NCBI GenBank assembly: GCA_025782575.1
Contig: JALGYY010000004.1
Coordinates: 124,001 to 188,000 of the forward strand
Length of the DNA: 64,000 nucleotides
Reading direction: 5' to 3'
From: a bacterium
Lineage (GTDB): Bacteria > Orphanbacterota > Orphanbacteria > Orphanbacterales > Orphanbacteraceae
Below, one piece after another: positions 1 through 64,000 of this stretch. The first letter of the stretch is position 1; each line of letters begins with the position of its first letter. A program made the translations under genes and the position numbers. Below the pieces are notes generated by a model. The model did not search any database, was not told the origin of the DNA, and saw only the letters and a list, made by a program, of their open reading frames with translations.

Positions 1-658
1 ACAGCGCGAGCTTGTCATGGTCCACGAGCGACCGCTTGGCGAGCCGAAGCACAGGCCCGCTTCGCGAGGCAATACTGGCCGCCATCTCCTCGATCATCTT
101 CTCGAAGACTTCTGCCGGGATCAGCCTGTTGGCGAGTCCCATCGACATCGCCTCGATCCCCGACATCGATTTCCCGGCAAGCACAATTTCAGCCGCCCGG
201 CGACGCCCGACAATGCGGCTGAGCAGGGGGCCAGCGACGGGGGCCATGCTGGCAAGCAGAATCTCCGGCTGGCCGAGGCGGCTTTCCGGCGTAACGACCA
301 TCAGGTCGCACGCGGCCGCCAGTTCCAATCCGCCACCAAGACAGATGCCGTCGATGGCGGCCAGAGTCACCGCCTTCGTATCGATCACCTGCTTGATCAG
401 CTTATGAAAGAGAGGAATCATCTCTTCGACGAGACCGGGGAAATGCTCTTCCACGCTCGCACCCGCGGTGAAGCCTTTGTCGCCCGCACCGGTCAGGAGT
501 ACGACTTTGATCGCCTCGTCCTGGTTGATCCCGTCGAACGCACGCAGCAGATCGGAGACCATCGCCATGTCCATGATATTCATGGGGGGATCATTCAGGG
601 TGACCCGGGCGACGCCGTCCTCTTTCGAGAGCGTGATCTTGGAATAGTTGGATGCCAT
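1..658 (-). CDS. Enoyl-CoA hydratase/isomerase (crotonase) family protein, 3' truncated by window edge
   Basis: The minus strand is open from an ATG at 656-658 to the left edge, giving about 219 codons of a crotonase. Visible features are the first oxyanion-hole segment (GFTAGASVEEH, about residue 70) and the second, glycine-rich one (CLGGGLELAAACDL, about residue 106), followed by GQPEI and an ARRAAEIVLAG-like helix. Crotonases hydrate or isomerise acyl-CoA thioesters in the cytoplasm. The 'VEEHFP...EEMIPLFH' stretch resembles cyclohexa-1,5-diene-carbonyl-CoA hydratases (Dch/BamR type) more than FadB-type hydratases, but that is a recollection of family pattern, not a search. It lies 32 bases downstream of the PPK2 gene on the same strand. 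The C-terminus is outside the window. Confidence 0.85.
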   Translation of the reverse strand, partial: MASNYSKITLSKEDGVARVTLNDPPMNIMDMAMVSDLLRAFDGINQDEAIKVVLLTGAGDKGFTAGASVEEHFPGLVEEMIPLFHKLIKQVIDTKAVTLAAIDGICLGGGLELAAACDLMVVTPESRLGQPEILLASMAPVAGPLLSRIVGRRRAAEIVLAGKSMSGIEAMSMGLANRLIPAEVFEKMIEEMAASIASRSGPVLRLAKRSLVDHDKLAL

Positions 659-690
659 ACCGCGAATCTAAGCCCGGGCTCGCGCCGGTG

Positions 691-1566
691 TCAAGCGGAG
701 CCTCCCAGCAACCGGCGCATCTCGTCCAGACGAGACAGCTCCTTGTCACCGAGCTCCGGGTACTGAAGTCCAAGACTCTCCAGGGTCTGAACCACGATAT
801 TCGCCACTTCCGCCCGCATGAACGGTTTGTCATCTGCCGGAATCGCGTACCACGGAGCCCATGGTTTCGACGTAGCGGCCAACGCCTCTTCGTATGCCGC
901 CATATAACTCTCCCAATGTCCCCGTTCTTTGATATCCCCTGCAGAGAACTTCCAGTTTTTCTCAGGCTCCTCAATACGGGAGAGGAAGCGTCGCTTCTGT
1001 TCGTTCTGCGAGACATTCAGCCAGAACTTGAGAATCACTGTTCCGTTCCGGGCGAGATGTTGTTCGTGGTCACCGATCGACCGGAAACGTTCTTTCCAGA
1101 TCGATTTCTCGTCTATCGGCTCGGGAAGCTTCTGGAATCCCAGCATGGACGGGTGGACACGAACGACCAGGACCTCTTCGTAGTAACTCCGATTGAAGAC
1201 GCCGATCCGGCCTCGCTCGGGAAGCGAGCGTGTGGTGCGCCAGAGGAAATCGTGATCCAGTTCTTCGTCGCTCGGCTTCTTGAATGAGTAGACCTGGAAA
1301 CCGGCCGGGTTCACACCGCTGAACACGGACCGGATCGTACTGTCCTTCCCCGCCGCGTCCATCGCCTGAAATATCAGCAAGAGCGAACAACGATCGGCGG
1401 CATAGAAGACCCGCTGGAGATCATCGAACCGCTCCACCAGTTTCCCCAGCCTCTTCTTGTTCTTCTTCCGGGAATCGCCGTCGTCGGGGGGAGTCGTGGG
1501 CTGATCGCCCAATCGAAAAGAACCGTCAAATGGAACCACATACGGACTTGGTACCGCCTGAAACAT
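691..1566 (-). CDS. Polyphosphate kinase 2 family protein (PPK2)
   Basis: 291 residues, the usual size of a single-domain PPK2. These cytoplasmic enzymes transfer phosphate between polyphosphate and nucleotides (NDP or NMP, depending on class). The P-loop is at about residues 68-77 (AMDAAGKDST) and the Walker B/lid region at 121-132 (IGVFNRSYYEEV), with the arginine-rich lid between them (WRTTRSLPERG). The start has a strong ribosome-binding site (GGAGGA). I cannot decide between class I and class III specificity from the sequence. The preceding gene on the same strand, the sulfatase-like one, ends 56 bases upstream, so the two are probably co-transcribed. It may tie into polyphosphate stores together with the phosphate-uptake operon at 55-62 kb, but that link is only inferred. 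Confidence 0.9.
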   Translation of the reverse strand: MFQAVPSPYVVPFDGSFRLGDQPTTPPDDGDSRKKNKKRLGKLVERFDDLQRVFYAADRCSLLLIFQAMDAAGKDSTIRSVFSGVNPAGFQVYSFKKPSDEELDHDFLWRTTRSLPERGRIGVFNRSYYEEVLVVRVHPSMLGFQKLPEPIDEKSIWKERFRSIGDHEQHLARNGTVILKFWLNVSQNEQKRRFLSRIEEPEKNWKFSAGDIKERGHWESYMAAYEEALAATSKPWAPWYAIPADDKPFMRAEVANIVVQTLESLGLQYPELGDKELSRLDEMRRLLGGSA

Positions 1567-1622
1567 GCTTCCTCCTCCGCCATGGACTAAGAATGAAACG
1601 CCCTTGACTCCGACTCGTCGCT

Positions 1623-3005
1623 TCAGCGTATGTATCCCAGCGCGCGCAGGTGCTCCTGTTCCTCCGGGCTGAGAGTGATTTCCACATCCTCTTCGGAATA
1701 GCGTCGCAAGCTTTTCCGAAACCGCTCCCCCACCGAGCGGAGTTTCTCTGCCACCCCGGGGAGTGAATCAATAAGATCGTTGACCTCCCCGAAGTCTCCG
1801 TCTAATCGGAAGAGCTGGTTCCCGCCAACGCTCGTCGAAATCGATTTCCATCCTCCTTGAATCGAAGCCCATGTCGACAAGTCTTCACCGTCGGCGCTGG
1901 TAAGGTTGCGCCGCTTGAGCTCAGCCAGGAAAAGCCGTTCTCCCGAAGGGGTTCCGTTTCGCTGCAGTCCATCTTTCCCATCGATCAGCCAGTTCGTCAG
2001 ATTCTCCCCTTCAAAGCTCGGGGGAGACTCGATACCCGCAATCCCCAAGATGGTCGGAGCAATATCGATCACCCCGATCGGATCGGGAATACGGCGGGCG
2101 GGAATGCCCCCGTTTCGCCAGGCAACGACAAACGGCACCCGGATCAGCTCATTGTAAAGGGAATGTGTGTGCCCGATATCGCCATGGTCCCAAAGCTCTT
2201 CGCCATGGTCGCTCGTTACGATTACGGCTGTGTTTCTTCCCGGGTCGAGCAATTCGAAAAGCTCTCGGATCGCCTTGTCGAGGAAGCTTATTTCGCTGTC
2301 ATAAGCCACGGCCAGCAGAGGGGAGGGATTCTTCTTGTCAATTGTGAATCCCCTCCGCCCCGGATCGGGAGGGAGGTCTGGGTTCGCATCGAGTCGTTCC
2401 TCATACCACGGCATTCGCCGATGATAGGGTATGTGGGGATCCATGTAGTGAACGTAGAGAAAGAAAGGGGCGCTACCGAGAATCTCAGGTGCCCATTCGG
2501 CGATGACCTCATTGACCCTGACAGCGTTGATATAGTGGCTGTTCGCATAGCGATCGAACCCTCTATCGAAGCCGAGATCTTCCGAAACATTGATGTTATC
2601 CGTTACTCCGAAAGTTCTATATCCCCCTTCCCGCAGCGCTTCGGCAAGTGTGGCCACATCACCAGGAATCCTATTGAGAGGAATCTTGATCCCTTGCTTT
2701 TCCAGGAAGCGGAGGGCGTGCAGGTTGGTCATCACTCCGTGTTGAATCGGATACGTGGAGGTCATGATGGAGGCAGTTGCGGGGGAAGTGGCTGAACTCG
2801 TAGAGTAAGCCCGGTCAAATACAGCCCCTTCTTTCGCGAGGTCGGCAAGAAAAGGGGCGGTGTTGATCTCGTAGCCATAGAAGGGCAGATGGTCGGCCCG
2901 AAGGGTGTCGATCAGGATGAAGATGATGTTCGGGGGCCCGGATAGGGGCTGCCCGGAACAGCCGAAGAGAGCGCAGATGGTGATTCCGACCAGTATCTTG
3001 CACAT
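1623..3005 (-). CDS. Sulfatase-like (alkaline phosphatase superfamily) lipoprotein lacking the formylglycine cysteine
   Basis: 460 residues. A short signal peptide ends in a lipobox (LFGC, Cys16), so it should be a periplasm-facing lipoprotein. The fold is recognisable: the N-terminal metal site (IDTLRADHL, about 32-40), the catalytic segment, and the C-terminal metal site (SDHGEELWDHG, then GHTHSLYNE). In true sulfatases the catalytic motif reads C/S-x-P-x-R. Here the aligned stretch is T73-S-P-A-T77, so both the formylglycine residue and the arginine are replaced. Thr-type members of the superfamily can be phosphatases or phosphotransferases, so a sulfatase label would be misleading. SD GGGAGGA precedes the ATG. 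It is the first gene of a minus-strand run with PPK2 and the crotonase, and divergent from the M16 peptidase. Confidence 0.85.
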   Translation of the reverse strand: MCKILVGITICALFGCSGQPLSGPPNIIFILIDTLRADHLPFYGYEINTAPFLADLAKEGAVFDRAYSTSSATSPATASIMTSTYPIQHGVMTNLHALRFLEKQGIKIPLNRIPGDVATLAEALREGGYRTFGVTDNINVSEDLGFDRGFDRYANSHYINAVRVNEVIAEWAPEILGSAPFFLYVHYMDPHIPYHRRMPWYEERLDANPDLPPDPGRRGFTIDKKNPSPLLAVAYDSEISFLDKAIRELFELLDPGRNTAVIVTSDHGEELWDHGDIGHTHSLYNELIRVPFVVAWRNGGIPARRIPDPIGVIDIAPTILGIAGIESPPSFEGENLTNWLIDGKDGLQRNGTPSGERLFLAELKRRNLTSADGEDLSTWASIQGGWKSISTSVGGNQLFRLDGDFGEVNDLIDSLPGVAEKLRSVGERFRKSLRRYSEEDVEITLSPEEQEHLRALGYIR

Positions 3006-3139
3006 GACATTCCTCCCACTTCAGTCCGTGGCCACCTCAACAACGGAATAGTATCACGATGCTGCGGGCGCCCCACCGATTGCAATGGACGAGCCCCTCC
3101 TTTATTGTTGCTGGCATGAAACCGAAGAGGAAAACCAAA

Positions 3140-5830
3140 ATGAAACTGCTCATCGCAATCGGGATTCTGCTCTCATCGGGCGGGCCGGCCCACGGCTCTA
3201 ATGCAACTGTGGCCCTGCTCGAGAACGGCCTCGAAGTAGTGCTCATCGAAAACCATGGCAGTCCGATGATCGCCTCGGCGGCGATCGTTCGGGCGGGGGC
3301 GGACCGGGAGACCGGACCGACCGCGGGCGCCAGTCATATGCTCGAGCACCTGCTCTTCAACGGCACCGAGCGGCGCACCCAGCAGGAACTCTACGACGAA
3401 ACCGATCGATTGGGAATGTACAGCAACGCCACGACCCGCCGGGATCACACTGTCTACTTTATCCTGGCTCCGAACGAGCACGCGGTGCAGGCACTCGACA
3501 TCCAGCAGGATATGCTTTTCCACTCCACGCTTCCGCCTGAAAAATTCGAAAAAGAGCGCGGAATTGTCATCGAGGAGATCGGAAAGGACGAACAGTCGTC
3601 CTCTCATATCGCCGAGCTCCTGTTCCGGACAGCAGCCTTCGGCGGGACCCCGTATTCCCGTCCGGTACTCGGCACGCGGGAGACCATACGGGGACTCGAC
3701 CGGGCGAGTGTGTGGGGTTACTACCAGGCTGTCTATGTGCCGAACAACATGACGTTGCTCATCACGGGTGACTTCGAGACAGATGAGATGCTCCGATCCG
3801 TGCGCGACGCTTTCGGCGATGAGCCGGGGCGAAAACTTCCGCCGATCGCCAGCGCGCCCAAACCACCGCAGATTCAGGAGGGTGGCGAAACAGTTGTCTA
3901 TCACGGAGAAAGTGACCGCGCTTATTTTTCAGTCGCTTTTCCCGCTCTTCCCGGCGGGGCGGAAGGTGAAGTCGAGTTCAATCTGGCCATCTCACTGCTA
4001 TCAGAGCGCCTCAGTTCTGCGCTCACCACCGGCGGGGCCCCTCTCTTGTTCGATGTCGGCCTTTCCTACCAGAACCGTCCCGGCTGGGGTCGCCTTGTCG
4101 TGTCCGGTTCCTTCGAGTCCTCTCGAGATGAAAAGAATGTGATCGCTAAAATCCGGGAGGTCATTCGTGATTGCCAGGAGAGTGGTTTCGATAAAGACGA
4201 GGTCCGCCGCTTTGTCGTTTCGGCGCGCACCCAGGAGATCTATCTGGCTGAGAAAATTCATTATTACGGCATGATGAAAGCGGCTGACTACGCCTCGGGC
4301 GGGCAGAAGCATGTGGATGCGAGCCGCCTCGCACTCGCCGAAGCGAATCATGAGGCTCTCTCCGCGTTTATTCCGGACGAAGCCTCGATGAACCGATGGT
4401 ATGCCTCCTTTTTCCTGCCCGGCGAAGCCGACTACGACTCCGACGATCTGGCCGAGAAAGCAGCGGACGAAGAGTACTGGATGTTCCTCGACGCGAAGCC
4501 TCTTCCCCCGCAGGAGTTCCGGATTCTCGCCTCGCCGGCGACGGAGACCGGTGACGGAAATAACGGATCGGCCGGGCGGGGGGGGAGTGACCATCAGCCA
4601 ACGGACACCACGCTCGCCAACGGACTCCGCCTTGTCATCGACTCGAATGACGACTCGGAAGTGTTCGCTCTTCACATGCTTGCGCGGAATCGATCATGGC
4701 AGGAGCCGGAAGGACTGGGCGGCCTTGCCGATGCTCTTCACCGAATGCTTCTCAAGGGGGCTGCCGGCAGAAACGAAAACAGACTTCGGGAGGCGCTGGA
4801 CGACATAGGGGCCGACGTGAAGACCTGTGACGCCTCCTATATTCCGTTCGACGATTACTACACGACTCCCGAGTATTCGTTCATCCGATTCACGACAATC
4901 GACGAATACGCTGAGGAGGGTGCCCGTCTCTTTGCCGGTCTGATCGCAGAACCTCTCCTGGACGAGTCGGCCTGGGAATCTGTGCAGGCAGAGAAACTCG
5001 CGACGGCAAGGGGCAAGTCAGGAAAGCCGGCGGACCTTTCCCGGCAGCTCCTGTCGAATGTGATTTATGCCGGGCTTCCCCTTCAAGCCCACGCGGAGGG
5101 AACGACCGCATCAATCGAGGCGATCGGAGCGAGTGACATTGAATCCTTCCATGACCAGTACTTTGCGCCTGACAATCTGATCATCTCCTGCGAGACATCG
5201 CTTCCCGCGGCGGTTATCGTCGCCTGGTTCGGCGAGAGCCTCGGCCGGCTCGAAACTTTCGGACGCCGGAAGCCACCTCCCCCGTCCGCGCCCCGGCCGA
5301 CAGTTCGCGACACTCTTGTCGAGGCAGCGCTCGGCGGCACCCAGGGATATGTTCGTATCGGCTATTCACTTTCCGTTCCCGAAGAAGACCAGGCGGCCCT
5401 TCGAATCGCCGTCTCCATTCTCTCGTCTGAGATGGCCTTCGATCTTCGTGAAGAGCAGGGCCTCGCCTATTCGATTGGCGCGGGCGTCGGCTTTCATGAC
5501 GGAGTCGGGACAATCACAGCCGCCATGGGGACGAGCCCCGAAAATATAGAATCGGCCATCGATGGAATGAGCGCACACTTCGACCGCCTGGCCGCTAGCG
5601 GCGCGATCGATCAGTCCGGTATCGAGGTAGCGGTAAACAGCGCCGTCGGACGGATGGCGATGCGACGACTCTCCCGGCCGAATCAGGCTTACCGGCTCGG
5701 CCTTGACGCGTTCCGTGGCACGGAGAACGATCCGGTTGATGCGCTTCGAGCCGTTAAAGTTGAAGACGTGAAGCGCGTTGCGGAAAGTTATCTCCGGCGA
5801 TCGCCGGCCGTAACCGTCGTTGTTCGATGA
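3140..5830 (+). CDS. Periplasmic/secreted M16 family zinc metallopeptidase, double-domain
   Basis: Counting from the ATG at 3140, 896 residues. That start is preferred because AGAGG lies 9 bases upstream and the protein then begins with a signal peptide (about residues 1-20). Upstream in-frame starts at 3059 and 3116 would bury it. The inverted zinc motif HMLEH is at 66-70, with the distal glutamate in GIVIEEI near 145. A second, inactive M16 half begins near residue 505 (LANGLRLVI) and has no HxxEH, as in single-chain two-domain members (pitrilysin/PqqL-like arrangement). It probably degrades peptides or misfolded proteins outside the cytoplasm. It runs in the same direction as the aminotransferase 15 bases downstream. 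Confidence 0.92.
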   Translation: MKLLIAIGILLSSGGPAHGSNATVALLENGLEVVLIENHGSPMIASAAIVRAGADRETGPTAGASHMLEHLLFNGTERRTQQELYDETDRLGMYSNATTRRDHTVYFILAPNEHAVQALDIQQDMLFHSTLPPEKFEKERGIVIEEIGKDEQSSSHIAELLFRTAAFGGTPYSRPVLGTRETIRGLDRASVWGYYQAVYVPNNMTLLITGDFETDEMLRSVRDAFGDEPGRKLPPIASAPKPPQIQEGGETVVYHGESDRAYFSVAFPALPGGAEGEVEFNLAISLLSERLSSALTTGGAPLLFDVGLSYQNRPGWGRLVVSGSFESSRDEKNVIAKIREVIRDCQESGFDKDEVRRFVVSARTQEIYLAEKIHYYGMMKAADYASGGQKHVDASRLALAEANHEALSAFIPDEASMNRWYASFFLPGEADYDSDDLAEKAADEEYWMFLDAKPLPPQEFRILASPATETGDGNNGSAGRGGSDHQPTDTTLANGLRLVIDSNDDSEVFALHMLARNRSWQEPEGLGGLADALHRMLLKGAAGRNENRLREALDDIGADVKTCDASYIPFDDYYTTPEYSFIRFTTIDEYAEEGARLFAGLIAEPLLDESAWESVQAEKLATARGKSGKPADLSRQLLSNVIYAGLPLQAHAEGTTASIEAIGASDIESFHDQYFAPDNLIISCETSLPAAVIVAWFGESLGRLETFGRRKPPPPSAPRPTVRDTLVEAALGGTQGYVRIGYSLSVPEEDQAALRIAVSILSSEMAFDLREEQGLAYSIGAGVGFHDGVGTITAAMGTSPENIESAIDGMSAHFDRLAASGAIDQSGIEVAVNSAVGRMAMRRLSRPNQAYRLGLDAFRGTENDPVDALRAVKVEDVKRVAESYLRRSPAVTVVVR

Positions 5831-5845
5831 CATGAGGAACACCGT

Positions 5846-6985
5846 ATGAAGCTCCGCCCGTTTCTGATGGAACGATGGCAATCGGTCTATGAACATCAGG
5901 TGGCGTGCAATCTATCGGAAAGCGGTGTTCATCCGATGTCGCTTCGGGAGTTGCTGGCAATCAATGACGGCACCGTTGAAACGCGCCTCGAACGGCTTCT
6001 TGATACCGACCTCGGCTACTCCCAGGGAAACGGTTCAATCGAGCTGAGAGAGAGAATCGCGGCGATCTATCCGGGCGCGGAATTGGACAGCGTGCTTGTT
6101 ACCCATGGAGGTGCGGAGGCTAATTTTCTAGCCACGCTCCGCCTTCTGGAAAGCGGAGACGAGGTTGTCATCATGCTTCCCAACTACATGCAGATACACG
6201 GCCTTGTTCCGACGTGGGGGGGATCGATCACCCCATGGAATCTGGTTGAGAAGAATGGCTGGGAAGCTGATCTGGGGGAGCTGGAGCGCCTGGTTACAGA
6301 CAAGACAAAATTGATCCTGATTACGAACCCCAATAATCCGACGGGGCGCTGTTTCGACAGCCCGTTTCTTGACCGGCTGACCGCAATCGCGGGTAAGGTC
6401 GGCGCCTGGGTTCTCGCCGATGAGATCTATCGAGGCGCCGAAGTCGACGGGAACGAAACGCCGAGTGTCTGGGGGCGCTATGAACGAGTGCTCGTAACGT
6501 CCGGCCTCTCGAAAGCGTACGGACTTCCCGGACTCCGGGCGGGCTGGGTCGTCTCCCCCGACATCGATTTCATCAACACGCTATGGTCGTATCACGACTA
6601 TTCTTCCATCTGCTCTTCGCCACTTACGATGGCGCTCGCCGCGTTCGCCCTCGAGCCGAAGAACCGCAGCGTAATTCTGGAAAGAACGCGCGGCATTATC
6701 CGCGGCAATCTTCCGATCATCGACAACTGGGCTTCACGCCGGCCCGACCGCTTTTCCTATCGCCCCCCCGACGCCGGCGCCATTCTCTATCTCCGTTATC
6801 ACCACGCAATCGGTTCGACCGAGCTCGCCGAAAAGATCCGAACCGAAGAAGGCACTCTTGTCGTTCCCGGTGATCACTTCGGAATGGAGAGTTTTCTGCG
6901 ACTCGGTTTCGGATCGAACGAGATCGAGCTGCGCGATGCCCTTCAACGGGTTGAAAAGGTTCTGGACGGGCTTTCCCCTCAATGA
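5846..6985 (+). CDS. Class I/II PLP-dependent aminotransferase
   Basis: 379 residues with the full fold-type I set: NPNNPTG at 161-167, the PLP-ring aspartate in ADEIYRG (192), and the Schiff-base lysine K223 in SGLSKAYGLPGLRAGW, followed by the conserved arginine. The N-terminal part (NLSESG..., then GYSQGNGSIELRERIA) is that of small class I/II transaminases. Substrate cannot be read from the sequence. The stop overlaps the Nudix gene start by 4 bases (ATGA), so the two are translationally coupled; the M16 gene ends 15 bases upstream. Confidence 0.92.
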   Translation: MKLRPFLMERWQSVYEHQVACNLSESGVHPMSLRELLAINDGTVETRLERLLDTDLGYSQGNGSIELRERIAAIYPGAELDSVLVTHGGAEANFLATLRLLESGDEVVIMLPNYMQIHGLVPTWGGSITPWNLVEKNGWEADLGELERLVTDKTKLILITNPNNPTGRCFDSPFLDRLTAIAGKVGAWVLADEIYRGAEVDGNETPSVWGRYERVLVTSGLSKAYGLPGLRAGWVVSPDIDFINTLWSYHDYSSICSSPLTMALAAFALEPKNRSVILERTRGIIRGNLPIIDNWASRRPDRFSYRPPDAGAILYLRYHHAIGSTELAEKIRTEEGTLVVPGDHFGMESFLRLGFGSNEIELRDALQRVEKVLDGLSPQ

Positions 6986-7587
6986 TCGGTCGCATCTTCT
7001 CTCCTCTTCGCCCGGAGCGCCTCGCGAGTGCTCTGGAGCGCCGTCCCCGAAACGATAACGCATGGGCGGCCCGGCCGAGAAGAGCGGCAGCGTTTCTGGT
7101 TCTCGTCGAACGGGAAACAACTCATCTTCTGCTGGTAAAAAAGAAGGTGACTCCCGGTTATCACTGGAGCGGGCAGATCGGTATGGTCGGCGGCTTTCTG
7201 GAGGATTCGGACGACGACGATCTCGGGGCGGCTCTCCGGGAGTTCGAAGAAGAGTTGCAGATCCCCGGGGGTGATGTCCGGTTGGTAGGCGATCTCGGTT
7301 ACTTTCCAGCTCAACTTACCGAGGTGGGCCTTCATATTTTCGTAGCGCATTGGGACGGAGAAAAAACGCCGGTCCCCGATCCGCGCGAGATCGATCATCT
7401 TGTGGAAGTGGACACGGCCGCGCTTTACGAACGGCATGTGGCCGCCCGGTTCGCCGGGCGTGAACCGGAGGAGATCGGCGTTCAGGAACTCACTTACCCG
7501 ACCGGCTCGGGTGACATCTGGGGGGTTACGGGACGGACCGTACATGCGTTCAACGAAGCGGTCCGGCTCGCCCTGCAAGAAGAGTAA
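6982..7587 (+). CDS. Nudix hydrolase, CoA-pyrophosphatase-like
   Basis: 201 residues. The Nudix box is present near residues 71-94 (GGFLEDS...AALREFEEELQI). The REFEEE core is intact, but the spacing from the glycine to the arginine is one residue longer than the canonical G-x5-E-x7-RE, and the usual last glycine is Gln. Nudix enzymes cleave nucleoside diphosphates linked to another moiety, using a divalent metal. The overall shape (long N-terminal arm, APRRAAAFLVLVE-type first strand) recalls the CoA/ADP-ribose group, but specificity is not proven. Its last 38 bases overlap the end of the convergent spermidine-synthase-like gene. Coupled to the aminotransferase by ATGA. Confidence 0.82.
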   Translation: MIGRIFSPLRPERLASALERRPRNDNAWAARPRRAAAFLVLVERETTHLLLVKKKVTPGYHWSGQIGMVGGFLEDSDDDDLGAALREFEEELQIPGGDVRLVGDLGYFPAQLTEVGLHIFVAHWDGEKTPVPDPREIDHLVEVDTAALYERHVAARFAGREPEEIGVQELTYPTGSGDIWGVTGRTVHAFNEAVRLALQEE

Positions 7588-9964
7588 AGAACGCCACGCC
7601 ATAGACCGCCGCCCCGATTGAGAGAACAGTGCTATAGCCGAACGAGATCGCGAGCAAAGTAGCGAGAACGGAAGCACATACAGAGGTCGCCCCGTTTACG
7701 CCCCACACCCACGCCATCATCGTATCGCGCGAAGCGCCGAGCTCGCGGACCCCGATCGGGAACGGCATCCCCATCAGCACGGCCGGCGGGAGAAGGACGA
7801 TTACCGACACGGCCACTCGCGCCGGAAACGAAAGGTCGAGCGTCGCGCCGACAAGCCGCGGAAGCAGCATGACGTAAACCACGATCAGGAACGCGACGGC
7901 GGCGAGAATGGCAGGCCTGGCACCGTCGGGCACGCGCTCCGAGAGAACGCTTCCCGCCCCGCTCCCGACCAGCATGGCGAAGAGAACGACAGTCAGTGCA
8001 TGCACCGGATGACCGAGCACCAGGATAAAGCGCTGCAAGAGAGGAATCTCGACAAGCAGATAGCCGAGCCCCAGACAGAAAAAATAGAACAAAAACAATC
8101 CGCTTCGGGGGTCCCTCGGAAACGGTTCTCCCCGCTTCACCAGAAGGGGGAGAAAGATGCAGCCGGCAGTGAGAAGCAGAACGATAACCAGCAGAGCGGC
8201 CAGAACGAACACCGCGCGCACGTTGTTCTGCATCACCCCTTGCTCGAGCTTATGGCCGCCGAGAAACCGAAAAGCATCTCCCGCACGCAACATATAAAAG
8301 AAGAAGGGGCGGTCATCGGTCGGCGGAGAGATGTCGACCGGATAGTCTCTGTAGAACGCCTCCCGATCACCGCTGAACAGTCTGTCGAAGTCGGGATGAT
8401 TCGTCTTGCCGGGTGCATACACAAGATCGAACTCGAGGTCCGCCGCCACACCGGTCATATGCTCGATCTCGCCTGGTAACCACGGCGTCCGCTTGACCAG
8501 CATCGTACCGACACCGTCCCGAAATTCCTGCAGACGATACGCCCAGTCCCATGTCGAGCGCTTGAACACCATGATATGTGCCGCCGGATCATCCGAGCCA
8601 AGATCGCGAAGTGCCTCCGCTGCCACCGCCGTAAGCCGGAGCGTCTCCATCGGCCGTCCTTTGAAGAACCATCGGGACATCGTAAGAATCCCGTCGTCTG
8701 TCAGGTGGCCTAGAAAATCCTGAAACGCCTCCTCTGTATAGAGGTTGTTTTCCGAAAGGACATACGCTCCGGCGGATGTGGCCGCCCACGTGTCGATCAG
8801 CGAGGCCTGAATGATGTCGAACTTCTCTTTCGATCGCCGCACGTAGCTCCGCCCTTCGGCGTTTACAATCTGCACACCCGGCCGGTCGTAGAGCCCGCCC
8901 GTATACTGACCGAAGACATTCCGGACAGTGTTGATGATGGCCGGGTTGATCTCCACACCCGTCACGTCCTTGTGGCCGAACGAGAGCGCGGTGAGAACGT
9001 CCCGGCCGCCGCCAGGCCCGACGATCAGAACTCGCGCATCGGTTCGAAGCGTGTAGGCGAGCGCAGAGACGTCGAACTGAAGCGCCCGAACCTTTTCGAA
9101 GTCGCCGTCAAATTTGACAAGGGGCGTCCCCGCCTCGGCATCGATCTTGAGCCAGAGCGTCTCCGGTTTCGGACCCTTATATGTTTCGCTGGTCGCCCAG
9201 TTCGGCGTCCCCCGGTTCGTCACCGTCACGCGGGCAAGCGCGTTCCAGTCCTGGTGCTGAATCTCCTCCTCGAGATGATCTTTGGTGAAATCGATCCGGA
9301 GAATTCCTTTTGTTTCGTGAACCAGGAGAAGCAGTGCGAGGACAACAATTGTAACGCCGGCCATCCGCCTGCTCCGGTCACCGCCGCCCAGCGTGAGTGC
9401 TCCGATTCCGGCTATGATGGCTGCTGCGATCACGGCGCCGGGACCCGAAAGAACACTCAGGATCGGAACGGTGATCAGACACCCGAGACCGGCGCCCAGA
9501 AGATCCGCGCCATAGACAGGACCGATCTTCGACGCGTAGCGCGAAAGGGCGAGAGCGATCACCACACCACCGAGAAAGAAGGGGATCGCTGCGAAAGCAT
9601 AAATTAGCAGGAGCGACATGGCGGCCGGGAGTGACACTCGATAGACGAACGGGACTCCCAGAATACAGAGGAAGCTGATGGGAACGGAAGCGGCGAACAG
9701 CGTCGCGTAACGGGACATCTGGGCGTTCACATCTACCCGGGGAAAGCGTTCCGGCCTGAAGTGCAGAAAGAGCCCGCCCATGGCGAGGCCGAAAAGCGCG
9801 AGGGAAATTGCAAGGAACGCGAAGTGATACCAGAGCAGAACCGAGAAGATTCGAGTGAGTGCGATTTCGAGCGTGAGAAGCGCACACGAAACGAGAATGA
9901 TCCCGGCGTAGGTGCGGCTCGTAGGAATCGGGCCGGAACTCGTGGCGCGCGATTCTGCAGTCAA
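7550..9964 (-). CDS. Polytopic membrane protein with central spermidine-synthase-like methyltransferase domain
   Basis: 804 residues in three blocks: a hydrophobic N-terminal half with about eight membrane segments (residues 20-215), a soluble spermidine-synthase-like domain with the nucleotide-binding glycine motif VLIVGPGGGRDV at 312-323 and an acidic residue in GVEIN (338), and a C-terminal block of about six further membrane segments (from about 590). Such membrane-fused spermidine-synthase-like proteins are widespread but uncharacterised; polyamine synthesis should not be assumed. The TTG start (TTGA overlap with the stop of the SGNH gene) has GAGGGG 8 bases upstream, which supports translational coupling to that gene. 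The 3' end overlaps the convergent Nudix gene by 38 bases. Confidence 0.85.
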   Translation of the reverse strand: MTAESRATSSGPIPTSRTYAGIILVSCALLTLEIALTRIFSVLLWYHFAFLAISLALFGLAMGGLFLHFRPERFPRVDVNAQMSRYATLFAASVPISFLCILGVPFVYRVSLPAAMSLLLIYAFAAIPFFLGGVVIALALSRYASKIGPVYGADLLGAGLGCLITVPILSVLSGPGAVIAAAIIAGIGALTLGGGDRSRRMAGVTIVVLALLLLVHETKGILRIDFTKDHLEEEIQHQDWNALARVTVTNRGTPNWATSETYKGPKPETLWLKIDAEAGTPLVKFDGDFEKVRALQFDVSALAYTLRTDARVLIVGPGGGRDVLTALSFGHKDVTGVEINPAIINTVRNVFGQYTGGLYDRPGVQIVNAEGRSYVRRSKEKFDIIQASLIDTWAATSAGAYVLSENNLYTEEAFQDFLGHLTDDGILTMSRWFFKGRPMETLRLTAVAAEALRDLGSDDPAAHIMVFKRSTWDWAYRLQEFRDGVGTMLVKRTPWLPGEIEHMTGVAADLEFDLVYAPGKTNHPDFDRLFSGDREAFYRDYPVDISPPTDDRPFFFYMLRAGDAFRFLGGHKLEQGVMQNNVRAVFVLAALLVIVLLLTAGCIFLPLLVKRGEPFPRDPRSGLFLFYFFCLGLGYLLVEIPLLQRFILVLGHPVHALTVVLFAMLVGSGAGSVLSERVPDGARPAILAAVAFLIVVYVMLLPRLVGATLDLSFPARVAVSVIVLLPPAVLMGMPFPIGVRELGASRDTMMAWVWGVNGATSVCASVLATLLAISFGYSTVLSIGAAVYGVAFFTLLAGRAGPLR

Positions 9965-10932
9965 TCGATCAACCCCTCGGCCAGAATGAATTCGGCTACT
10001 CTCTCCGCCTCTTTCTCATAGTAAACCTCGTTCGGGTGTCCCTCGAACAGGAAGTACTCGGTTCGCTCGCTTCCCGCGAAGAGATCGAGGGTTCGGATGA
10101 GTGGAACCCCTTCTTCCTCGGACACCTCCACGAAATACCGTTGAAACCGTGTGTAGTCTTCCGTCTTTACATTATCCCATGTCGTCGTAAGAAGCAGAAC
10201 AAGCGGCAGGTCGTTTTCCCTGCAGAACCGGACCGCGCCCTGCAATGATTCCTTGTATTTCTTGATCCGCCCTTCCCTGGTCTTTCGGGAATCGTCGTAC
10301 TCCGGGGCCACCAGCTTGTTCTTCATTCGGGCGTAAAAGACACGCCTCCCCTTCAGCTCCCCGAAGAAGATGTAACAGGCGGAGCGGCGAAGGAAGTTTT
10401 TGATCCTGACGGCCCGCATGACGCGCTTCTTCACGTCAGGCGGGCTGTCGGCGTACATGTGACGCCCTTCGTTCCAGCAATAGGAGAGAACGACAAGATC
10501 GGGGGAGAACTTCGGCCCGTCAGCCTCCAGGTATGCCGCGGCCTGAGAGATGGAGTAGCCGATCACGCCCCCGTTCAACACTTCGACCTCGGCCCCCCGG
10601 TCGTGGAGAATTTTCTCTAACCGCGCGGGCCACGTCTGATGGTCCGGCATTTCCCATCCGAAATTGAACGAATCACCTACCGTGAGAATGCGGGTGACCC
10701 CTTCGGGCTTTTCCATTGTCGTTTCCCGTCCGCGCATGCCGTGGGAATTGATCGACATCGCGGAATGAGAGACACGGCTCCGCGGATTCTGATTCGGCAC
10801 AGGTCGCCAGAGAACGGCCTGATCGGGCTGGTAGCGGAGGGCGTTCCCATAACCAGCTATGCGGAGCGATATTTCAGCGATCAGGAAGAACAGAAGAAGG
10901 CTTCCTGTCGCCAGAGCAATATTTCGTTTCAT
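9961..10932 (-). CDS. Membrane-anchored SGNH/GDSL-type hydrolase
   Basis: 323 residues from the ATG at 10930-10932, which begins a clear N-terminal membrane anchor/signal (residues 5-25). A longer in-frame extension to 11142 would run through structured non-coding sequence and is rejected. Block I is VGDSFNFGWE with the nucleophilic serine near residue 86; the C-terminal histidine is in EGHPNEVYYE, where the usual aspartate is replaced by Glu. SGNH enzymes hydrolyse or transfer acyl groups, often on surface polysaccharide; the anchor places the domain outside the cytoplasm. No Shine-Dalgarno is visible, and a good promoter ends only about 10 bases before the ATG, so the message may be leaderless. 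Coupled to the downstream membrane protein by a 4-base overlap. Confidence 0.85.
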   Translation of the reverse strand: MKRNIALATGSLLLFFLIAEISLRIAGYGNALRYQPDQAVLWRPVPNQNPRSRVSHSAMSINSHGMRGRETTMEKPEGVTRILTVGDSFNFGWEMPDHQTWPARLEKILHDRGAEVEVLNGGVIGYSISQAAAYLEADGPKFSPDLVVLSYCWNEGRHMYADSPPDVKKRVMRAVRIKNFLRRSACYIFFGELKGRRVFYARMKNKLVAPEYDDSRKTREGRIKKYKESLQGAVRFCRENDLPLVLLLTTTWDNVKTEDYTRFQRYFVEVSEEEGVPLIRTLDLFAGSERTEYFLFEGHPNEVYYEKEAERVAEFILAEGLID

Positions 10933-10941
10933 GATCGATTC

Positions 10942-10970
10942 ATCATACCGGAGGGGGGAGCGTGGGACAA
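10942..10970 (-). promoter_or_regulatory. Predicted sigma-70 promoter of the SGNH hydrolase operon (leaderless)
   Basis: On the minus strand TTGTCC (10965-10970), a 17-base spacer and TATGAT (10942-10947). The expected start site (about 10935) lies two or three bases before the ATG at 10932, and no ribosome-binding site is present. Confidence 0.5.
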
Positions 10971-10983
10971 TCGGAGCTAGTGT

Positions 10984-11269
10984 GTGACCCTCGGTAACCA
11001 CCCCGGTCCCTTCCTCCGCGCCCCTCGGCCTATTCGCTGGCCACCGGTCGACCAGTTGCTGGTCGCCTGTAACCGAGACGGCCCTCCCCGGTGTACGGGA
11101 GAGGCCGAGCAAAGCCGTTCCAGGGTCTGCTTTTGCAGGCACGGTTTCTGCAATCTATTCCAGCCGCGAGGTGCCGGGTCCGGCGCCCGGCCCGAGTTGT
11201 GTGGTGACGGGGCGGGAAGCGGCCAGGCGTTCGGGCCAGGCGCCGGCATTCTGTGAGGGTCGGTGACCC
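10984..11269. ncRNA. Candidate structured RNA or leader region, strand undetermined
   Basis: The 405-base gene-free stretch 10933-11337 holds a run of compact hairpins: CTCGGTAAC (10990-10998) with GTAACCGAG (11069-11077, one mismatch), CGACCAG-TTG-CTGGTCG (11049-11065), a GGCCCTCCC/GGGAGAGGCC stem (11080-11106), CTGC-TTTT-GCAG (11127-11138), GCCGGG/CCCGGC (11173-11191) and GGGTC-GGT-GACCC (11257-11269). The two ends can also pair (GACCCTC 10986-10992 with GAGGGTC 11255-11261). No convincing coding frame exists. It could be the 5' leader of the DUF302 gene (plus strand) or an independent RNA. It lacks the signatures of RNase P, tmRNA or SRP RNA. Confidence 0.4.
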
Positions 11270-11337
11270 ACGCGGTTGTCTCTTTCCCCCCTCCTTCGTA
11301 TAATCCCCCCGCGGGTAACACCAACAGGGGGAGCGTC

Positions 11338-11736
11338 ATGAATCCTGCAATGCCGGAACTTTCTATCGAAAAACACGTCTCCTATTCCTACGATGAGACT
11401 CTCCAGCGAACACGGGACGCACTTCAGAAAGAGGGCTTCGGCGTGCTCACTGAAATCGACGTCGCGAAAACACTGAAGCAGAAGATCGATGTCGATTTTC
11501 GTCGCTACATGATCCTGGGGGCCTGCAATCCGACGCTCGCCCACCGGGCGCTCAGTTCCGATCTACAGGTAGGGTTCCTGCTCGCCTGCAATGTCGTCGT
11601 ATATGAAGATGAGAATGGTGCCGTCGTGGGTGCCATTAACCCGAACATGATGGTTCAGCTCATTGACAACCCCGAAATGCGCGAAGTCGCCCGAGAGGCG
11701 GGCGAAGGGCTCCGACGTGCAATCGAGTCTATCTGA
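11338..11736 (+). CDS. DUF302 family protein
   Basis: 132 residues starting at the ATG after CAGGGGGAGCGTC. It carries the hallmark LGACNPTLAHRAL segment (about residues 61-73) and the preceding 'KEGFGVLTEIDV' strand of the DUF302 family, small cytoplasmic proteins of unknown biochemical role. No signal peptide or metal-binding cysteine pair is present apart from the family cysteine. It stands alone on the plus strand, followed 19 bases later by the end of the convergent CNNM/CorC gene. The long structured region upstream may be its leader. Confidence 0.85.
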   Translation: MNPAMPELSIEKHVSYSYDETLQRTRDALQKEGFGVLTEIDVAKTLKQKIDVDFRRYMILGACNPTLAHRALSSDLQVGFLLACNVVVYEDENGAVVGAINPNMMVQLIDNPEMREVAREAGEGLRRAIESI

Positions 11737-11755
11737 GAGGTCCTGGCCGACGACG

Positions 11756-13075
11756 TCAGGCTTCGATGGCTTTTTCTTCGCGAGGTGCACGGATCAGACG
11801 GACCAGGCGAATTCGCCGCTCTTCCACCCGCTCGACGACCAGCACCCCTCCGTCGATCGGAATCCGCTCACCTGCTTCGGGAAGGTGCCCGGCCGCCTCC
11901 AGAATGACGCCGGCTACGGTATCCGCCTCGGCCTCACGAACCTCGATCCCGGTCGCCCCTTCGAAGTCGGCAAGCGGGCAATTCCCATCGAGCAGAAATT
12001 CGTTCTGTCCCACTCTTCGCACGACAGGAAGCTCGGAATCAAACTCGTCCTGAATCTCACCGACCAGCTCTTCAATCACATCTTCCAGGGTGATCATGCC
12101 GAGCGTGCCGCCGTATTCATCGAGCACGATGCCGACATGAACCTTCTTTCTCTGGAACTCTCGCAGAATCGGGCCGAGCGGGGTGTGTTCGGGGAAAAAC
12201 AGGATCTCCCGGCGAAGGGTCTGCAGATCGACCGGTCCACCGTTCAGGCGCACCGCTTTGTACACGTCTTTCACGTGCACGAAGCCGAGCACGTGGTCGA
12301 TGTTCTCCCGACAGAGCGGAAATCGTGTAAACCCGCACGACTCCGCGACCTTTAGATTCTCCTCCGCGTCCCCCTCAGCAAGAAGATAGACGATGTCAGG
12401 ACGGGGAACGATAATCTGATGGGCCTCGCGATCATGAAACTCGAAAACGCGTTCAATCATTTCCGTTTCGTCGATACTGAGCTTACCCGCCCTTCCCGAA
12501 TCCTCTAGCAGCAGGCGAATCTCCTCTTCGCTGTGGGCGTGACCATGGACCGCCTTGGTATCGACTCCGACCATTCTCACGAAGAAAATAGCGGAAGAGT
12601 TCAATACATAGGTAAAGGGATAAGAAAGTATGAAGAACAGGCGGAGTGGCAGGGAGAGTGCCAGGCCGACCGCCACCGGTCTTCGTATGGCGACCGACTT
12701 CGGAGCCATCTCGCCTATCGTTATGTGCAGGAATGTAATGATCGAAAACGCGACAGTAAACGCGATCGTGTGAATGATCGCCTCGGAATGAATGCCGATC
12801 GTTTCGAGGAGCGGCCGGAGGTAACGCGCGATAAACGGTTCACCTACCCACCCGAGCGCCAGACTTGCCAGCGTGATTCCGATCTGGCACGCGGAGAGGT
12901 ATTCGTCGAGGTGCATCAGGATGTGCTGCGCGGTCTTCACTCGCCGCCCCCCTTTTTCGGCGAGGAGACTGAGTTGCGCAGCCCGCATTTTGACAAACGC
13001 GAACTCCGCCGCGACGAAAAACCCGTTCAGCGCGACGAGGAATAATACCGTAAGAACTTGTAAGAGGGGTTCCAT
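11756..13075 (-). CDS. CNNM/CorC-type membrane protein (DUF21, CBS pair, CorC_HlyC)
   Basis: 439 residues from the ATG at 13073-13075. Order: DUF21 membrane domain with three to four helices (residues 1-190, including the conserved GE.APKS segment IGEMAPKSVA), a CBS pair (about 205-330, with PRPDIVYL and SRFPLC-like elements), and the C-terminal CorC/HlyC domain (about 345-425). The family is linked to magnesium/cobalt efflux; older 'haemolysin' names are not functional evidence. A possible earlier start at 13135 lacks a ribosome-binding site. The CoA-binding gene lies just upstream on the same strand, with a 17-base gap. Confidence 0.92.
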   Translation of the reverse strand: MEPLLQVLTVLFLVALNGFFVAAEFAFVKMRAAQLSLLAEKGGRRVKTAQHILMHLDEYLSACQIGITLASLALGWVGEPFIARYLRPLLETIGIHSEAIIHTIAFTVAFSIITFLHITIGEMAPKSVAIRRPVAVGLALSLPLRLFFILSYPFTYVLNSSAIFFVRMVGVDTKAVHGHAHSEEEIRLLLEDSGRAGKLSIDETEMIERVFEFHDREAHQIIVPRPDIVYLLAEGDAEENLKVAESCGFTRFPLCRENIDHVLGFVHVKDVYKAVRLNGGPVDLQTLRREILFFPEHTPLGPILREFQRKKVHVGIVLDEYGGTLGMITLEDVIEELVGEIQDEFDSELPVVRRVGQNEFLLDGNCPLADFEGATGIEVREAEADTVAGVILEAAGHLPEAGERIPIDGGVLVVERVEERRIRLVRLIRAPREEKAIEA

Positions 13076-13092
13076 CCGGCCCAAAAGGGCAG

Positions 13093-13464
13093 CTACACCT
13101 CCTCTGGTCTCAGCCCCACCGCAATGATGCTGCACGCCAGAATGGGTGAAAGTCCGAGAGACCGTGCTTTTTCCAGTAGTTCGTCACTTTCGGTCCCCGG
13201 GTTTAGATATAATTCGGCCGGTCTCTTCTGTGCGATGTCGGAAATGATCGTGAGGCCGATTGCAGGGGGAACATAAACCAGAACGATGTCGACCTTGCCG
13301 GGGATATCCAGAATTGATCGGTAAGCGGGAAGACCCTCTACGATATCGGCTCTCTGGTTGACGGGGTAAACCTGGTATCCCAGGCGCGCGTAAGCGCGAA
13401 CAGCTTTATTCCCGAACTTGTTCCGGTCATTAGAAGCACCGATAACGGCAACGCTTTTGGCCAT
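13093..13464 (-). CDS. CoA-binding domain protein (YccU-like)
   Basis: 123 residues with the Rossmann-type nucleotide motif at the extreme N-terminus (VAVIGASND, residues 5-13), VYPVNQRA after strand 2, and the family segment YLNPGTESDELLEKA. This is the stand-alone CoA_binding fold related to succinyl-CoA synthetase alpha; partner and reaction are unknown. The start is chosen at GGAAAGAAG-ATG rather than an earlier frame-open ATG at 13524, which would add an unlikely cysteine-rich tail. Upstream gene of the CorC gene; probably the same transcript. Confidence 0.85.
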   Translation of the reverse strand: MAKSVAVIGASNDRNKFGNKAVRAYARLGYQVYPVNQRADIVEGLPAYRSILDIPGKVDIVLVYVPPAIGLTIISDIAQKRPAELYLNPGTESDELLEKARSLGLSPILACSIIAVGLRPEEV

Positions 13465-13794
13465 CTTCTTTCCGTCGTCCTCTCCGGGGATCCCCCTGCA
13501 TGTCCTACATAGAGAATAGCACAAGGATGAGAAGTGGGAAAGGGGCGCGGGTTTTTGTGCCCCCTCGATCGTAGCCGGCCGCCCCGACAGTGCGCACGTT
13601 CACTTGCCTCATCAACCAACAATTGCACTGTTCTGGTGTCGGTTTTTTCTGTCGCCGCAGAGCCTCCCCGATTTCACCGAGCGAACTTTTTTTCAGCGCC
13701 GCAAGATTTTCTTGCCGAGTGCGTCGCTCGGCGGTACTATATCTGGGCGATTGACACAGACTCGATTAACGTACGACGTTTGAATGAGTGATTC
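13465..13794. other. 330-base gene-free stretch between divergent genes
   Basis: This is the divergent intergenic region between the CoA-binding gene and the GT39-TPR gene. I see a small inverted repeat GCCGAG-N7-CTCGGC near 13716-13734 and several T-runs, but no convincing coding frame, RNA gene or consensus promoter. Confidence 0.5.
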
Positions 13795-15969
13795 GTGTGG
13801 GGGTTGGTCCGGGCTGGTGGTTGCGAAAAAAGCAAACACCCAGCGGACGTAGCTCGGACTCCCCCTTTTTCTTTTCGCCACACATTCCCAGTATCCCAAT
13901 TGCCCGCTAAACTTTCAGCATCCAACCTGGCCGCTCTTCTGCTCCTTCTGATTATCGCCGCCATTCGATTCGCGTTTGTAATTGACACGGAACAATACCC
14001 TTATATCGATGATCTGGCGGGAGACACGCGGCCCTACCGAGAGCGGGCGACGGAAATCGTTTCGGGGGAATGGGTTGGAGACGAAGTCTATTTCGACTCG
14101 CCCATCTTTCCCTACTTCCTGGCTCTCACAGGGGGACACCTGGGCGGGTCGGAGCTGGCGCCCAAACTGGTACAGGCCCTCCTTGACACGGGAACGGCCT
14201 GGCTCGTCTTCCGGCTGACATTCATATGGTTCGGACCGGGGGCGGCGCTGCTATCTCTTTTCATGTACGGCTTCTACGGCTTCGTTCTTTTCTATAACGG
14301 GATCCTCCTGAAGCCCGTGCTCACGTTATTCCTGCTTACGATGTCGGTATATCTCCTACAACGGAAACGTGCGACTCCCTCGGGATTCCTGCTCGGACTA
14401 TCGATTCTGGCGCGGGGCAATCTGCTTCTCTTTCTACCGGTGATGCTCTTTTTCGCGTGGAAGAACGGCGGGTCCCGCAAAGCCGCCACCCGCCTGGCGA
14501 TCGCAGCCCTCTTACCTCTCCTGCTCGTCACCGCTCGGAACGGGGTAGTGGGGCACGACTTAGTCTTCCTGACCTATCACGCAGGCCCGACGTTTTACCA
14601 TGGCAATAACCCGAATGCACGCGGCACCTATTCGCCGATTATTCCGGGCCGCCAGAATCCGCCGTATGAAAAGCGTGACGCGATCCGCATCGCCGAACAA
14701 AGAGCGGGTCAAACGCTCAAGCCCTCCGAAATCAACCGGTTCTGGTTTGCCGAAGCGGGTCGGTTCATCGCGTCTGACCCGTTGCGTTTTCTTCGACTTA
14801 CGGGGCGCCGGGCATTTCTCTTCTGGGACGGCCGAGAGATCCCTGATACATATGACTTCGTCCTCTACAAAAGCCTCTTTCCGCTCCTGAATGTCGCCGC
14901 CGTCCCCTTTGGCGTACTCGCCCCTCTCGCCATTCTGGGATGGTTCCTGCCCGGCCGAATTCGGGGTGGGGCGCGCATTCTCCCCGCACTGGTGATTGTC
15001 CTGTTTCTCTCCCTCGCCGTGCTGTTCGTTTTCGGTCGCTATCGCCTCCCCGCAGTCCCCCTGCTTATGCCGACTGCCGCTCGTTTTCTTTACTTCGTCG
15101 GCGGCTCCATCGCGGCGCGCCGCCTCTGGCCGGCCGCGCCCCTTCTCGTCGCAATGGGAGCCATGCTCTTTCTGGGCAACAGCTTCGGCGAAACGCCCGA
15201 CAGGACCGCCGGGCTCTATAATCTGGGCATACGCATGGAGCGGCTCGGCCGCTACGCCGAAGCGGAAGCGCTTTATCGCGAGGCTCTCGAGCACTCACCT
15301 CGCTTTGCCAACGGCTGGAACAACCTGGGGGGGATTCTCTTACGGAGCGGCGCCGAAGAAGATGGGGAGTCGGCGTTCCGGTCGGCCGTGTCATACGACC
15401 CGGGTCACGCGCGCGCCCACGCCAATCTGGCTGAGATCGAACGGGCCCGGGGTTCCTATGAAGCCGCCCGGGAGCATCTCGAGCGAAGTCTCGCCACTGA
15501 CCGCACCTCGGAAACCCTTCTCGCGCTTGCCGTTGTCGAAGAACTAGCCGGCCGGCGCGATGACGCGGCGCCTCTCTATGAAGAGGCGTGGCGACTCGAC
15601 AAAGGAAACGGTGAGGCGGCGGCCAATCTCGGTCGCCTTCTTTACCACGGGGGGGATCCTGCCCGCGCCCGCCCGATACTGGAAGCTGCCATGGAGCACC
15701 TCCCCGGTCGAGTTCTTCCCGCCCTCTATCTCGGACTTGCGCTGGTCGACCTGGGGGACCTTGAAAAAGCTGATTCTCTCGTCGTACGGATCAACAAGAA
15801 AAGGTCAGCCGACAGCGAGCCTCCGGATGGACGCCTGCTCCTTCTCGAGGCCCGGATCGCGCGGGAACGGGGGGAAGTCTCCCGGGCGGCTGAAGCGCTG
15901 GATTCGGCCCGGAGAGCCGGCCTTCCGTCTTCTGTAATCATCGATCTCATTGCCGGCCGGAACCGTTGA
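13795..15969 (+). CDS. GT39-like membrane glycosyltransferase fused to C-terminal TPR array
   Basis: About 724 residues from a GTG at 13795; a TTG near 13902, just before the first hydrophobic helix, is an equally plausible start. No strong ribosome-binding site decides it. The N-terminal two thirds is a polytopic GT-C/PMT-type domain with about 11 membrane helices and an early periplasmic loop containing acidic residues (YIDDLAGD, VYFDSPIFPYF). The last 250 residues (from about 475) are TPR-like repeats (NLGIRMERLGRYAEAEALY, then NGWNNLGGILLRSG). GT-C enzymes use lipid-linked sugars. The TPRs would sit outside the membrane and may recruit a protein acceptor; this last point is inference. Confidence 0.8.
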   Translation: MWGLVRAGGCEKSKHPADVARTPPFSFRHTFPVSQLPAKLSASNLAALLLLLIIAAIRFAFVIDTEQYPYIDDLAGDTRPYRERATEIVSGEWVGDEVYFDSPIFPYFLALTGGHLGGSELAPKLVQALLDTGTAWLVFRLTFIWFGPGAALLSLFMYGFYGFVLFYNGILLKPVLTLFLLTMSVYLLQRKRATPSGFLLGLSILARGNLLLFLPVMLFFAWKNGGSRKAATRLAIAALLPLLLVTARNGVVGHDLVFLTYHAGPTFYHGNNPNARGTYSPIIPGRQNPPYEKRDAIRIAEQRAGQTLKPSEINRFWFAEAGRFIASDPLRFLRLTGRRAFLFWDGREIPDTYDFVLYKSLFPLLNVAAVPFGVLAPLAILGWFLPGRIRGGARILPALVIVLFLSLAVLFVFGRYRLPAVPLLMPTAARFLYFVGGSIAARRLWPAAPLLVAMGAMLFLGNSFGETPDRTAGLYNLGIRMERLGRYAEAEALYREALEHSPRFANGWNNLGGILLRSGAEEDGESAFRSAVSYDPGHARAHANLAEIERARGSYEAAREHLERSLATDRTSETLLALAVVEELAGRRDDAAPLYEEAWRLDKGNGEAAANLGRLLYHGGDPARARPILEAAMEHLPGRVLPALYLGLALVDLGDLEKADSLVVRINKKRSADSEPPDGRLLLLEARIARERGEVSRAAEALDSARRAGLPSSVIIDLIAGRNR

Positions 15970-16091
15970 ATTTTTTCTGATTTAGGTCAAATCCCGCCTG
16001 ACGAAACCCGATAATACCACTACCATTAGAGGGGAGCGGGATACCCTCATCGCCCCCGCCAACCCATCGTAAATGAGAAGGAGAATGTCCA

Positions 16092-17300
16092 TTGGATACC
16101 AAGGCCTATGTGGAACAGGAAGATCGATATGGCGCCCATAACTATCACCCGCTCAATGTCGTCGTAGAACGAGCCGAGGGCGTGTGGGTCTATGATGTAG
16201 ACGGCAAGAAGTACCTCGACTGTCTCGCCGCGTACTCCGCAGTCAATCAGGGACATTGTCATCCGCGGATCGTGAAGGCTCTCCGGGACCAGGCGGGAAA
16301 GCTCGCCCTTACTTCGAGAGCGTTCCGAAACGATCAGCTCGGCGCATACTGCAAGAAAGTATCCGAACTGGCGGGTCTTCCCCGCGTACTCCCCATGAAC
16401 ACCGGCGCGGAAGCGGTTGAAACGGCGATTAAAGCGGCCCGCAAGTGGGGTTACGACGTCAAGGGAATCGAAAAAAACAAAGCGGAGATCATCGTCTTCG
16501 AAAACAATTTCCACGGCCGGACGACCACGATCGTCGGGTTCTCCAACGATCCTGATTCGTACGGCGGTTTCGGCCCGTTCACTCCCGGTTTCCGCTTGAT
16601 TCCGTTCGGCGACATCGGCGCGTTTCAAGCGGCGGTCAACGAGAATACCTGCGCCATGATCATTGAACCGATTCAGGGCGAGGGAGGGATCATCATTCCC
16701 CGCGAAGGTTACCTGAAAGAAGCGTACGACCATTGCAAGGCGAACAACGTTCTCTTCATTGCCGACGAAATCCAGTCGGGCCTCGGTCGAACCGGGAAAA
16801 TGTTCTGCTACGAATGGGACAATATCAAACCGGACGGCGTCATTATCGGCAAGGCGCTTTCAGGCGGCATGTATCCGGTCTCGGCGTTCGTCGCCACCGA
16901 GGAAGTGATGGGAGTCTTCTTCCCCGGATCGCACGGAAGTACGTACGGCGGTAACCCGCTCGCCTGTGCCGTGGCGAGTGAAGCGCTCGCCGTGATCGAA
17001 GATGAGAAGCTCGTCGAAAAATCGGCGGAGCTGGGCCCCTACTTCCTGGAGAAACTGCAGTCGATCAAATCGGACCGCATAAAAGAAGTTCGGGGACGTG
17101 GCCTCTGGCTCGCCATCGAACTCGACCGGCCGGCCCGCTCCGACTGCGAGGCGCTAAAAGAACTGGGTATGCTCTGCAAAGAGACGCACGCCAATATCAT
17201 TCGGATCGCTCCGCCGCTGACGATTACGAAAGCAGAGGTCGACTGGGCATCCGATCAGGTGAAGAGCGTGCTCGAATCGCCGGCTCTCGCTCCGGCGTAA
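16092..17300 (+). CDS. rocD: Ornithine aminotransferase
   Basis: 402 residues, class III aminotransferase. It starts at TTG (16092), with GAGAAGGAGA ideally placed upstream; no in-frame ATG is available. PLP-binding aspartate D225 in FIADEIQSGLGRTG and Schiff-base lysine K254 in IIGKALSGGM; the N-terminal YGAHNYHPLNVV stretch is characteristic of ornithine aminotransferases rather than acetylornithine or GABA enzymes. The reaction is ornithine plus 2-oxoglutarate to glutamate-semialdehyde plus glutamate, linking arginine and proline metabolism in the cytoplasm. Monocistronic by appearance: 122 bases separate it from the gene before it, and hairpins follow it. Confidence 0.93.
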   Translation: MDTKAYVEQEDRYGAHNYHPLNVVVERAEGVWVYDVDGKKYLDCLAAYSAVNQGHCHPRIVKALRDQAGKLALTSRAFRNDQLGAYCKKVSELAGLPRVLPMNTGAEAVETAIKAARKWGYDVKGIEKNKAEIIVFENNFHGRTTTIVGFSNDPDSYGGFGPFTPGFRLIPFGDIGAFQAAVNENTCAMIIEPIQGEGGIIIPREGYLKEAYDHCKANNVLFIADEIQSGLGRTGKMFCYEWDNIKPDGVIIGKALSGGMYPVSAFVATEEVMGVFFPGSHGSTYGGNPLACAVASEALAVIEDEKLVEKSAELGPYFLEKLQSIKSDRIKEVRGRGLWLAIELDRPARSDCEALKELGMLCKETHANIIRIAPPLTITKAEVDWASDQVKSVLESPALAPA

Positions 17301-17326
17301 CCCGCTAGTTCAGACTGCATTCTGCC

Positions 17327-17369
17327 CGGGCTCCCCTCCCATCTCGGGGGAGGGCGCTCCGCGCCCACC
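17327..17369. terminator. GC-rich double hairpin after rocD
   Basis: CTCCCC...GGGGGAG (about 17330-17352) is followed by a second stem GGGCGC-TCC-GCGCCC (17353-17367). There is no T-tract, so a Rho-independent terminator is possible but not certain. Confidence 0.35.
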
Positions 17370-17370
17370 C

Positions 17371-18153
17371 TTGACGGTGTCCGGCACGCCGTTTACCCTT
17401 GCGGGCGAGGTGTTCGTGGATACTTTTGTCTTCGGCATTCTATTCGGCCTGCTGTTCGCGGGGGTGTCTGCCCTTGCGTTTCGTCGCGCCCGTCCACGCC
17501 GAGAGGCGTTGCCCGCACGTCAGGTTCATTCGTTTGTCACCAGCCTGAAGGCCGTCGGCGATCTCTCTGTTTTCCGGGCACGAACGAAAGAGATCATTAC
17601 CGCATCGGACCACTGGTTCGGAGACTTCGGCAAGAAATACCTTACCTGGCTTCTTTCTACAAAACAGATGACAATGATTTTCGAATTCGATGTCGATTTT
17701 CGATACAATCTGTTGAGCCCCGAAATGGAAGTCACCAGAGACGACACCGGCACTTACTATATAACCCTTCCCCCACCCAATCATGAGGTCCGGATCATCG
17801 ACCTTCGGGTTCACAGCGAAGGGAAGACCGAGTTCCTCCCCTGGCTCATGCCCGATCTGGTCGGCCGGTTTTTCACAGGCGGTTTTTCCGTGGAAGCCAA
17901 GAACATGTTGATCGACGAAGCGAAACAGGAGGCCGCCCGCCTTGCGAGCGGGCTCGTCGCCGTCGCACAAGCGGATGCTCAGATCTCCGCTCAAAAAACC
18001 CTTGAGATTGTCGCGCGCAGTTTCGGCGCCCACCGCATTGCCGTCCATTTCACCCCGTCCGCCGAATTCCGTCCCCATGTGGACGCTTCCGTAATTGAGC
18101 GGATCGGCCCTCACCCGTCTGAATTCGAAAAGCCCGCCGACCGGGACACCTGA
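17371..18153 (+). CDS. DUF4230-like membrane-anchored protein
   Basis: Up to 260 residues from TTG 17371; GTG 17416 (SD-like GGCGAGG 5 bases upstream) would start right at the membrane anchor and may be the true start. One N-terminal membrane helix (about residues 17-38) is followed by a soluble domain with the pattern SFVTSLKAVGDL..., a long amphipathic middle and an AKQEAARLASGL C-terminal helix, which I recognise as DUF4230-like. Function of the family is unknown. No catalytic residues are apparent. It sits between rocD and an Ig-like lipoprotein without overlaps. Confidence 0.6.
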   Translation: MTVSGTPFTLAGEVFVDTFVFGILFGLLFAGVSALAFRRARPRREALPARQVHSFVTSLKAVGDLSVFRARTKEIITASDHWFGDFGKKYLTWLLSTKQMTMIFEFDVDFRYNLLSPEMEVTRDDTGTYYITLPPPNHEVRIIDLRVHSEGKTEFLPWLMPDLVGRFFTGGFSVEAKNMLIDEAKQEAARLASGLVAVAQADAQISAQKTLEIVARSFGAHRIAVHFTPSAEFRPHVDASVIERIGPHPSEFEKPADRDT

Positions 18154-18170
18154 GCCCCTCCTGAGCAGCA

Positions 18171-18186
18171 CCGAAGCCGGCTTCGG
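18171..18186. repeat. Perfect 16-bp palindrome
   Basis: CCGAAGCCGGCTTCGG begins 18 bases after the stop of the DUF4230-like gene. It has no loop and no T-tract, so an operator or a dispersed palindrome is as likely as a terminator. Confidence 0.5.
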
Positions 18187-18332
18187 CCTGTGGATCATTC
18201 CGCCTGTACCAATGGGTCATGTTTTGCATCGTTTTTCCGATAAGTGGGGAAAACCGTTTGCATTTCTCATCCACCCCCGGGCGGTCCACTTCTATTGGTG
18301 CGCCCCCCGGTGATCGTCGGGAGGTATGTCCC

Positions 18333-19541
18333 TTGGCTTTCGGAATGGTTTCCCGGCGTATACGGCCGGAGAAAGCTTCTTCTTTTCTCTTTTTCACACT
18401 CGCCCTTGGTCTCCTGCTCTCCTGCGAATGGAAAGAGGATGTACCGACCAGCCCCGTCCCGGCATTCGTCGGCCCCGCGCCGTCCGTAATCGGAACCCGG
18501 GAGACCAACCTTCTCGCGGACGGGATTGACTCGAAGACAGTCGTGGCGTATGTGGCCGGCGAAAATGGCCTGCCTCTCGCGGGAGTTCCGGTTCTTTTTT
18601 CGGTCTCAGACGGAGGCGGCTCGATCTCGCCATCCGCCGTAACCGACTCCGATGGGCGGGCTCTGGCGACATGGACCGGCGCGCATTCCTCGCTCGACCT
18701 CACCGTGACAATCTGCGCGGAAGTGCCGGATTCCACCGACAAAAACCAAACGGCAAACATCGCGCTCGTACACACTTTGCGAAACGAAAGAAACGTGCTC
18801 GATGCTGCAGACCTGGTTCATCTGGCAACGGCAACCGTGGACAGCAAGGAGTGTGTGCGTGAGAAACTGCGCGGCGTAACTGTTACACGGGACAGGGTCG
18901 CAATCCCGGACCGCATCACCCTGGAACCTGACCGGCTGAACATCCCGGGCCGCTGCATTACGGGCCAGGAGGACCTGATTGTCGCGACAGTCTACGACCG
19001 GTTCTCCGCTCCGGGTATGCAGGGGTCGGTTGTTTACTTTTTCGCGAACTTCGGCAGAATCACTCCCTCAGCCACTACCGATTCATCCGGCAGGGCACGC
19101 GCTACATTTCTGTCGGTCCCCCCGTTTCCGACAGACGGCCTTGTGACGATCACCGCTCGAGCCGCTGAATCACCAGGAAATCGGATTGAAACCGGCGCGA
19201 CCATTCTGCTCAGCTCGTGCACGACGCCGATCGAGATTTTGCCCGACTCTTTTACTCTCGTTGATGGTGGCTCACAGGTCTTCTCTTTCACCGTGAATGA
19301 CATAGGGGGGAATCCGCTCTCCCCCGGTTCCACGATCTTGATCACATCGACATCCGGAACGCTCGCGGGCGACATCGACTTCCAGATTCCTGACGTCCGC
19401 TCCGGTTATACGGATTTCTCGTTCTGGATCGCTGACGGCGTACCCGGCGACCCGGATCCGCCGCAACCGGCATTCATCACGATCGAAGTGACCAGCCCGA
19501 ACGGAAACATCGCCACTACAATTTCAGGAACCGTCGACTAG
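18333..19541 (+). CDS. Secreted lipoprotein with bacterial Ig-like repeats
   Basis: Start set at TTG 18333 because GGGAGG lies exactly 8 bases upstream; the nearby ATG at 18345 has poor spacing. The signal peptide ends in lipobox LLLSC (about residue 30). The mature protein (about 370 residues) contains at least three invasin/Big-1-like Ig domains, recognised by repeated 'V..SDG.A.ATW/F' strands (DSDGRALATW, DSSGRARATF). Such proteins are surface or periplasmic scaffolds; no enzyme motif is visible. It is convergent with the FAH-family gene, with 65 bases between. Confidence 0.75.
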   Translation: MAFGMVSRRIRPEKASSFLFFTLALGLLLSCEWKEDVPTSPVPAFVGPAPSVIGTRETNLLADGIDSKTVVAYVAGENGLPLAGVPVLFSVSDGGGSISPSAVTDSDGRALATWTGAHSSLDLTVTICAEVPDSTDKNQTANIALVHTLRNERNVLDAADLVHLATATVDSKECVREKLRGVTVTRDRVAIPDRITLEPDRLNIPGRCITGQEDLIVATVYDRFSAPGMQGSVVYFFANFGRITPSATTDSSGRARATFLSVPPFPTDGLVTITARAAESPGNRIETGATILLSSCTTPIEILPDSFTLVDGGSQVFSFTVNDIGGNPLSPGSTILITSTSGTLAGDIDFQIPDVRSGYTDFSFWIADGVPGDPDPPQPAFITIEVTSPNGNIATTISGTVD

Positions 19542-19606
19542 GTGCGGGTAATTCGGTTTCGACTCGACCTCGACTCGAAGTCAAACGTATGAGAGTGCGC
19601 CAGGCA

Positions 19607-20290
19607 TTATCGTCTGATGGTAAAGCGGAGTTCCGGCAGGCCCTCGATGCTGGCGACGATCTTGTCGCCTGAAAAAAGCGGCCCCACGCCTGACGGCGTG
19701 CCGGTGAAAAAGAGATCCCCCGGTTCGAGCGTAAAGTAACGAGAGGCGTGAGCGATCAGCTCTTCCGGTCTGAAGAGCATCTCCGCTGTTCGCCCTTCCT
19801 GGCGAATCTCACCGTTGATCTCCAGCCGGAGCGCCCGGTCCCCTGCTACCGATTCGGCCATCGCCGCCTCTGCGTCGGCCGGCGTTTTAACGAACGCACC
19901 CACCGGCCCGCTTCCGTCGAAGCCTTTGGCGACTGCCCAGGGGGCTCGTGCTTTCTTCGCCTTCGTCTGAAGCGCCCTGAGTGTAAGGTCCATGGCGACA
20001 CCGAAACCTTCGATCAGTTTCGCCGCTTCCCTGGCCGTGACGTCCTTGCCCCCTCGCCCGAGAAGAATCGCCAGCTCGATTTCGTGGTGCAACTCGCCGA
20101 GTGCCTCGGGGATCAAAAGCTCCCCCTCGTGAGGGCAGGCGAGAGCCGTCGGGGGTTTTAAGAAAAAGACGGGCTCGGCGGGTGTCTCCGAGCCCATCTC
20201 TTTGACGTGGGCCGCATAGTTCCGTCCCACACATATGATTTTCGCGACAGCTCTGCTGTCGTCATCGAGCCGTACTTCTCTTCTCTGCAA
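19607..20290 (-). CDS. Fumarylacetoacetate hydrolase (FAH) family protein, acylpyruvate-hydrolase-like
   Basis: 227 residues, matching the small single-domain FAH members. Hallmarks: ICVGRNYAAHVKEMG (about 18-32), the metal-binding acidic pair in HHEIELAILLG (about 68-78), and the FFTGTPSGVGPL loop near the C-terminus. Members cleave C-C bonds in acylpyruvates or decarboxylate oxaloacetate using Mg2+. A TTG start 5 bases after the stop of the upstream lipoprotein gene is used; no ATG is available nearby. It probably shares that gene's transcript. Confidence 0.87.
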   Translation of the reverse strand: MQRREVRLDDDSRAVAKIICVGRNYAAHVKEMGSETPAEPVFFLKPPTALACPHEGELLIPEALGELHHEIELAILLGRGGKDVTAREAAKLIEGFGVAMDLTLRALQTKAKKARAPWAVAKGFDGSGPVGAFVKTPADAEAAMAESVAGDRALRLEINGEIRQEGRTAEMLFRPEELIAHASRYFTLEPGDLFFTGTPSGVGPLFSGDKIVASIEGLPELRFTIRR

Positions 20291-20295
20291 CCCGC

Positions 20296-22233
20296 TCAGC
20301 GGAGGATCACCGGGATTTCTCCCGTCACCGTTCTGCCCGCCGGCGACACCGCCTCCACGATGATCGAGCCCTCACCCGGGACAGACCCCGCCACAAAGAG
20401 CCGGCTGGAGAATCCGCGATCCCCGTCAGACCATGGATCCGGGTCGGGCATGTTCGGATCGTCGCCGTCGATCGAAGTGCCCGCCCCACCGCTGGTACCC
20501 GGCTCGTTCGGGTGGGTACCGTCAAATATATCCGGATCGAATTCCGGATCGTGCGGTCCGTCGTAACGGACCAGCTCCCCGAGGCTCCCGCTCACCTTCC
20601 ACGTAATCGTAGCGTCGTGAATGACTTCACCGTCGGTCGACACCGCGACGGCGAACAGCTCTACCTCGCTCCCGGCGGCGACATCGATTAAGTCATGAGA
20701 CAATTTCAGCAGATCGAGTTCCGGTGGAGGATCGACAGCGATCGCGGCTCGTGCCTCGATCGACTTGCCCGATTGCGGATCTGTAACGACGACCACCACT
20801 TCGCCTCCGCCGAACCGGCTCGGCACGAACATCCGGACAAAATCGTCATCCATGAAGAATCCGCCGAACGGTTCGTCGATCGGCGGCATGTCGGGATCAG
20901 GCCCGGGGTCGCTGTGGCCAGGGCCGCCCGGCATGTGGCCGCCGTCATCGTCACCCGGAAACGGTCCTTCCGGATGTTCGCCGTTTTCGTCGACCACCCA
21001 ATCGCACTCAGGACACCAGGGATAGGGGAACCCCACCTCTTCCAGTGTTCCCAGGTCGGCCGGTTCCAGGCTCCAACTGATTTCCAAACCCCGTATGGGC
21101 CGCTCGAACTGGTTCACCGCCCATGCGACCACCATCGCCCGCTGGTCTTCTCGAACTCGAATCTCGTCCGGCCCGAGAAAAACCTGGTCCAGCTCTCCCC
21201 TCTTCGCGATCGTGAGTCCGAGTGACGCGTCCATTGTGCCGGCAGTCGCCAGCAGTTGTCCCTCGATCAAATCTGTCGCCGGCTCGTTGGCGCGGAAGCG
21301 GATCAGGCTCCACTCCCCGACAAACTCGGGCAGGAAATCGTCCGGTCCGTAATAGCCCCCGCTCGCGGGATAGGGAAATCGGCGAAGGATCTCTTCGCGC
21401 TCTTCTTCGGTCAGATCGGCCGCCGATTCAAGAACGCCCATGTCCGCCGGATCGAGGGACCACTCGATCCGGCTTTCGTCGATCGCCTGGCCCGCACCGT
21501 TAATGGCGATCGCGCCGAAGTAACGCTCCTCGCCGCCGTTCAGATAGAGGCCGTGCCAGGGCCCGATAAACAGAGAGACCACATCGTCGTTGCTGACGAC
21601 CACGATCTCGGCTGTGGCCGTGATCGTGCTGGAGAATGTCGCAACAATTTCTCCCCTGCCGGGCGCGGTCCCGATGAACGTCCCCTCGCGGGAGATCACG
21701 CCGATCGGCTTGTCCGAGAGGATCGACCAGGTGGGCCGGGGAATGCGGCCTTCGTTCGGAGTCTGGCCGTCGTGCGGCCACTCCATGATGGAAACGTGGA
21801 ATCGAACCTCGCTCAAAATCCCGGCCCGCGCCTCTTGCGGATAGAGTTCAATGCCCTGGGGTCGCATATCCTCAGGGAGAACAGTGACATCGATGTTCAC
21901 TGTATGGCCGCCATGAATGGAAACGTCTACGCGGCTCGGCTCGTATCCCAGATGGTCCGGCATGTCGACCACGATAGCGACGTCGCCGTCATCGACCGCC
22001 TCGAACTCGAACGATCCGTCGGCCCCCGTGATCACGACCTGGTCCGTTCCTTCGATGCGGACCGTAGCTCCCGCCACGCCCGCGCCCGGATTGGCGGAGT
22101 CGACGACACGCCCGGTTAAAGTTCCCGTGCTGTTTTCGCCGGTCTGGCCCGTGGGACCGCTATCCCCGCAGCCGGTCCACACAAAAATAGTGAGAAAGAG
22201 AAGAATCCGTGAGATCGAACGGAGTGAGCGCAT
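20296..22233 (-). CDS. Large surface lipoprotein with carboxypeptidase-regulatory-like domain
   Basis: 645 residues from the ATG at 22231-22233, preceded by GGGAGGG. Signal peptide with lipobox WTGC (about residue 22). The first mature domain is a carboxypeptidase-regulatory-like/transthyretin-type sandwich (GTLTGRVVDS...GVAGATVRI...GADGSFEFEAVDDGDV). The remainder consists of Ig-like segments and a proline-, glycine- and aspartate-rich low-complexity linker. No catalytic motif. Likely an exported structural or binding protein. It has its own strong promoter (22288-22317), and the FAH-family gene follows 5 bases after the stop. Confidence 0.78.
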   Translation of the reverse strand: MRSLRSISRILLFLTIFVWTGCGDSGPTGQTGENSTGTLTGRVVDSANPGAGVAGATVRIEGTDQVVITGADGSFEFEAVDDGDVAIVVDMPDHLGYEPSRVDVSIHGGHTVNIDVTVLPEDMRPQGIELYPQEARAGILSEVRFHVSIMEWPHDGQTPNEGRIPRPTWSILSDKPIGVISREGTFIGTAPGRGEIVATFSSTITATAEIVVVSNDDVVSLFIGPWHGLYLNGGEERYFGAIAINGAGQAIDESRIEWSLDPADMGVLESAADLTEEEREEILRRFPYPASGGYYGPDDFLPEFVGEWSLIRFRANEPATDLIEGQLLATAGTMDASLGLTIAKRGELDQVFLGPDEIRVREDQRAMVVAWAVNQFERPIRGLEISWSLEPADLGTLEEVGFPYPWCPECDWVVDENGEHPEGPFPGDDDGGHMPGGPGHSDPGPDPDMPPIDEPFGGFFMDDDFVRMFVPSRFGGGEVVVVVTDPQSGKSIEARAAIAVDPPPELDLLKLSHDLIDVAAGSEVELFAVAVSTDGEVIHDATITWKVSGSLGELVRYDGPHDPEFDPDIFDGTHPNEPGTSGGAGTSIDGDDPNMPDPDPWSDGDRGFSSRLFVAGSVPGEGSIIVEAVSPAGRTVTGEIPVILR

Positions 22234-22287
22234 CGGTGTTCCCTCCCGAATGCAAGGGGGTGGCCTCTGGGGAAGCCGAACACTTTC

Positions 22288-22317
22288 ATTATAGAGGAGG
22301 ATCGACAGCACGGTCAA
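22288..22317 (-). promoter_or_regulatory. Predicted sigma-70 promoter of the lipoprotein/FAH operon
   Basis: Minus strand TTGACC (22312-22317), an 18-base spacer and a perfect TATAAT (22288-22293). The leader to the ATG at 22233 would be about 50 bases. Confidence 0.7.
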
Positions 22318-22402
22318 ATCGGATGAGCGGGGCGGGCTGTTACTTGCCCCCCTTTTCGTCCTTCGGTTGTTCGGTCCGGCACGCGGACCCGGCAGGATTG
22401 GC

Positions 22403-22489
22403 TCAGGTGGGCACACCGAGACGGGGCAGAACGATATGGTTCAGCACCAGCCAGACGACGAGGATTCCGAGGCCCCAGAGAAGATCCAC
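22403..22489 (-). CDS. Predicted 28-residue single-helix membrane peptide
   Basis: A GTG-initiated small frame begins 5 bases after the DUF2892 stop and encodes one hydrophobic helix (LLWGLGILVVWLVL) ending LPRLGVPT. Small proteins with an 'LP-[KR]-LGVPT' tail next to DUF2892/rhodanese-type genes are, from memory, recurrent. The frame is open, in the same direction and tightly placed, but there is no strong ribosome-binding site. Probably the last gene of the RND operon. Confidence 0.45.
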   Translation of the reverse strand: MDLLWGLGILVVWLVLNHIVLPRLGVPT

Positions 22490-22493
22490 TGAC

Positions 22494-22718
22494 CTAACCC
22501 GCTTTCGTATTGAGTTCACGTGCTTCCGGACATCCCGCCCGGCCCGTCTTCTTGAGCATCATGTCCAGGGGACAGAATCGGGTAAACGCCGACTGCAGCA
22601 TGTTCACCCCGATGAATACCGTGAACAGCAGCCACCACTGGCTTACCCTTACGGTGAGTGCGACGCTGGCAAGAATCATGACGCCCACAATCGCGCGGAA
22701 GAGTTCTTTTTGTGTCAT
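22494..22718 (-). CDS. DUF2892 (YgaP-type) inner-membrane protein
   Basis: 74 residues: an N-terminal amphipathic stretch (TQKELFRAIVGVMIL), two membrane helices and the family signature FTRFCPLDMMLKK with its FCP motif. DUF2892 is the membrane module found alone or fused to rhodanese domains; its role is unknown, possibly linked to sulfur transfer. SD GGTGGAGAA precedes the ATG. It lies 14 bases downstream of the outer-membrane protein gene in the RND operon. Confidence 0.85.
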   Translation of the reverse strand: MTQKELFRAIVGVMILASVALTVRVSQWWLLFTVFIGVNMLQSAFTRFCPLDMMLKKTGRAGCPEARELNTKAG

Positions 22719-22732
22719 TTCTCCACCTCGTG

Positions 22733-24001
22733 TCAGAAGCTGTATCGAAGCCGTGTGAATACGTTGTCGTTTTCGTCGAACTGTCCGAACTGGGTCTCTA
22801 CGTTGTTGCCCTCGAACACATTGGCGCCGATGGCCACCTCGATCTCGTCGGACACCTTGTAGCTCACAAGGCCGCGTAGATGTGTGTCTTCATCTGTCGG
22901 GGACCAGAAACCGAAGAACGAAAGCCGGATCGTCTGATAATGGAGCCACTTTTCGAGCCGGAGCGTGAAGAGGCTCCTGAATTCATCCTGCTCGTAGGCG
23001 CCGGCCGGTAAGTTAGCGGCGTAGTCATCGTGGTTCTGCATCCACTCGCCGTAGTACTGAACCGTCGCGTTGAAGTCGTCGGCCAGTTGCCTCTCGAAAC
23101 CGGCCAGATAGCGTCCCGTTGAGTTGGGGACAAATCCCATCGGGACTTTGCCGGGGTGGGCTTCGAAAGCGTCAGGATCGGGCGCATCCCGGGAGTCGTA
23201 CCAACCCCCTTCGAGCCAGAACACGCCGCCGAGCGAAGCGCCTCGTGCACTCGCGCCGTAGACTCGAAGCCTGGGGTGGAAGGGCATGCCGACACCGTCC
23301 ACCGCAACCGGCGTCTTATAGAACCCGTGATAACCGTAGAGCGCGATCGTCATGTTGCCGACATATCGGGAAAGCCGTACCGCTACTTCGCCGTTCTCGA
23401 TTTGGTCCTCCGGCAGAACAGGTGGTCCCGCCAGGCCCTCCGGCATATAGAACGACAGCCGTTCCCCGGTGGGCAGGCGATCGGGTGTGAATTCGGGCAC
23501 GAGCGCCACGTCCAGGTCGAACGGCAATCCGAACAGGCCGAGCCGAACCGCATCGACCGGCGCTTTCAGATATTGATCTTCCCGTCCGATGAAAAACGAC
23601 ACCCAGTCCTTCGGAAAAAGATCGTTGATGAAAATGAGATCGCCTGTCCCCCAGGTAAGGGCCTGCCGGCCTGCTTTGACGTCGAGGTGATCACCCAAAG
23701 TGGTGAATCGCAGGAATCCTTCCCGGAGGTCCAGCTTGACGCCGTCATCCGCTACCTGGTCGCCAAGCACATCCATGCGAACAAAGATCTCCCCCTGGTC
23801 GCCGTAAGCACTCGCACGAAACTGTACCCGCGTTTCGTTCAGCGTGTACTCTTTTGTGTCGTCGAACCTCGCGCTCTCGGCCGTCCGTGCGCCGTACCCG
23901 GTTTCGACAAATCCGTGCCAGTCAACCTGCGCAGATGCGGGGATCGCCCCCAGCGCACTGAGCGCTAGAATCGAACCGATTGTCAAGTGCCTGCTGTTCA
24001 T
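22733..24001 (-). CDS. Outer-membrane beta-barrel protein (DUF1302-like)
   Basis: 422 residues with a signal peptide (cleavage around AQ at 24-25), alternating beta strands throughout and a C-terminal phenylalanine (LRYSF), the signal for BAM-mediated insertion. The segment AGRQALTWGTGDLIFINDL (about 110-128) matches the DUF1302-type barrel pattern. SD AAGGAGCGACC. It lies directly after the LolA-like gene and the RND exporter, which suggests it is the outer-membrane component or recipient of that export route; this is inferred from operon structure. Confidence 0.78.
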   Translation of the reverse strand: MNSRHLTIGSILALSALGAIPASAQVDWHGFVETGYGARTAESARFDDTKEYTLNETRVQFRASAYGDQGEIFVRMDVLGDQVADDGVKLDLREGFLRFTTLGDHLDVKAGRQALTWGTGDLIFINDLFPKDWVSFFIGREDQYLKAPVDAVRLGLFGLPFDLDVALVPEFTPDRLPTGERLSFYMPEGLAGPPVLPEDQIENGEVAVRLSRYVGNMTIALYGYHGFYKTPVAVDGVGMPFHPRLRVYGASARGASLGGVFWLEGGWYDSRDAPDPDAFEAHPGKVPMGFVPNSTGRYLAGFERQLADDFNATVQYYGEWMQNHDDYAANLPAGAYEQDEFRSLFTLRLEKWLHYQTIRLSFFGFWSPTDEDTHLRGLVSYKVSDEIEVAIGANVFEGNNVETQFGQFDENDNVFTRLRYSF

Positions 24002-24021
24002 GGTCGCTCCTTCGATACCGC

Positions 24022-24846
24022 TCAGTTCTCAATCATTTTCTTGGGAGGAGCCTTGAGATACCGCTCGGTGAACAGACCGTCCTCGATGCCGATGTTGTAT
24101 TCAATATTCGTGAACTCGACTGAGGTGGAATGTTCTTTCCTGATGTTCGTCATGCTCCGGAGCGTTACAGTCTGGAAGCCGTCAATCTCCTGAATCTCTT
24201 CAGCCCGGAAGACCCGCTCCAGCCTGTCTTTCTTGTCGTAGTACTCTTCCTTCTCGGGAAGCATGCGGTCTTTGTGAATCCATGTGATCTTTTTCGCGAA
24301 CGAATCTTTTTTCTTCGGCGTGCTTTCGATCACATAGTACGGCTGACCGTCCACTTCTTCTTCTCGAAGGAGAATGTGCGTGTCGTCGTTCCAGTGCCGG
24401 CCCGAGACATCTTCATAGGAAAAGTCACTGCCAACGAACGACGACCCCTTGTCGTTTGCCGAGATTCGCTTGACGAGGTCGAGTGCGGGGATGTAGATCC
24501 AGCGGGAATCGTCTTCATTCGGGTCTTTCCATACCATGAAGCCGGTCCGTCGCACATCACTCGGTTCGGTGAAGTAGGTGAAGTACTTCTGCTCGCCGCC
24601 ATCCTCGATATCGAGGCGAAGCATGACGAAGCTCCGCAACCTGGTTTTGCCTCTCTTGTCGGTGAGCGTCATGTTCACCACGGCCCGGCCGTCATCACCA
24701 GCGTAGTACAGGTTCATATGAGCCTGCTTCATCAATTCTTCGGCGGCGGGCGCCTCCGCCCTCACTTCCCCCGATGCAAGAGCACCCAAGAGCACGCCCG
24801 CCACCATCATCGTTGCTATTCCAAGTCCGGACTTTCGTCGTAACAT
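24022..24846 (-). CDS. LolA-fold outer-membrane lipoprotein-sorting-like protein
   Basis: 274 residues with a signal peptide (about 1-30). The body follows the pattern of the periplasmic LolA-like family typically found beside MMPL/HpnN-type RND transporters: an EELMKQAH helix, FTEPSDVRRTGFMVWKDP, then SRWIYIPALDLVKRI and SDFSYEDVSGR. LolA folds carry lipids or lipoproteins across the periplasm. SD AAGGAGG. It sits 13 bases after the RND gene and 20 before the barrel gene, so the three are one transcription unit. Confidence 0.87.
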   Translation of the reverse strand: MLRRKSGLGIATMMVAGVLLGALASGEVRAEAPAAEELMKQAHMNLYYAGDDGRAVVNMTLTDKRGKTRLRSFVMLRLDIEDGGEQKYFTYFTEPSDVRRTGFMVWKDPNEDDSRWIYIPALDLVKRISANDKGSSFVGSDFSYEDVSGRHWNDDTHILLREEEVDGQPYYVIESTPKKKDSFAKKITWIHKDRMLPEKEEYYDKKDRLERVFRAEEIQEIDGFQTVTLRSMTNIRKEHSTSVEFTNIEYNIGIEDGLFTERYLKAPPKKMIEN

Positions 24847-24859
24847 CTGTAATGCCTCC

Positions 24860-27187
24860 TTAGGAGTGGCCGCTTGTGGTCGCCACGTCAGTCTGCGCGC
24901 GCCCAGCCAGGAGCCCGGGGCTCATGAGCGAAAGCAGGGCCGGGAAGGCGAACAGCGTCGTGAAACCGCTCACGAGCATGATCGCGAAGAAAAATGCTCC
25001 CACTGTAATGTAGGGAACGAGGTTGGCGAAGAACATCGGAACGAAACCGATTGCGATCACGAGGATGTTGCGCGTGATCGCCTGCGCGGGTGTGCGGAAC
25101 ATCCCCTCCATGGCACCGCGGAATGATCCGGACGCCTTGTACTGCTCGCGGCTTCGCTGCAGGAAGTGGATTGCAAAGTCGATTGAAAGGCCGAGCGTGA
25201 GCGAAGAGAGCACCGCCGTCGGCATGTCATAGGGCCTTCCGATGAAACCGATAAAGCCGTAGACGAGTGCGATCGTCGCCGTCAGCGGAATCATCGACAG
25301 AACTCCCATCCAGAACGACCGGAACAGGAACATCATCATGAAAAGTACCACGACGAAACTTCCGGCCAGCGCTTTCGTCATCCCCGAGACCATCTTCTGC
25401 TGCCAGACGACATTGATGTAGGAGAGACCCGCCCAGCCGATCGTGAGGCCGGGGGGCGGATTATCGGCCATGAAAGCGCGCGACTTTTCAACCACGGCGG
25501 CCACGGCGCGGTTTTCACCCTTGTGCATCTGCACCCATAAGTTGGCGCGGTCCGCTTCGGGTGTGATGAACTTAAAGAGATCGTCCGGGTCGCCGCCCGA
25601 CATCTCATAAAGAAAGAGGAACTGCGCGATTTCATCGCGTGTTTCGGGAATCACGGCTTCCGCCGGATCGCCGAGCATCTCCTCCCGCATTTTCTTCACG
25701 ATGTCGGTAATCGCCGTCGTCGCGCCCACGTTTTCGAGCTTGTTCAGGTGGAGCTGGAGGGACTCGATGTAATGCATAGCTGCCGGATCCTTGAGCCCCC
25801 CCTCTTCCTCCGCCTTGATTGATATGTAAGCAATGTAAGTGCCCGCCAGGTGGTCGTTCATCACCCTGTCCGCCACGCGAAGGGGGTGAGCTTTTTTGAA
25901 CCAGTTTACCGGGTTGTCATTTGCCTCGATACGGAAGAGTCCGAATACCGAGACAATCAGTAAAGCCGCGCCGACCCCGACGATGAGCTTGTTCCGCCGG
26001 AGAGAGAAGTCGCGGATAAAGGTCATTGCCCTGTGCATGGTCGACCCGCTCTCTTCGTGGGCGCCGAAGCTCTCCAGTTGTTTTTTGGAAAGAAGCGCTG
26101 CGTAGGCGGTGTTGAAAAGAACGGACAGAAGCCAGGCGGACGCCACGCCGAACGCGACAAAGGCGCCGAACACCTGCACCGGAGGAATGGGTGTCAGAAT
26201 GAGTGACGTGAACCCGACTACGGTGGTCATGGACGTAAAGATCATCGGCACGAACAACTCGTCCATCGTTTCTCGAATCGTCGTGCTCATGTCGTGGGTC
26301 TTGCGATATCGGTGGTGGAACTCGCTCAGGATGTGAATCGAATTCAACACGGCAATCGGTATCAGGAATATGGGAATCATCGAACTCATGATGTGAACCG
26401 TGTAGCCGAGTCCGATGAGGAGCCCCATGGTCCACACCACACTCATGAGCGCGACGATCATCGGAGCGATCACGATCACCGCATTCCGGAAGAAGTAGAG
26501 CATCAGAAGAAAGATGAGTAGAAACGCCATCGGAGCAGAAACCGCCATCTGGCGGAACATTTCGTCGCCGAACGTCGCCTCGGCGATGGGGATACCGGCC
26601 AGGTGATATTCCTCGTTCCCGGTTTCTTTTTCGATAATCCCCTCGATCTCCCGGGCCACACCGAGAGCGACCTCTTTCGACTCGAGGGGGATAAAAATGG
26701 CGATCGTCGTGCCGTCGTCGGAAGCGAGCTTACCCCTGAGAACCGGATTCTTCTTGATCTGGACGAGGATGCGATCGGCCTCCTCCTGGGTTTCCGGCGC
26801 CTCTTCCATTAGAGTTTCGATCCTGAGAACACCCTCGTCGGTCGTATAGATGTCGTCCACTTCCGTGGGGGCCATGATGTCGTACTCGATCACCCCTTCA
26901 ATGTCCCGAATCTGCTCGGTGATACGCGCCACACGGCCGAGTGTTTCCGGGTTGAACGCGCCATCTTCCCGAACGATGCCCAGTACGAGCATGTCGTGAA
27001 GACCGAACACCTCTTTCACCTCATGGTGAAAGATACGGACCTCTTCGTCCTCGGGAAGCATGTTCTCCGGGTCGGTATCGATGATGATCTTCGGCATCTG
27101 CAGGCCGAACAGGATCGTCACGAGTACCGTCGCCGCAATCACGAGCTTCGGGTGGTTGATCGACAGATTGACCAGGAGCCTTTTCAC
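24860..27187 (-). CDS. RND/MMPL family transporter (HpnN-like)
   Basis: 775 residues, the half-size RND form with two repeats of one helix, a large periplasmic loop, then five helices. The first helix is at 16-32, periplasmic loop 1 (DTDPENMLPEDEEV onward) runs to about 210, and the second half begins near residue 395. Family relatives export hopanoids, sterols or other lipids. It starts at GTG with GGAGGAGG. It heads an operon with a LolA-like protein, a barrel and DUF2892, controlled by a predicted sigma-54 promoter 55 bases upstream and probably by the divergent activator gene. Confidence 0.92.
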   Translation of the reverse strand: MKRLLVNLSINHPKLVIAATVLVTILFGLQMPKIIIDTDPENMLPEDEEVRIFHHEVKEVFGLHDMLVLGIVREDGAFNPETLGRVARITEQIRDIEGVIEYDIMAPTEVDDIYTTDEGVLRIETLMEEAPETQEEADRILVQIKKNPVLRGKLASDDGTTIAIFIPLESKEVALGVAREIEGIIEKETGNEEYHLAGIPIAEATFGDEMFRQMAVSAPMAFLLIFLLMLYFFRNAVIVIAPMIVALMSVVWTMGLLIGLGYTVHIMSSMIPIFLIPIAVLNSIHILSEFHHRYRKTHDMSTTIRETMDELFVPMIFTSMTTVVGFTSLILTPIPPVQVFGAFVAFGVASAWLLSVLFNTAYAALLSKKQLESFGAHEESGSTMHRAMTFIRDFSLRRNKLIVGVGAALLIVSVFGLFRIEANDNPVNWFKKAHPLRVADRVMNDHLAGTYIAYISIKAEEEGGLKDPAAMHYIESLQLHLNKLENVGATTAITDIVKKMREEMLGDPAEAVIPETRDEIAQFLFLYEMSGGDPDDLFKFITPEADRANLWVQMHKGENRAVAAVVEKSRAFMADNPPPGLTIGWAGLSYINVVWQQKMVSGMTKALAGSFVVVLFMMMFLFRSFWMGVLSMIPLTATIALVYGFIGFIGRPYDMPTAVLSSLTLGLSIDFAIHFLQRSREQYKASGSFRGAMEGMFRTPAQAITRNILVIAIGFVPMFFANLVPYITVGAFFFAIMLVSGFTTLFAFPALLSLMSPGLLAGRAQTDVATTSGHS

Positions 27188-27242
27188 GCGTTCCTCCTCC
27201 CGGCGTCAGGCCGGTGGATTTTCAGTTCAAGCAGACCTTATC

Positions 27243-27257
27243 GCAATCCTGGGGCCA
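27243..27257 (-). promoter_or_regulatory. Sigma-54 (-24/-12) promoter of the RND operon
   Basis: Reading the minus strand: TGGCCCCAGGATTGC, with the invariant GG and GC exactly ten bases apart, as in the consensus TGGCAC-N5-TTGC. The start would fall about 12 bases downstream, leaving a leader of about 45 bases before the GTG. A 7-bp hairpin, CTGGGGC-N5-GCCCCAG (27249-27267), overlaps the -24 element. Confidence 0.7.
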
Positions 27258-27376
27258 CTCGCCCCAGCAACAGACAGGTAGACGCTCAACCCCTTACAGA
27301 TCAGCCGATTAGGTTGTCGGATCGGCTGCCATGGGAGTTCGTCCACCATCAAATCGTTGCACAACCAAAAGGGAAA

Positions 27377-27393
27377 TGCAATGCTCTGTTGCA
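27377..27393. promoter_or_regulatory. Candidate enhancer site for the sigma-54 activator
   Basis: Inverted repeat TGCAA-N7-TTGCA, about 120 bp upstream of the -24 element. Nearby are TCGTTGC (27354-27360) and its complement GCAACGA at 27408-27414 and 27443-27449. This is the normal distance range for enhancer-binding proteins. Confidence 0.4.
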
Positions 27394-27461
27394 GAAAGTC
27401 GGACAGCGCAACGATCCGATGATGCATCACGAGCCGAGCACCGCAACGAGGGGGTAGGGCC

Positions 27462-28865
27462 ATGGAACAACCGACTCTTGGAAGCCTGGAGATCTGTCTC
27501 GCCCAGAAGGCGAACATGGAAGCGATCTTCCATGCCGTGGCTGACGGGATCATCACCGTGGACCCCCAACTGAGGGTGAGCGGCCTGAACCGTGCGGCCG
27601 AAACCTTGCTCGGTGTCGGCGCGGCCGATGGCATTGCCCGCTCCGTTGATGATGTTCTGCCCGGCCAGCTCTGGGACGTGGGCGCCCTGCTCCGCGCAAT
27701 AATGAAAAGCCGGGAACCTGCCCGGAACAGGGAGAACCTCATTACCAGGCAGGATGGAGAGGAGCGGCGGGTTCTGGTCACGGCCAGCCACCTTCTCGAT
27801 AAGCGGGAAGATCTGGCCGGTGCGGTCATTGTATTTCGGGATATCACCGAAATCCGGGCACTCGAAGCGCGGCTCGAACAGCGTGCGGCCCTTCACGGCC
27901 TTGTAGGTAAAGCGCGCTCCATGCAGGAGATCTATCATCTCATCGAGCAGGTGGCGCCCACCGACTCGACCGTCCTCATTCAGGGGGAGAGCGGTACGGG
28001 CAAGGAACTCGTGGCAGATGCCATTCACAGGAGTAGCCGGCGCCAGAACGGCCCGTTCATCAAGGTAAACTGCTCGGCCCTGTCGGAACATCTCCTCGAG
28101 AGTGAGCTGTTCGGTCATGTGAAGGGGTCGTTCACGGGGGCGACGCACGATCGCAAGGGGCGGTTCGAGCTAGCCGACGGTGGCACGCTGTTTCTCGATG
28201 AGATCGGCGATCTCAGCGAAGCGATTCAGGTGAAGCTCCTGCGGGTAATCCAGGAGCGAGAGATCGAACGGGTAGGGGACACGAAGACCGTTCCGATCAA
28301 TGTGCGAGTGATTGCCGCGACACACAGGCAGCTTCGCAAGCTGGTCGAAGAGGGCCGCTTCCGCGACGATCTCTACTACAGGCTGAATGTGATTCCGATC
28401 GACGTCCCCCCCTTGCGCTCCCGGCGTGAGGATATCCCCGACCTCGCCGCCCTGTTCCTCGGCGTATTCGCCGAACAGATGGGCAAGGAAGTTTCGAGAA
28501 TTTCTCCCGATGCGTTGCGGGCGTTTCTGGATTACCGATGGCCGGGAAACGTGCGGGAACTTCGGAACGCTGTGGAACATGGCGTGGTAAAGTGCCTTAA
28601 CACCACGCTTCTCGTTGAAGACCTTCCGAGGGAAATCGCGGAGGAAGCGGGCCGGAGAGTGGGCGCGCCGCAATCGAGCGGGGGGGGGAGATCCTCCCGG
28701 GCGAGCAATTATGCGCAAAGCCATCGAATCGGGGATGACCAGGCCGCCATTCGAGATGCGCTGGAGCGAACGGGGTGGAATCGGGGCCGCGCTGCAAAGC
28801 TGCTCGGAATCGAGCGGACCACCCTCTGGCGGAAGATGAAAAAGCTGGGCATCGGGCAGGACTAG
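27462..28865 (+). CDS. Sigma-54-dependent transcriptional activator, PAS-AAA+-Fis
   Basis: 467 residues. PAS sensor domain about 15-135 ([14 protein letters not shown]...FRDITE), AAA+ domain about 150-390 with Walker A GESGTGKE (175-182), the sigma-54 contact loop GSFTGA (222-227; the usual GAFTGA with Ala to Ser), Walker [11 protein letters not shown] (241-250), and a Fis-type helix-turn-helix at the C-terminus ([18 protein letters not shown]). It opens the sigma-54 closed complex by ATP hydrolysis. It is divergent from the RND operon, which has a sigma-54 promoter and enhancer-like repeats between the two genes. No sensor kinase is adjacent, so the PAS domain probably senses a ligand directly. 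Confidence 0.95.
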
Positions 28866-28896
28866 TCCGAGCGCCCCCTTGAGAGGAGATTCACCG

Positions 28897-29382
28897 TTGT
28901 TTCCCGAAATTCCACCCTGGTATGAGCTTCATTCACTGATCATCCATTTCCCGATCGCTTTGCTGGTCCTGGCCACCGGTTTTCTGGTTGCGGCGCTCAT
29001 TCGACCGGAAAAGCGGTTCCAGGTAACAGCCCTGCTGCTCATCGTGCTCGGTACGGCGGGGATTTTTCTCGCGATCGAGACGGGTGAGGCGGCGGAAGAT
29101 ACGGTAATCCAGAATGACGCCCAGCACGATGTCCTTCATGAACACGAGGAGCTGGCGGAAAAGACGAGGCCGGTCTTCGCCGCGCTCGCGTTGGTGCTCG
29201 GCGCCTTCCTCTGGTACAGCCGGAAGCGTAGTCAAGGCCGCTTTGCCCGCGGGCCGGCCGCTCTCTATCTTATTCTGTACGTTGCCGGGCTGCTGCTTCT
29301 CCTGAACGCGGCGCAACATGGCGGCGAGCTGGTCCACAAAAGTGGCCCCCACAAGCATTACGGTATTACCCCCTCCTCTTAA
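28897..29382 (+). CDS. DUF2231 integral membrane protein
   Basis: 161 residues from TTG 28897, chosen because GAGAGGAG (28881-28888) is properly placed; the TTG at 28879 would put that SD inside the gene. The family signature is the early HSLIIHFPIALL helix; four membrane helices in total, with histidines near the membrane faces (HDVLHEHEEL, NAAQHGGELVH). Related proteins often look like haem-binding or cytochrome-associated membrane subunits, but no function is established. It follows the activator gene by about 30 bases in the same direction. Confidence 0.8.
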   Translation: MFPEIPPWYELHSLIIHFPIALLVLATGFLVAALIRPEKRFQVTALLLIVLGTAGIFLAIETGEAAEDTVIQNDAQHDVLHEHEELAEKTRPVFAALALVLGAFLWYSRKRSQGRFARGPAALYLILYVAGLLLLLNAAQHGGELVHKSGPHKHYGITPSS

Positions 29383-29424
29383 GGCGACTTTCCCGGCCCC
29401 GGGGGCGTTGCATCTGTTGCACAC

Positions 29425-29455
29425 CCCCGCTCCGGCGGCCAGGCCGGGGTCTTTT
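29425..29455 (+). terminator. Rho-independent terminator-like hairpin
   Basis: CCCCG...CGGGG (29425-29449) with internal GGCC pairing, followed by TCTTTT. It lies 43 bases after the DUF2231 stop and before trxA. Confidence 0.45.
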
Positions 29456-29581
29456 CCCCTCTCGAGGGTTGCCGCAACCCCTTTCAAGACAAGACCTTTC
29501 CACTTTACCCCGCCAATTGTCACGAATCCTGCATTGTAATTTGGGCGTAGACATGGAAACCAACCTGTGGAGGTATTAATC

Positions 29582-29920
29582 ATGTCAGAAGCACTCTCAA
29601 TTCAAGATAATCAGTTTGATGAAATCGTTGCCGGCTCAAGCATTCCAGTGGTGGTCGATTTCTGGGCGCCCTGGTGCGGTCCGTGCAAGATGACCGCCCC
29701 CGTGATCGATGCTCTCGCGGCCGATCTCGACGGCAAGGTCCTTTTTGTGAAGATCAACGTGGACGACAACCAGACGTACGCTACGAAGTATGGCGTTCAG
29801 GGCATTCCAACATTTCTCTTCTTCAAGGACGGCGAAGTAGTGGAGAGGCTGGTGGGCGCTTTGCCCGAAGCGCCATTTCGGGAAGCGGTGGACGAGGCAT
29901 TCGATCTCAAACCGGCGTAA
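29582..29920 (+). CDS. trxA: Thioredoxin
   Basis: 112 residues, the standard thioredoxin size. Active site WCGPC at 31-35, preceded by VVVDFWAP; cis-proline P76 in GIPTF; conserved Asp in the VVDFW strand. It reduces protein disulfides in the cytoplasm with NADPH via thioredoxin reductase. SD GGAGG lies upstream of the ATG at 29582; the in-frame ATG at 29567 is too close to that SD. Monocistronic, convergent with the next membrane-protein gene. Confidence 0.96.
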   Translation: MSEALSIQDNQFDEIVAGSSIPVVVDFWAPWCGPCKMTAPVIDALAADLDGKVLFVKINVDDNQTYATKYGVQGIPTFLFFKDGEVVERLVGALPEAPFREAVDEAFDLKPA

Positions 29921-29960
29921 GCCGGGTTGGTCGTCCCTCGGGCTGATCCAAGAGGTGACG

Positions 29961-31352
29961 CTACCCGCTTTCGTCTTGCTCCTGAAGCGTCTCCGCCAGG
30001 GGGACGGCCGCGAGAAAGAAGAAGATCGGCCCGAAATAGTTAACGTGGAAAATCCGCGAAAGAAACAGGTACGCAAAGAGGAATAGTGTGAACGAGATCA
30101 ATGCCGTCGCCGGCGTGTTTCGTTTCAGCTGCCTGCGGAGGAGCAGGAACAAGAGCGGAATGAGCACCGGTACCTGAATCACCCAGAAGGGGAAGTATTC
30201 GAAACGGTCTTTCACAAGGGGAATCAGGTTGACCAGATTGGCGATCCCGTAGCCGGGGGTTCCTCCCAGCGGATAGCTTACTTTCGCCGAGCCCGTGTTG
30301 AATGCAAACGTATCCTCGTAGAACGCGGCCGGGTTCCAGAGAAAAAACGGAAGCACAAGCAGCATCAGCGGGATAATGGCGGGCGCTGTCGCCCGCAGGC
30401 CCCGCATCGCCCGCTCCCTCCAGTCCCCCCGGCCCCCACTCACGAGAAGAGCGAAGAAGGGGAGAAAAAGCAGGGCGAACTGCTTTGTTGCGCAGGCAAG
30501 ACCGAGAAAGACTGCCGCAGCAGCCACTCTTCTCGTCGCGACCAGATGGACGGCCACAACCAGAAAAGCCGTAACGAGCACATCGTTTCTTCCCTGCACC
30601 AGATGAGGCACCAGAAAGGGATTCAAACCCCAGATCGCCGCAAGCGCAAACCGACTGTCAGGATCGCGAGCCCACCGGACTACCAGAAAAAACGGGAGGA
30701 AATACGCGGCAAGATAGATATAGCGGGCGTCGTAACCGTTTCCGGGGCCACCCCCGGCCAGAAGAAACGGCGCGTGAATCAGAAACGAAAGAGGGAAGTA
30801 CGGCAAGTGGTCGATCGCAGGATTTCCCTCTCCCCACTCCAGTTCTCCCATGACCGTTCCCGAGTAATCCGCTTCGTAGGGATTCTTGCCGCCCGCCAGG
30901 AACCGGACGGCTTCTTCCGTCTGGATCACACCACCGTCGTGAGCATGCCCGCGGGGAGTCACGTCGTATCGAAGCGAAATCTCTGCTGCAATCGGAAGGA
31001 CCACTAGAAGAAGAACGAAAAGCCCGAGCATGACGACCCGGAATCGGCGCCGCCCCGCCGGGGATAAGCCGAACACCCCGAACGCTCCGAGCCCGTAGAC
31101 AAGGAGAAGTCCGACCGCCACCATGGTCTTGATGGCCCCCAACGGATTGTCGATCAGGCTGCGCTCGAAGAATCGGGCCCATCCGTCGCCCGAAAGGCTG
31201 AGGTCGCCGAGCATGCGGCCGAATTCCAGCTCCGGCTCGACAGGTAGATTCGCGAACACCAATAAAAATAGAATCAGGAATTCGAGAGGAAACCGCGCGA
31301 AAAGGCCTTGCCGGACCCTGAGGCCCTCTTGAATTCGATCGTTTGCCTGCAT
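29961..31352 (-). CDS. GT-C (GT87-like) polytopic membrane protein
   Basis: 463 residues with about ten membrane helices. The periplasmic loop after the early helices contains the NPYEADYSG and HLPYFPLSFL segments, and a later QGRNDVLVT helix start is typical of DUF2029/GT87-like mannosyltransferase relatives. These GT-C enzymes use polyprenyl-phosphate sugars. The substrate is unknown, and the catalytic aspartate cannot be assigned with certainty. It stands alone on the minus strand between trxA and the YfiR-like gene. Confidence 0.7.
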   Translation of the reverse strand: MQANDRIQEGLRVRQGLFARFPLEFLILFLLVFANLPVEPELEFGRMLGDLSLSGDGWARFFERSLIDNPLGAIKTMVAVGLLLVYGLGAFGVFGLSPAGRRRFRVVMLGLFVLLLVVLPIAAEISLRYDVTPRGHAHDGGVIQTEEAVRFLAGGKNPYEADYSGTVMGELEWGEGNPAIDHLPYFPLSFLIHAPFLLAGGGPGNGYDARYIYLAAYFLPFFLVVRWARDPDSRFALAAIWGLNPFLVPHLVQGRNDVLVTAFLVVAVHLVATRRVAAAAVFLGLACATKQFALLFLPFFALLVSGGRGDWRERAMRGLRATAPAIIPLMLLVLPFFLWNPAAFYEDTFAFNTGSAKVSYPLGGTPGYGIANLVNLIPLVKDRFEYFPFWVIQVPVLIPLLFLLLRRQLKRNTPATALISFTLFLFAYLFLSRIFHVNYFGPIFFFLAAVPLAETLQEQDESG

Positions 31353-31592
31353 TTCTCCAGACTAGCCCCGATCCGCCCGAAATTCACGGCTGAAATCAGC
31401 CCCGGGGGTTGGCGAACACGGATACTAGCGGCCGAATTCTCTCTCCCCCGTTCCGCACCCCGAACATCAAGTGCTTATCATAATCGCCGATACATAGGTA
31501 TAAGGGAAAACCCGCGCCCGCCGGGTGGGTCCGACTATCAAGCCCGGCGCGGAGAGAAACTGGCAAGCTACCCGGGAACAGTGGGACAACCT

Positions 31593-32156
31593 ATGCTTAT
31601 TCGCCCCATATCAGCCCTGCTTCTGCTCGTGCTCACCTGTGCGCTTGCCGTCCCGGGAGCCGCGCTTGGCGGAACCTCGTCGGAGTACCGCGTTAAAGCC
31701 GCCTTTCTTCTCAACTTTCTCAAGTTCATCGAATGGCCGAAGGATGTCTTCGCTGACAGCGAGGAGAAGATTGTCGTCGCCATCGTCGGGGACGATCCAT
31801 TTGGAGCTCTTCTCGAGGAGGCCTTCGCCGGGAAGACAGTTCGAGGGCGATCCGTCTCTATCATCCGGCACAAAAACCTTCCGGTCTCGACCGAGGCGGA
31901 TGTCGTCTTCGTCGGACCCTCTGAAGACAGGAGGCTGCGGGAGATTCTCGGTTCTCTCGAAGGGGTGGCCATCCTGACAATTGGCGAGTCCGAACGATTC
32001 GGCGACGCCGGGGGCATGATCCGCCTCTTTGTGGAGAACCGAAAAGTTCTGTTCGAAGTCAATCCGGACGAGGCGGCGCGATCGGACCTGAAGATCAGCT
32101 CCAAACTCCTCGGCATTGCTCGCATCCGGGGGCGGAGCGGCGAAAGGGGATCCTGA
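31593..32156 (+). CDS. YfiR-like periplasmic regulator (DUF4154)
   Basis: 187 residues, with a signal peptide (about 1-26) and the YfiR/DUF4154 pattern: [19 protein letters not shown] (31-49), then [10 protein letters not shown] and [18 protein letters not shown]. In Pseudomonas, YfiR is a periplasmic repressor that acts on the CHASE8 domain of the diguanylate cyclase YfiN. Here the gene is followed after 2 bases by a CHASE8-bearing histidine kinase, so the same periplasmic input probably drives a phosphorelay instead. Only a weak ribosome-binding site is visible before the ATG. Confidence 0.88.
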
Positions 32157-32158
32157 GC

Positions 32159-34567
32159 TTGATCTCCATTGCCAGGAATTCGATTCCCCGAAAGCTCGTC
32201 CTTCTGAACGTCGTCTCTGTCGGCACCGCCCTCCTGATCATTTCCCTCGCCTTCGCCGCTTTCGAGGTGTTAAGCGAAAAGCGGGAGATGGAAGAGGAGC
32301 TCGAGACTCTTGCCAAGCTCCTCGGTACGCACTCGTCGGCCGCCCTGCTGTTCCAGGATCAGGATGCAGCCAACGAAACGCTTGCCTCGCTGGGGGCGGT
32401 CGAAAAAATCGTATCAGCTCGGTTGCTCGACTCGGGGGGCGTTCTCTTTGCCGAGTTCCTGTCTGTCGGCTCCTCTGCCGCCCCTTACGTTCATCGCCAC
32501 GATGTCCCCCTCTGGTACGTAGGAGGCCTCTGCCACTTCCACCAGGATATTGTTGCCGACGGCGAGGTTGTCGGCTGCATCTATCTTCAGGCCAGTACGG
32601 ACGAGCTTCGGGACTCTCTTCTACAATTGGGCAGGATCGCGCTCGCTGCCATCTTCATCGCGGCCGTCCTGGCGATCCTCTTCGGCGCCAAGCTTCAACG
32701 GGCGATAACAGACCCCCTGGTTCGCCTCGCCGAGCTTTCCAGACGCGTCTCTCGTGACAAAAACTATTCCGTCCGTGCTCCGTCGGGGCCCGAGGACGAA
32801 ATCGGTTCGCTCATCGAAGGATTCAACATGATGCTCTCCGGCATCGAAGAGCGCGACCGGGAACTCGAAGAACATCGAATTCTGCTCGAAGAAAAGGTTC
32901 GGGAACGAACGGAGGATCTTGTTCTCGCCAACCGGGAACTCGTTCAGGCCAAAGAAAAGGCCGAAGCGGCGACCAGGGCGAAGGGTGTTTTTCTCGCCAA
33001 CATGAGCCACGAGCTGCGAACCCCCATGACCGGCATCGTGGGCATGTCCGATATCCTGCTCGACACCGACCTCGACCAGTCACAACGGGAGTGCGCCCGG
33101 ACAATTGAAAAATGTGCCGATACTCTGCTCTCTCTTATAAGCGACATACTTGATTTCTCAAAAATATCGGCCGGTAAGCTCGAGTTCGAAGAAGTCGACT
33201 TTGATCTTGGTCTCGTATTGGAGGACGTCGTCGATGTCCTGGCGCACCGGACCAACAGCAAAGGGCTCGAGCTGATCTGCCACGTCGACCAGGCTGTCCC
33301 TCTTCGTTTTTGTGGTGACCCGAGCCGATTAAGGCAGATCCTCATCAACCTCGTCACGAATGCCGTCAAGTTCACGGAGCACGGCGAGATTCTTGTTGTC
33401 GCTTCGTGCGACGAACAGGGCCCTGAACACAGCATGATTCGCTTCCGCGTAACCGATAGCGGCGTCGGAATCCCCCAGGACCGGCTCGATGCGATATTCG
33501 AGTCGTTTTCCCAAGTGGATGCTTCAACCACGCGACAATTCGGCGGCACTGGGCTCGGCCTGGCGATTTCTAGACAGCTCTCCTCTCTAATGGGAGGGGA
33601 AATCGGAGTGGAGAGTGAGCCGGGGAAAGGCTCGACATTCTGGTTCACGGCAAAGCTCGCCCGACAGCGGGCGGGGAGCAAGGCAATGCCGCCCGCGAAT
33701 CCCGCCGGTCTTGCGGGCCTCCGAGTGCTCATCGTCGATGATAACGCCACCTGTCGGGGGGTTCTAACAAGCCAGGTGGAGTCCCTCGGGTTTCGCGTTA
33801 ACCAGGCGGCGGACGGCGGCGGCGGTCTTGACATGCTCACCCAGGCGGTGGTCGGTGGCGATCCCTATGCTCTGGCTATTATCGATAGTCAGATGCCGGA
33901 GATGAGCGGCGTCGATCTCTGTCGCGAGATCCTGAAGCGCCGCCAATTACAAACCACGAAGCTCGCCTTGCTCTCTTCTGCCGGGGATCCCGGGAAAGCG
34001 GGTATCGGGGCAGGCCTGTGCCCCTCCGCCTGTCTCGCCAAGCCGGTCAGGTTCTCCCGGCTTCGATCCTGGCTGATCTCCCATCTCGGTGATGCGGAAG
34101 AAGCCTTGTCGGGTCAGGGGGACGAGTCCAGTGCGGGGCATTGCCAGACGCTGCCCGCCGGTCCGCCGCTCAAGCTTCTTGTGGCGGAGGATAATCCGGT
34201 GAACCAGCGTGTGCTCCAGCGCATTCTGGAAAAGTTGGGTCACGAAACGGTACATGCCTCCAATGGGCAGGAGGCGATCGATCTGGTGGCCGAAAAATCC
34301 TTCGACCTGATCCTCATGGATTGTCAAATGCCCCAGATAGATGGATTCGAGGCGACACGCCGCCTGCGGGCCGGCGGAACAACTACGGCGATAGTTGCCA
34401 TAACCGCCAACGCCATGGCCGGCGATCGGGCGCTCTGTCTCGCCGCCGGAATGGATGACTACATGAGCAAGCCGATCAGGCCACGGGAGCTTGCTGATAT
34501 TCTGGAAAAGTGGGGGCGTAAGAAAAAAGCATTCGCTACCAGACGCTCGCCCGAGGGAAAACCCTAA
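32159..34567 (+). CDS. Hybrid sensor histidine kinase, CHASE8-HAMP-HisKA-HATPase-REC-REC
   Basis: 802 residues from TTG 32159, two bases after the YfiR-like stop. Membrane helix about 14-37, periplasmic CHASE8-like domain (40-155; [16 protein letters not shown]), second helix 160-177, HAMP 178-232, coiled coil to 275, H284 in MSHELRTP, N-box with N397/N401, DSGVGIP (433-439), GGTGLGLAI (462-470), first receiver with D576, second receiver with D721 ([10 protein letters not shown]) and the switch lysine in SKPI. The first receiver has an SSAG switch region and is probably also functional. No Hpt domain or response-regulator DNA-binding partner is adjacent, so the relay must continue elsewhere. 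Confidence 0.95.
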
Positions 34568-34689
34568 GTAAATCGGCCTATGTTGCCGATCATTGGGGCA
34601 GTAGGGCTTTCTGGGTACTTCAAGGGAAAAGGTGCCCGGGCGGCCGAATTTCGACAATCTTCTTCACTCAACGGAGGAACGGGCAGGTC

Positions 34690-35175
34690 ATGTCTCGCTT
34701 TCACCTTATTCTTTTCAGCACATTTCTCGTCCTTCTTTTCCTGGTCTCCGGGTGTTCCACTCACCAGACCGCTCTGAACTATAAGGAGATCAAGGAGTTC
34801 CATGTCGATCGGGGCGAAATTCAGGCCGTAAATCTCGGCCGTGTCGAGGGACGCCACCGGAGTCCCGCATGGGAGAGCTGCGGCTACGCTGCCCGAACAG
34901 CTCTCTGGAAAATGATCAGCGAGGCCAAGAAGATGGGCGCCAACGCTGTCGGTGACCTTCGCTGGCGTGACGGGCGTAGTCCCGATGCGCGCTGCAAGCG
35001 CCGTTGGGGCTATTTCGTCTTTCCTCTCTTCTATCTAACCCCCGCGTTCATGGACGCCCAGATCGTCGCGACGGCCTACCTGGTCGAAGACCCCGACCTG
35101 GCACTCTACTCGCTCCCCGCCGAACCGGGCGAAGAAGGGGCCCTTGTCGAAAGGATGCTTGCCGGGCTTCGGTAG
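34690..35175 (+). CDS. Small lipoprotein of unknown function
   Basis: 161 residues; signal peptide with lipobox LVSGC (about residue 22). GGAGG 12 bases upstream of the ATG. The mature part contains ALWKMISEAKKMGANAVGDLRW, a helix-strand pattern shared with small YbjQ/DUF4156-like lipoproteins, but I cannot assign a family. In the classic yfiBNR operon the third gene is an OmpA-type lipoprotein; this one has no OmpA motif, so it is not a YfiB homologue by sequence. It lies between the hybrid kinase and the EAL-HDOD gene on the same strand, and may belong to the signalling unit. Confidence 0.7.
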   Translation: MSRFHLILFSTFLVLLFLVSGCSTHQTALNYKEIKEFHVDRGEIQAVNLGRVEGRHRSPAWESCGYAARTALWKMISEAKKMGANAVGDLRWRDGRSPDARCKRRWGYFVFPLFYLTPAFMDAQIVATAYLVEDPDLALYSLPAEPGEEGALVERMLAGLR

Positions 35176-35231
35176 TCGACAAAACGTCGATGTCTGCCGC
35201 TGCTCCGCTTCTTTCTCCGGAGCTGAATATT

Positions 35232-36467
35232 GTGGAAGTCTTCATCGCCCGCCAACCCATCTTCGATGTTCGAAAGAACGTGGTCGCCTATGAGCTTCTC
35301 TTCCGGGAGGGGCTTGAATCCGTTCTAGGGCAGATTGATCAGACCGCTGCCACCGCAAGTGTGATGGCGAACAGTGCCATTCACTTCGGGCTCCGAGAGC
35401 TGACCGACGAGAAACCGGCTTACATCAACGTGGCGACGGAAGTTCTTCTGGATCAGACCGCCCACATCCTCCCGCCCGAATCGATAGTGATCGAAATCCT
35501 CGAGCATGTCGAGGTCGATTCCCGGGTCGTTCGGGAGTGCCGGAGACTTAAAGAGAAGGGATATACGATTGCGCTCGACGATCTTACGGGAGACGGGAGC
35601 CATGACGAGCTGCTCGAAATCGCCAATATCGTCAAGGTTGATTTCCTGGCGACCGACCCGTCGAAGCAGGAAAAGCTGGCGGTGGATCTCATTCCGCGGG
35701 GGATCAAGCTACTCGCTGAAAAGGTCGAATCAAACGAGGTTTTCTCGCTGGCAGCGGGGTGGGGGTATCACCTCTTCCAGGGTTACTTCTTCGCCAGGCC
35801 GGAAGTGTTGAGGCGAAAGTCGACACCCGCCCACCAGGGCCATTATCTGGAACTCATGAACACATTGTCCACGCCCGGCCTGGACATTGATCGCCTCGAG
35901 TCGGTTGTAAAGAGGGATGCGACCCTGTCCGTTCAACTTCTCCGCTATATCAACTCGTCGTTTTTCGGCGTTCAGGCGAAAATCGACACGGTGAAGCATG
36001 CGCTCGTGCTTCTCGGTCGGAATGAGATTCGGAAGTGGGCACTCTTTCTGACCATGTCCCGCCTGACGGGAGACAAGCCGGCAGAATTGCTCTGCACTGC
36101 CCTGACAAGGGCCGGCTGCTGTGAGGCGCTCGGCGAGAAAGGTGGCCTTTCCGAGCACAAGGACGTTCTGTTTCTTCTCGGCATGCTCTCGGTGATCGAT
36201 GCGATTCTCGATCGCCCGATGGAGAAGTGCCTGGAGGAGGTTTCCGTGGATTCCCGGATCGCCGAGGCGCTGTTGGGGGGGGCGGGAAAATTTCGGGACG
36301 TGCTGGACATAGCACTCCTCTACGAGCGAGGCCAGTGGAACGAAATGGATCCTGTTGCGGCAAGGGCGGGGATTCCGATCAACGTCATACCGGCGTGCTA
36401 TTTCCGGAGCGCGAACTCTGCCAGCGAACTGTTCGGGACCGGGCACGCTACTGCATCCCCCGCCTGA
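35232..36467 (+). CDS. EAL-HDOD signalling protein (YuxH-like)
   Basis: 411 residues from GTG 35232 (GGAG 9 bases upstream), which gives the family's usual beginning VFIARQPIFD; an ATG at 35190 would add 14 residues. The N-terminal half is a degenerate EAL domain: YELLFREG replaces the EAL motif, IEILEHVE and ALDDL stand for the later metal sites, and LAEKVES is retained. The C-terminal half is HDOD (about 215-400), with QLLRYINSSFFG typical. YuxH-type proteins act in cyclic-di-GMP-linked control, although the degenerate EAL may only bind. It closes the YfiR-kinase cassette. Confidence 0.87.
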   Translation: MEVFIARQPIFDVRKNVVAYELLFREGLESVLGQIDQTAATASVMANSAIHFGLRELTDEKPAYINVATEVLLDQTAHILPPESIVIEILEHVEVDSRVVRECRRLKEKGYTIALDDLTGDGSHDELLEIANIVKVDFLATDPSKQEKLAVDLIPRGIKLLAEKVESNEVFSLAAGWGYHLFQGYFFARPEVLRRKSTPAHQGHYLELMNTLSTPGLDIDRLESVVKRDATLSVQLLRYINSSFFGVQAKIDTVKHALVLLGRNEIRKWALFLTMSRLTGDKPAELLCTALTRAGCCEALGEKGGLSEHKDVLFLLGMLSVIDAILDRPMEKCLEEVSVDSRIAEALLGGAGKFRDVLDIALLYERGQWNEMDPVAARAGIPINVIPACYFRSANSASELFGTGHATASPA

Positions 36468-36480
36468 GCCGGACACCCCA

Positions 36481-37833
36481 TCAATCCTCTGTCGCCACAA
36501 ATCCCTTGCCCCGGAGTTTTTCGACCCAGGGAACCGGCAAGCGCGCGCGAATGACCGCCCGATCTTCCACCCACGATTCATCGAGGACCTCCCCCACGCG
36601 ATGGACCTGAGCGAGTTCCGCAGAGTGGGCGGCGGGGATCTCCAGATTGACGACGAGCCACCGAGTGGCGATCTCTTCGCGCAGCGCGAGGCGGAGTTCG
36701 TCGAGGCCTGAGCCGCGAAGCGCACTTACTACAATCGCCCGGCCACGGCCATTCATGAGGCGGCTGAAAGTAAGGCTGTCCTCTACCAGATCCTCTTTGT
36801 TGAGGACCAGCATGGTCGGCTTGTCCTGCGCACCGAGTTCCTCGAGCACCCGATCAACTGTTTCGATCTGAAGCTCCGCGTCCTCACTCGACGCGTCGAC
36901 CACGTGAATCAAGACGTCTGCCGCCGAAACCTCGGAAAGAGTGGCGCGGAACGACTCGACCAGGCCATGTGGGAGCTTCCGAATGAAACCGACCGTGTCG
37001 CTCACAACGACCTGGTAGTCCTTGTCGAGGGAGACCATGCGCGCTGTTGTGTCGAGCGTCGCAAACAGCTCGTCCGCCACATAGACCCGGCTCCCCGCCA
37101 GGGCATTCAACAGTGTTGACTTGCCCGCGTTGGTATAGCCGACGATCGATGCGGTTACCTGATTGCTCCTCGCTTTTCTTTGCTCCGCCCTGCTTGTTTC
37201 CAGCCGTTTCAATTCTTTCTTCAGCCGGCCGATCCGTTCGCGGACTTTCCGGCGATCCACCTCGAGCTGGGTCTCGCCCGGCCCGCGCGTGCCGATTCCC
37301 CCGCCCAGTCGGGACAGATGGTCCCAGAGCCGGACGAGGCGGGGCATGGCGTATTTGAGCTGAGCCAGCTCCACCTGAAGTTTGGCCGCTTCCGTTTGTG
37401 CGTGAGTGGCGAAGATGTCGAGGATGAGTTCGCTGCGATCGATTACTTTGACCCGAAGGGCCCGTTCAAGGTTTCGCCCCTGGGCAGGCGAGAGGTCGTT
37501 ATCGAAGATGACGAGGCTGGCATCGCGGCTCTCGACGAGTTCGCAGAGCTCTTCTACTTTCCCCTTACCAATATAGGTCGCGCCGGCAATCCGCGTCCGC
37601 CGCTGGGTCAGGCGCCCCACCACGCGCGCGCCTGCCGTGCGGGCGAGCTCCTCGAGCTCGTCCACGGATCGGCGAAGCGACTCCTGCCCTTCGTCCGGCA
37701 GGCTTGCGCCGACCAGCACCGCCGTCTCGGCAAGTGCCCTCGTCTCCGATGTCGGAGAAAAAAGGGACTTTGTTTCGTCGTAGGCGGGATCGTCCTTGGA
37801 TGCTTCGCGGGTTTTCCGGCGGCGCCTTGTCAC
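36481..37833 (-). CDS. hflX: GTPase HflX
   Basis: 450 residues. N-terminal HflX domain with the [15 protein letters not shown] hallmark (177-191), a coiled linker, then the G domain: G1 GYTNAGKST (232-240), G3 [11 protein letters not shown]4 NKED. HflX is a ribosome-associated GTPase that rescues or splits stalled 70S ribosomes under stress. Its start overlaps the gyrA stop by 4 bases, making it the last gene of the replication operon, an unusual place for hflX (more often beside hfq). Convergent with the EAL-HDOD gene. Confidence 0.95.
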
Positions 37834-40310
37834 GCGCCCCCGTTGCCCTTCTCGTTGGTCGGCTCGTCGTTTGTCTCTTCGCCGTCCGGTTCGTCTCCCT
37901 GAACGAGCTTGGCCACGTCGACCATGGTGTCCCCCTTGTCGAGGTTGACGACACGCACGCCCTGTGTGTTCCGACTCATCATAGAGATGTCAGAAACAGG
38001 CATCCTGATGACGATTCCCTTTCGGGTGATAACCATGAGTTCATCGGTTTCGACCACCTCCTGGATGGAAACCAGTCGCCCGTTCCGCTCATTCGCCTGA
38101 ACGGTGATGATCCCCTTGCCTCCACGCTTGGTGATACGATAGTTCTCCACGCCCGTTCGCTTCCCGTAACCATTTTCGGTCACCGCGAGAATCGACCCGC
38201 CCCGATCGAGCGTAACCATGCCGACCACCTCGTCCCCTTTTTCGAGCGTAACCGCTCGAACACCACGCGCGGTCCGGCCCATAACGCGCACATCCCTCTC
38301 GTGAAAACGAATCGCTTTCCCACCCGCTTTGGCGATAATAATCTCCGTGTCGCCGTCGGTCACCTTCGCCTCGATAAGACGATCACCTTCTACGAGCGAG
38401 ATAGCGTAAAGACCCACCTTTCGAACGTTGCTGAATTCGGACAGCGCGGTCTTCTTGATCTTGCCCATCTTCGTGGCCAGCACAAGAAAACGGTCCGAGG
38501 GGAAGTCCCGCGTGGCGATCACAGCCTCTACGCGCTCCCCCTTCTTGAGGCCGAGCAGGTTCACGATCGGCCTGCCCCGCGCCGCTCGTCCCGCCGGTGG
38601 AATCCGGTGGGTCTTCAACCAGTAACACCGCCCTTGATCTGTAAAGAACATCAGATAAGAGTGTGTCGAGGCGATGAAGAGTTGCTCGATGAAATCTTCT
38701 TCTTTTGTCCCCGCCCCCCTGATCCCTCGACCGCCTCGCTTCTGCTGGCGGTAGGTATCGATCGGGAGTCGCTTGATATAGCCGGTATGTGACACGGTGA
38801 CCACCACATCTTCTTCCTCGATGAGATCTTCCGTGCCGAGTTCCACCACCGCGTCAATAATATCCGTCCGGCGCTCATCCCCGAACTTCTCCCGGATCTC
38901 GGCGGTTTCGTCCTTAATGATCTGTCGGATCTGGATCTCGCTCGCCAGAATCGTCTTCAACTTTTCGATCAACTGGATGAGCTCGAGGTACTCCTTCTCG
39001 ATCTTGTCGCGCTCGAGGCCGGTGAGACGCTGCAACCGCATATCGAGAATCGCCTGGGATTGTTCGGCGCTCAGCGCGAACGTCTCCATGAGTCCTTGTT
39101 TTGCGGTGGGGCCGTCTTTGGACGAACGAATCAGCGCGATCACCTCGTCAAGATTGTCGAGCGCCACGCGCAAGCCTTCGAGTATATGGGCTCGCGCTTC
39201 CGCTTTTCTGAGGTCGAATTCGGTTCGCCGGCGGATCACGATCTCACGGTGTTTGATGAACTCGCTCAGCATCTCCTTGAGGGTCATCACCCGCGGTTCT
39301 TTGCCGACCAGCGCCAACAGGATCATGCTTGTCGTGTGCTGCATCTGGCTGCGCTGGAAGAGCTGGTTCAGGACAACCCGGGTGGGCGCGTCCTTCTTTA
39401 GCTCTACAACGATTCGCATGCCCTTCCGGTCCGATTCATCGCGAAGGTCGGAGATCCCCTCCACCTGGCCGGTCCTGACGAGTTCGGCGATCCGCTCGAT
39501 CAGCGACGTCTTGTTCACCTGATAAGGAATCTCGTTGATGATGATGCGCTCCCGCCCGTTCTTCATATCTTCGACCACCGTCCGGGCTCGTACAATCACT
39601 CGACCCTGTCCGGTCATGTAGGCCGACCAGATTCCCTCGGCACCGTGGATGATTCCGCCGGTAGGAAAGTCGGGCCCCTGAACGTACTGAATGAGGTCGG
39701 CGTCCGGTAGATCGGGGGTGTCGATGAGCGCTGCAATGGCATCACACACTTCGCGTAGATTGTGTGGCGGAATACTCGTCGCCATGCCGACTGCAATCCC
39801 GGTGGCACCGTTCACGAGAAGATTGGGGAAGCGGGACGGCAGAACGACCGGCTCCTCTTTTGTCTCGTCGTAGTTCGCCTGGTAGTCGACCGTCTCCTTG
39901 TCGAGGTCGGCCAGCATGTCCACAGAGGGTCGGGCCATGCGGGCTTCTGTATACCGCATCGCCGCCGGGGGGTCGCCGTCGATCGAGCCGAAATTCCCCT
40001 GGCCGTCGATCAGAGGGTAGCGCATGTTGAAACCCTGCGCGAGACGAACGAGCGTCGGATAAATCACCTGCTCGCCGTGGGGATGGTAATTACCCGATGT
40101 GTCTCCGGCGATCTTCGCGCACTTACGATGCTGCGCTCCGGGTGCAAGATTCAGGTCGTTCATGGCAACCAGGATCCGTCGCTGAGAAGGCTTCAGTCCG
40201 TCACGAGCGTCCGGAAGAGCGCGCTGGATGATTACGCTCATCGCGTACGTCATGTACGACTCGCGCATCTCCTCTTCAATGTAAGTGGGAAGGATCCTCT
40301 CTTCCGACAT
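37830..40310 (-). CDS. gyrA: DNA gyrase subunit A
   Basis: 826 residues. Breakage-reunion domain with active tyrosine Y120 in [10 protein letters not shown]; GyrA box QKRGGRG near residue 521, which marks it as gyrase rather than ParC; C-terminal beta-pinwheel repeats. With GyrB it introduces negative supercoils. The quinolone-determining segment reads [11 protein letters not shown]: the positions equivalent to E. coli Ser83 and Asp87 are Gln81 and Pro85, so the usual water-metal bridge residues are missing. It follows gyrB by 39 bases and overlaps hflX by 4. Confidence 0.97.
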
Positions 40311-40349
40311 GCTTCACCTCAAGCGCGGGTTTCGGCGCCGACCGACCCG

Positions 40350-42572
<2,223 letters not shown>

Positions 42573-42583
<11 letters not shown>

Positions 42584-43673
42584 GAACGACCCTCCCCTCT
42601 TCCTCCACCTTGAAGTGCTCCACCCCGGGAAAGAAGCGATCGAGCTCCGCCCGTCCGGTTCCCGTAGCAAAAACCTGTCCCGCCCCATCGAGCCTGGTCG
42701 CCAATCTTTCAGCGCGGCTCGCGTCGAGCTCGGTGAACACGTCGTCCAGAAGCAGGATCGGCTCTTCGCCGAGCCGTTGCGCCATCAGCCGCACCGCAGC
42801 GAGTTTGAGCGCCAGCACGGCTGTTCTGTGCTGTCCCCGGGACCCGTAAGCCCTGATGGAGCGGCCATCGAGTTCAAGGTCGAGATCGTCCCGATGGGGG
42901 CCTATAGTGGTCCGCCTGAGCCGGAGATCTTCATCCCGCACGGCAACGATTTTCTGCAGCACGTCCTCTTCGCTAACCGGTTCACGGCCAATCCCTGGCC
43001 GGTAGCCGATTACGAGCTGTTCGCCCCCTCCGAGGGCCGAATAGGCTTCCTCGACCAGCGGAGCTAGCTCTTCCATTGCCCGGGCCCGGGCCTCGGTTAT
43101 CGCCCAACCCGCCGCGGCGAGCTGCCGGTCCCACGGATCGAGCATCCGGGCTCTGTCCGGCTCCCAGGTATCTCGAAGCAGCGAGCTTCTCTGCCTGAGG
43201 ATCCGGCCGAGTTCCTGCAGGCTCCTCAGGTAGATCGGGTCGATGGAACAGAGCGTAAGGTCGAGAAACTGTCGCCGCCGTTCGGGTTCGCCTTTCGTGA
43301 TTTCCACGTCTTCCGGCGAAACGAGAACAACCCCGCACCTTCCGACCAGCGAAGACATTTTACTTACTTCTTTTCCGTCAACCCGGCCCTTTTTGCGCCC
43401 GCCCTTCTCATAGGCGACCGAGAGGGTCATCCGCCCCCCGTTGCTCCGCCTGTACGATCCGGCCACATGATAGACGTCGCCGCCGAAACGAATCAGCTCC
43501 GGGTCTTTTCTCGTGCGGTGAGATCGTGTTGTGCCGAGGAGAAAGATGGCTTCGAGCAGGTTCGTCTTCCCGCGTCCATTCGGTCCCCAGATTGCCGCAC
43601 ACCGTCCACCCGGCTCGATTTCCAACTCCCGGAAGTTGCGAAAATCGAGAAGTCGCAGGGAGTCGAGAATCAC
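42573..43673 (-). CDS. recF: DNA replication and repair protein RecF
   Basis: 366 residues, an SMC-like ABC ATPase: Walker A GPNGRGKT (30-37), a signature near SRGQHRTAVLALKLA and Walker B PILLLDDVFTELD. RecF with RecO/RecR loads RecA at single-strand gaps. ATGA overlap with the dnaN stop and 11-base overlap with the dciA start, so translation is coupled along the operon. Confidence 0.95.
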
Positions 43674-44785
43674 TCCGCCAGACGCAGGGGCATGAGAAGG
43701 CAGAGGTGATGTTCGTCCTTCTCCTGCTCCACAGGTTCGATGATTCCCGCCTTGATCGGCGTATCAAGCCTGAACTTCGCACGATCGCCATCTATATTCT
43801 TCAGGATATCCGCCAGATAGGTGGCGTTGTATCCGATATCCATCTCGTCCTCATCGTATTCCGCTTCGAGCCGATCTGTCGCCTCGCCGAGGTCCGGCGT
43901 ATTCGATTTCAGCACGACCGCCCCCTTCCTGACCGAAACCTGCACCTGATGGGTCAGGCTGTCGCTCAGGATCGCCACGCGCCGGCAGGAGGTCATCATG
44001 GCGGCCCGATCGGTGATCATGTTTTTATTGTTGTCCTTCGGGATCACCTGTTCGTACCGAGGGAAGGGCCCCTCGAGAAGGCGGGAATAAACCACCGTTC
44101 CGCCGAAAGAGAACACCAGGTAGTTGTTGTCGACTTTGATGTCCACCATTTCTTCCGAATCGTCGGACAGGTTGATCATCTGGCCGAGCGCCTTGGGGGA
44201 GACGAGAAACTCTTTTTTCCCCTTCACCGGGAACTCGCCCGTCTTTTCCATGCGGGCCAGCCGATACCCGTCGGTAGCGACCATCTCCATTCGCCTTGGC
44301 TCGATCCGCCAGAAGACGCCGTTCAGGGCGGGGCGGGTTTCGTCTCGAGAAACGGCAAACATTGTTTTGGCGATCATCCGCCGAAGCATTGCGGCCGGAA
44401 GCTGCAGTCTCTCTCTCGTCTGCACGGTGGGGATCTTCGGAAACTCCTCTTCCACGATTCCCATGATGCGGTACTTCGTTTCGCCACACTCGATCTGGAT
44501 TCTTGTCTCGTCCTGGAGCGAGATGTGAATCGGCTTGTCCGGCAGAAGCCGGACGATTTCACCAAGCCGCCTCGCCGGAACGGTCACCATGCCCGGCTTC
44601 TTCACCTCTCCGGCCAACGTGGTCGAAACCGAAGTGTCCAGGTCCGTGGAGATGACCGTAATGGAATCTTTCTTCACATCCAGAAGGAGGTTGGAAAGAA
44701 CAGGCAGAGTGGTTTTGGGCGGAACGATATGAAGGACCATTTCCAAGGTCCTCGAAAGATCGCTCTTGCTGGTCAGGAATTCCAT
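43670..44785 (-). CDS. dnaN: DNA polymerase III sliding clamp (beta subunit)
   Basis: 371 residues from the ATG at 44783-44785 (GGGGGG upstream); the start 66 bases further upstream would precede this ribosome-binding site. Three-domain clamp pattern: FLTSKSDLSRTLEMVLHIV at the N-terminus, VATDGYRLARME in the second domain and the LMPLRL C-terminus matching the clamp's MP[MV]R[LI] tail. It tethers DNA polymerase III and repair factors. First gene of the dnaN-recF-dciA-gyrB-gyrA-hflX operon, with a good promoter. dnaA is not adjacent but 18.6 kb away. Confidence 0.96.
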   Translation of the reverse strand: MEFLTSKSDLSRTLEMVLHIVPPKTTLPVLSNLLLDVKKDSITVISTDLDTSVSTTLAGEVKKPGMVTVPARRLGEIVRLLPDKPIHISLQDETRIQIECGETKYRIMGIVEEEFPKIPTVQTRERLQLPAAMLRRMIAKTMFAVSRDETRPALNGVFWRIEPRRMEMVATDGYRLARMEKTGEFPVKGKKEFLVSPKALGQMINLSDDSEEMVDIKVDNNYLVFSFGGTVVYSRLLEGPFPRYEQVIPKDNNKNMITDRAAMMTSCRRVAILSDSLTHQVQVSVRKGAVVLKSNTPDLGEATDRLEAEYDEDEMDIGYNATYLADILKNIDGDRAKFRLDTPIKAGIIEPVEQEKDEHHLCLLMPLRLAE

Positions 44786-44859
44786 CGGGACCCCCCTCAA
44801 TAACCCCCTCAAACTCAATCGATTAGAGCGGTGCTGCGCACACTGCTCCAAGATTTTTC

Positions 44860-44888
44860 AGTATAGGACAGCGTCCGGATTGGGGCAA
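44860..44888 (-). promoter_or_regulatory. Predicted sigma-70 promoter of the dnaN operon
   Basis: Minus strand TTGCCC (44883-44888), an exact 17-base spacer and TATACT (44860-44865). The leader is about 70 bases. No DnaA box is obvious around it. Confidence 0.65.
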
Positions 44889-45067
44889 GGGAAAAGAACC
44901 CCGGAGAGGGGCGTGTAAGCTGTTGGTTTTCGGTCGGTTAGGGGGGTGGGTTTTCCGGGGTTTCGGGGGGTGCGATCCGGGGTGGGCAGGCCGTGCGAAA
45001 GGCCCGATCCTCTGGACATTTCGCACGCCGGTTTGATAGCCTTTTCTTGATGCATAATCCTCCCGGA

Positions 45068-45826
45068 ATGGTCTCTCTACTACTCGTCTGGTCGGTTGCG
45101 CTCACCGCTGCGGGTGCGCCCGCTTCCGATACACCCGATTTCCAGGCAAGGCTCTCCGACGCACTCGAGACTGTCGAAACGCTGATCGAGGATTCTGACC
45201 GGGAGTCCGCGCTCGACCTCCTTTCCCCTCTTCTTCGGGAAGCTCGTGCCGCAGATGACAGGAGAGCCGAGAGCAGAATTCTCATAACGAGAGGGCGTCT
45301 GCAGATCGGTCGAGGCAGACCGCTTGAAGCAGAGCCTGATCTTGTTTCGGCAGTCGCACTCTCAGAGGCTCTCTCTGATTCGACTCTCCTCTGCGAGGGG
45401 CTCTACCAGCTTGGTTATGCCCACCGTCGCCTTGGCCGTTTTGAGAAATCGAGAAACGCGTTCGAACGCCTGATCCGCGTGGCGACTGCCTCCCGCGACT
45501 CAACTCATATTGCTCGCGGACTGCTGGGAACGACTTCGCCCCTGATCAACGCCGGCTCGCTCGACACGGCGCTTGTCCGTCTCGAAACGGCACTGGAGCT
45601 TTTCCAGCGCTTCCGCCTGGAGAAGGACGAGCTGAACGCCACCCACCTGCTCGGTCTTGTGAACGCCAACCGGGGAGAGAACGAAAAGGCAAAAAAATGG
45701 TGGGAGCAAACGCTCTCCAGATCGAGAGAGCTTGGCTCGCCCATGATGGAAGCGGGAAGCCTGTCGAATCTGGCGACGCTGGAAGCTCTTACCGGGATTC
45801 CTTCTCATGCAGCCGAATACTTATGA
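45068..45826 (+). CDS. N-terminal TPR part of a frameshifted periplasmic TPR-CHAT protease
   Basis: Signal peptide at the start (VSLLLVWSVALTAAG) followed by TPR-like repeats (RAESRILITRGRLQIGRG; LCEGLYQLGYAHRRLGRFEKSRNAFERLI; LNATHLLGLVNANRGENEKAKKWWEQTL). The frame ends at TGA 45824-45826 in the middle of a TPR. Deleting one T of ACTTATG (45821/45822) restores the repeat as ...AAEYYERAYAL and joins it to the next frame. So it is one gene of about 925 residues broken by a single-base insertion or a sequence error. ATG 45050 is an alternative start; neither has an SD, and a CATAAT box at 45055-45060 would give a leaderless message. Confidence 0.75.
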   Translation: MVSLLLVWSVALTAAGAPASDTPDFQARLSDALETVETLIEDSDRESALDLLSPLLREARAADDRRAESRILITRGRLQIGRGRPLEAEPDLVSAVALSEALSDSTLLCEGLYQLGYAHRRLGRFEKSRNAFERLIRVATASRDSTHIARGLLGTTSPLINAGSLDTALVRLETALELFQRFRLEKDELNATHLLGLVNANRGENEKAKKWWEQTLSRSRELGSPMMEAGSLSNLATLEALTGIPSHAAEYL

Positions 45827-47846
45827 GCGGGCATACGCACTCTATCTGGGTGACCAACGCTTTCGCGCCTCTCTGATCCCCGCGCGAAATGCCGCGATCC
45901 TTCGAATCCGGATGGGGCAGTTCGCCGCGGCGCAGTCGATGTTCGAAGACCTCCTTGACCTCTGCCGGGCCAACGGGTATCTCGATCACGAAGCGAATTT
46001 TCTGGTCTCCCTCGGATCGCTTGCCTACAAGCGGGGCCGATTGCAGGAGAGCGCCGGAAACTACCGCGCCGCCCTGGCGATTCTGGAAGATACGCGCGCA
46101 ACTGTTCCACGGAACGAGGCAACCGTCGGTCTCGCACAGGTTTTAAGTGCTGTCGACAGCGTCGCGGAAGCACTCTCCCTGCTGAAAGATCAGGTGTCCG
46201 GCGGAATTGCCGGCCTCCCTCCAAATCAGCGCTTTGCTACAAACATAGAACTCGGGAGAACGCTCCTGCTCAGCGGGCGGCCTGCCGATGCGATCCGATT
46301 GCTCGAACCGATCCCCAGAGAGGCGGAAGAGCTCGGTTTCCGCTCCTTCGAGCTCTCGGCAAAAATCGAGCTGTCCGATGCACACGAGGCGATCGGGGAA
46401 TCCGGGCGCAGCCTTTCCATCCTGCGGGAGGCGGCCACTCTCTGGGAAGAAGAGCGACAAGTCCCGGTTGACATGGAGTGGCGGGAGCAGAGGGGCGAGA
46501 TCGGTTCCGATATCTCGACGCGGATCGCCTCCGTCATGCTCGGTAACACGAGCGCCCCGATAGAGAACCGGCGAATCTCCGATGCGTTCGACGCGTTGCA
46601 GCGTTTCAAAGCCCGCACACTATTGGAGAGAATCTCGCGCCCCGGCACTCCCATTCCGGTCCTCGCCGACCGATCCGTTACGGTGGTAGAGCTGCAGTCA
46701 GGCCTATTGAAACAGGGGGAGCTTCTTCTCGATATCTACTGCGGGGAAGATCGCTCTTTTCTGTTCGCTGTTACGCCGGATTCGCTCCGCGTCACCATTC
46801 TCCCGGGGAGGTCTGTTCTGGAGCGGCGCATCGATCTCCTCCACGAACTCCTGCGGAGCGCGGGGGGAGCGGCCAGTCGAGAGGCGGGCAAAGGGGCGAC
46901 CGAGAGCATGGCCACCTGGCTCTTTGCCGGTGTCTCGGACCTGCTCGCATCGTCAACACATCTTCTCCTCATTCCCGACGGCCCGCTCAATCGGATTCCA
47001 CTCTCAGTCCTGCCCGTCGCAGACAGTGCGGGAGATCGGAAACCGCTGATTTACTCCAAAACCGTCATGCGGTATCCCTCGGCGACTCTTCTCGCCAGGC
47101 TCCGCGACAAGAGCGCTCTGCCGCCAAACGATTCGATTTCGATTCTGGCCGTTGCCGGAAGCCGGGGAGCCAGCGGCGAGGAGCTCCCCGGAGCCCTTCG
47201 AGAAGCCGCCGCCCTGGAGAAGCGCTTTCGACATGTCACCCTACTCGCAAAAGTCAAAGCGCGATCGGGCCTTCGAATCTTTTCGGGGTTCGACGTCCTC
47301 CATTTTGCGGCGCACACAACCATCGACGACCAGAACCCGTGGCTCTCCGCAATTCAGACCGGCCCCTCGGGGGGCCGTGCCATTCGGGCGGCTGAGATTG
47401 CGGGGCTTGATCTCGACGCCCGCCTGGTCGTGCTCTCCGGGTGTGAATCGGCGAGCGGTCGAATTCTGAACGGAGAAGGGGTACTCGGCCTCAGCACCTC
47501 CTTTCTGGGTGCCGGAGTCCCTGCGGTGGTAGCGACGCTCTGGCCGGTAGACGACCGGGCGACCGCCGACCTGATGCTTCTCTTCTACGAGAACCTGGCG
47601 GACGGAGACGCTTTGGGGGTAGCATTGCGGGAGGCACAGGTCGAAATCGCGGGACATCCGGCAACGGAACATCCTTTCTTCTGGGCGGGAATTATCGTGC
47701 TCGGAGACGCCTCGATTCGCCTGCCGATCGAGAGAATCGAGCCCGACCACGGGTGGGCCTTTATCCTTTTTACCCTTCTCGCGCTCCTGGTCATTCTCTG
47801 GCTCTGGAAATCGAGAAAGAATCAAAGCGAGGTCCGGCGTTTGTGA
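45807..47846 (+). CDS. TPR-CHAT caspase-like protease with C-terminal membrane anchor (3' part of a frameshifted gene)
   Basis: TPR repeats continue to about residue 270, followed by a CHAT domain (about 290-640): DGPLNRIPLS (391-400), catalytic histidine H503 in LHFAAH and catalytic cysteine C546 in LSGCES, then LNGEGVLGLS and the ATLWPV strand. A membrane helix follows at about 649-668, with a short basic tail. With the signal peptide of the upstream part, both TPR and CHAT domains should lie in the periplasm. CHAT proteases are clan CD peptidases, and TPR-CHAT is the protease of type III-E craspase. The stop overlaps the ECF sigma gene (GTGA). The ATG at 45807 has no SD and falls inside a repeat, so it is not an independent start. 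Confidence 0.8.
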   Translation: MQPNTYERAYALYLGDQRFRASLIPARNAAILRIRMGQFAAAQSMFEDLLDLCRANGYLDHEANFLVSLGSLAYKRGRLQESAGNYRAALAILEDTRATVPRNEATVGLAQVLSAVDSVAEALSLLKDQVSGGIAGLPPNQRFATNIELGRTLLLSGRPADAIRLLEPIPREAEELGFRSFELSAKIELSDAHEAIGESGRSLSILREAATLWEEERQVPVDMEWREQRGEIGSDISTRIASVMLGNTSAPIENRRISDAFDALQRFKARTLLERISRPGTPIPVLADRSVTVVELQSGLLKQGELLLDIYCGEDRSFLFAVTPDSLRVTILPGRSVLERRIDLLHELLRSAGGAASREAGKGATESMATWLFAGVSDLLASSTHLLLIPDGPLNRIPLSVLPVADSAGDRKPLIYSKTVMRYPSATLLARLRDKSALPPNDSISILAVAGSRGASGEELPGALREAAALEKRFRHVTLLAKVKARSGLRIFSGFDVLHFAAHTTIDDQNPWLSAIQTGPSGGRAIRAAEIAGLDLDARLVVLSGCESASGRILNGEGVLGLSTSFLGAGVPAVVATLWPVDDRATADLMLLFYENLADGDALGVALREAQVEIAGHPATEHPFFWAGIIVLGDASIRLPIERIEPDHGWAFILFTLLALLVILWLWKSRKNQSEVRRL

Positions 47847-48469
47847 TTCCCCCGGGATCTGATCGTCTAACGAAACAAGAGGGTGGTCAGGAGACACCGT
47901 CCGACGAAGAGCTCCTGGCAATAATGGCCCGTCCGGACTCGAAGGACGCCGGGGCGGCGGGGGAAGAGCTATTCGGGCGATACTCGAAACGCGTTTATCT
48001 CTGGTGTCTTCGCTATGTCAAGGATCACGATGCCGCGCTCGATCTCGCACAGGATTCGCTCATGAGTGCCTTTCGATCAATCGAGTCGTTCCAGGGCCGG
48101 TCACGATTCTCTTCGTGGCTCTTTGCGATCACCAGAAACCGATGTCTCTCGTCGCTCCGGCCTGTCTCTCTTTTGCGTGACGACGATCGCGATCCCGATT
48201 CGGTGGCATCGCCCGACGACCCTCCCCTCCAGCAGCTTACCGACTCGGAAAGCGAAGCTTCATTGCTGAAGCTCATTCGCACCACCCTGGAGCCGATCGA
48301 GCAGAAAGTCATCTGGTTCCGGTGTTTCGAAAAGATGCCCGTCGACCAGATCACGGGCATGCTCGCGATCGAGGGGGCGTCGGGAGCGCGGGGAATCATC
48401 CAGAGAGCAAGGCGAAAACTTCGTGCCGCCCTCAAGAAGAGACCGGCGAGCGAGGAGAACGAACAATGA
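47843..48469 (+). CDS. ECF (RpoE-like) RNA polymerase sigma factor
   Basis: 208 residues from GTG 47843, overlapping the CHAT stop as GTGA. Region 2: LFGRYSKRVYLWCLRYVKDHDAALDLAQDSL and AFRSIESFQGRSRFSSWLFAITRN (-10 recognition). Region 4: EPIEQKVIWFRCFEKMPVDQITGML followed by GASGARGIIQRARRKLRAAL. It should direct RNA polymerase to envelope-stress promoters and is likely held by the anti-sigma encoded immediately downstream. Target promoters are not identified; I found no clear GGAAC-type element before the module. Confidence 0.9.
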   Translation: MIPPGSDRLTKQEGGQETPSDEELLAIMARPDSKDAGAAGEELFGRYSKRVYLWCLRYVKDHDAALDLAQDSLMSAFRSIESFQGRSRFSSWLFAITRNRCLSSLRPVSLLRDDDRDPDSVASPDDPPLQQLTDSESEASLLKLIRTTLEPIEQKVIWFRCFEKMPVDQITGMLAIEGASGARGIIQRARRKLRAALKKRPASEENEQ

Positions 48470-49146
48470 GCAGACGAGTGTGTGTTCTGGCTGCAGAGAT
48501 CGGCGACATTCCGAATCTCCCGGACAACGACCCCAAAAGCGTTCACGTGCGAGAGTGTCCTCGTTGCCGCGCCCTCCTCGACTCCTACCTGGCGTTTATG
48601 AGCGGGGGAAACGAAGCGGACGCGGATCGCTTGGTTGAAGCGGAAAACGTTCTTCGCGACAGGATCGCCGCGGAGATCGCGCGAACCGGCGACGTCGGCG
48701 GCTCGCCGGTTCCTAAAAAGAGACGCCCTGAAACGCGAGGACTGAGAGGCGTCCGGCGCGCGTTGCTTGCCACGGCAGCCCTGCTTCTCGTCGCCGTTTT
48801 CCTATACAACATCAACGAAGGAGACGAACGGGAGATTCGCCTTCGCGGAGAACCGAAAACGTCCGAGCAGGAGTGGGGCTGGGGCGACAACCGTGTCGGG
48901 GCGGATGGTTCTCTTCTGCTATCCTGGGAGCCTCTGGCCTCCGCCGATGAGTACGCAATCGACCTCTACGACACGGACCTCGAACTGCTCCGTCGTTTCG
49001 GGCCCTACAAGAAGACCTCCGCAACAATTTCAAATGACGACATCGTCGCGCTCGGTTCGCCCCGGATTATCTTGCTTCGTGTCGTCGCCCGGCGCCGGGG
49101 TGATGATGTCAGCGTTTCTCCGACGTGGTCGGTCGCCCTTCCCTGA
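48466..49146 (+). CDS. Transmembrane zinc-finger (ZAS-type) anti-sigma factor
   Basis: 226 residues, ATGA overlap with the sigma gene. The N-terminal cytoplasmic part carries the ZAS signature H-x3-C-x2-C (H27, C31, C34), one membrane helix is at about 99-116, and the C-terminal 110 residues would be periplasmic and fibronectin-III-like (LLLSWEPLASADEYAIDLYD). Anti-sigmas of this form release the sigma after regulated proteolysis of the periplasmic or membrane part. The neighbouring periplasmic CHAT protease is therefore a natural candidate for the first cut; this is inference from context and topology. Confidence 0.8.
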   Translation: MSRRVCVLAAEIGDIPNLPDNDPKSVHVRECPRCRALLDSYLAFMSGGNEADADRLVEAENVLRDRIAAEIARTGDVGGSPVPKKRRPETRGLRGVRRALLATAALLLVAVFLYNINEGDEREIRLRGEPKTSEQEWGWGDNRVGADGSLLLSWEPLASADEYAIDLYDTDLELLRRFGPYKKTSATISNDDIVALGSPRIILLRVVARRRGDDVSVSPTWSVALP

Positions 49147-49488
49147 CTTTTTCGCCGCCGTCCGCAGACGTATGCGTTTTATCCGTCTACTTTCCTCCGA
49201 CAACCTGTCTAGGGCCGTTGAGGGGGCCCGTATCTCTCTACTTATTTTGATCTTTCAATAAATATTGCTTGACAGGTTTTCAGGCGCAGAATCTCGGTGA
49301 GCCGCGCTCCCTTGTACGCCGGCCGCAAGACGGGCTCTCCTCGTCTCGGATCGATTCAATCAACTCTTCCTGCCGAATCTCTCAAGTTCATTGCCGGTCC
49401 TTGGTGTAGCCCCTCTCCCGAAGCCGAAAAAGGGCATGCTAAAATATCAGCGGGGCTTGGAACGATAAGGGTGGATCGGGAGGGGAAG
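49147..49488 (+). other. 342-base gene-free stretch before the HNH gene
   Basis: Noticeably more AT-rich than its surroundings near 49240-49290 (TTTCAATAAATATTGCTTGACA). It contains an extended -10 element TGCTAAAAT (49437-49445) suitably placed before the HNH gene, but no good -35. I see no coding frame or RNA gene. Confidence 0.45.
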
Positions 49489-50658
49489 ATGGCGATGACG
49501 ACGACGAAAAAGATGGACTCGGTTCTGGCGACGTATTCCAATCATGAGATCATTCGAAAAGGGGATCGGGCGGTTCAGAGCCGACATGAACTCTCCATCG
49601 AGATTCTCGACTGTCTGGTCGAGATCGAGGGGCGATCGATATTTCTAAAGGAAGGGTACTCCTCGCTTTTCGATTACTGCACGCGGAGATGGCACTACTC
49701 ACCCCCTAAAGCGGGGCGGTTCATAGCGGCTGCCCGATGTATGAAGAGCTTTCCAGGTGTGCGGGATTTGCTTTTGCGGCGCAAGATTACACTCTGTGGC
49801 GTCTCCATGATCGCCGGAATCCTAACGGATGAGAACTCCGACAAGATCCTTCAGGAAGTTTCGGGAAAGAGATTCGTGGAGATCGAAAAGATCGTCGCCT
49901 CGCTGAAGATCGCTCCGAAGATCCGGGAGTCGATACGGCCGATCGGACTGCAGGAACCGGCGGGCGGGCGGGATCGAAGCGCCGATCACGAGGATCTCTT
50001 TCAGCCGAATCGAACACTTGGGAACTATCAAATTGATAGTGATTTTGTGGATGAACAGACGGATCAGCTGGGGGGCGACTCTCCAATCGATAACCATAAA
50101 ATGAAACTCGAACAGCGCTACGAAATTCGGTTCTCGGCGAGCGAAGAATTCTGCCGGGACCTGGAGCGGGCGAAGATGGTCTGCTCCCGTAGTTGGAATC
50201 TGGAAGCGATTCTGGGGAGAGCGATCAAGGACCTGCTGGAGAAGCGGGACCCCGAGCAGAAAGAGGCACGGCTGAAGAAGAGAGAAGCGAGGAAGCAGAG
50301 CAAGTCGGAGGGCCAGGCGCAGAGATTTGCGAAAAGCGGTTCCCCGGCCATACCGGCAACCGTGAGCGGCTCAGAAATGGCCGATGAGAAAGAGCCTCCA
50401 GGCAAGGGAGCAGAGGGGCTGCCCGTTCGTTCCCGACATATCCCGGCCCACTTGCGGGACGCGGTGTTCAACCGTGACAAAGGGCGCTGCACCTACACCA
50501 GTTCCCTCGACATCCAATGCGACTCGACCGCTCACCTGCAGATCGATCACATCACACCGTTCTGCCGGGGCGGGGGGCACTCCCTCGAGAATCTGCATCT
50601 CTTGTGCGGCAAGCACAACCGGTTGGCAGCGCGCGAAATGTCACTGACGAAGCGTTGA
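49489..50658 (+). CDS. HNH endonuclease family protein
   Basis: 389 residues from ATG 49489 (GGGAGGGG just upstream; ATG 49495 is also possible). The C-terminal 70 residues are an HNH domain: RHIPAHLRDAVFNRDKGRCTY, QIDHITPF, then ENLHLLCGKHNRLAA, which supplies the H-N-H residues; cysteines of the zinc site are visible (GRC, IQC, LLC). The N-terminal 150 residues form a helical, DUF222-like domain (KEGYSSLFDYCTRRWHYSPPKAGRFI) and are followed by a charged linker. Families of this design occur in many copies in some genomes and may be mobile. A link to restriction or defence is not shown. Confidence 0.82.
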   Translation: MAMTTTKKMDSVLATYSNHEIIRKGDRAVQSRHELSIEILDCLVEIEGRSIFLKEGYSSLFDYCTRRWHYSPPKAGRFIAAARCMKSFPGVRDLLLRRKITLCGVSMIAGILTDENSDKILQEVSGKRFVEIEKIVASLKIAPKIRESIRPIGLQEPAGGRDRSADHEDLFQPNRTLGNYQIDSDFVDEQTDQLGGDSPIDNHKMKLEQRYEIRFSASEEFCRDLERAKMVCSRSWNLEAILGRAIKDLLEKRDPEQKEARLKKREARKQSKSEGQAQRFAKSGSPAIPATVSGSEMADEKEPPGKGAEGLPVRSRHIPAHLRDAVFNRDKGRCTYTSSLDIQCDSTAHLQIDHITPFCRGGGHSLENLHLLCGKHNRLAAREMSLTKR

Positions 50659-50920
50659 GAAACGAATGATCAAGGCGCGGATCAGGAAAACGCATACGTC
50701 ACCGGACAAGTCCGATTTTTTTCGCCGACCTTGTGATTCTCCGCCCTTCTTCGTGTCTCACCTGTAGACGGCTAGGGCCGTTGCCGCTTGGGCGTCGCCG
50801 GGGTGGGCTTCGCCGGGGGTGTGCGGGCGGCCATCGTGCACGGCGTGACCGTTGCGTCGGCACTCGACGTGAGCCCCACCCTGAGCGGCGCCCTTACTAC
50901 AATCTAAAGGAGCTCAGACC

Positions 50921-51586
50921 ATGTCATTACGCATTAACGACGAAGCGCCTGATTTCACGGCCGAAACAACTCAAGGGAAGATCCGGTTTCACAAGTGGAT
51001 CGGCGACGGGTGGGCCGTGCTGTTTTCTCACCCGAAAGACTATACCCCGGTCTGCACGACCGAGCTCGGCTACATGGCCGGTATTGCGGGTGAATTCGCC
51101 AAACGAAACTGCAAGATCGTCGGCCTCAGCGTTGACCCCGTGGAAAGCCACAAAGGGTGGGCCAAAGATATCGAAGAGACACAAGGACACGCGTTGAACT
51201 ATCCGTTGATCGCCGACACGGACCTGGCCGTATCCAAGCGATACAACATGCTGCCTGCGGAAGAAGAGGGGTCCTCGGAGGGCCGGACCGCTGCGACGAA
51301 CGCGACCGTTCGGTCGGTCTTTGTCGTCGGGCCGGACAAAAAAATCAAGATGATGTTGACCTATCCCATGAGTTCGGGCCGTAACTTCAATGAGATCCTT
51401 CGGGTACTCGACTCCATGCAGATGACAGCCGCACACCAGGTGGCCACACCGGTTAACTGGGTGCCTGGCGAGGACGTCATCATCCTGCCATCGGTTAGTG
51501 ACGAGGAAGCCGGCAAGATGTTTCCGCGCGGCGGGGAGACGGTAAAACCCTACCTGCGCGTTGTTCCGCAGCCGAATTCAAAATAG
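50921..51586 (+). CDS. 1-Cys peroxiredoxin (Prx6 type)
   Basis: 221 residues, AAGGAG before the ATG. Peroxidatic cysteine C45 in HPKDYTPVCTTELG, with the upstream Thr of the PxxxTxxC motif; the long C-terminal arm (NWVPGEDVIILPSVSDEEA) is typical of the Prx6/1-Cys class. No resolving cysteine is visible in the C-terminal arm. It reduces hydrogen peroxide or lipid peroxides in the cytoplasm with an external thiol donor, possibly the thioredoxin at 29.6 kb. Upstream is a 262-base gap (50659-50920) in which I see nothing definite. Confidence 0.95.
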   Translation: MSLRINDEAPDFTAETTQGKIRFHKWIGDGWAVLFSHPKDYTPVCTTELGYMAGIAGEFAKRNCKIVGLSVDPVESHKGWAKDIEETQGHALNYPLIADTDLAVSKRYNMLPAEEEGSSEGRTAATNATVRSVFVVGPDKKIKMMLTYPMSSGRNFNEILRVLDSMQMTAAHQVATPVNWVPGEDVIILPSVSDEEAGKMFPRGGETVKPYLRVVPQPNSK

Positions 51587-51637
51587 CGGCGCATCGCTCT
51601 GATTCCGGGAAGACACACAAACCGAGAGGAGAGGCCC

Positions 51638-52261
51638 ATGCCTAATTACACACGTCGACTCGCTGCGATGTCACTCGCCTCCATGCTCGCCTTCCTGGGC
51701 TGGTGCGTGCCCGCAGAGGCAGTTCGCTACAACACGTCAACCCCACCGGCACGGTCGAATTTAGCGTGGTCCGGGGTATTCGCGTCTACCCCGCAGGGGG
51801 GAATCATTCCCCACGGTTCCGTGGTGAGTGCGATGGACGACCTCGGGCAGATCTACGTCGCCGGCACATTTGACCTTCCCGGCGTCGGTCCGATTCGGGT
51901 TGCCTGGTGGGACGGAAGCCACTGGGAGATTATCGGAAACCGTGTCGTCAAAAGTGGCGCCATCGAGTCCCACGTGTCAGCGATCGCTGTGGACGGTGCG
52001 GGCAATATCTATGTTGGTGGATTGTTCACCGACGCCTACCACGATGACGGTTCGTTCGTCTCCTCCCGGAATATCGTCAGGTGGAATGCGGTCGCACTGC
52101 AATGGGAGTCAATCGGAGAGGGGACCGACGGGTGGGTGAGAGATATCGCCGCGCTTCCGAATGGCGACCTTTATGTGGCCGGCGATTTCTCTGTCGTTTT
52201 TAACCCGGGGGGCGGTGCGGTCTCAGCTCCCCACATCGCCAGGTGGGATTCGGGATTATAG
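51638..52261 (+). CDS. N-terminal part of a large secreted propeller protein, ended by an in-frame amber codon
   Basis: 207 residues with SD GAGAGGAG, a signal peptide (about 1-28) and two to three beta-propeller-like repeats with the recurring I-Y-V-G/A-G-x-F strand (QIYVAGTFDL; NIYVGGLFTD; DLYVAGDFS). It ends at TAG 52259-52261. Translation in the same frame continues directly with QWEPVGGGTDG, which matches the repeat in the first part (QWESIGEGTDG), so the amber interrupts one gene of 1,219 codons. A single C-to-T change (CAG to TAG) explains it. Confidence 0.75.
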   Translation: MPNYTRRLAAMSLASMLAFLGWCVPAEAVRYNTSTPPARSNLAWSGVFASTPQGGIIPHGSVVSAMDDLGQIYVAGTFDLPGVGPIRVAWWDGSHWEIIGNRVVKSGAIESHVSAIAVDGAGNIYVGGLFTDAYHDDGSFVSSRNIVRWNAVALQWESIGEGTDGWVRDIAALPNGDLYVAGDFSVVFNPGGGAVSAPHIARWDSGL

Positions 52262-52306
52262 CAATGGGAGCCGGTCGGCGGCGGTACCGATGGCAATTGT
52301 GATCAG

Positions 52307-55297
52307 GTGGCGGTCGACAGCCTCGGCCGGATCATAGTGGCCGGTAGGTTTTCGAATGGGGACGACGGGTCGGGCAATCTGATTCCGTGCTCTTCTGTCG
52401 CACTCTGGAACGGGACGACGTGGATACCATTCGGCGCCGGACTTTCATTCGTCAGCCGGTACAGCGAGTTGCTCGTAACGGCGTCGGGGGACATCCTCGT
52501 GGCTGGAAGCTCCGTCGTGTCGGCCGGCGCCTCCCCGCTTTCCAACGGGGCGCTACTCTGGAACGGTTCCTCCTGGGTTCTTCCCGGCATCGTTCCTCCC
52601 TCCAGCGATATCGCGATGGACGGCGCCGGAAATCTATACAGTGTTACCCCGCCGCAATCGGTGTACCGGATCACGCCCATCGCTCCGGAACAAATCGCCG
52701 TAGCGAGTGGCGGCGAAGCGCCCGTGACGATCGCGGCCAACGAGGCGATTGCCACAACTCACGCCTATTTGGGCGGTCTTTTCTCCTCCCTGGAGCATGG
52801 CGGAAACGTATACCAGATCACGAACGACGCCATGTGGGACGGGAATACGTGGAGCGCTCTTCGCGGTGTTGGCGGAGCGAACGGCCGGATCTACGCGGTC
52901 GGCGACGACGACAGGGAATGGGGCGCGGCGACCGCTTTTGCCGTGGGCGGCGCATTCACCAGGATCGGGGGAGTCAGCTCGATGAACGTCGCGCTGTTTG
53001 AGGGAGATGGCTGGATCCCCCTCGGCGGCGGCGTGAACGACACCGTGTTCGCGACTGCACTCGAAACGTTCCGCTTGCCGGCTGATGTCTATGTCGGGGG
53101 CTGCTTCCTGTCGGCGAACAACCCTGACGGCACCGTCCTTTCTGTTTCGAACGTGGCGCGCTTTGAGCGTTTCTCGAACCAATGGGAAGGCCTGGGTGGC
53201 GGCGTGAACGGGAAAGTTCGTGCATTGCACTTCGTCCAGGGGCCGGGGCTCGGGTTCCCTGACTATCTCTACGTTGGCGGCGAGTTCACCGAGGCGGTGC
53301 AGACAAACGGCGACACGCTCTCCGCTACAGGGCTCGTTCTCTGGAACAGTGTGAGCGAGGAGTGGGAGGCGGTGGGTGACGTGAACGGCGGAACCGCCAC
53401 TGTCTACGACATCTCGTCCGGTTTCCTCTTTGCAGACCCCACCCTTTTTATCGGAGGAAACTTCCTCGGCGTGTCCGGCTCAGGTGGAGCGATCGACGTC
53501 AGAAATGTGGCGAGAATGCATCTCGACAACCTCACCTGGTCCGCGCTTGGGGAGGGTGTCGACAACACGGCATACACGGTCAGTCCCTACTCGAGGAATC
53601 CGGCGGTTGTCGTTGTGGGCGGCGAATTCCTGAACGCCATCGATGCCGGTGGCGGTCTCGTCCCGGCAAACTATGCCGCCTGGTGGACACCGGACCAATG
53701 GACTCCGGTAGCTGGCGGCTTTGATGCGCCCGTTCGCTCAATTGCCCTGGGTAAGGTTTTCGGCGGCGACTTCACGACGATTTTTCCCCCGTCCGGCCCA
53801 CCGGTCACAGCAAACCACACCGCATTGGGAGAGTGGCCGTCCTTCGATCTCGAGGCGCTCGGGACCGGCACGAACGGTCCGGCGCACAGCGTGCTCGGCG
53901 TTATCCCGTGTTTCTACTGGCTTGGTGAAACCGCATACTTCGGCGGCGACTTCACTCTGGCCGGAGGTGGTCTCGCCACGGGGGTCGCGAAATGGCAGTA
54001 CCACTACACCCCGCCCGGCCCGAACGTGGTGATCGGATCAGGAACCCCCTGTGGCGCCGGTTGCTCCGGCGGGGCAGTGCAGCTCAACTGCGATGTACTC
54101 GAGAAGCGGCAGAATACCGCGCCTGCATTCCAGAATCTGGGATTTCGTGACGCCGGAATCGCAGAGGGCCTCCCACTGGATACCCTTTTCTCGATCGACC
54201 TGACCGAATCGGGGAGCGGGCTCCCCGTGGCGACGTTCGACAGCCTTCGTCTCGGCCGGGGCCGGGATCATTCAATCGTTCTGATCGGCCTGGACGATCC
54301 CTCTTCGTACGCGCCGAACCCGGAAGGAGTTCCCACCGATTTTTCCATGGTAGTCACAGAGGGAGGCGCTTCCGGGTCCGCCTTCACTGGTGATGTCCGG
54401 GTGGTCTTCGTGCATGGGGTGACCGACGCGCCGCCACTCGACATCAGTTCTTCTCTGAGTGGCGCGCTCTTGACCGGTTTCGGGTATGGTGCGGCGAGCG
54501 ATGTCGTGATGCTTTCTCCCGAGGTGCATCACCTTGATCTCCTCGGGAGCTCAGACGGAATCTCCCGAGGAACGCATGACATCAATCTTGTCGGTCTCGA
54601 GGATCGCTTCGTGACGATACTCTTGTCGGGATTCGACGACCCCGCCTCGAATGGTGGAGGGTCGCCGATCGGCGCAAACGGGTATGCGGAAGGGAAAGAT
54701 GTTTCGGCCGATAACGACGGCGACGGAGTGCGGGACATTTTCGATGCGTGTCCGGCGTCGGAAACGGCCGCCAATTTGACTGTGCGCGGATGTGAAAGCG
54801 GTGTGTCGAACCGCGTCCTCGCGAGCGGCTGTACGTTCGCGGATGAGATTGCGGTCTGCGACGCAGCATCAGCAGATCTCCGCGGGTTCTCGGCCTGCGT
54901 CCTTTCCCTTCTCGCGGATTGGCGCCAATCGGGCAATCTTTCCGGGCCCGAACGACTCGCGATCAGCCGGTGTCTGAGGATATCCGTTCGTTTAAAGGGT
55001 TCTGGGGCGGACCGCTCGCTGAACGCGCTCGCCCTTCGGGTCAACTCGAACCCCGTACGGAACACCGCCTCGTTCGCCATAACTGTTCCGGCTTCCTCTT
55101 CTGCAACGCTCGAGGTCTTTTCCCCGAGCGGCCGCCGGGTCAGGAGTTTCCCCGTGCCCGCTATCGGGCCGAATGGCGCCGACTATGCGTGGGACCTCTT
55201 GGACCGTTCCGGCCGGCGCATCACGAGCGGTGTCTACTTTGTTCGTCTCGCAACAGAGAGAAACGCGATCGTAAGAAAGGTAATTGTGGTGGAGTGA
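52307..55297 (+). CDS. C-terminal part of the propeller protein with TSP3-like repeat and FlgD/T9SS-type C-terminal domain
   Basis: In the same frame as the 51,638 fragment. GTG 52307 is the first possible start after the amber but has no ribosome-binding site. It contains many more IYVGGxF-like blades (to about residue 560), a globular region, a calcium-type thrombospondin-3-like repeat (DNDGDGVRDIFDACP, about residue 801) and a final 80-residue Ig-like domain (NPVRNTASFAITVP, LDRSGRRITSGVYFVRL) of the FlgD/Por-secretion type, used as an outer-membrane export or attachment signal in FCB-group relatives. Extracellular function is unknown. Whether the protein is still made depends on readthrough. 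Confidence 0.75.
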   Translation: MAVDSLGRIIVAGRFSNGDDGSGNLIPCSSVALWNGTTWIPFGAGLSFVSRYSELLVTASGDILVAGSSVVSAGASPLSNGALLWNGSSWVLPGIVPPSSDIAMDGAGNLYSVTPPQSVYRITPIAPEQIAVASGGEAPVTIAANEAIATTHAYLGGLFSSLEHGGNVYQITNDAMWDGNTWSALRGVGGANGRIYAVGDDDREWGAATAFAVGGAFTRIGGVSSMNVALFEGDGWIPLGGGVNDTVFATALETFRLPADVYVGGCFLSANNPDGTVLSVSNVARFERFSNQWEGLGGGVNGKVRALHFVQGPGLGFPDYLYVGGEFTEAVQTNGDTLSATGLVLWNSVSEEWEAVGDVNGGTATVYDISSGFLFADPTLFIGGNFLGVSGSGGAIDVRNVARMHLDNLTWSALGEGVDNTAYTVSPYSRNPAVVVVGGEFLNAIDAGGGLVPANYAAWWTPDQWTPVAGGFDAPVRSIALGKVFGGDFTTIFPPSGPPVTANHTALGEWPSFDLEALGTGTNGPAHSVLGVIPCFYWLGETAYFGGDFTLAGGGLATGVAKWQYHYTPPGPNVVIGSGTPCGAGCSGGAVQLNCDVLEKRQNTAPAFQNLGFRDAGIAEGLPLDTLFSIDLTESGSGLPVATFDSLRLGRGRDHSIVLIGLDDPSSYAPNPEGVPTDFSMVVTEGGASGSAFTGDVRVVFVHGVTDAPPLDISSSLSGALLTGFGYGAASDVVMLSPEVHHLDLLGSSDGISRGTHDINLVGLEDRFVTILLSGFDDPASNGGGSPIGANGYAEGKDVSADNDGDGVRDIFDACPASETAANLTVRGCESGVSNRVLASGCTFADEIAVCDAASADLRGFSACVLSLLADWRQSGNLSGPERLAISRCLRISVRLKGSGADRSLNALALRVNSNPVRNTASFAITVPASSSATLEVFSPSGRRVRSFPVPAIGPNGADYAWDLLDRSGRRITSGVYFVRLATERNAIVRKVIVVE

Positions 55298-55380
55298 GTG
55301 GGCGTGCAGCAGATCCCCAGAACCGGTCAAACAACATTTTTAAAGATCAAAACCAAGTTCAATTGGGTAGAGCCAACCCG

Positions 55381-56505
55381 CTAGAAGTGAACGGACGACT
55401 GGACCTTGATGGAGTATTCCGTTTCCTCGCTGTCCGCCTCGGGAATGAACACGTCTACGTTAAAGGCGACTTTGTTTCTCCCGACGAAGAAGAACTGCAC
55501 GCCAGGCGTAACGAGGAACCCTCCATCGTCCTCGATCTCGTCGTTCGGGTCGGCGTAGCTCACCCGCAGGATCGGTTCCACCGCCTCCACGTAGCTGTTT
55601 CCGTCGACCGGTATTTTGTAGGTGCCGATCACCTGGGCGGCTACGAACGTCGGAAGATCGGCGCCATGAACTGCCGAATCCCAGTTCTCCCCCCACAGCA
55701 CGCCGGCCTGCACATGGGGACCGCTCTTGAAATTCCCGTATTCCAGATCGGCCTGAACCGCCACCGCATACTCTACTTCCGGATTCAGGTCGTCGCCGAC
55801 CACCTTGGCAGCCGCCAGGGGAAGCGCATCCGGCTTCATCCCGCCGGCCACCGCGATAACGAAATCCGTGTCGGCCATGGGGCGAAGCGTCGCCCGGCCT
55901 GTGTATTGTTTTTCGCCGACCACGTCATCTCCATCTTTTCGTGCGACCGAAGGAATGACATTGGCGCCGGTGCCGTTCGTGACCGCGGCCGTGAGCGACA
56001 CCGATTTCGCGTCGTTCTGCAGCTTCACTTCCAGGCCGATGTCCCTGTCGGAGAACCCGAGCTTCTCCGTGAGCGAAGAGAGCGAGCGCTTTCCGCCCAC
56101 CCCGCGCACTTTCAGCGCCCGCTCTACCACCAGAATCTTCGTCGACGACGTCAGCTCGAAGATGTCGAACGGCCGCTTGAACTGCCCGAGCCGGAACGAA
56201 ACGTTCGGGCCGTAGACCAGTTTCATATAGGCGTCCTTGAGCGTGATCTTACCCTTGCCGAAATCCGGCTGTACTTTCCCGAATACGAAATCGTTCATCT
56301 GAATATCGAAGCTCAGCCTCGCCCGGCGTATCAAGAAATCCGAGCCGAGTTCCCCATCAACCGAGCTCGTGTTGAACTGGGTATGAACCCGGCCGGACAG
56401 GTTGAGCTTGACCGCTTTTGTCGTAACTTCCGTCGCTTCGCCGCTCGTTGCCAACACAACAAGGAGGGCAAGCGCCCCCCCGAAACAGGCCGATATCTTG
56501 TTCAT
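55381..56505 (-). CDS. Phosphate-selective porin (OprP/OprO-like)
   Basis: 374 residues: signal peptide (about 1-24), the porin O/P pattern FLIRRARLSFDIQ and FGKVQPDFGKGKITLKDAYMKL, RLGQFKRPFDI, and a C-terminal phenylalanine (SSVHF). It is a predicted outer-membrane channel for phosphate. The ATG overlaps the phoU stop by 4 bases, so it belongs to the pst-phoU transcript and completes the route from the outer membrane to PstS. It is convergent with the propeller gene; only 83 bases separate them. Confidence 0.85.
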   Translation of the reverse strand: MNKISACFGGALALLVVLATSGEATEVTTKAVKLNLSGRVHTQFNTSSVDGELGSDFLIRRARLSFDIQMNDFVFGKVQPDFGKGKITLKDAYMKLVYGPNVSFRLGQFKRPFDIFELTSSTKILVVERALKVRGVGGKRSLSSLTEKLGFSDRDIGLEVKLQNDAKSVSLTAAVTNGTGANVIPSVARKDGDDVVGEKQYTGRATLRPMADTDFVIAVAGGMKPDALPLAAAKVVGDDLNPEVEYAVAVQADLEYGNFKSGPHVQAGVLWGENWDSAVHGADLPTFVAAQVIGTYKIPVDGNSYVEAVEPILRVSYADPNDEIEDDGGFLVTPGVQFFFVGRNKVAFNVDVFIPEADSEETEYSIKVQSSVHF

Positions 56506-57176
56506 TCGTCGTCTCCTTCCGCCTCTTCAAATCTGTGTCGGACCACTTTTCCGGTCACCATGAATATGACGTCTTCGGCAATGTTCGTCGTCAGGTCGGC
56601 GATTCGTTCCAGGTGTCGGGACGCGGACAGATAATGACTCGCCCGCTTTATCGCCCTGTCGTCCTTCATCGTCTTCCGGAGCACCTTGTACATTTGCCCG
56701 TGAGCGTCGTCGATGTCGTCGTCTTTTTTGAGCACCTTGACGGCCAGGCTCGTGTCCTGGTTGATCAGGGCGTGCAGACTGTCCTGTACCATCTCGTGTA
56801 CGTCGTCGGCCATCCCGGCAAAATCGAACGGCACAGGGAGCGTCTCGTGTTTCGCCAGGTAGAGTGCTCTTTTTGCAATGTTCGCCGCCAGGTCGCCCAT
56901 CCGCTCCAGGTCGTTGTTCACTTTGAGCGCCGCCACGAGGAAGCGAAGGTCGCCGGCCACCGGCTGGTGGAGTGCCAGTATCTTGAGACAATCCTCTTCC
57001 AGCTCGACCTCGAGCCGGTCGATCTCCTGGTCTCCCGCGATGACCTCCTCCGCCAGTTCAGCCCGCCTGTCAACCAGGGCGCGAATGGCCGTGCCGATCG
57101 CTTCTTCCACCAGGCCGCTCAGCCCGAGAAGGCCCTTCTTCAAATGATCCAAGTCTCTTTGCAGATGAAGCGTCAT
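56502..57176 (-). CDS. phoU: Phosphate-signalling regulator PhoU
   Basis: 224 residues with two repeated three-helix bundles; metal-site patterns ADLAANIAKRALYLA and ADLTTNIAEDVIFMV are present in each half. PhoU links PstSCAB transport to PhoR and keeps the regulon off when phosphate is plentiful. It follows pstB by 10 bases. Confidence 0.95.
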   Translation of the reverse strand: MTLHLQRDLDHLKKGLLGLSGLVEEAIGTAIRALVDRRAELAEEVIAGDQEIDRLEVELEEDCLKILALHQPVAGDLRFLVAALKVNNDLERMGDLAANIAKRALYLAKHETLPVPFDFAGMADDVHEMVQDSLHALINQDTSLAVKVLKKDDDIDDAHGQMYKVLRKTMKDDRAIKRASHYLSASRHLERIADLTTNIAEDVIFMVTGKVVRHRFEEAEGDDE

Positions 57177-57186
57177 CTCGTCTCTC

Positions 57187-57939
57187 CTATCCGAATCGGC
57201 CGGTGACGTATTCTTCGGTGCGCTTCACCTTGGGCCGAGTGAACACCTGCTGGGTTTCGCCATATTCGACAAGAACCCCCGCTTCGAAAAACGCCGTGTA
57301 GTCCGATACTCTCGCCGCCTGCTGCATATTGTGAGTCACGATTACGATGGTGTATTTCTTCTTGAGCTCGAACAGAAGATTCTCGATGTGCGCGGTCGAC
57401 ACCGGATCAAGCGCGGAGCAGGGCTCGTCCATCAGTATCACTTCCGGCTCCATTGCGAGTGTGCGCGCAATACAAAGGCGCTGCTGCTGCCCGCCCGATA
57501 GTCCGAGTGCAGACGAACCGAGCCGGTCCTTCACCTCGTCCCAGAGGGCGGCTTTCTTGAGCGCCCCCTCCAGTCTCTCTCTCGGATCGCCCTCATAGCC
57601 GTTGATCGCGGGCCCCCATGAGACGTTTCGTTCAATGCTCTTCGGGAAAGGGTTCGGCTTTTGAAAAACCATGCCGATCCGGCGGCGCACTTCTACGGGG
57701 TCGATCCCTTTGTCGTAAATATCCGTCCCGCGAAAGAGTATCTCGCCGTCCATACTCGAAGAAGGGATGAACTCGTTCATACGATTGAACGCTCGGAGGA
57801 GCGTGCTCTTGCCGCACCCCGAAGGCCCGATGATCGCCGTTACCCGGTTTTCCGGGATCACGAGAGTCGCTTCCCGGACCGCGGGAGCTTCCCCGTATCG
57901 AATCGTGACGTTTCGGGCTTCCATGATCGACGTCATCAT
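57187..57939 (-). CDS. pstB: Phosphate ABC transporter ATPase PstB
   Basis: 250 residues. Walker [10 protein letters not shown] (39-47), Q-loop [12 protein letters not shown] (specific for PstB), signature [16 protein letters not shown], Walker [14 protein letters not shown] and H-loop THN. It powers import through PstC/PstA. Start overlaps the pstA stop by 4 bases. Confidence 0.97.
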
Positions 57940-58817
57940 CCGCCTCTCCTCTCTGCCCGGTGTCGAATGAGAATGGCTCCAGTGTTCATGACGAGAAGGA
58001 CGATCAGGAGAACGAGAATGCCGGCTGCGCCGAGAGCGTGGAAGTCCTTCTGGGGGCGCGAAGTCCAGTTAAAGACCTGGATCGGCAGGGTGGTGAATGC
58101 ATCGAGCGGCCCTTCCGGCACGAACGCGACATAGGTGAGCGCCCCGATCATGACGAGTGGGGCCGTCTCGCCGATCGCCCGGGACAGGGCGAGGATCACG
58201 CCGGTCATGATGCCGGGGAGGGCCGAGGGGAGAACGTGATGGCGCACAGTCTGCCACCGCGTTGAGCCGAGTGCGTATGAGGCCTGGCGAAGCGAGCCGG
58301 GCACGGCCCGGATCGCCTCTCGTGCGGCGATGATGATCACGGGTAGAATCAACAGGCTCATGGTGAGCGCGCCGGCCAGAACGCTCCGGCCAAGCAGGAA
58401 GAACCTCACGAAAATGACAAGGCCGAGCATGCCGTAAACAATTGATGGTACGCCGGCGAGGTTCGCGATGTTGATCTGGATGAAAGTGCTGAGCGCTCCT
58501 CGCCTGGCGTATTCCTCGAGATAGATCGCCGCGCCGACCCCGAGAGGAACGGCAATAATAGCGGTCGTGCTGATCATCCAGAGTGTGCCGAATAGGGCGG
58601 ACTTGATGCCGGCCTGATCAGGAAAACGAGAGGGGAAGCTCGAAAGAAACTGCCAGTCGAGCCAGGACATCCCCTGGCGGGCGACGTGCACGAGGAGCGC
58701 GACCAGTATCAGGACCGCCGCCCAGGTCATGGCAGCGCAGGCAAAGCGGAAAACGGCAAGTGCCCGGCGCCGGGCGGGTAGATTGTTCGCGGAATGATGC
58801 CGACCAAGCCCGGTCAT
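57936..58817 (-). CDS. pstA: Phosphate ABC transporter permease PstA
   Basis: 293 residues with six membrane helices. The EAA loop contacting PstB is [25 protein letters not shown], and the segment [20 protein letters not shown] is typical of Pst permeases. It overlaps the pstC stop by 4 bases. Confidence 0.96.
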
Positions 58818-59716
58818 TCGTATACCTCCTGGAACCGGCGAAGAACCTGGTGGGAAAGAATATTCATTCCCAAAGTGATTATGAAGAGGAGCGCGCCCAC
58901 AGCAAAAATCGTCTGATATTCCACGGTGCCGGCGGGCGTATCACCAAGGCTCACCTGCACAATATAGGCGGTCATCGTCTGGATACTCTCCAGCGGATTT
59001 GCCGTGATATTGGGCGTTGCTCCGGCCGCGAGCGTCACTGCCATCGTTTCGCCGATGGCGCGCGACATGGCGAGCACGAACGAAGCGAGGACGCCCGACA
59101 GGGCGGCCGGCAGAACCACTCGGCCGGTCACTTCGAACGAAGTCGCCCCGAGGGCGTGCGCCCCTTCGCGGAGCGAGTTCGGGACGGCGCGGAGCGCGTC
59201 GTCACAGAGCGATGCGACCATGGGAAGAATCATGATGCCGACCACGATTGACGCGCTCGCCGCATTGAAGACCTGCGTTTCGGGAAAGACCGCTCTGATG
59301 ATCGGTGTAACAAAGGTGAGCGCAAAATATCCATAGACCACGGTCGGGATCCCGGCGAGGACCTCAAGAACGGGCTTGATGATGTTTCGAACCCGATCGG
59401 AGGCGTATTCACTCAGGTAAATGGCGCTTCCAAGCCCGAGTGGAATGGCGATCAGGCTCGAACCCACCACGATCATCATGGTGCCGCAGACGAGCGGAAG
59501 AATACCGAACGACCGGGGTACGAGAAGGGGTCTCCATTCCGTGCCGAACAGAAAGGACGGCAGGGAAACCACCTCAAAAAACGCGAACGTCTCCCGGGCG
59601 AGAACCCCGACAATTCCAGCCGTGGTCACCACGGAGAGGGCGGCGCAGGTGAAAAGAACGACCTTGACGGCCTCCTCTTTCCAGTGCCTTCCCCGCTTTC
59701 TCTTGAGCTCTTCCAC
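58814..59716 (-). CDS. pstC: Phosphate ABC transporter permease PstC
   Basis: 300 residues from a GTG at 59714-59716, with GGAGGAG 6 bases upstream. A longer frame to 59902 would overlap most of the pstS 3' end and is rejected. Six membrane helices; EAA loop [26 protein letters not shown] and the [16 protein letters not shown] segment are intact. It lies 25 bases after the pstS stop. Confidence 0.95.
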
Positions 59717-59741
59717 CCTGAACTCCTCCGCCTGCCGAGAC

Positions 59742-60740
59742 CTACATACCCAGGTCGAACATCTGCTCCAGCGTCTTGCCCGCTTGCTTTCCGTCTGCGT
59801 AGACAGTGCCGGCAACACCTTTTTCGAAGCGCGCGAGCGCAAGTGCATAGACCGCATCCGGTAGCGGGACATAGCCCACCTCGCTGACAAGAACCGGCGC
59901 ATTCTTCAGGTAGAATCGAATGAACTCGCGGACCTCGGGCCGGCCGGCCGCTTCTGTCGTCACATAGATGAAAATCGGGCGGGCGAGGGGGGCGTAAGTG
60001 CCGTCGTTGATGCTGGAAGAAGAGGGTGCGATCGGCCCGCTTCCACCGTCTATCGGAATGAGCTTCAGCTTGTCTTTGTTCTCCACATAGTAAGCAAAGC
60101 CGAAGAAGCCGAGAGAGTGCACATCACCTGCGATGCCCTGGACGAGAACGTTGTCGTCCTCGCTCGCTGTGAAATCGTGCCGGCAGGACTGCGATTCGCC
60201 GTTGATCGTCTCGGTGAAGTAGTCAAATGTTCCCGAGTCAATTCCAGGGCCGTAGAGCGCGATGGGCTGGTCGGGCCATTCGTTCCGGACGTCTTTCCAG
60301 CTCTTTACCGTACTCCCGGGTTGCCAGATTCTTGTCAGTTCCTCGACCGTAAGGAGGTCGACAAATGCGTTAGTCTTGTGGGTCACAATGGAGATGCCGT
60401 CAAAAGCGACAGGCAACTCGATGTATTCCACGTTATTCTCTTTCGCCTTTTTGTTTTCTACCTGTTTGATCGGCCGGGAGGCGTCATTGATATCCGTTTC
60501 TCCTATGCAGAACTTTTTGAATCCGCCGCCTGTTCCCGAAATACCCACCGTAACCCGGCAACGGGGGTGAACCTTCTGAAACTCTTCCGCAACCGCCTCA
60601 GTGATCGGGAAGACCGTGCTCGACCCGTCGATTCTAATCGTCCCCTTGAGCTCTGACCCGTTCTCATTCGCGCCATTCCCGCCGCACCCGAACAGGACAA
60701 GAGCGCTGAGCACCAATACTGTTTTCGTTGTTCGTCTCAT
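59742..60740 (-). CDS. pstS: Phosphate-binding lipoprotein PstS
   Basis: 332 residues from the ATG at 60738-60740 (AGGAGG upstream). Lipobox LFGC (about residue 19), then the phosphate-binding pattern [32 protein letters not shown], and SGTFDYFTE. The predicted promoter overlaps an 11-bp-phased repeat (60775-60816), consistent with PhoB control. Confidence 0.96.
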
Positions 60741-60774
60741 GATTGGGAGACCTCCTTTCTCTTTCTTACCGGGC

Positions 60775-60816
60775 AAGATACGAAACGAATATTAGGAGGG
60801 TATTAAGAGGGTATTA
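60775..60816 (-). promoter_or_regulatory. Pho-box-like repeat and -10 element of pstS
   Basis: On the plus strand ATTAGGAGGGT (60791-60801) and ATTAAGAGGGT (60802-60812) form an 11-bp direct repeat, followed by a third half, ATTAATTTT. A -10 hexamer (TATCTT on the minus strand, 60775-60780) lies 10 bp away, the spacing seen for PhoB-activated promoters. No -35 hexamer is present. Confidence 0.55.
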
Positions 60817-62601
60817 ATTTTCGCCCCGAGGCGGCATACGGAATAAAAATCGACTTCCCCTGCCCGGCGCGCTCTCTACAGAGACGCTTCCTCCGTGGGA
60901 AAGGGCGATGTGCTTTACAATCGCCAGGCCGAGCCCTGTGCCGCCCAGGTCTCGCGAACGGGCCTTATCTACCCGGTAGAACCGTTCGAATATTCTCGTC
61001 CGGTGGGCTGGATTAATGCCGATCCCGGTATCTTCCACTTCGACAAAGGCGTCACCTTCCTGGTGGAAAACGCTCACTTTCACCTTTCCCTCTTCCGGCG
61101 TGTATTGAATGGCGTTTCCGAGCAGATTGTCGATCAGTTGCCGTAACTCGTCCCGATTGGCGAAGACCTCCACGGGCTTTTCCCGCCTGACGATTACGAG
61201 TTCGATATTCTTGGATATCGCAGCGGGGCGGAATTCATCCACACTCTCATCAAGGAGCGTGCAAAGGTCGACCGGCTCTCGATAGGACTCGTCGTGGCCT
61301 GATTCAAGGCGGGAAATCGTAAGCAAATCGCCGACGAGCGAAGTAAGTCGATGGGACTGATTCTTTACCTTGTTCAGAAAGCCGTTACGCGCCTCCGGTT
61401 CCATCTCTTCATGGTCCAGGACCGTTTCAACCAGCCCTCGTATAGCTGTAATCGGCGTTTTCAACTCATGAGATACGTTGGCCACAAAATCGCTCCGAAT
61501 CGCCTCCAATTGTCTCAGGTCGGTCAGGTCGTGAAGCACCAGCACGGCACCGCCGGTTTCCAGCGGGGTCGCGTGCATTTCCACAATCTGGTCCTTCCCG
61601 TCTCGAGCAATTCTGATTTCCTCTTTCAGTTTCTGCCCGTCCAGCATGGCTCTCCGGATAATTTTGTTCACGGCCTGAAGCCGGACGACCTCCCATATTC
61701 GTTTTCCATCGGAACTTTTGTCGTGAACGTCATTGTCTTTGAGGGTCACTCGTAGAATCCTGCCGGCCGCGTCATTCATATGGAGGATGCGCTCCTCTTC
61801 GTCAACAGCAACGACCCCTTCCGCCATTCCCATGAGAATAGCGAGAAGCTTGTTTTTCTCTTTCGCGGAATCGGAAATGCGGGTTTCTATGCTGGCGGAC
61901 ATTCGGTTGAATGAGCGGGCCAGATCGCCGACTTCATCATTTCCGCCGTGAGGCACCCGCCCCTGACCCTCCCCCTTTGCTATCAACAAGGCTTCCCGGC
62001 TGATCACATTGAGAGGCTTCACGACACGGTAAGAGAGAAGAAGCCCCATAAGGAGCCCCACCAGCGCCGCGAGCCCGGCCATAGTAAATATTGTCGTCCG
62101 AAGACGAACCAACTCAGCATCAACAGCGCTGGTAATAATGGAAGCTCGGACATAACCGAGGAGTTTCCCTGCCCGTTTCACGGGAATGGCGTGATACATG
62201 GTGTTTCGGTTGGCAGTACTGCTGAAGCGCGTGGCGGTTCCCAGCCCTCGATCCCGTGCGTCAAGAATCTCGGGTCGGCGCCCATGATTTTCCATCGTAG
62301 CCGGATCGTTTTCCGAATCGGCTATCACCAGGCCGTCGCTTCTCACTACGGTCAGGCGAGTTTCCAGCGATCTTCCCAGAATCTGGATTCGTTTCTGAAA
62401 GAGAGGATCATCAGCCCCCGTCAGAGGGAGAGCGGCTATGTCGTTCAGCAAGACTACTTTGGCGTGAAGCGATTCCTCTATCCGGCGAAGCGTGTCGACC
62501 CTTACCCGGCTACTGAAGAGAAGCCCGGAGATCGCGGTCGAAGCAAGAATGACCGCGACGTAGCCGATAAAAATCTTGCGCAGGAATCTGGAGTTCAGCA
62601 C
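60814..62601 (-). CDS. phoR: PhoR-type sensor histidine kinase
   Basis: 595 residues from a GTG at 62599-62601 (GGGAG upstream); a longer frame to 62757 is possible but adds a tail with no domain. TM1 10-30, extracytoplasmic sensor 31-168, TM2 170-190, HAMP 191-244, PAS 253-363, H378 in VSHELKTPI, then N-, G1-type DTGIGI and [12 protein letters not shown] boxes. It phosphorylates PhoB under phosphate starvation. No response regulator lies beside it; the next features upstream are the replication origin and dnaA, so the partner must be encoded elsewhere. It precedes pstS by 73 bases. Confidence 0.88.
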   Translation of the reverse strand: MLNSRFLRKIFIGYVAVILASTAISGLLFSSRVRVDTLRRIEESLHAKVVLLNDIAALPLTGADDPLFQKRIQILGRSLETRLTVVRSDGLVIADSENDPATMENHGRRPEILDARDRGLGTATRFSSTANRNTMYHAIPVKRAGKLLGYVRASIITSAVDAELVRLRTTIFTMAGLAALVGLLMGLLLSYRVVKPLNVISREALLIAKGEGQGRVPHGGNDEVGDLARSFNRMSASIETRISDSAKEKNKLLAILMGMAEGVVAVDEEERILHMNDAAGRILRVTLKDNDVHDKSSDGKRIWEVVRLQAVNKIIRRAMLDGQKLKEEIRIARDGKDQIVEMHATPLETGGAVLVLHDLTDLRQLEAIRSDFVANVSHELKTPITAIRGLVETVLDHEEMEPEARNGFLNKVKNQSHRLTSLVGDLLTISRLESGHDESYREPVDLCTLLDESVDEFRPAAISKNIELVIVRREKPVEVFANRDELRQLIDNLLGNAIQYTPEEGKVKVSVFHQEGDAFVEVEDTGIGINPAHRTRIFERFYRVDKARSRDLGGTGLGLAIVKHIALSHGGSVSVESAPGRGSRFLFRMPPRGEN

Positions 62602-62835
62602 GCTTTTCTCCCGGTCTGCCGACCTCGGGCGCCTCTCTTGATTGTAAGGATTCGAGACAACAAAAAGAACCCCGGAAGCGGATTCTTCCAGGAAGCCCGC
62701 CCCGGGGTAAAGGAATCGCAGTCTCGTTTGAAAGCACCGCCCGTCCAGTTTCGGCACTCATCAAACACGATGGGTCCGTTGGCTGCGATTGCCTCTTGAC
62801 TCATTCATACGGACAGTTTGTTTGCCTCTTTCCGG

Positions 62836-63073
62836 ATTCTTTCTTCTTCTTCTTAAAGAGATTTAAAAAAAGAGTAGTAGTAGTAGGGGCTGCGGATATG
62901 TTGACAAGCAGGCCACACGTTAGATTGGTTGCGGGATTACAGTCTTTGGGAGATGGGAAGTTATGTCGGGTCATGTGGACGGTTTTCTAATAACTCTGGA
63001 GTTGTTCACAGGGCGGTGTTTGTCGACAATCGGTCCACAGGCGTATCCCGGTTTTCTGCACAGATTATTCACA
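62836..63073. other. Predicted replication origin (oriC) with DnaA boxes and DnaA-trio
   Basis: DnaA boxes on the plus strand: TTATTCACA (63065-63073, full match to TTATNCACA), TTCTGCACA (63054-63062) and TTGTTCACA (63002-63010), one mismatch each; weaker TTGTCGACAA (63020-63029). On the minus strand TTGTCAACA (62899-62907) is followed by a GC-rich spacer (62887-62898), four TAG trios (62875-62886) and an AT-rich tract (62836-62871). This order of box, GC spacer, trio and AT tract is that of the bacterial basal unwinding system. It lies just downstream of dnaA, as in Bacillus. Confidence 0.8.
62875..62886 (+). repeat. DnaA-trio element, (TAG)4
   Basis: Four perfect TAG repeats between the GC-rich spacer and the AT-rich tract; read away from the DnaA box the strand is 3'-GAT-GAT-GAT-GAT, the motif bound by DnaA on single-stranded DNA. 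Confidence 0.7.
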
Positions 63074-63090
63074 TGGCGAAGGTGGGTGGT

Positions 63091-63317
63091 TCAGCCGACT
63101 TGCCCCGGGCCAGAAATTTCTCGAAGGAGAATGAGCGAGACGAGGCCGGTGGGACCCGAAGAAGCGAAACATAGAAAACGGACGGGGTTAATCAGACCCC
63201 GCCCGTTTTCATGTGGAGATGCTTCGGGCCGGCCGAGCGAGTGAGGCGAGGGGCGACGGTCAGGAGCCCCGGAGCCGGCTCCTTCGAGAGCTTTCTGGCC
63301 CGGGGCAAGCCGGCTGA
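63091..63317. repeat. 227-bp imperfect palindrome with 39-bp arms between oriC and dnaA
   Basis: The arm 63091-63129 and the reverse complement of 63279-63317 agree at 36 of 39 positions. Inside them GGCCGG and CCCGAAG blocks are also repeated in inverted order, and the centre is the hairpin at 63174-63210. The right half carries about 40 extra bases (63235-63278). No reading frame is conserved in either half. Confidence 0.85.
63174..63210. terminator. Bidirectional terminator-like hairpin downstream of dnaA
   Basis: GAAAACGG-A-CGGGGT / ACCCCG-C-CCGTTTTC, a 15-bp stem with one mismatch and a 7-base loop, with an A-run on one side and a T-run on the other, so it could stop transcription from both directions. 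It is the centre of the larger palindrome. Confidence 0.75.
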
Positions 63318-63369
63318 GCCGGACTATTTTGGGTTTTGGTGTTGCAATAGGCTGCGCGCTCGGTCCCTT

Positions 63370-64000
63370 CTACGCTGCGAGCTCATCCGCAAGGCGATCC
63401 AGAATCGACCGGAAGCGGTCGTCCGCGATGGAAAGTCTCTCCACCTTCTGGCACGCGTGCAGAACGGTTGAATGGTCCCGGCCGCCGAACTTGAGACCGA
63501 TCTGGCTGAGCGAGAGGCCGGCCAGTTGCCGAGTGAAGTACATCGCCACCTGACGGGCGAGGGCGATATCCGCCGTGCGCCTCCTCGACAGAATCTCGTC
63601 GACCGACACATCGTAATGTCCGGCGGTTACCCGGATGATGTCACGCACGGTGGCCTTGTTCGTTCTCCGCGAGAGAAAGTCCTTGAGTACGTCTCTTGCG
63701 AGATCGACGGAGAGATCCTGACCCGTAAGTGAGGAAAAGGCGAGGAGCCGGATGAGCGAGCCTTCGAGCTGACGAATATTCGAGCGAATCGATCGAGCGA
63801 TGAAGAGCAGAACATCGTCCGGGATAGAGAGATTTTCGAGCTCGGCCTTCTTCCTGAGAATGGCAATTCTGGTTTCGAGATCGGGCGAGCCGACGTCTGC
63901 GACCAGACCCCATTCAAATCGGGATATGAGGCGCTCCTCCAGGTTGGCGATTTCCTTCGGCGGGCGATCACTGGTAAGCACGATCTGCTTTTTGGCATTC
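63370..64000 (-). CDS. dnaA: Chromosomal replication initiator DnaA, 5' end beyond the window
   Basis: About 210 C-terminal residues are visible; the frame stays open to the right edge. The AAA+ end includes ANLEERLISRFEWGL (sensor II/box VIII region) and RSNIRQLEGSLIRLLAF; domain IV carries the DNA-binding signature LARQVAMYFTRQL...GGRDHSTVLHAC. DnaA melts the origin at 62.8-63.1 kb. The gene reads toward the origin and toward the dnaN operon on the same strand. Confidence 0.97.
   Translation of the reverse strand, partial: NAKKQIVLTSDRPPKEIANLEERLISRFEWGLVADVGSPDLETRIAILRKKAELENLSIPDDVLLFIARSIRSNIRQLEGSLIRLLAFSSLTGQDLSVDLARDVLKDFLSRRTNKATVRDIIRVTAGHYDVSVDEILSRRRTADIALARQVAMYFTRQLAGLSLSQIGLKFGGRDHSTVLHACQKVERLSIADDRFRSILDRLADELAA

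Follow-up and report, generated by a model that had tools for sequence, protein, structure and literature searches.

The window, the whole 64,000-nucleotide stretch of DNA that was analysed, contains on its forward strand three adjacent genes for a TPR-CHAT protein, an ECF sigma factor and a transmembrane anti-sigma factor (ASF). The TPR-CHAT gene is spread over two open reading frames (ORFs). Its 5' part (45068-45826, 252 aa) encodes a signal peptide, with the hydrophobic N-terminus MVSLLLVWSVALTAAGAPA, and TPR repeats (TPR_12, E=2e-13), while its 3' part (45807-47846, 679 aa) encodes TPR repeats, the CHAT domain and a C-terminal transmembrane (TM) helix (47751-47810, about residues 649-668, hydropathy 2.4) followed by a K/R-rich tail. 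The Pfam CHAT model matches the 3' part with E=2e-56 (192 bits versus a cut-off of 24), which identifies a CHAT-domain protease (PF12770). The catalytic residues of this part, H503 (HFAAH, 47313-47315) and C546 (LSGCESASG, 47442-47444), are invariant in 34 aligned CHATs, confirming the pair named in the initial annotation. An assignment of an S1 acidic residue by analogy with separase was dropped, as the position in question does not align with a conserved acid. The AF2 model of the 3' part (pLDDT 88) matches Csx29, separase and DdvA in the PDB; for sequence searches of the PDB a CHAT-only profile was used, because unspecific TPR matches swamped the full-length profile. PADLOC gave only weak partial matches for the CHAT protein and assigned it to no defence system. 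The host genome encodes 8 CHAT genes.

The two ORFs are read in different frames, with 20 bp in common (45807-45826). Skipping one base at the junction, TAC TTA TGA GCG, would give ...AAEYLERAYALY..., and, as each CHAT homologue is one uninterrupted ORF of about 890-960 aa, a one-base break is assigned to the window copy, owing to either an assembly error or a real mutation. Programmed frameshifting is not favoured, as the junction is without a classical slippery heptamer and the homologues are all single ORFs. Thus, of the architecture first described, the signal peptide, TPR, CHAT and TM parts stand, but the single open frame gives way to two overlapping ones.

The ECF gene (47843-48469, start codon uncertain) matches Sigma70_r2 (Pfam, E=8e-16) and, over the cut-off, TIGR02937 (E=8e-19, residues 40-197); Sigma70 regions 2 and 4 are present without region 3, as in group IV (ECF) sigma factors. 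At its start lies a promoter-like element, TGTGATT-N15-CGTC (47842-47867), probably the ECF's own target promoter. The GTGA overlap between CHAT and ECF noted initially is literally present (GTG at 47843, TGA at 47844), but the same place holds the conserved TTTGTGATT...CGTC element, so that GTG 47843 may not be the ECF start. Elements of the form TGTGA-N16-18-CGTC occur at the gene start in 19 of the 91 ECF genes of the group, versus 0.3 expected, and the sigma factor probably autoregulates through TGTGA-N17-CGTC. Promoter-like motifs were also found 5' of neighbouring genes for beta-helix, FG-GAP, FlgD_ig and lipoprotein-type secreted proteins. One secreted-protein gene near the triplet (51638-55297) has an in-frame stop.

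The ASF gene (48466-49146, 226 aa, AF2 pLDDT 85) is conserved with the ECF gene, which it overlaps by ATGA at 48466. Its product bears a zinc-type H-x3-C-x2-C motif on the cytoplasmic side (HVRECPRC, 48544-48567; H27/C31/C34), a single TM helix (48745-48813, residues 94-116) and a periplasmic domain (48913-49143, residues 150-226), all as initially annotated; AF2 and a Foldseek search of the PDB now give this domain an FN3 fold. With such a cytoplasmic N-terminus, one TM helix and a gene beside an ECF, the protein belongs with the ZAS anti-sigma factors, its sigma binding being putative. The H-x3-C-x2-C motif occurs in 75 of 96 relatives and is missing in some that are still linked to their partners, so it does not define the ASF family as a whole. 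An NCBIfam anti-sigma model reaches E=8e-6, below that model's cut-off, and Pfam returned no domain above cut-off. By sequence, the ASF has no match among solved structures, and hence none to Csx30.

Conservation and predicted topology of the triplet

The triplet is conserved in several little-known bacterial phyla. Among 42 loci selected by CHAT in a second phylum, 29 hold all three genes, arranged in four ways (14 ECF-ASF-CHAT, 13 CHAT-ECF-ASF, one convergent and one divergent); in two of these 29 the ECF is only remotely similar (E about 1e-6). The window ECF is 45% identical to that of a syntenic triplet in genome G031. A reverse search in a third phylum found a CHAT gene adjoining 22 of 27 evaluable ECF-selected genes and a TM anti-sigma beside the ECF in 29 of 29. 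Up to five linked triplets occur per genome. The expectations of the initial annotation, that CHAT-ECF-ASF sets would be conserved among relatives and that the sigma/anti-sigma pair would usually have a CHAT gene beside it, are thereby borne out. These counts come from whole-genome searches, used in place of a contig scan with the CHAT alignment whose patterns were too specific and retrieved the G031 contig only.

Linkage is not universal. Eight CHAT-selected loci have a CHAT gene without ECF or ASF nearby, and among the genomes that hold ECF-ASF pairs without an adjacent CHAT, several encode an unlinked CHAT and one (G144) has none over the cut-off. Six other genomes of the window's family were searched and yielded no further triplet. 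When partners were swapped within genomes, the observed correlation was reached in 0 of 2000 swaps for CHAT-ECF, 23 of 2000 for CHAT-ASF and 2 of 2000 for ECF-ASF; such co-divergence can also stem from operon co-inheritance.

An N-terminal hydrophobic segment together with a C-terminal TM helix followed by at least two K/R is found in 36 of 37 CHAT relatives, and from these features the catalytic part is predicted to be periplasmic. The alternative of a cytoplasmic CHAT finds no backing here: as first proposed, the predicted topology puts CHAT and the FN3 domain in the same compartment, the periplasm. In locus L075 of genome G099, CHAT is even joined to the membrane/FN3 half of an ASF, without the zinc domain, as a CHAT-TM-TM-ILRG-FN3 fusion.

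A conserved arginine next to the membrane

About 16 residues outside the membrane, the flexible ASF linker contains a near-invariant Arg, usually within [V/L/M]-R-G; in the window this is L126-R127-G128 (48841-48849), located by AF2 within a low-confidence coil between the TM helix and FN3. This linker motif is the new element here. The alignment places the Arg in 93 of 96 ASFs, an upper estimate, as gaps in the linker let the Arg be shifted into register. A gap-free [VILMF]RG pattern is present in 65 of 96 linkers; shuffling gives 7.5 (maximum 17), and other parts of the protein give 1-6. The Arg is missing from three ASFs, precisely the three that have no ECF and no CHAT beside them, and only 1 of 16 other anti-sigmas from the same genomes has the motif (Fisher p=4e-6). 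About eight ECF-ASF pairs without an adjacent CHAT still keep it. Such an Arg in a flexible segment would suit a site-1 substrate of regulated intramembrane proteolysis (RIP), and we propose that it marks the CHAT site-1 cut, after R127 in the window. Both this candidate site and the CHAT-TM-TM-FN3 fusion support the reading that CHAT cuts the ASF.

Proposed mechanism and rival readings

In the model that we favour, the cytoplasmic N-terminus of the ASF would hold the ECF sigma factor at the inner membrane. The signal peptide would export TPR-CHAT and the C-terminal TM helix tether it, leaving the caspase/separase-type His-Cys protease in the periplasm beside the FN3 domain. The TPR/FN3 part would sense a signal from the envelope, probably the amount of exported surface proteins or the state they are in, and CHAT would then cleave the linker beside the membrane, on the C-terminal side of the conserved Arg ([V/L/M]-R|G). 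A site-2 protease of M50/RseP type could then release the cytoplasmic ASF fragment and free the sigma factor; M50 proteases are encoded in the genome. Once freed, the sigma would use TGTGA-N17-CGTC to transcribe its own gene, and in relatives it would also transcribe genes for secreted proteins next to it. We consider it fairly probable that the whole operates in this way, as a self-contained envelope module. The idea of the initial annotation that the CHAT protease makes the first cut freeing the sigma factor, independently of CRISPR, is thus supported, the cleavage itself being a step that we infer.

Two other readings assign CHAT a different task. It could be a signal sensor or scaffold that, bound to the FN3 domain, governs access to the linker by exposing or shielding it, the cut at the Arg being left to another periplasmic protease, of DegS/HtrA type or otherwise trypsin-like. 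In the structurally solved DdvA, CHAT indeed belongs to the anti-sigma itself, and the matched stretch, with one His and the Cys, is cut short and without the first His of HxxxH; the ECF-ASF pairs that keep the R-G motif without an adjacent CHAT would also fit. However, the His and Cys of the triplet CHATs are invariant, unlike those of a decayed sensor domain, and the Arg is both lost in ASFs without ECF or CHAT neighbours and, by the pattern count, absent from nearly all other anti-sigmas of the same genomes, the expected targets of a general protease, so that we judge this reading unlikely. CHAT could instead be mainly an output, processing ECF-controlled exported proteins while FN3 monitors the substrates or CHAT activity, and co-occurrence would then reflect a shared regulon rather than ASF cleavage. 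The motifs before secreted-protein genes agree with this, as does the position of CHAT downstream of the ECF promoter in ECF-ASF-CHAT loci. In CHAT-ECF-ASF loci, by contrast, CHAT precedes the motif, out of reach of that promoter, and neither the linker Arg nor the CHAT-FN3 fusion is explained; we regard it as decidedly improbable.

A chance neighbourhood of common families, without functional link, might be suspected from the number of CHAT genes in the host genome and from the many ECF-like candidates in relatives, but it is refuted by the counts (linkage in three phyla, in two orders and three orientations and whichever gene the search began from, together with co-divergence and a fusion) and retains next to no credibility. 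The window copy could also be a decaying pseudogene at a locus no longer working as described, given the frame break in CHAT and the stop in the nearby secreted-protein gene (51638-55297). Yet the ECF, the ASF, the promoter-like element and the active site and TM helix of CHAT are all intact, and one error in the sequencing or assembly of a draft genome would be enough to explain the break, which makes decay quite unlikely.

Relation to known systems

The favoured model, in which CHAT cuts the ASF, resembles RIP of the RseA/DegS/RseP type in its single-pass anti-sigma and its proposed first cut in the juxtamembrane periplasmic segment, followed by M50; the site-1 protease would here be a caspase-fold Cys protease from the same gene cluster instead of DegS. 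Separase (peptidase C50) shares with the window CHAT a TPR-like superhelix and a caspase-fold protease (PDB sequence match, E=6e-9), and it cuts after Arg; unlike the triplet CHAT, it is eukaryotic, cytosolic or nuclear, and acts on cohesin.

DdvA-DdvS of Myxococcus xanthus (PDB 8rot, 8rw5; Bernal-Bernal et al. 2024, Sci Adv 10:eadp1053) also combines a transmembrane anti-sigma and an ECF with the TPR-CHAT fold, which is periplasmic in DdvA, and DdvA is a top structural match of the window CHAT, the CHAT region matching by sequence as well (E=1e-8). In DdvA, however, anti-sigma and TPR-CHAT form one chain, whereas they are separate genes in all triplets; its CHAT stretch is C-terminally short and has lost the first His of HxxxH, whereas the triplet CHATs have an intact active site; and it differs from the triplet ASF, with its FN3 domain and R-G linker. 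The L075 fusion has the reverse order and is without a zinc domain. The DdvA active site is reported to have been described as incomplete, with autoproteolysis in trans as a suggestion.

Craspase (Csx29-Csx30-CASP-sigma, type III-E CRISPR) has the same set of functions, namely a TPR-CHAT protease of the same fold, a sigma inhibitor and an ECF-type sigma. It is cytoplasmic and RNA-guided, whereas the triplet CHAT is predicted to be periplasmic, and Csx30 is not a zinc/TM anti-sigma, unlike the triplet ASF. Moreover, craspase is defined by a Cas7-11/gRAMP effector, crRNA and Csx30, and the conserved set here by CHAT, ECF and ASF. The cut that Csx29 makes in Csx30 falls between residues 427 and 429 rather than at a defined Arg (PMC10028731).

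The conserved triplet and the near-invariant Arg beside the membrane suggest a dedicated alarm that would work by cut and release, without any CRISPR system. We give even odds to the broader claim that several phyla encode, for each ECF-ASF pair, one active, membrane-tethered periplasmic caspase-fold site-1 protease cutting after the juxtamembrane Arg. Such an arrangement would be the envelope equivalent of craspase, independent of CRISPR, and a relative of DdvA that is split into separate proteins and active. If so, the many bacterial TPR-CHAT proteins of unknown role could be given a definite substrate, a place of cleavage and a read-out, and sigma release controlled by caspase-fold proteases would be a general bacterial envelope strategy, with craspase and DdvA as special cases.

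The notion of a CHAT-controlled sigma factor is less isolated than initially held, given DdvA in the PDB and the conserved CHAT neighbours of ECF54 sigmas, for which proteolytic control was proposed (PMC8999054). ECF54 contexts (subtilase, carboxypeptidase, CHAT) are described without an anti-sigma, whereas a TM anti-sigma accompanies the ECF here. The host genome of the window also has a separate ECF54-like locus (L012), with the order subtilase-ECF-TPR-CHAT.

The TPR-CHAT, ECF sigma and anti-sigma genes of the window

Genes for a TPR-CHAT protease, an ECF sigma factor and a transmembrane anti-sigma factor (ASF) lie together at 45068-49146, all on the + strand (ORFs, Pfam), on contig C17 of the host genome (4.88 Mb in 49 contigs). 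In the Pfam search, CHAT scored 192 bits (cut-off 24) and the Sigma70_r2 domain of the ECF 58 bits; the anti-sigma factor had no match. The initial annotation had described this arrangement and its catalytic pair, H503 and C546 of the 3' ORF, and both residues are indeed invariant in 34 homologues. Its description holds with two corrections, as the TPR-CHAT gene is split over two frames and the ECF start is uncertain. The former consists of two ORFs (45068-45826 and 45807-47846) overlapping by 20 bp. Because homologues are single ORFs (signal-peptide-like N-terminus, TPRs, CHAT and C-terminal transmembrane segment, TM), and skipping one base at the frame junction gives ...AAEYLERAYALY..., a normal TPR, the window's copy carries a one-base break, either error or mutation. 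The ECF start codon is uncertain because the GTG at 47843 falls within TGTGATTCCCCCGGGATCTGATCGTC, a promoter-like element recurring in the ECF group.

Directly downstream of the triplet lies a gene for an HNH endonuclease-domain protein (49390-50655), of 13E12-repeat type by appearance. Further on, a secreted FlgD-tailed beta-repeat protein (51638-55297) is interrupted by an in-frame stop into two ORFs sharing one frame (51638-52261 and 52307-55297); after CHAT, it is the second disrupted gene in this neighbourhood.

Conservation and cognate pairing of the triplet

The initial annotation had proposed that CHAT may make the first cut in the anti-sigma factor, freeing the sigma independently of CRISPR. 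This proposal survives every test named with it, namely conservation of the triplet, location of CHAT, and presence of CHAT beside ECF-ASF pairs. An anti-sigma search over 98 genomes found a match in G031, a MAG of another family, where the triplet has the gene order and strand of the window (identity 45% for ECF, 37% for CHAT, 27% for anti-sigma). Within the phylum of G031, 50 of 80 genomes had a match to CHAT (E<=1e-40), about 40 of these matches covering most of the protein. We scanned 42 CHAT-selected loci (40 from this phylum, the window and G031), of which 29 held complete triplets: 14 ordered ECF-ASF-CHAT, 13 CHAT-ECF-ASF, one convergent and one divergent, the ECF of two of them (L090, L097) being only remotely similar to the group (E about 1e-6). 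Eight loci had CHAT only (two with an ECF-ASF pair about 3-4 kb off, one truncated at a contig end); the remaining five had partial sets, several of these likewise truncated. In a second class (L156, L157, L159, L163-L171, L176), CHAT is longer (about 1100-1900 aa) and ECF and ASF diverge further, the order again being CHAT-ECF-ASF.

In the unbiased reverse test, an ECF profile searched against 386 genomes, in most cases a single one from each family, matched only G000, G031 and G409. The group's ECF occurs in 15 of 47 genomes of the phylum of G409, where, among ECF-selected genes, the anti-sigma adjoins 29/29 and CHAT 22 of the 27 evaluable. An unlinked CHAT often goes with an unlinked ECF-ASF pair of the same genome (L094 and L146 in G137; L103 and L147 in G139; L088/L093 and L154 in G104; L109 and L149 in G158). 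No further triplet was seen in six other genomes of the window's own family, and only G001 among them had an orphan anti-sigma.

Partner distances between CHAT, ECF and ASF correlate (Mantel r about 0.5). When partners are swapped among the triplets of one genome, the correlation falls, and the observed value is reached in 0/2000 swaps for CHAT-ECF, 2/2000 for ECF-ASF and 23/2000 for CHAT-ASF. The partners therefore form cognate sets, although co-inheritance of the operon plays a part. One genome, G141, holds five class-1 triplets (L081, L083, L086, L098, L101) and one of class 2 (L167), an expansion of apparently cognate protease-sigma modules.

Topology, linker motif and proposed proteolysis

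Of 37 CHAT proteins, 36 have a hydrophobic N-terminal segment together with a C-terminal TM that two or more K/R follow; seven further CHATs encoded by the host genome stop at the CHAT domain and lack this TM. In the window's anti-sigma, positive charges precede the single TM, and AlphaFold2 (pLDDT 85) predicts a helical N-terminal domain and a TM (94-116), followed by a coil of low confidence (around 117-149) and a beta-sandwich (150-226) matching FN3 domains in Foldseek. By the positive-inside rule, both CHAT and FN3 domains are predicted to be periplasmic. In one genome (G099, L075), CHAT is fused to the membrane/FN3 half of the anti-sigma (TPR-CHAT-TM-WRRGARPAW-TM-...ILRG-FN3, active His and Cys present), and the predicted hairpin would place both outside domains in one compartment.

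Between TM and FN3, 93 of 96 anti-sigmas have Arg at one column, usually within [V/L]-[L/M/V]-R-G, the most conserved position there apart from one proline that looks alignment-driven. Counted without gaps, [VILMF]RG stands no further than 30 residues from the TM in 65/96 (median distance 16 residues); shuffled linkers gave 7.5 on average (maximum 17), and other stretches of 30 residues from these proteins gave 1-6. Among 16 different transmembrane anti-sigmas of the same phylum, most of them beside an ECF, the pattern occurs in one (Fisher p=4e-6). The motif falls in the predicted flexible coil. The three anti-sigmas lacking Arg (L182 of G001, L160 of G098, L161 of G099) coincide exactly with those without adjacent ECF or CHAT; L160 and L161 are of one family and not independent. 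Pairs without adjacent CHAT (L143, L145-L147, L149-L151, L154) keep the motif, whose distribution thus follows the ECF-ASF system rather than just a neighbouring CHAT. The zinc motif is wholly lost in eight anti-sigmas that still adjoin ECF and/or CHAT (L110, L111, L190, L193, L233, L236, L238, L240).

Regulated intramembrane proteolysis with CHAT as site-1 protease is the most economical reading of the observed linkage, predicted topology, conserved active site, linker motif and promoter motif. We infer that, upon a signal, periplasmic CHAT would cut the anti-sigma after the conserved Arg (site 1), an M50 protease, a family with four matches in the host genome, would then cut in the membrane (site 2), and the sigma would be set free after both cuts. 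Because clan CD peptidases such as separase prefer Arg, this residue would be a natural P1 for CHAT.

Candidate regulon and related systems

TGTGA-N16-18-CGTC, found in upstream regions, stands at the start of 19/91 ECF genes, where 0.3 would be expected; the spacer is mostly 17, and the ECF gene of the window is among the 19 (47842-47867). In relatives the element further occurs ahead of neighbouring genes, as a rule some 75 nt from the start codon; these genes encode a beta-helix protein, FlgD_ig-tailed surface proteins, an FG-GAP protein, a lipoprotein and small proteins that are Spy/CpxP-like by eye. Two of these small exported proteins lie between CHAT and ECF-ASF (L079:2201-2608; L080:4500-4913) and have no Pfam match. 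In the window's own genome, TGTGATT-N14-16-CGTC occurs nine times (reversed pattern, 0), once before a putative lipoprotein gene. Judging from motif positions, the output likely comprises autoregulation and a secreted-protein regulon.

Structural matches of the CHAT model include separase, the Csx29/TPR-CHAT protein of craspase, and DdvA (8rot, 8rw5), a transmembrane anti-sigma factor from Myxococcus; at the sequence level, a CHAT-only profile likewise matches separase (6e-9), DdvA (1e-8) and Csx29 (5e-6). In craspase, Csx29 cuts Csx30, inhibitor of CASP-sigma, a control that its authors liken to RseA/DegS (PMC10028731); DdvS governs a CBASS-CRISPR defence island (PMC12288465). The present module differs from each of these systems in having a protease that is separate, membrane-tethered, predicted periplasmic and apparently active, and a single-pass anti-sigma with FN3 and R-G linker; it is therefore neither a craspase member nor of the DdvA type.

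Other CHAT genes of the host genome lie in a subtilase-ECF-TPR-CHAT cluster (L012, C17:98000-112000), resembling described ECF54 contexts, and in the order ECF, protein kinase with DUF4384, CHAT and FlgD-tailed secreted protein (L014, C17:208000-223000), a kinase-linked CHAT/ECF variant whose ECF best matches a Planctomycetaceae-type model. At L015 (C24:44000-58000), ECF and CHAT flank a small protein that combines a stretch resembling HxxxxCxxC with a beta domain of the carboxypeptidase-regulatory-like type; this may be a third way of pairing an anti-sigma with CHAT.

Follow-up and report, generated by a model that had tools for sequence, protein, structure and literature searches.

The DNA 3' of dnaA carries an element that is very probably the half in which a bipartite, BUS-type chromosome origin is unwound, as judged from its sequence, its conservation, the surrounding gene order and the GC skew. 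It lies between the dnaA stop codon and a phoR-like kinase gene, within the window, the stretch of 64,000 nucleotides that was analysed (G000:C17:124001-188000, part of a 231,768-bp contig). The element is confirmed as a BUS-family origin in a further lineage, of a kind that is already known, widespread and ordinary.

Architecture of the unwinding element

Read on the minus strand, the element runs TTGTCAACA-TATCCGCAGCCC-CTACTACTACTAC-TCTTTTTTTAAATCTCTTTAAGAAGAAGAAGAA. The preliminary description had placed a box, a GC-rich 12-mer, four TAG trios and a 36-base AT tract in this order, and the arrangement was confirmed at the following positions.

62899-62907, minus strand: BUS DnaA box 1, TTGTCAACA, two mismatches to TTATCCACA
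62891-62899, minus strand: BUS DnaA box 2, ATATCCGCA, weak, two mismatches, overlapping box 1 by 1 nt
62887-62890: G+C spacer, GCCC on the minus strand, separating box 2 from the first trio
62875-62886, plus strand: four DnaA-trios, TAGTAGTAGTAG, reading 3'-GAT-5' away from the boxes
62838-62873: A+T-rich DNA unwinding tract, 36 bp, 78% A+T

The 12 nt from box 1 to the trios (TATCCGCAGCCC, minus strand) retain the length first ascribed to them but not the composition. Judged by its sequence, this 12-mer is better split into a putative second DnaA box, ATATCCGCA, and a 4-nt GCCC. The BUS box rule, as worded in the available text of PMC8287927, places a DnaA box with at most two mismatches no more than 16 nt from the trios. 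Here, box 1 stands at 12 nt and box 2 at 4 nt, each with two mismatches. A BUS also has at least three consecutive NAN trios opposite the box strand, represented here by four GAT trios, and an adjacent A+T-rich unwinding tract, represented by 62838-62873.

The trio core CTACTACTAC occurs at a single place in the contig, in two overlapping registers, against 0.025 occurrences expected per contig in a first-order simulation (40 simulations). Three CT[AT]x4 arrays are present in the contig, and only the BUS array has a box with at most two mismatches within 16 nt. Seven DnaA boxes with at most two mismatches fall in the 238-bp interval that holds the element and its distal boxes; among the 973 contig bins of 238 bp, a single one, directly upstream of dnaA, reaches this number. 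No Rfam match was found across window positions 62500-63600.

A trio-like array facing the TAG array

On the box strand, past the A+T tract, AAGAAGAAGAAGAA is also trio-like (3'-GAA-5').

62841-62854, plus strand TTCTTCTTCTTCTT, minus strand AAGAAGAAGAAGAA: trio-like array oriented toward the TAG array from the other strand, function uncertain

Unwinding could be two-sided, with the opposite-strand array AAGAAGAAGAAG across the A+T tract allowing DnaA to engage the two strands so that helicase is loaded in both directions, a reading that we consider unlikely. In its favor, a reverse array score of at least 6 is found in four of seven members of the family (f1) against 0.36 expected (maximum 2 in 500 shuffles). 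Genus g24 gives 15 of 18 loci against 2.76 expected (maximum 7), these counts covering 18 of 19 loci (L199 is missing), and the discovery set gives 17 of 79, compared with 3.66 in shuffles and one in a forward-strand control. Members of the organism's own family are among the 79 discovery loci; G004 was omitted because its contig breaks off no more than 60 nt from the array. Additionally, TAGTAATAGCAGTAG-like facing arrays are kept in genus g24. However, this genus was picked because one member showed the array, and its sister families yield only 1 of 11. The thresholds were set after the discovery data had been seen, while the replicate was specified in advance. The replicate comprised 99 fresh loci from across the domain, 97 with a usable 3' region and 28 with a usable forward BUS; facing arrays were found in 2 of these 28 against 2.0 expected, and the generality of such arrays across the domain was dropped. 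Given this sample and the sister families, the facing array is at most a lineage-specific elaboration. The tract might alternatively serve as a purine-rich leader or form a hairpin, and no convincing partner box for the facing array was found in the organism's own genome.

It is doubtful that members of this family, and separately at least one unrelated genus, have a two-sided origin, in which DnaA filaments on two arrays facing each other across a short A+T core would hold the two strands and direct the loading of both helicases, with no need for a DnaD-like strand reader. A literature search of titles and abstract openings found no report of facing trio arrays. In genus g24 (L138, L179-L198), opposite-strand facing arrays surround an A+T core, CTACTACTACGACTACTAT ... 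ATAGTAATAGCAGTAG, in 18 aligned species.

Origin halves, GC skew and gene order around dnaA

Further DnaA boxes lie between the BUS and dnaA.

63002-63010, plus strand: distal DnaA box TTGTTCACA, two mismatches
63020-63029 (starts 63020/63021), both strands: palindromic weak DnaA box TTGTCGACA, two mismatches
63054-63062, plus strand: distal DnaA box TTCTGCACA, two mismatches
63065-63073, plus strand: distal DnaA box TTATTCACA, one mismatch

The three boxes on the other strand that had been called better are indeed present, but by mismatch count only one of them is superior to the BUS box. Among the contig bins examined, the best boxes lie outside the window, upstream of dnaA, in a strong cluster at C17:188842-189188. 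Box clusters with boxes of at most one mismatch occur upstream of dnaA in all seven family members. Since the strongest boxes are upstream of dnaA, the origin is bipartite and flanks the gene, as in B. subtilis and H. pylori.

The upstream cluster might instead be the working origin and the 3' element a relic or an accessory, as the presence there of the contig's best boxes, including a perfect TTATCCACA at C17:188939, could suggest. Several observations make this very unlikely. A simple array pattern gave no trio-like array upstream of dnaA in the seven family members, and the best strict BUS is upstream of dnaA in only one of 43 loci elsewhere. The skew minimum of G003 falls within 28 bp of the 3' element. 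Moreover, the unwinding element belongs to the 3' half in B. subtilis and H. pylori, according to the available text of PMC8235120.

The GC skew, put forward in the preliminary description as a check on the element, changes sign at or near the BUS in three of three contigs examined. Skew was drawn per contig, the organism's own assembly consisting of 49 contigs. In G003, the cumulative minimum (29,345) and the trios (29,317) are 28 bp apart; in G002, the minimum (164,687) is 4.8 kb from the BUS (159,855). The minimum of the organism's own contig (171,368; -2514) is near dnaN, 15.5 kb from the BUS, where the cumulative skew is -2497, a difference of 17 that is within noise. An origin adjoining dnaN, where this minimum falls, was considered and rejected, given the small skew difference and the lack of a top box bin there.

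Genes around the element are arranged as follows.

C17:187370-188821, minus strand: dnaA, whole gene, ORF of 483 aa
63370-64000, minus strand: dnaA, 3' part in the window (PF08299, PF00308)
60814-62757 (start uncertain), minus strand: phoR-like histidine kinase adjoining the BUS in the place of dnaN (HisKA, HATPase_c, HAMP)
43670-44851 (start probably 44785 or nearby), minus strand: dnaN (PF00712, E 1.8e-25, C17:168429-168785)
42302-42562, minus strand: dciA-type helicase-loader domain between recF and gyrB (PF05258, E 3.0e-20)
37830-43673, minus strand: recF, gyrB and gyrA ORFs after dnaN, with dciA among them

The 3' end of dnaA matches Pfam Bac_DnaA_C (E 3.8e-28). The gyrA and gyrB genes were named from translations, and recF also by tblastn to relatives. 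ORFs for yidC, jag, mnmE, mnmG and rsmG, likewise named from translations, are on the other side of dnaA. A dnaA gene with a yidC-jag-mnmE-mnmG run and dnaN-recF-dciA-gyrB-gyrA form the classic origin gene order, and both the yidC-jag-mnmE-mnmG side and the dnaN-recF-dciA-gyrB-gyrA side are found here. The dnaN gene had been described as being elsewhere. It is separated from dnaA, but by only 18 kb, in the same window and in the same orientation, and it is still accompanied by recF, dciA, gyrB and gyrA, all in one orientation.

The BUS adjoins dnaN in three of the seven phylum genomes (G001, G003, and G006). The distance is about 6.5 kb in G002 and G005 and about 18 kb in the organism's own genome, these values covering six genomes, as the contig of G004 ends before dnaN. 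In every genome where the two genes are apart, the BUS is beside dnaA, which upholds the earlier proposal that dnaA kept the origin once the pair was divided. Most simply, dnaA-oriC-dnaN was the ancestral order, and insertions later separated oriC from dnaN.

The stretch of about 18 kb between dnaN and the origin (window 44852-62757) contains TPR/CHAT-like, sigma-like, peroxiredoxin-like and large secreted ORFs. It ends toward the BUS with a pst/phoU/phoR cluster. The genes of this stretch were named from translations, except phoR, which was assigned by Pfam.

A dispersed repeat is located between dnaA and the origin boxes (window 63088-63320, core 63125-63283). It has 26 matches in its own genome and none in the other six phylum genomes. 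The core of about 160 bp is alike in six long copies; the inverted-repeat arms (about 30-40 bp) vary by locus yet match each other. The median arm score is 44 for own-locus arms and 17 for arms swapped between loci, in a comparison of 19 of 24 attempted rows, one copy being duplicated in at least two of the 19. The repeat resembles an element that either inserts into palindromes or creates them.

Conservation, known systems and a proposed mechanism

The phylum comparison set consists of seven genomes from one family, the organism's own and G001-G006. In all seven, a DnaA-box-like pair, a CTAC-type trio array and, beyond it, an A+T or purine-rich tract are found 3' of dnaA. The box pair, the trios and the upstream boxes are kept at near-fixed distances throughout the set. 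Relative to the trios, the first box stands at -21 in the organism's own genome, G001, G003, G004, and G006; in G002 and G005, which belong to one genus, it stands at -24. A distal box is found at -123/-124 (the TTGTTCACA site) in the same five genomes that have the first box at -21, and at -174 to -176 (the TTCTGCACA site) in G003, G004, and G006; other-strand distal boxes are also present at -196/-197 in a subset of the seven. The organism's own boxes 1 and 2, with two mismatches each, are weaker than those of several relatives, and the first box of G006, CCGTCCACA, has three mismatches. The box pair, the trios and the distal boxes are kept in seven of seven phylum members, a conservation that the preliminary description had named as a way to check the element.

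The triplets vary among the relatives (CTA, CTT, CTC, CGA) while the array pattern is constant, which favors selection over slippage. Although repeats of TAG and TTC are simple in sequence, a chance trinucleotide repeat (microsatellite) in the intergenic spacer is extremely improbable, with position, spacing and triplet pattern kept in all seven genomes though the flanks diverge and the triplets vary, and with a chance expectation for the core of 0.025 per contig.

The likeness to the organization in Bacillus that had been proposed for this DNA holds at the level of geometry. The 12-nt box-to-trio gap is common to most sampled Firmicutes loci, and named Firmicutes loci such as Planococcus L059, TTATCCACATATTCACAGGCC-CTACTACTATTATTACTT, have the same succession of box, box, spacer and trios, in L059 with a 1-nt overlap within the box pair TTATCCACATATTCACAGGCC. 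Among 108 loci, 43 have a strict BUS (score of at least 9), which is 3' of dnaA and in its orientation in 42 of the 43 and elsewhere in one. With a looser score, 28 forward and 4 reverse-strand regions pass among 97 fresh loci. The position 3' of dnaA is therefore the common one. In L028 (G054), the region 3' of dnaA is near-symmetric, with a forward box, a 12-nt spacer and trios, and with a reverse box, TTCTCCACA, a 12-nt spacer and TAGTAG.

In the available text of PMC8287927, potential BUS sequences are reported for 1755 of 2070 origins, so that a BUS in a Gram-negative bacterium is unsurprising; Gram-negative examples tested in vitro are also described there. The incC/BUS of B. subtilis oriC likewise consists of tandem boxes, a short G+C spacer, CTA-type trios and an A+T tract (available text of PMC6669920 and PMC8287927). 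B. subtilis oriC also shares the distal boxes, the second box cluster upstream of dnaA and, in the ancestral gene order, a BUS flanked by dnaA and dnaN. In contrast to B. subtilis, the boxes here are more degenerate, dnaN is 18 kb away and DciA is present. At the place of the GCCC spacer, B. subtilis has GGCC (available text of PMC8235120). H. pylori oriC1-dnaA-oriC2 resembles the present origin in that the organism is Gram-negative, the origin halves flank dnaA and the trios are in the oriC2 half. It differs in its box motif, TYATTCACN against the TTATCCACA-like boxes here, and belongs to an unrelated phylum (same source, available part).

A mechanism can be inferred by analogy with Bacillus and Helicobacter. 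In Bacillus, DnaA on the box pair gives rise to a filament that extends along the trios and captures bases of one strand, and distal boxes work through looping (available text of PMC6669920 and PMC10721633). Here, DnaA would bind the minus-strand box pair (62891-62907), pass to the adjacent plus-strand TAG trios and polymerize on the single-stranded trios toward lower coordinates. The filament would then melt the A+T tract (62838-62873), where the replicative helicase would be loaded, probably with DciA. The distal boxes (63002-63073) and the strong upstream cluster may raise the local DnaA concentration via looping. The origin would have been kept with dnaA as about 18 kb of other genes came between it and dnaN.

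The residues at B. subtilis DnaA positions I190, K222, E223, and R264 are identical in the organism's own DnaA and in five aligned relatives (without G003), the alignment having been made via the Bacillus sp. DnaA of L072, with B. subtilis numbering assumed from its 446-aa length. In B. subtilis DnaA, I190, K222, and R264 comprise the single-strand binding residues and the arginine finger. Over the full DnaA protein, the closest match in a scan of genome contigs, which may omit near records, was at 49% (Latescibacterota), with one partial match at 52%. DciA is found in six of the seven phylum members, the miss being G005, an 82%-complete genome.

If the facing array is functional, placement of the second helicase would become testable in DciA bacteria. 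In genomes where dnaA and dnaN have been split, inheritance of the origin follows dnaA rather than dnaN. With its seven genomes examined, the phylum joins the lineages in which the Bacillus unwinding module is matched at the nucleotide level, and this match supports a BUS 3' of dnaA as the ancestral arrangement.

Follow-up and report, generated by a model that had tools for sequence, protein, structure and literature searches.

The large palindrome between dnaA and the origin region oriC is best explained as one copy of a lineage-specific, dispersed and non-coding repeat, comparable to REP and MITE sequences, that was inserted at this site, with a hairpin that would end transcription and arms whose pairing would be kept up by repair or selection. 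We give this reading as a whole a probability of roughly 0.7. The palindromic-repeat interpretation follows from the dispersed copies of the palindrome's interior, its absence between dnaA and oriC in six relatives, the architecture common to the copies, arms that change and yet remain paired, and an enrichment of copies between convergent genes.

According to this reading a copy of the element would have arrived between dnaA and oriC by insertion. Its hairpin, in which each strand has an A-tract and a T-tract, would stop transcription of dnaA ahead of the origin, and transcription from the opposite side would likewise be halted before reaching it. The pairing of the arms would be upheld by hairpin-templated repair during replication, by selection for the hairpin or by both, and selection acting on a single RNA strand is presumably not involved. 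The striking structure beside oriC is then a repeat that has landed there and not a part of the origin.

The palindrome downstream of dnaA

Within the window, that is the whole stretch of 64,000 nucleotides that was analysed, the nested palindrome covers 63088-63320 and is, at 233 bp, slightly wider than first noted (Table 1). The original prediction described arms of 39 nt with 36 matches, a central hairpin of 15 bp, and a location between oriC and dnaA less than 20 bases from the nearest DnaA box. All three statements were borne out: the 39-nt arms lie inside arms of 42 nt that are complementary at 38 positions, the central hairpin has 15 pairs and resembles a terminator, and the nearest DnaA-box-like site is 14 nt away. 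On the other side, 49 nt separate the right arm from the stop codon of dnaA, which runs leftward. The predicted fold has an energy of -156.9 kcal/mol on the + strand and -146.2 kcal/mol on the - strand (z = -13.0 and -13.2, respectively, against shuffled sequence), and no shuffled sequence folded equally well. The palindrome is the sole strong long inverted repeat of the window. The next one (23458-23662, 25 nt, 80% matched) was rejected, as it looks like a chance match inside coding sequence. An assembly artefact, which the original prediction had allowed for, is unlikely as the source of the palindrome because the same core is present at numerous other loci, the two arms do not match perfectly and the palindrome is internal to a contig of 231,768 bp.

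Table 1. Positions in the window of the palindrome's parts and of neighbouring features.
Feature	Position	Strand	Remarks
DnaA-trio-like sequence TAGTAGTAGTAG	62875-62886	+	from sequence; adjoins AT-rich 62841-62874; recognizable in relatives
Second DnaA-box-like site TTGTTCACA	63002-63010	+	from sequence and box scan
Nearest DnaA-box-like site TTATTCACA	63065-63073	+	from sequence and box scan; 14 nt from left arm; origin feature, outside the element
P1 5' side, left outer arm	63088-63129		42 nt, 90% complementary to 63279-63320; from fold
Conserved 5' block AGGAGAATGAGCGAGACGAGGCCGGTGGGACCCG	63125-63158	+	recurs elsewhere in the genome
P2 inner stem (GCCGG...CCGGC)	63145-63233		surrounds the terminator-like hairpin; from fold; conserved in subfamily I copies
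Terminator-like hairpin GAAAACGGGCGGGGTCTGATTAACCCCGTCCGTTTTC	63174-63210	- (dnaA direction)	15 pairs, A-tract and T-tract; from terminator scan
Conserved 3' block GGGCCGGCCGAGCGAGTGAGGCGAGGGGCGACGGTCAGGAGCCCCGGAGCCGGCTCC(T)	63226-63284	+	recurs elsewhere in the genome
P3 small side hairpin (GGGGC...GCCCC)	63250-63270		from fold and family structure
P1 3' side, right outer arm	63279-63320		from inverted-repeat match and fold
dnaA, 3' part	63370-64000	-	209 aa inside the window; stop codon 63370-63372

The central hairpin has the form of an intrinsic terminator, namely a GC-rich stem followed by a T-tract at the end of a gene. It lies downstream of dnaA and reads in the direction of dnaA transcription (63210 to 63174, - strand), and the same layout of A-tract, stem and T-tract can be read directly from the sequence of the + strand. 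The T-tracts are short (TTTTC), and the terminator scan of the region gave 2 matches versus 1.0 expected in shuffles, about one standard deviation above. By the same kind of scan, a plain terminator-like hairpin is located just after dnaA in two relatives, and none was found in two others. In our interpretation this copy of the palindrome probably serves as the stop signal for dnaA before oriC, and a repeat inserted behind dnaA would now act, or be able to act, as a terminator. The hairpin with its A-tract and T-tract is what the site has in common with bidirectional intrinsic terminators. Unlike these, however, it sits in a nested palindrome of 233 bp, far bigger than termination requires, which recurs genome-wide.

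Copies, anatomy and distribution of the family

The interior of the palindrome (about 63125-63284) is a member of a dispersed family. Twelve copies served to build a covariance model, with which at least 32 copies were found in the same genome at a cut-off of E<=0.01, a count that comes from a draft of 49 contigs and depends on the models, with degenerate copies surely missed. The copies are intergenic, and many are degenerate. Among the explanations offered in the original prediction, that of a mobile palindromic repeat is the one favored by the dispersed core and its absence between dnaA and oriC in the relatives. The search for further copies of the 39-mer that it had proposed gave a divided answer: no DNA copy of the outer arms turned up elsewhere in the genome, and the interior does recur, in dispersed form and without connection to oriC.

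Of the 32 copies, 12 are situated between convergent genes, compared with 15.6% of gene pairs (p 0.002) and 20% of intergenic bases (p 0.018), where the gene contexts are the calls of a simple home-made gene caller based on codon usage. This enrichment can mean either a function at gene ends or a tolerance of insertions there. The placement agrees with that of REP repeats, which are mostly found between unidirectional and convergent genes (PMC3733652).

A full copy consists, in order, of a P1 arm, the 5' junction strand, P2, the 3' junction strand, P3 and the second arm, and in most copies the P1 arms reach about 31-46 nt outside the core. Both junction strands are conserved, the 5' strand as GAATTAGCGAGACGAG and the 3' strand as CGAGCGAGTGAGGCGA, each with variants. 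P2 exists in two main kinds, by which subfamilies I and II are distinguished. In subfamily I, to which the window copy belongs, P2 bears a hairpin with an A-tract before the stem and a T-tract after it; in subfamily II it bears a GGGGACACAATAC...GTATTGTGTCCCC palindrome. Two copies (L084, G000:C2:690564-690648; L090, C28:30195-30272) are without the P2 stem and have the two conserved strands almost directly joined, possibly because P2 was deleted or excised.

A broader model detected two clear copies of the same architecture in a sister genus (G001) and no clear copy in five other genomes of the phylum. A 23-base pattern searched over 84,980 genomes gave 13 scattered single matches, none of them convincing with model R1, and model R2 was run over 386 genomes, of which almost all lie outside the phylum. 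The sole match outside the phylum (G055, E 9e-5) was rejected on inspection, having no long arms and the wrong architecture. No DNA match to the element was obtained in a phage collection or a plasmid collection.

That the element is mobile is suggested by its dispersal, the closest relatives being other genera. A target-site duplication was not seen in the comparison of flanks (3.88 versus 3.64 under random pairing). Nor was any transposase found that is tied to the core, and the core model had no match at the four Y1_Tnp loci.

Arms that change and remain paired

The six close copies of subfamily I share a 150-nt core that is on average 88% identical, and the identity of their left arms is 34%. 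For subfamily II the values are 83% for the cores and, for the arms, 59% on average and up to 83%. At positions six or more from the core, pairing within P1 was 0.898 versus 0.464 when right-arm letters were shuffled between copies; the pairing was obtained by local alignment, which favors matching letters, so that the observed value is somewhat flattered, and the difference from the shuffled value is large.

We tentatively suggest that each arm is rewritten from the other by hairpin-templated copying when the DNA replicates, whereby the sequence would drift between copies while complementarity stays. If so, and we advance this with the same reserve, the family would represent concerted evolution within palindromic arms of 31-46 bp in more than 20 copies of one genome. 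That stems can stay paired through template switching during replication is already known, and the arms of the element, altering in sequence yet remaining complementary, behave as hairpin-templated repair predicts (PMC8794818). However, that report concerns RNA genes, whereas the arms described here are part of a dispersed repeat for which template switching is a candidate. Having many copies in which the core is conserved and the arms vary freely yet remain paired, the family constitutes a natural test of the persistence of long palindromes, and it bears on the question of whether compensatory changes in stems arise via selection at the RNA level or via template switching in DNA replication.

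Alternatively, the arms could be derived from the target, either because the core enters the loop of existing palindromes or because insertion makes an inverted duplication of the flanks. This proposal is a rival on how the arms evolved, not on the repeat itself, and we find it doubtful. It would account for the six subfamily I copies, where the arms, at 34% identity, differ roughly as much as unrelated sequences do and the cores are 88% identical, but it does not sit well with the mutual homology of the subfamily II arms or with arm ends that lie near flanking genes and seldom inside them. Moreover, within 1.19 Mb (contigs C2 and C42) the element or the GGGGACAC repeat motif was carried by 15 of 15 clusters of long palindromes, none being free of a repeat-family motif. 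Since all of the clusters bear such a motif, it is unlikely that the arms represent ordinary genomic palindromes hosting the core. The same count makes it unlikely that the structure is left over from a termination region that was duplicated or inverted, as the original prediction had also considered.

A different explanation for the whole element is that it encodes a structured RNA, a small RNA or a 3'-UTR module under selection for its fold, of which the dnaA copy would be one gene. The strong covariation in P1, the conserved junction strands and the second genus with the same architecture are in line with this, and we nevertheless judge it improbable. Selection on one RNA strand should leave a marked surplus of G-U on that strand, but mismatches in the arms comprised 33 G-T and 24 A-C, a near balance that does not clearly speak for such selection. 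Furthermore, the Rfam 15 covariance models gave no match at E<=1 in positions 60000-64000 of the window, a scan found no promoter-like site near the palindrome, and many copies are degenerate.

The DNA at 62841-63073 of the window forms a compact oriC-like region, composed of an AT-rich stretch, a DnaA-trio-like sequence of TAG repeats and DnaA boxes, and other genera of the phylum also have a recognizable region of this kind downstream of dnaA. The interval after dnaA in six relatives (G001-G006) has AT-rich sequence with a TACTAC-type trio, along with sites resembling DnaA boxes, and in none of the six does it contain a palindrome. A role of the palindrome in origin control (as a cruciform, a fork barrier or a switch of DnaA accessibility beside oriC), which the original prediction had brought up, is unsupported and very improbable: the DnaA-box-like site just 14 nt away and the very stable hairpin that the palindrome could form speak for it, but the relatives keep a recognizable origin without such a palindrome, and the other copies are spread across many contigs next to unrelated genes.

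Relation to known repeats and to a tyrosine transposase

Like the REP and TIR repeats (RAYT, TIRYT; PMC3733652), the element is a dispersed intergenic palindrome present in many copies. Unlike REP/REPIN (RAYT) or TIR (TIRYT) sequences, its core and arms make up a separate, larger sequence that has no GTAG or CGTC tag and no GGGGWSAS at its own ends, which vary between copies. The core is also without an associated Y1 transposase gene; it is the GGGGACAC repeats that flank a Y1_Tnp gene instead. A similar comparison can be made with the MITE-like repeats of bacteria (ERIC/IRU, Correia/NEMIS, RUP and YPAL; PMC2229807), which are likewise short, non-coding, dispersed, intergenic and hairpin-forming. 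The element differs from these in that its terminal inverted arms are not the same between copies (34% identical in subfamily I) and that no target-site duplication was found.

Two further origins were considered and set aside. For a retron, no match to the core model was found near the sole RVT_1 gene, which looks to be of the group II intron type. The genome contains no other RVT_1 match than this gene (L203; G000:C45:4480-5079), whose open frame of 436 aa by eye resembles a group II intron reverse transcriptase. A link to TnpB guide RNAs is unsupported, since no TnpB-type (PF07282) protein was found in the genome.

The GGGGACAC repeat is of the tyrosine-transposase type and often nested inside P2; relative to the element it is always either nested or flanking, and the dnaA copy has none inside. 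The GGGGACACAATAC motif represents a separate repeat that matches the genome 57 times in forward and 57 times in reverse orientation, mostly arranged as palindromes (e.g. L038; G000:C2:15512-15568), and this inverted-repeat family fits the GGGGWSAS motif of tyrosine-transposase terminal repeats (PMC3733652). A search of one full-text library returned no paper with GGGGACACAATAC. One Y1_Tnp (RAYT/TIRYT-like) gene (C5:52257-52586) is flanked by the GGGGACAC repeat. Transposase repeats nested in another element provide a useful case for studying how composite palindromic repeats originate. In one copy (L006; L074 / G000:C39:42317-42667) the nesting is reversed, and an outer pair of GGGGACAC repeats encloses the element as if it were carried between them.
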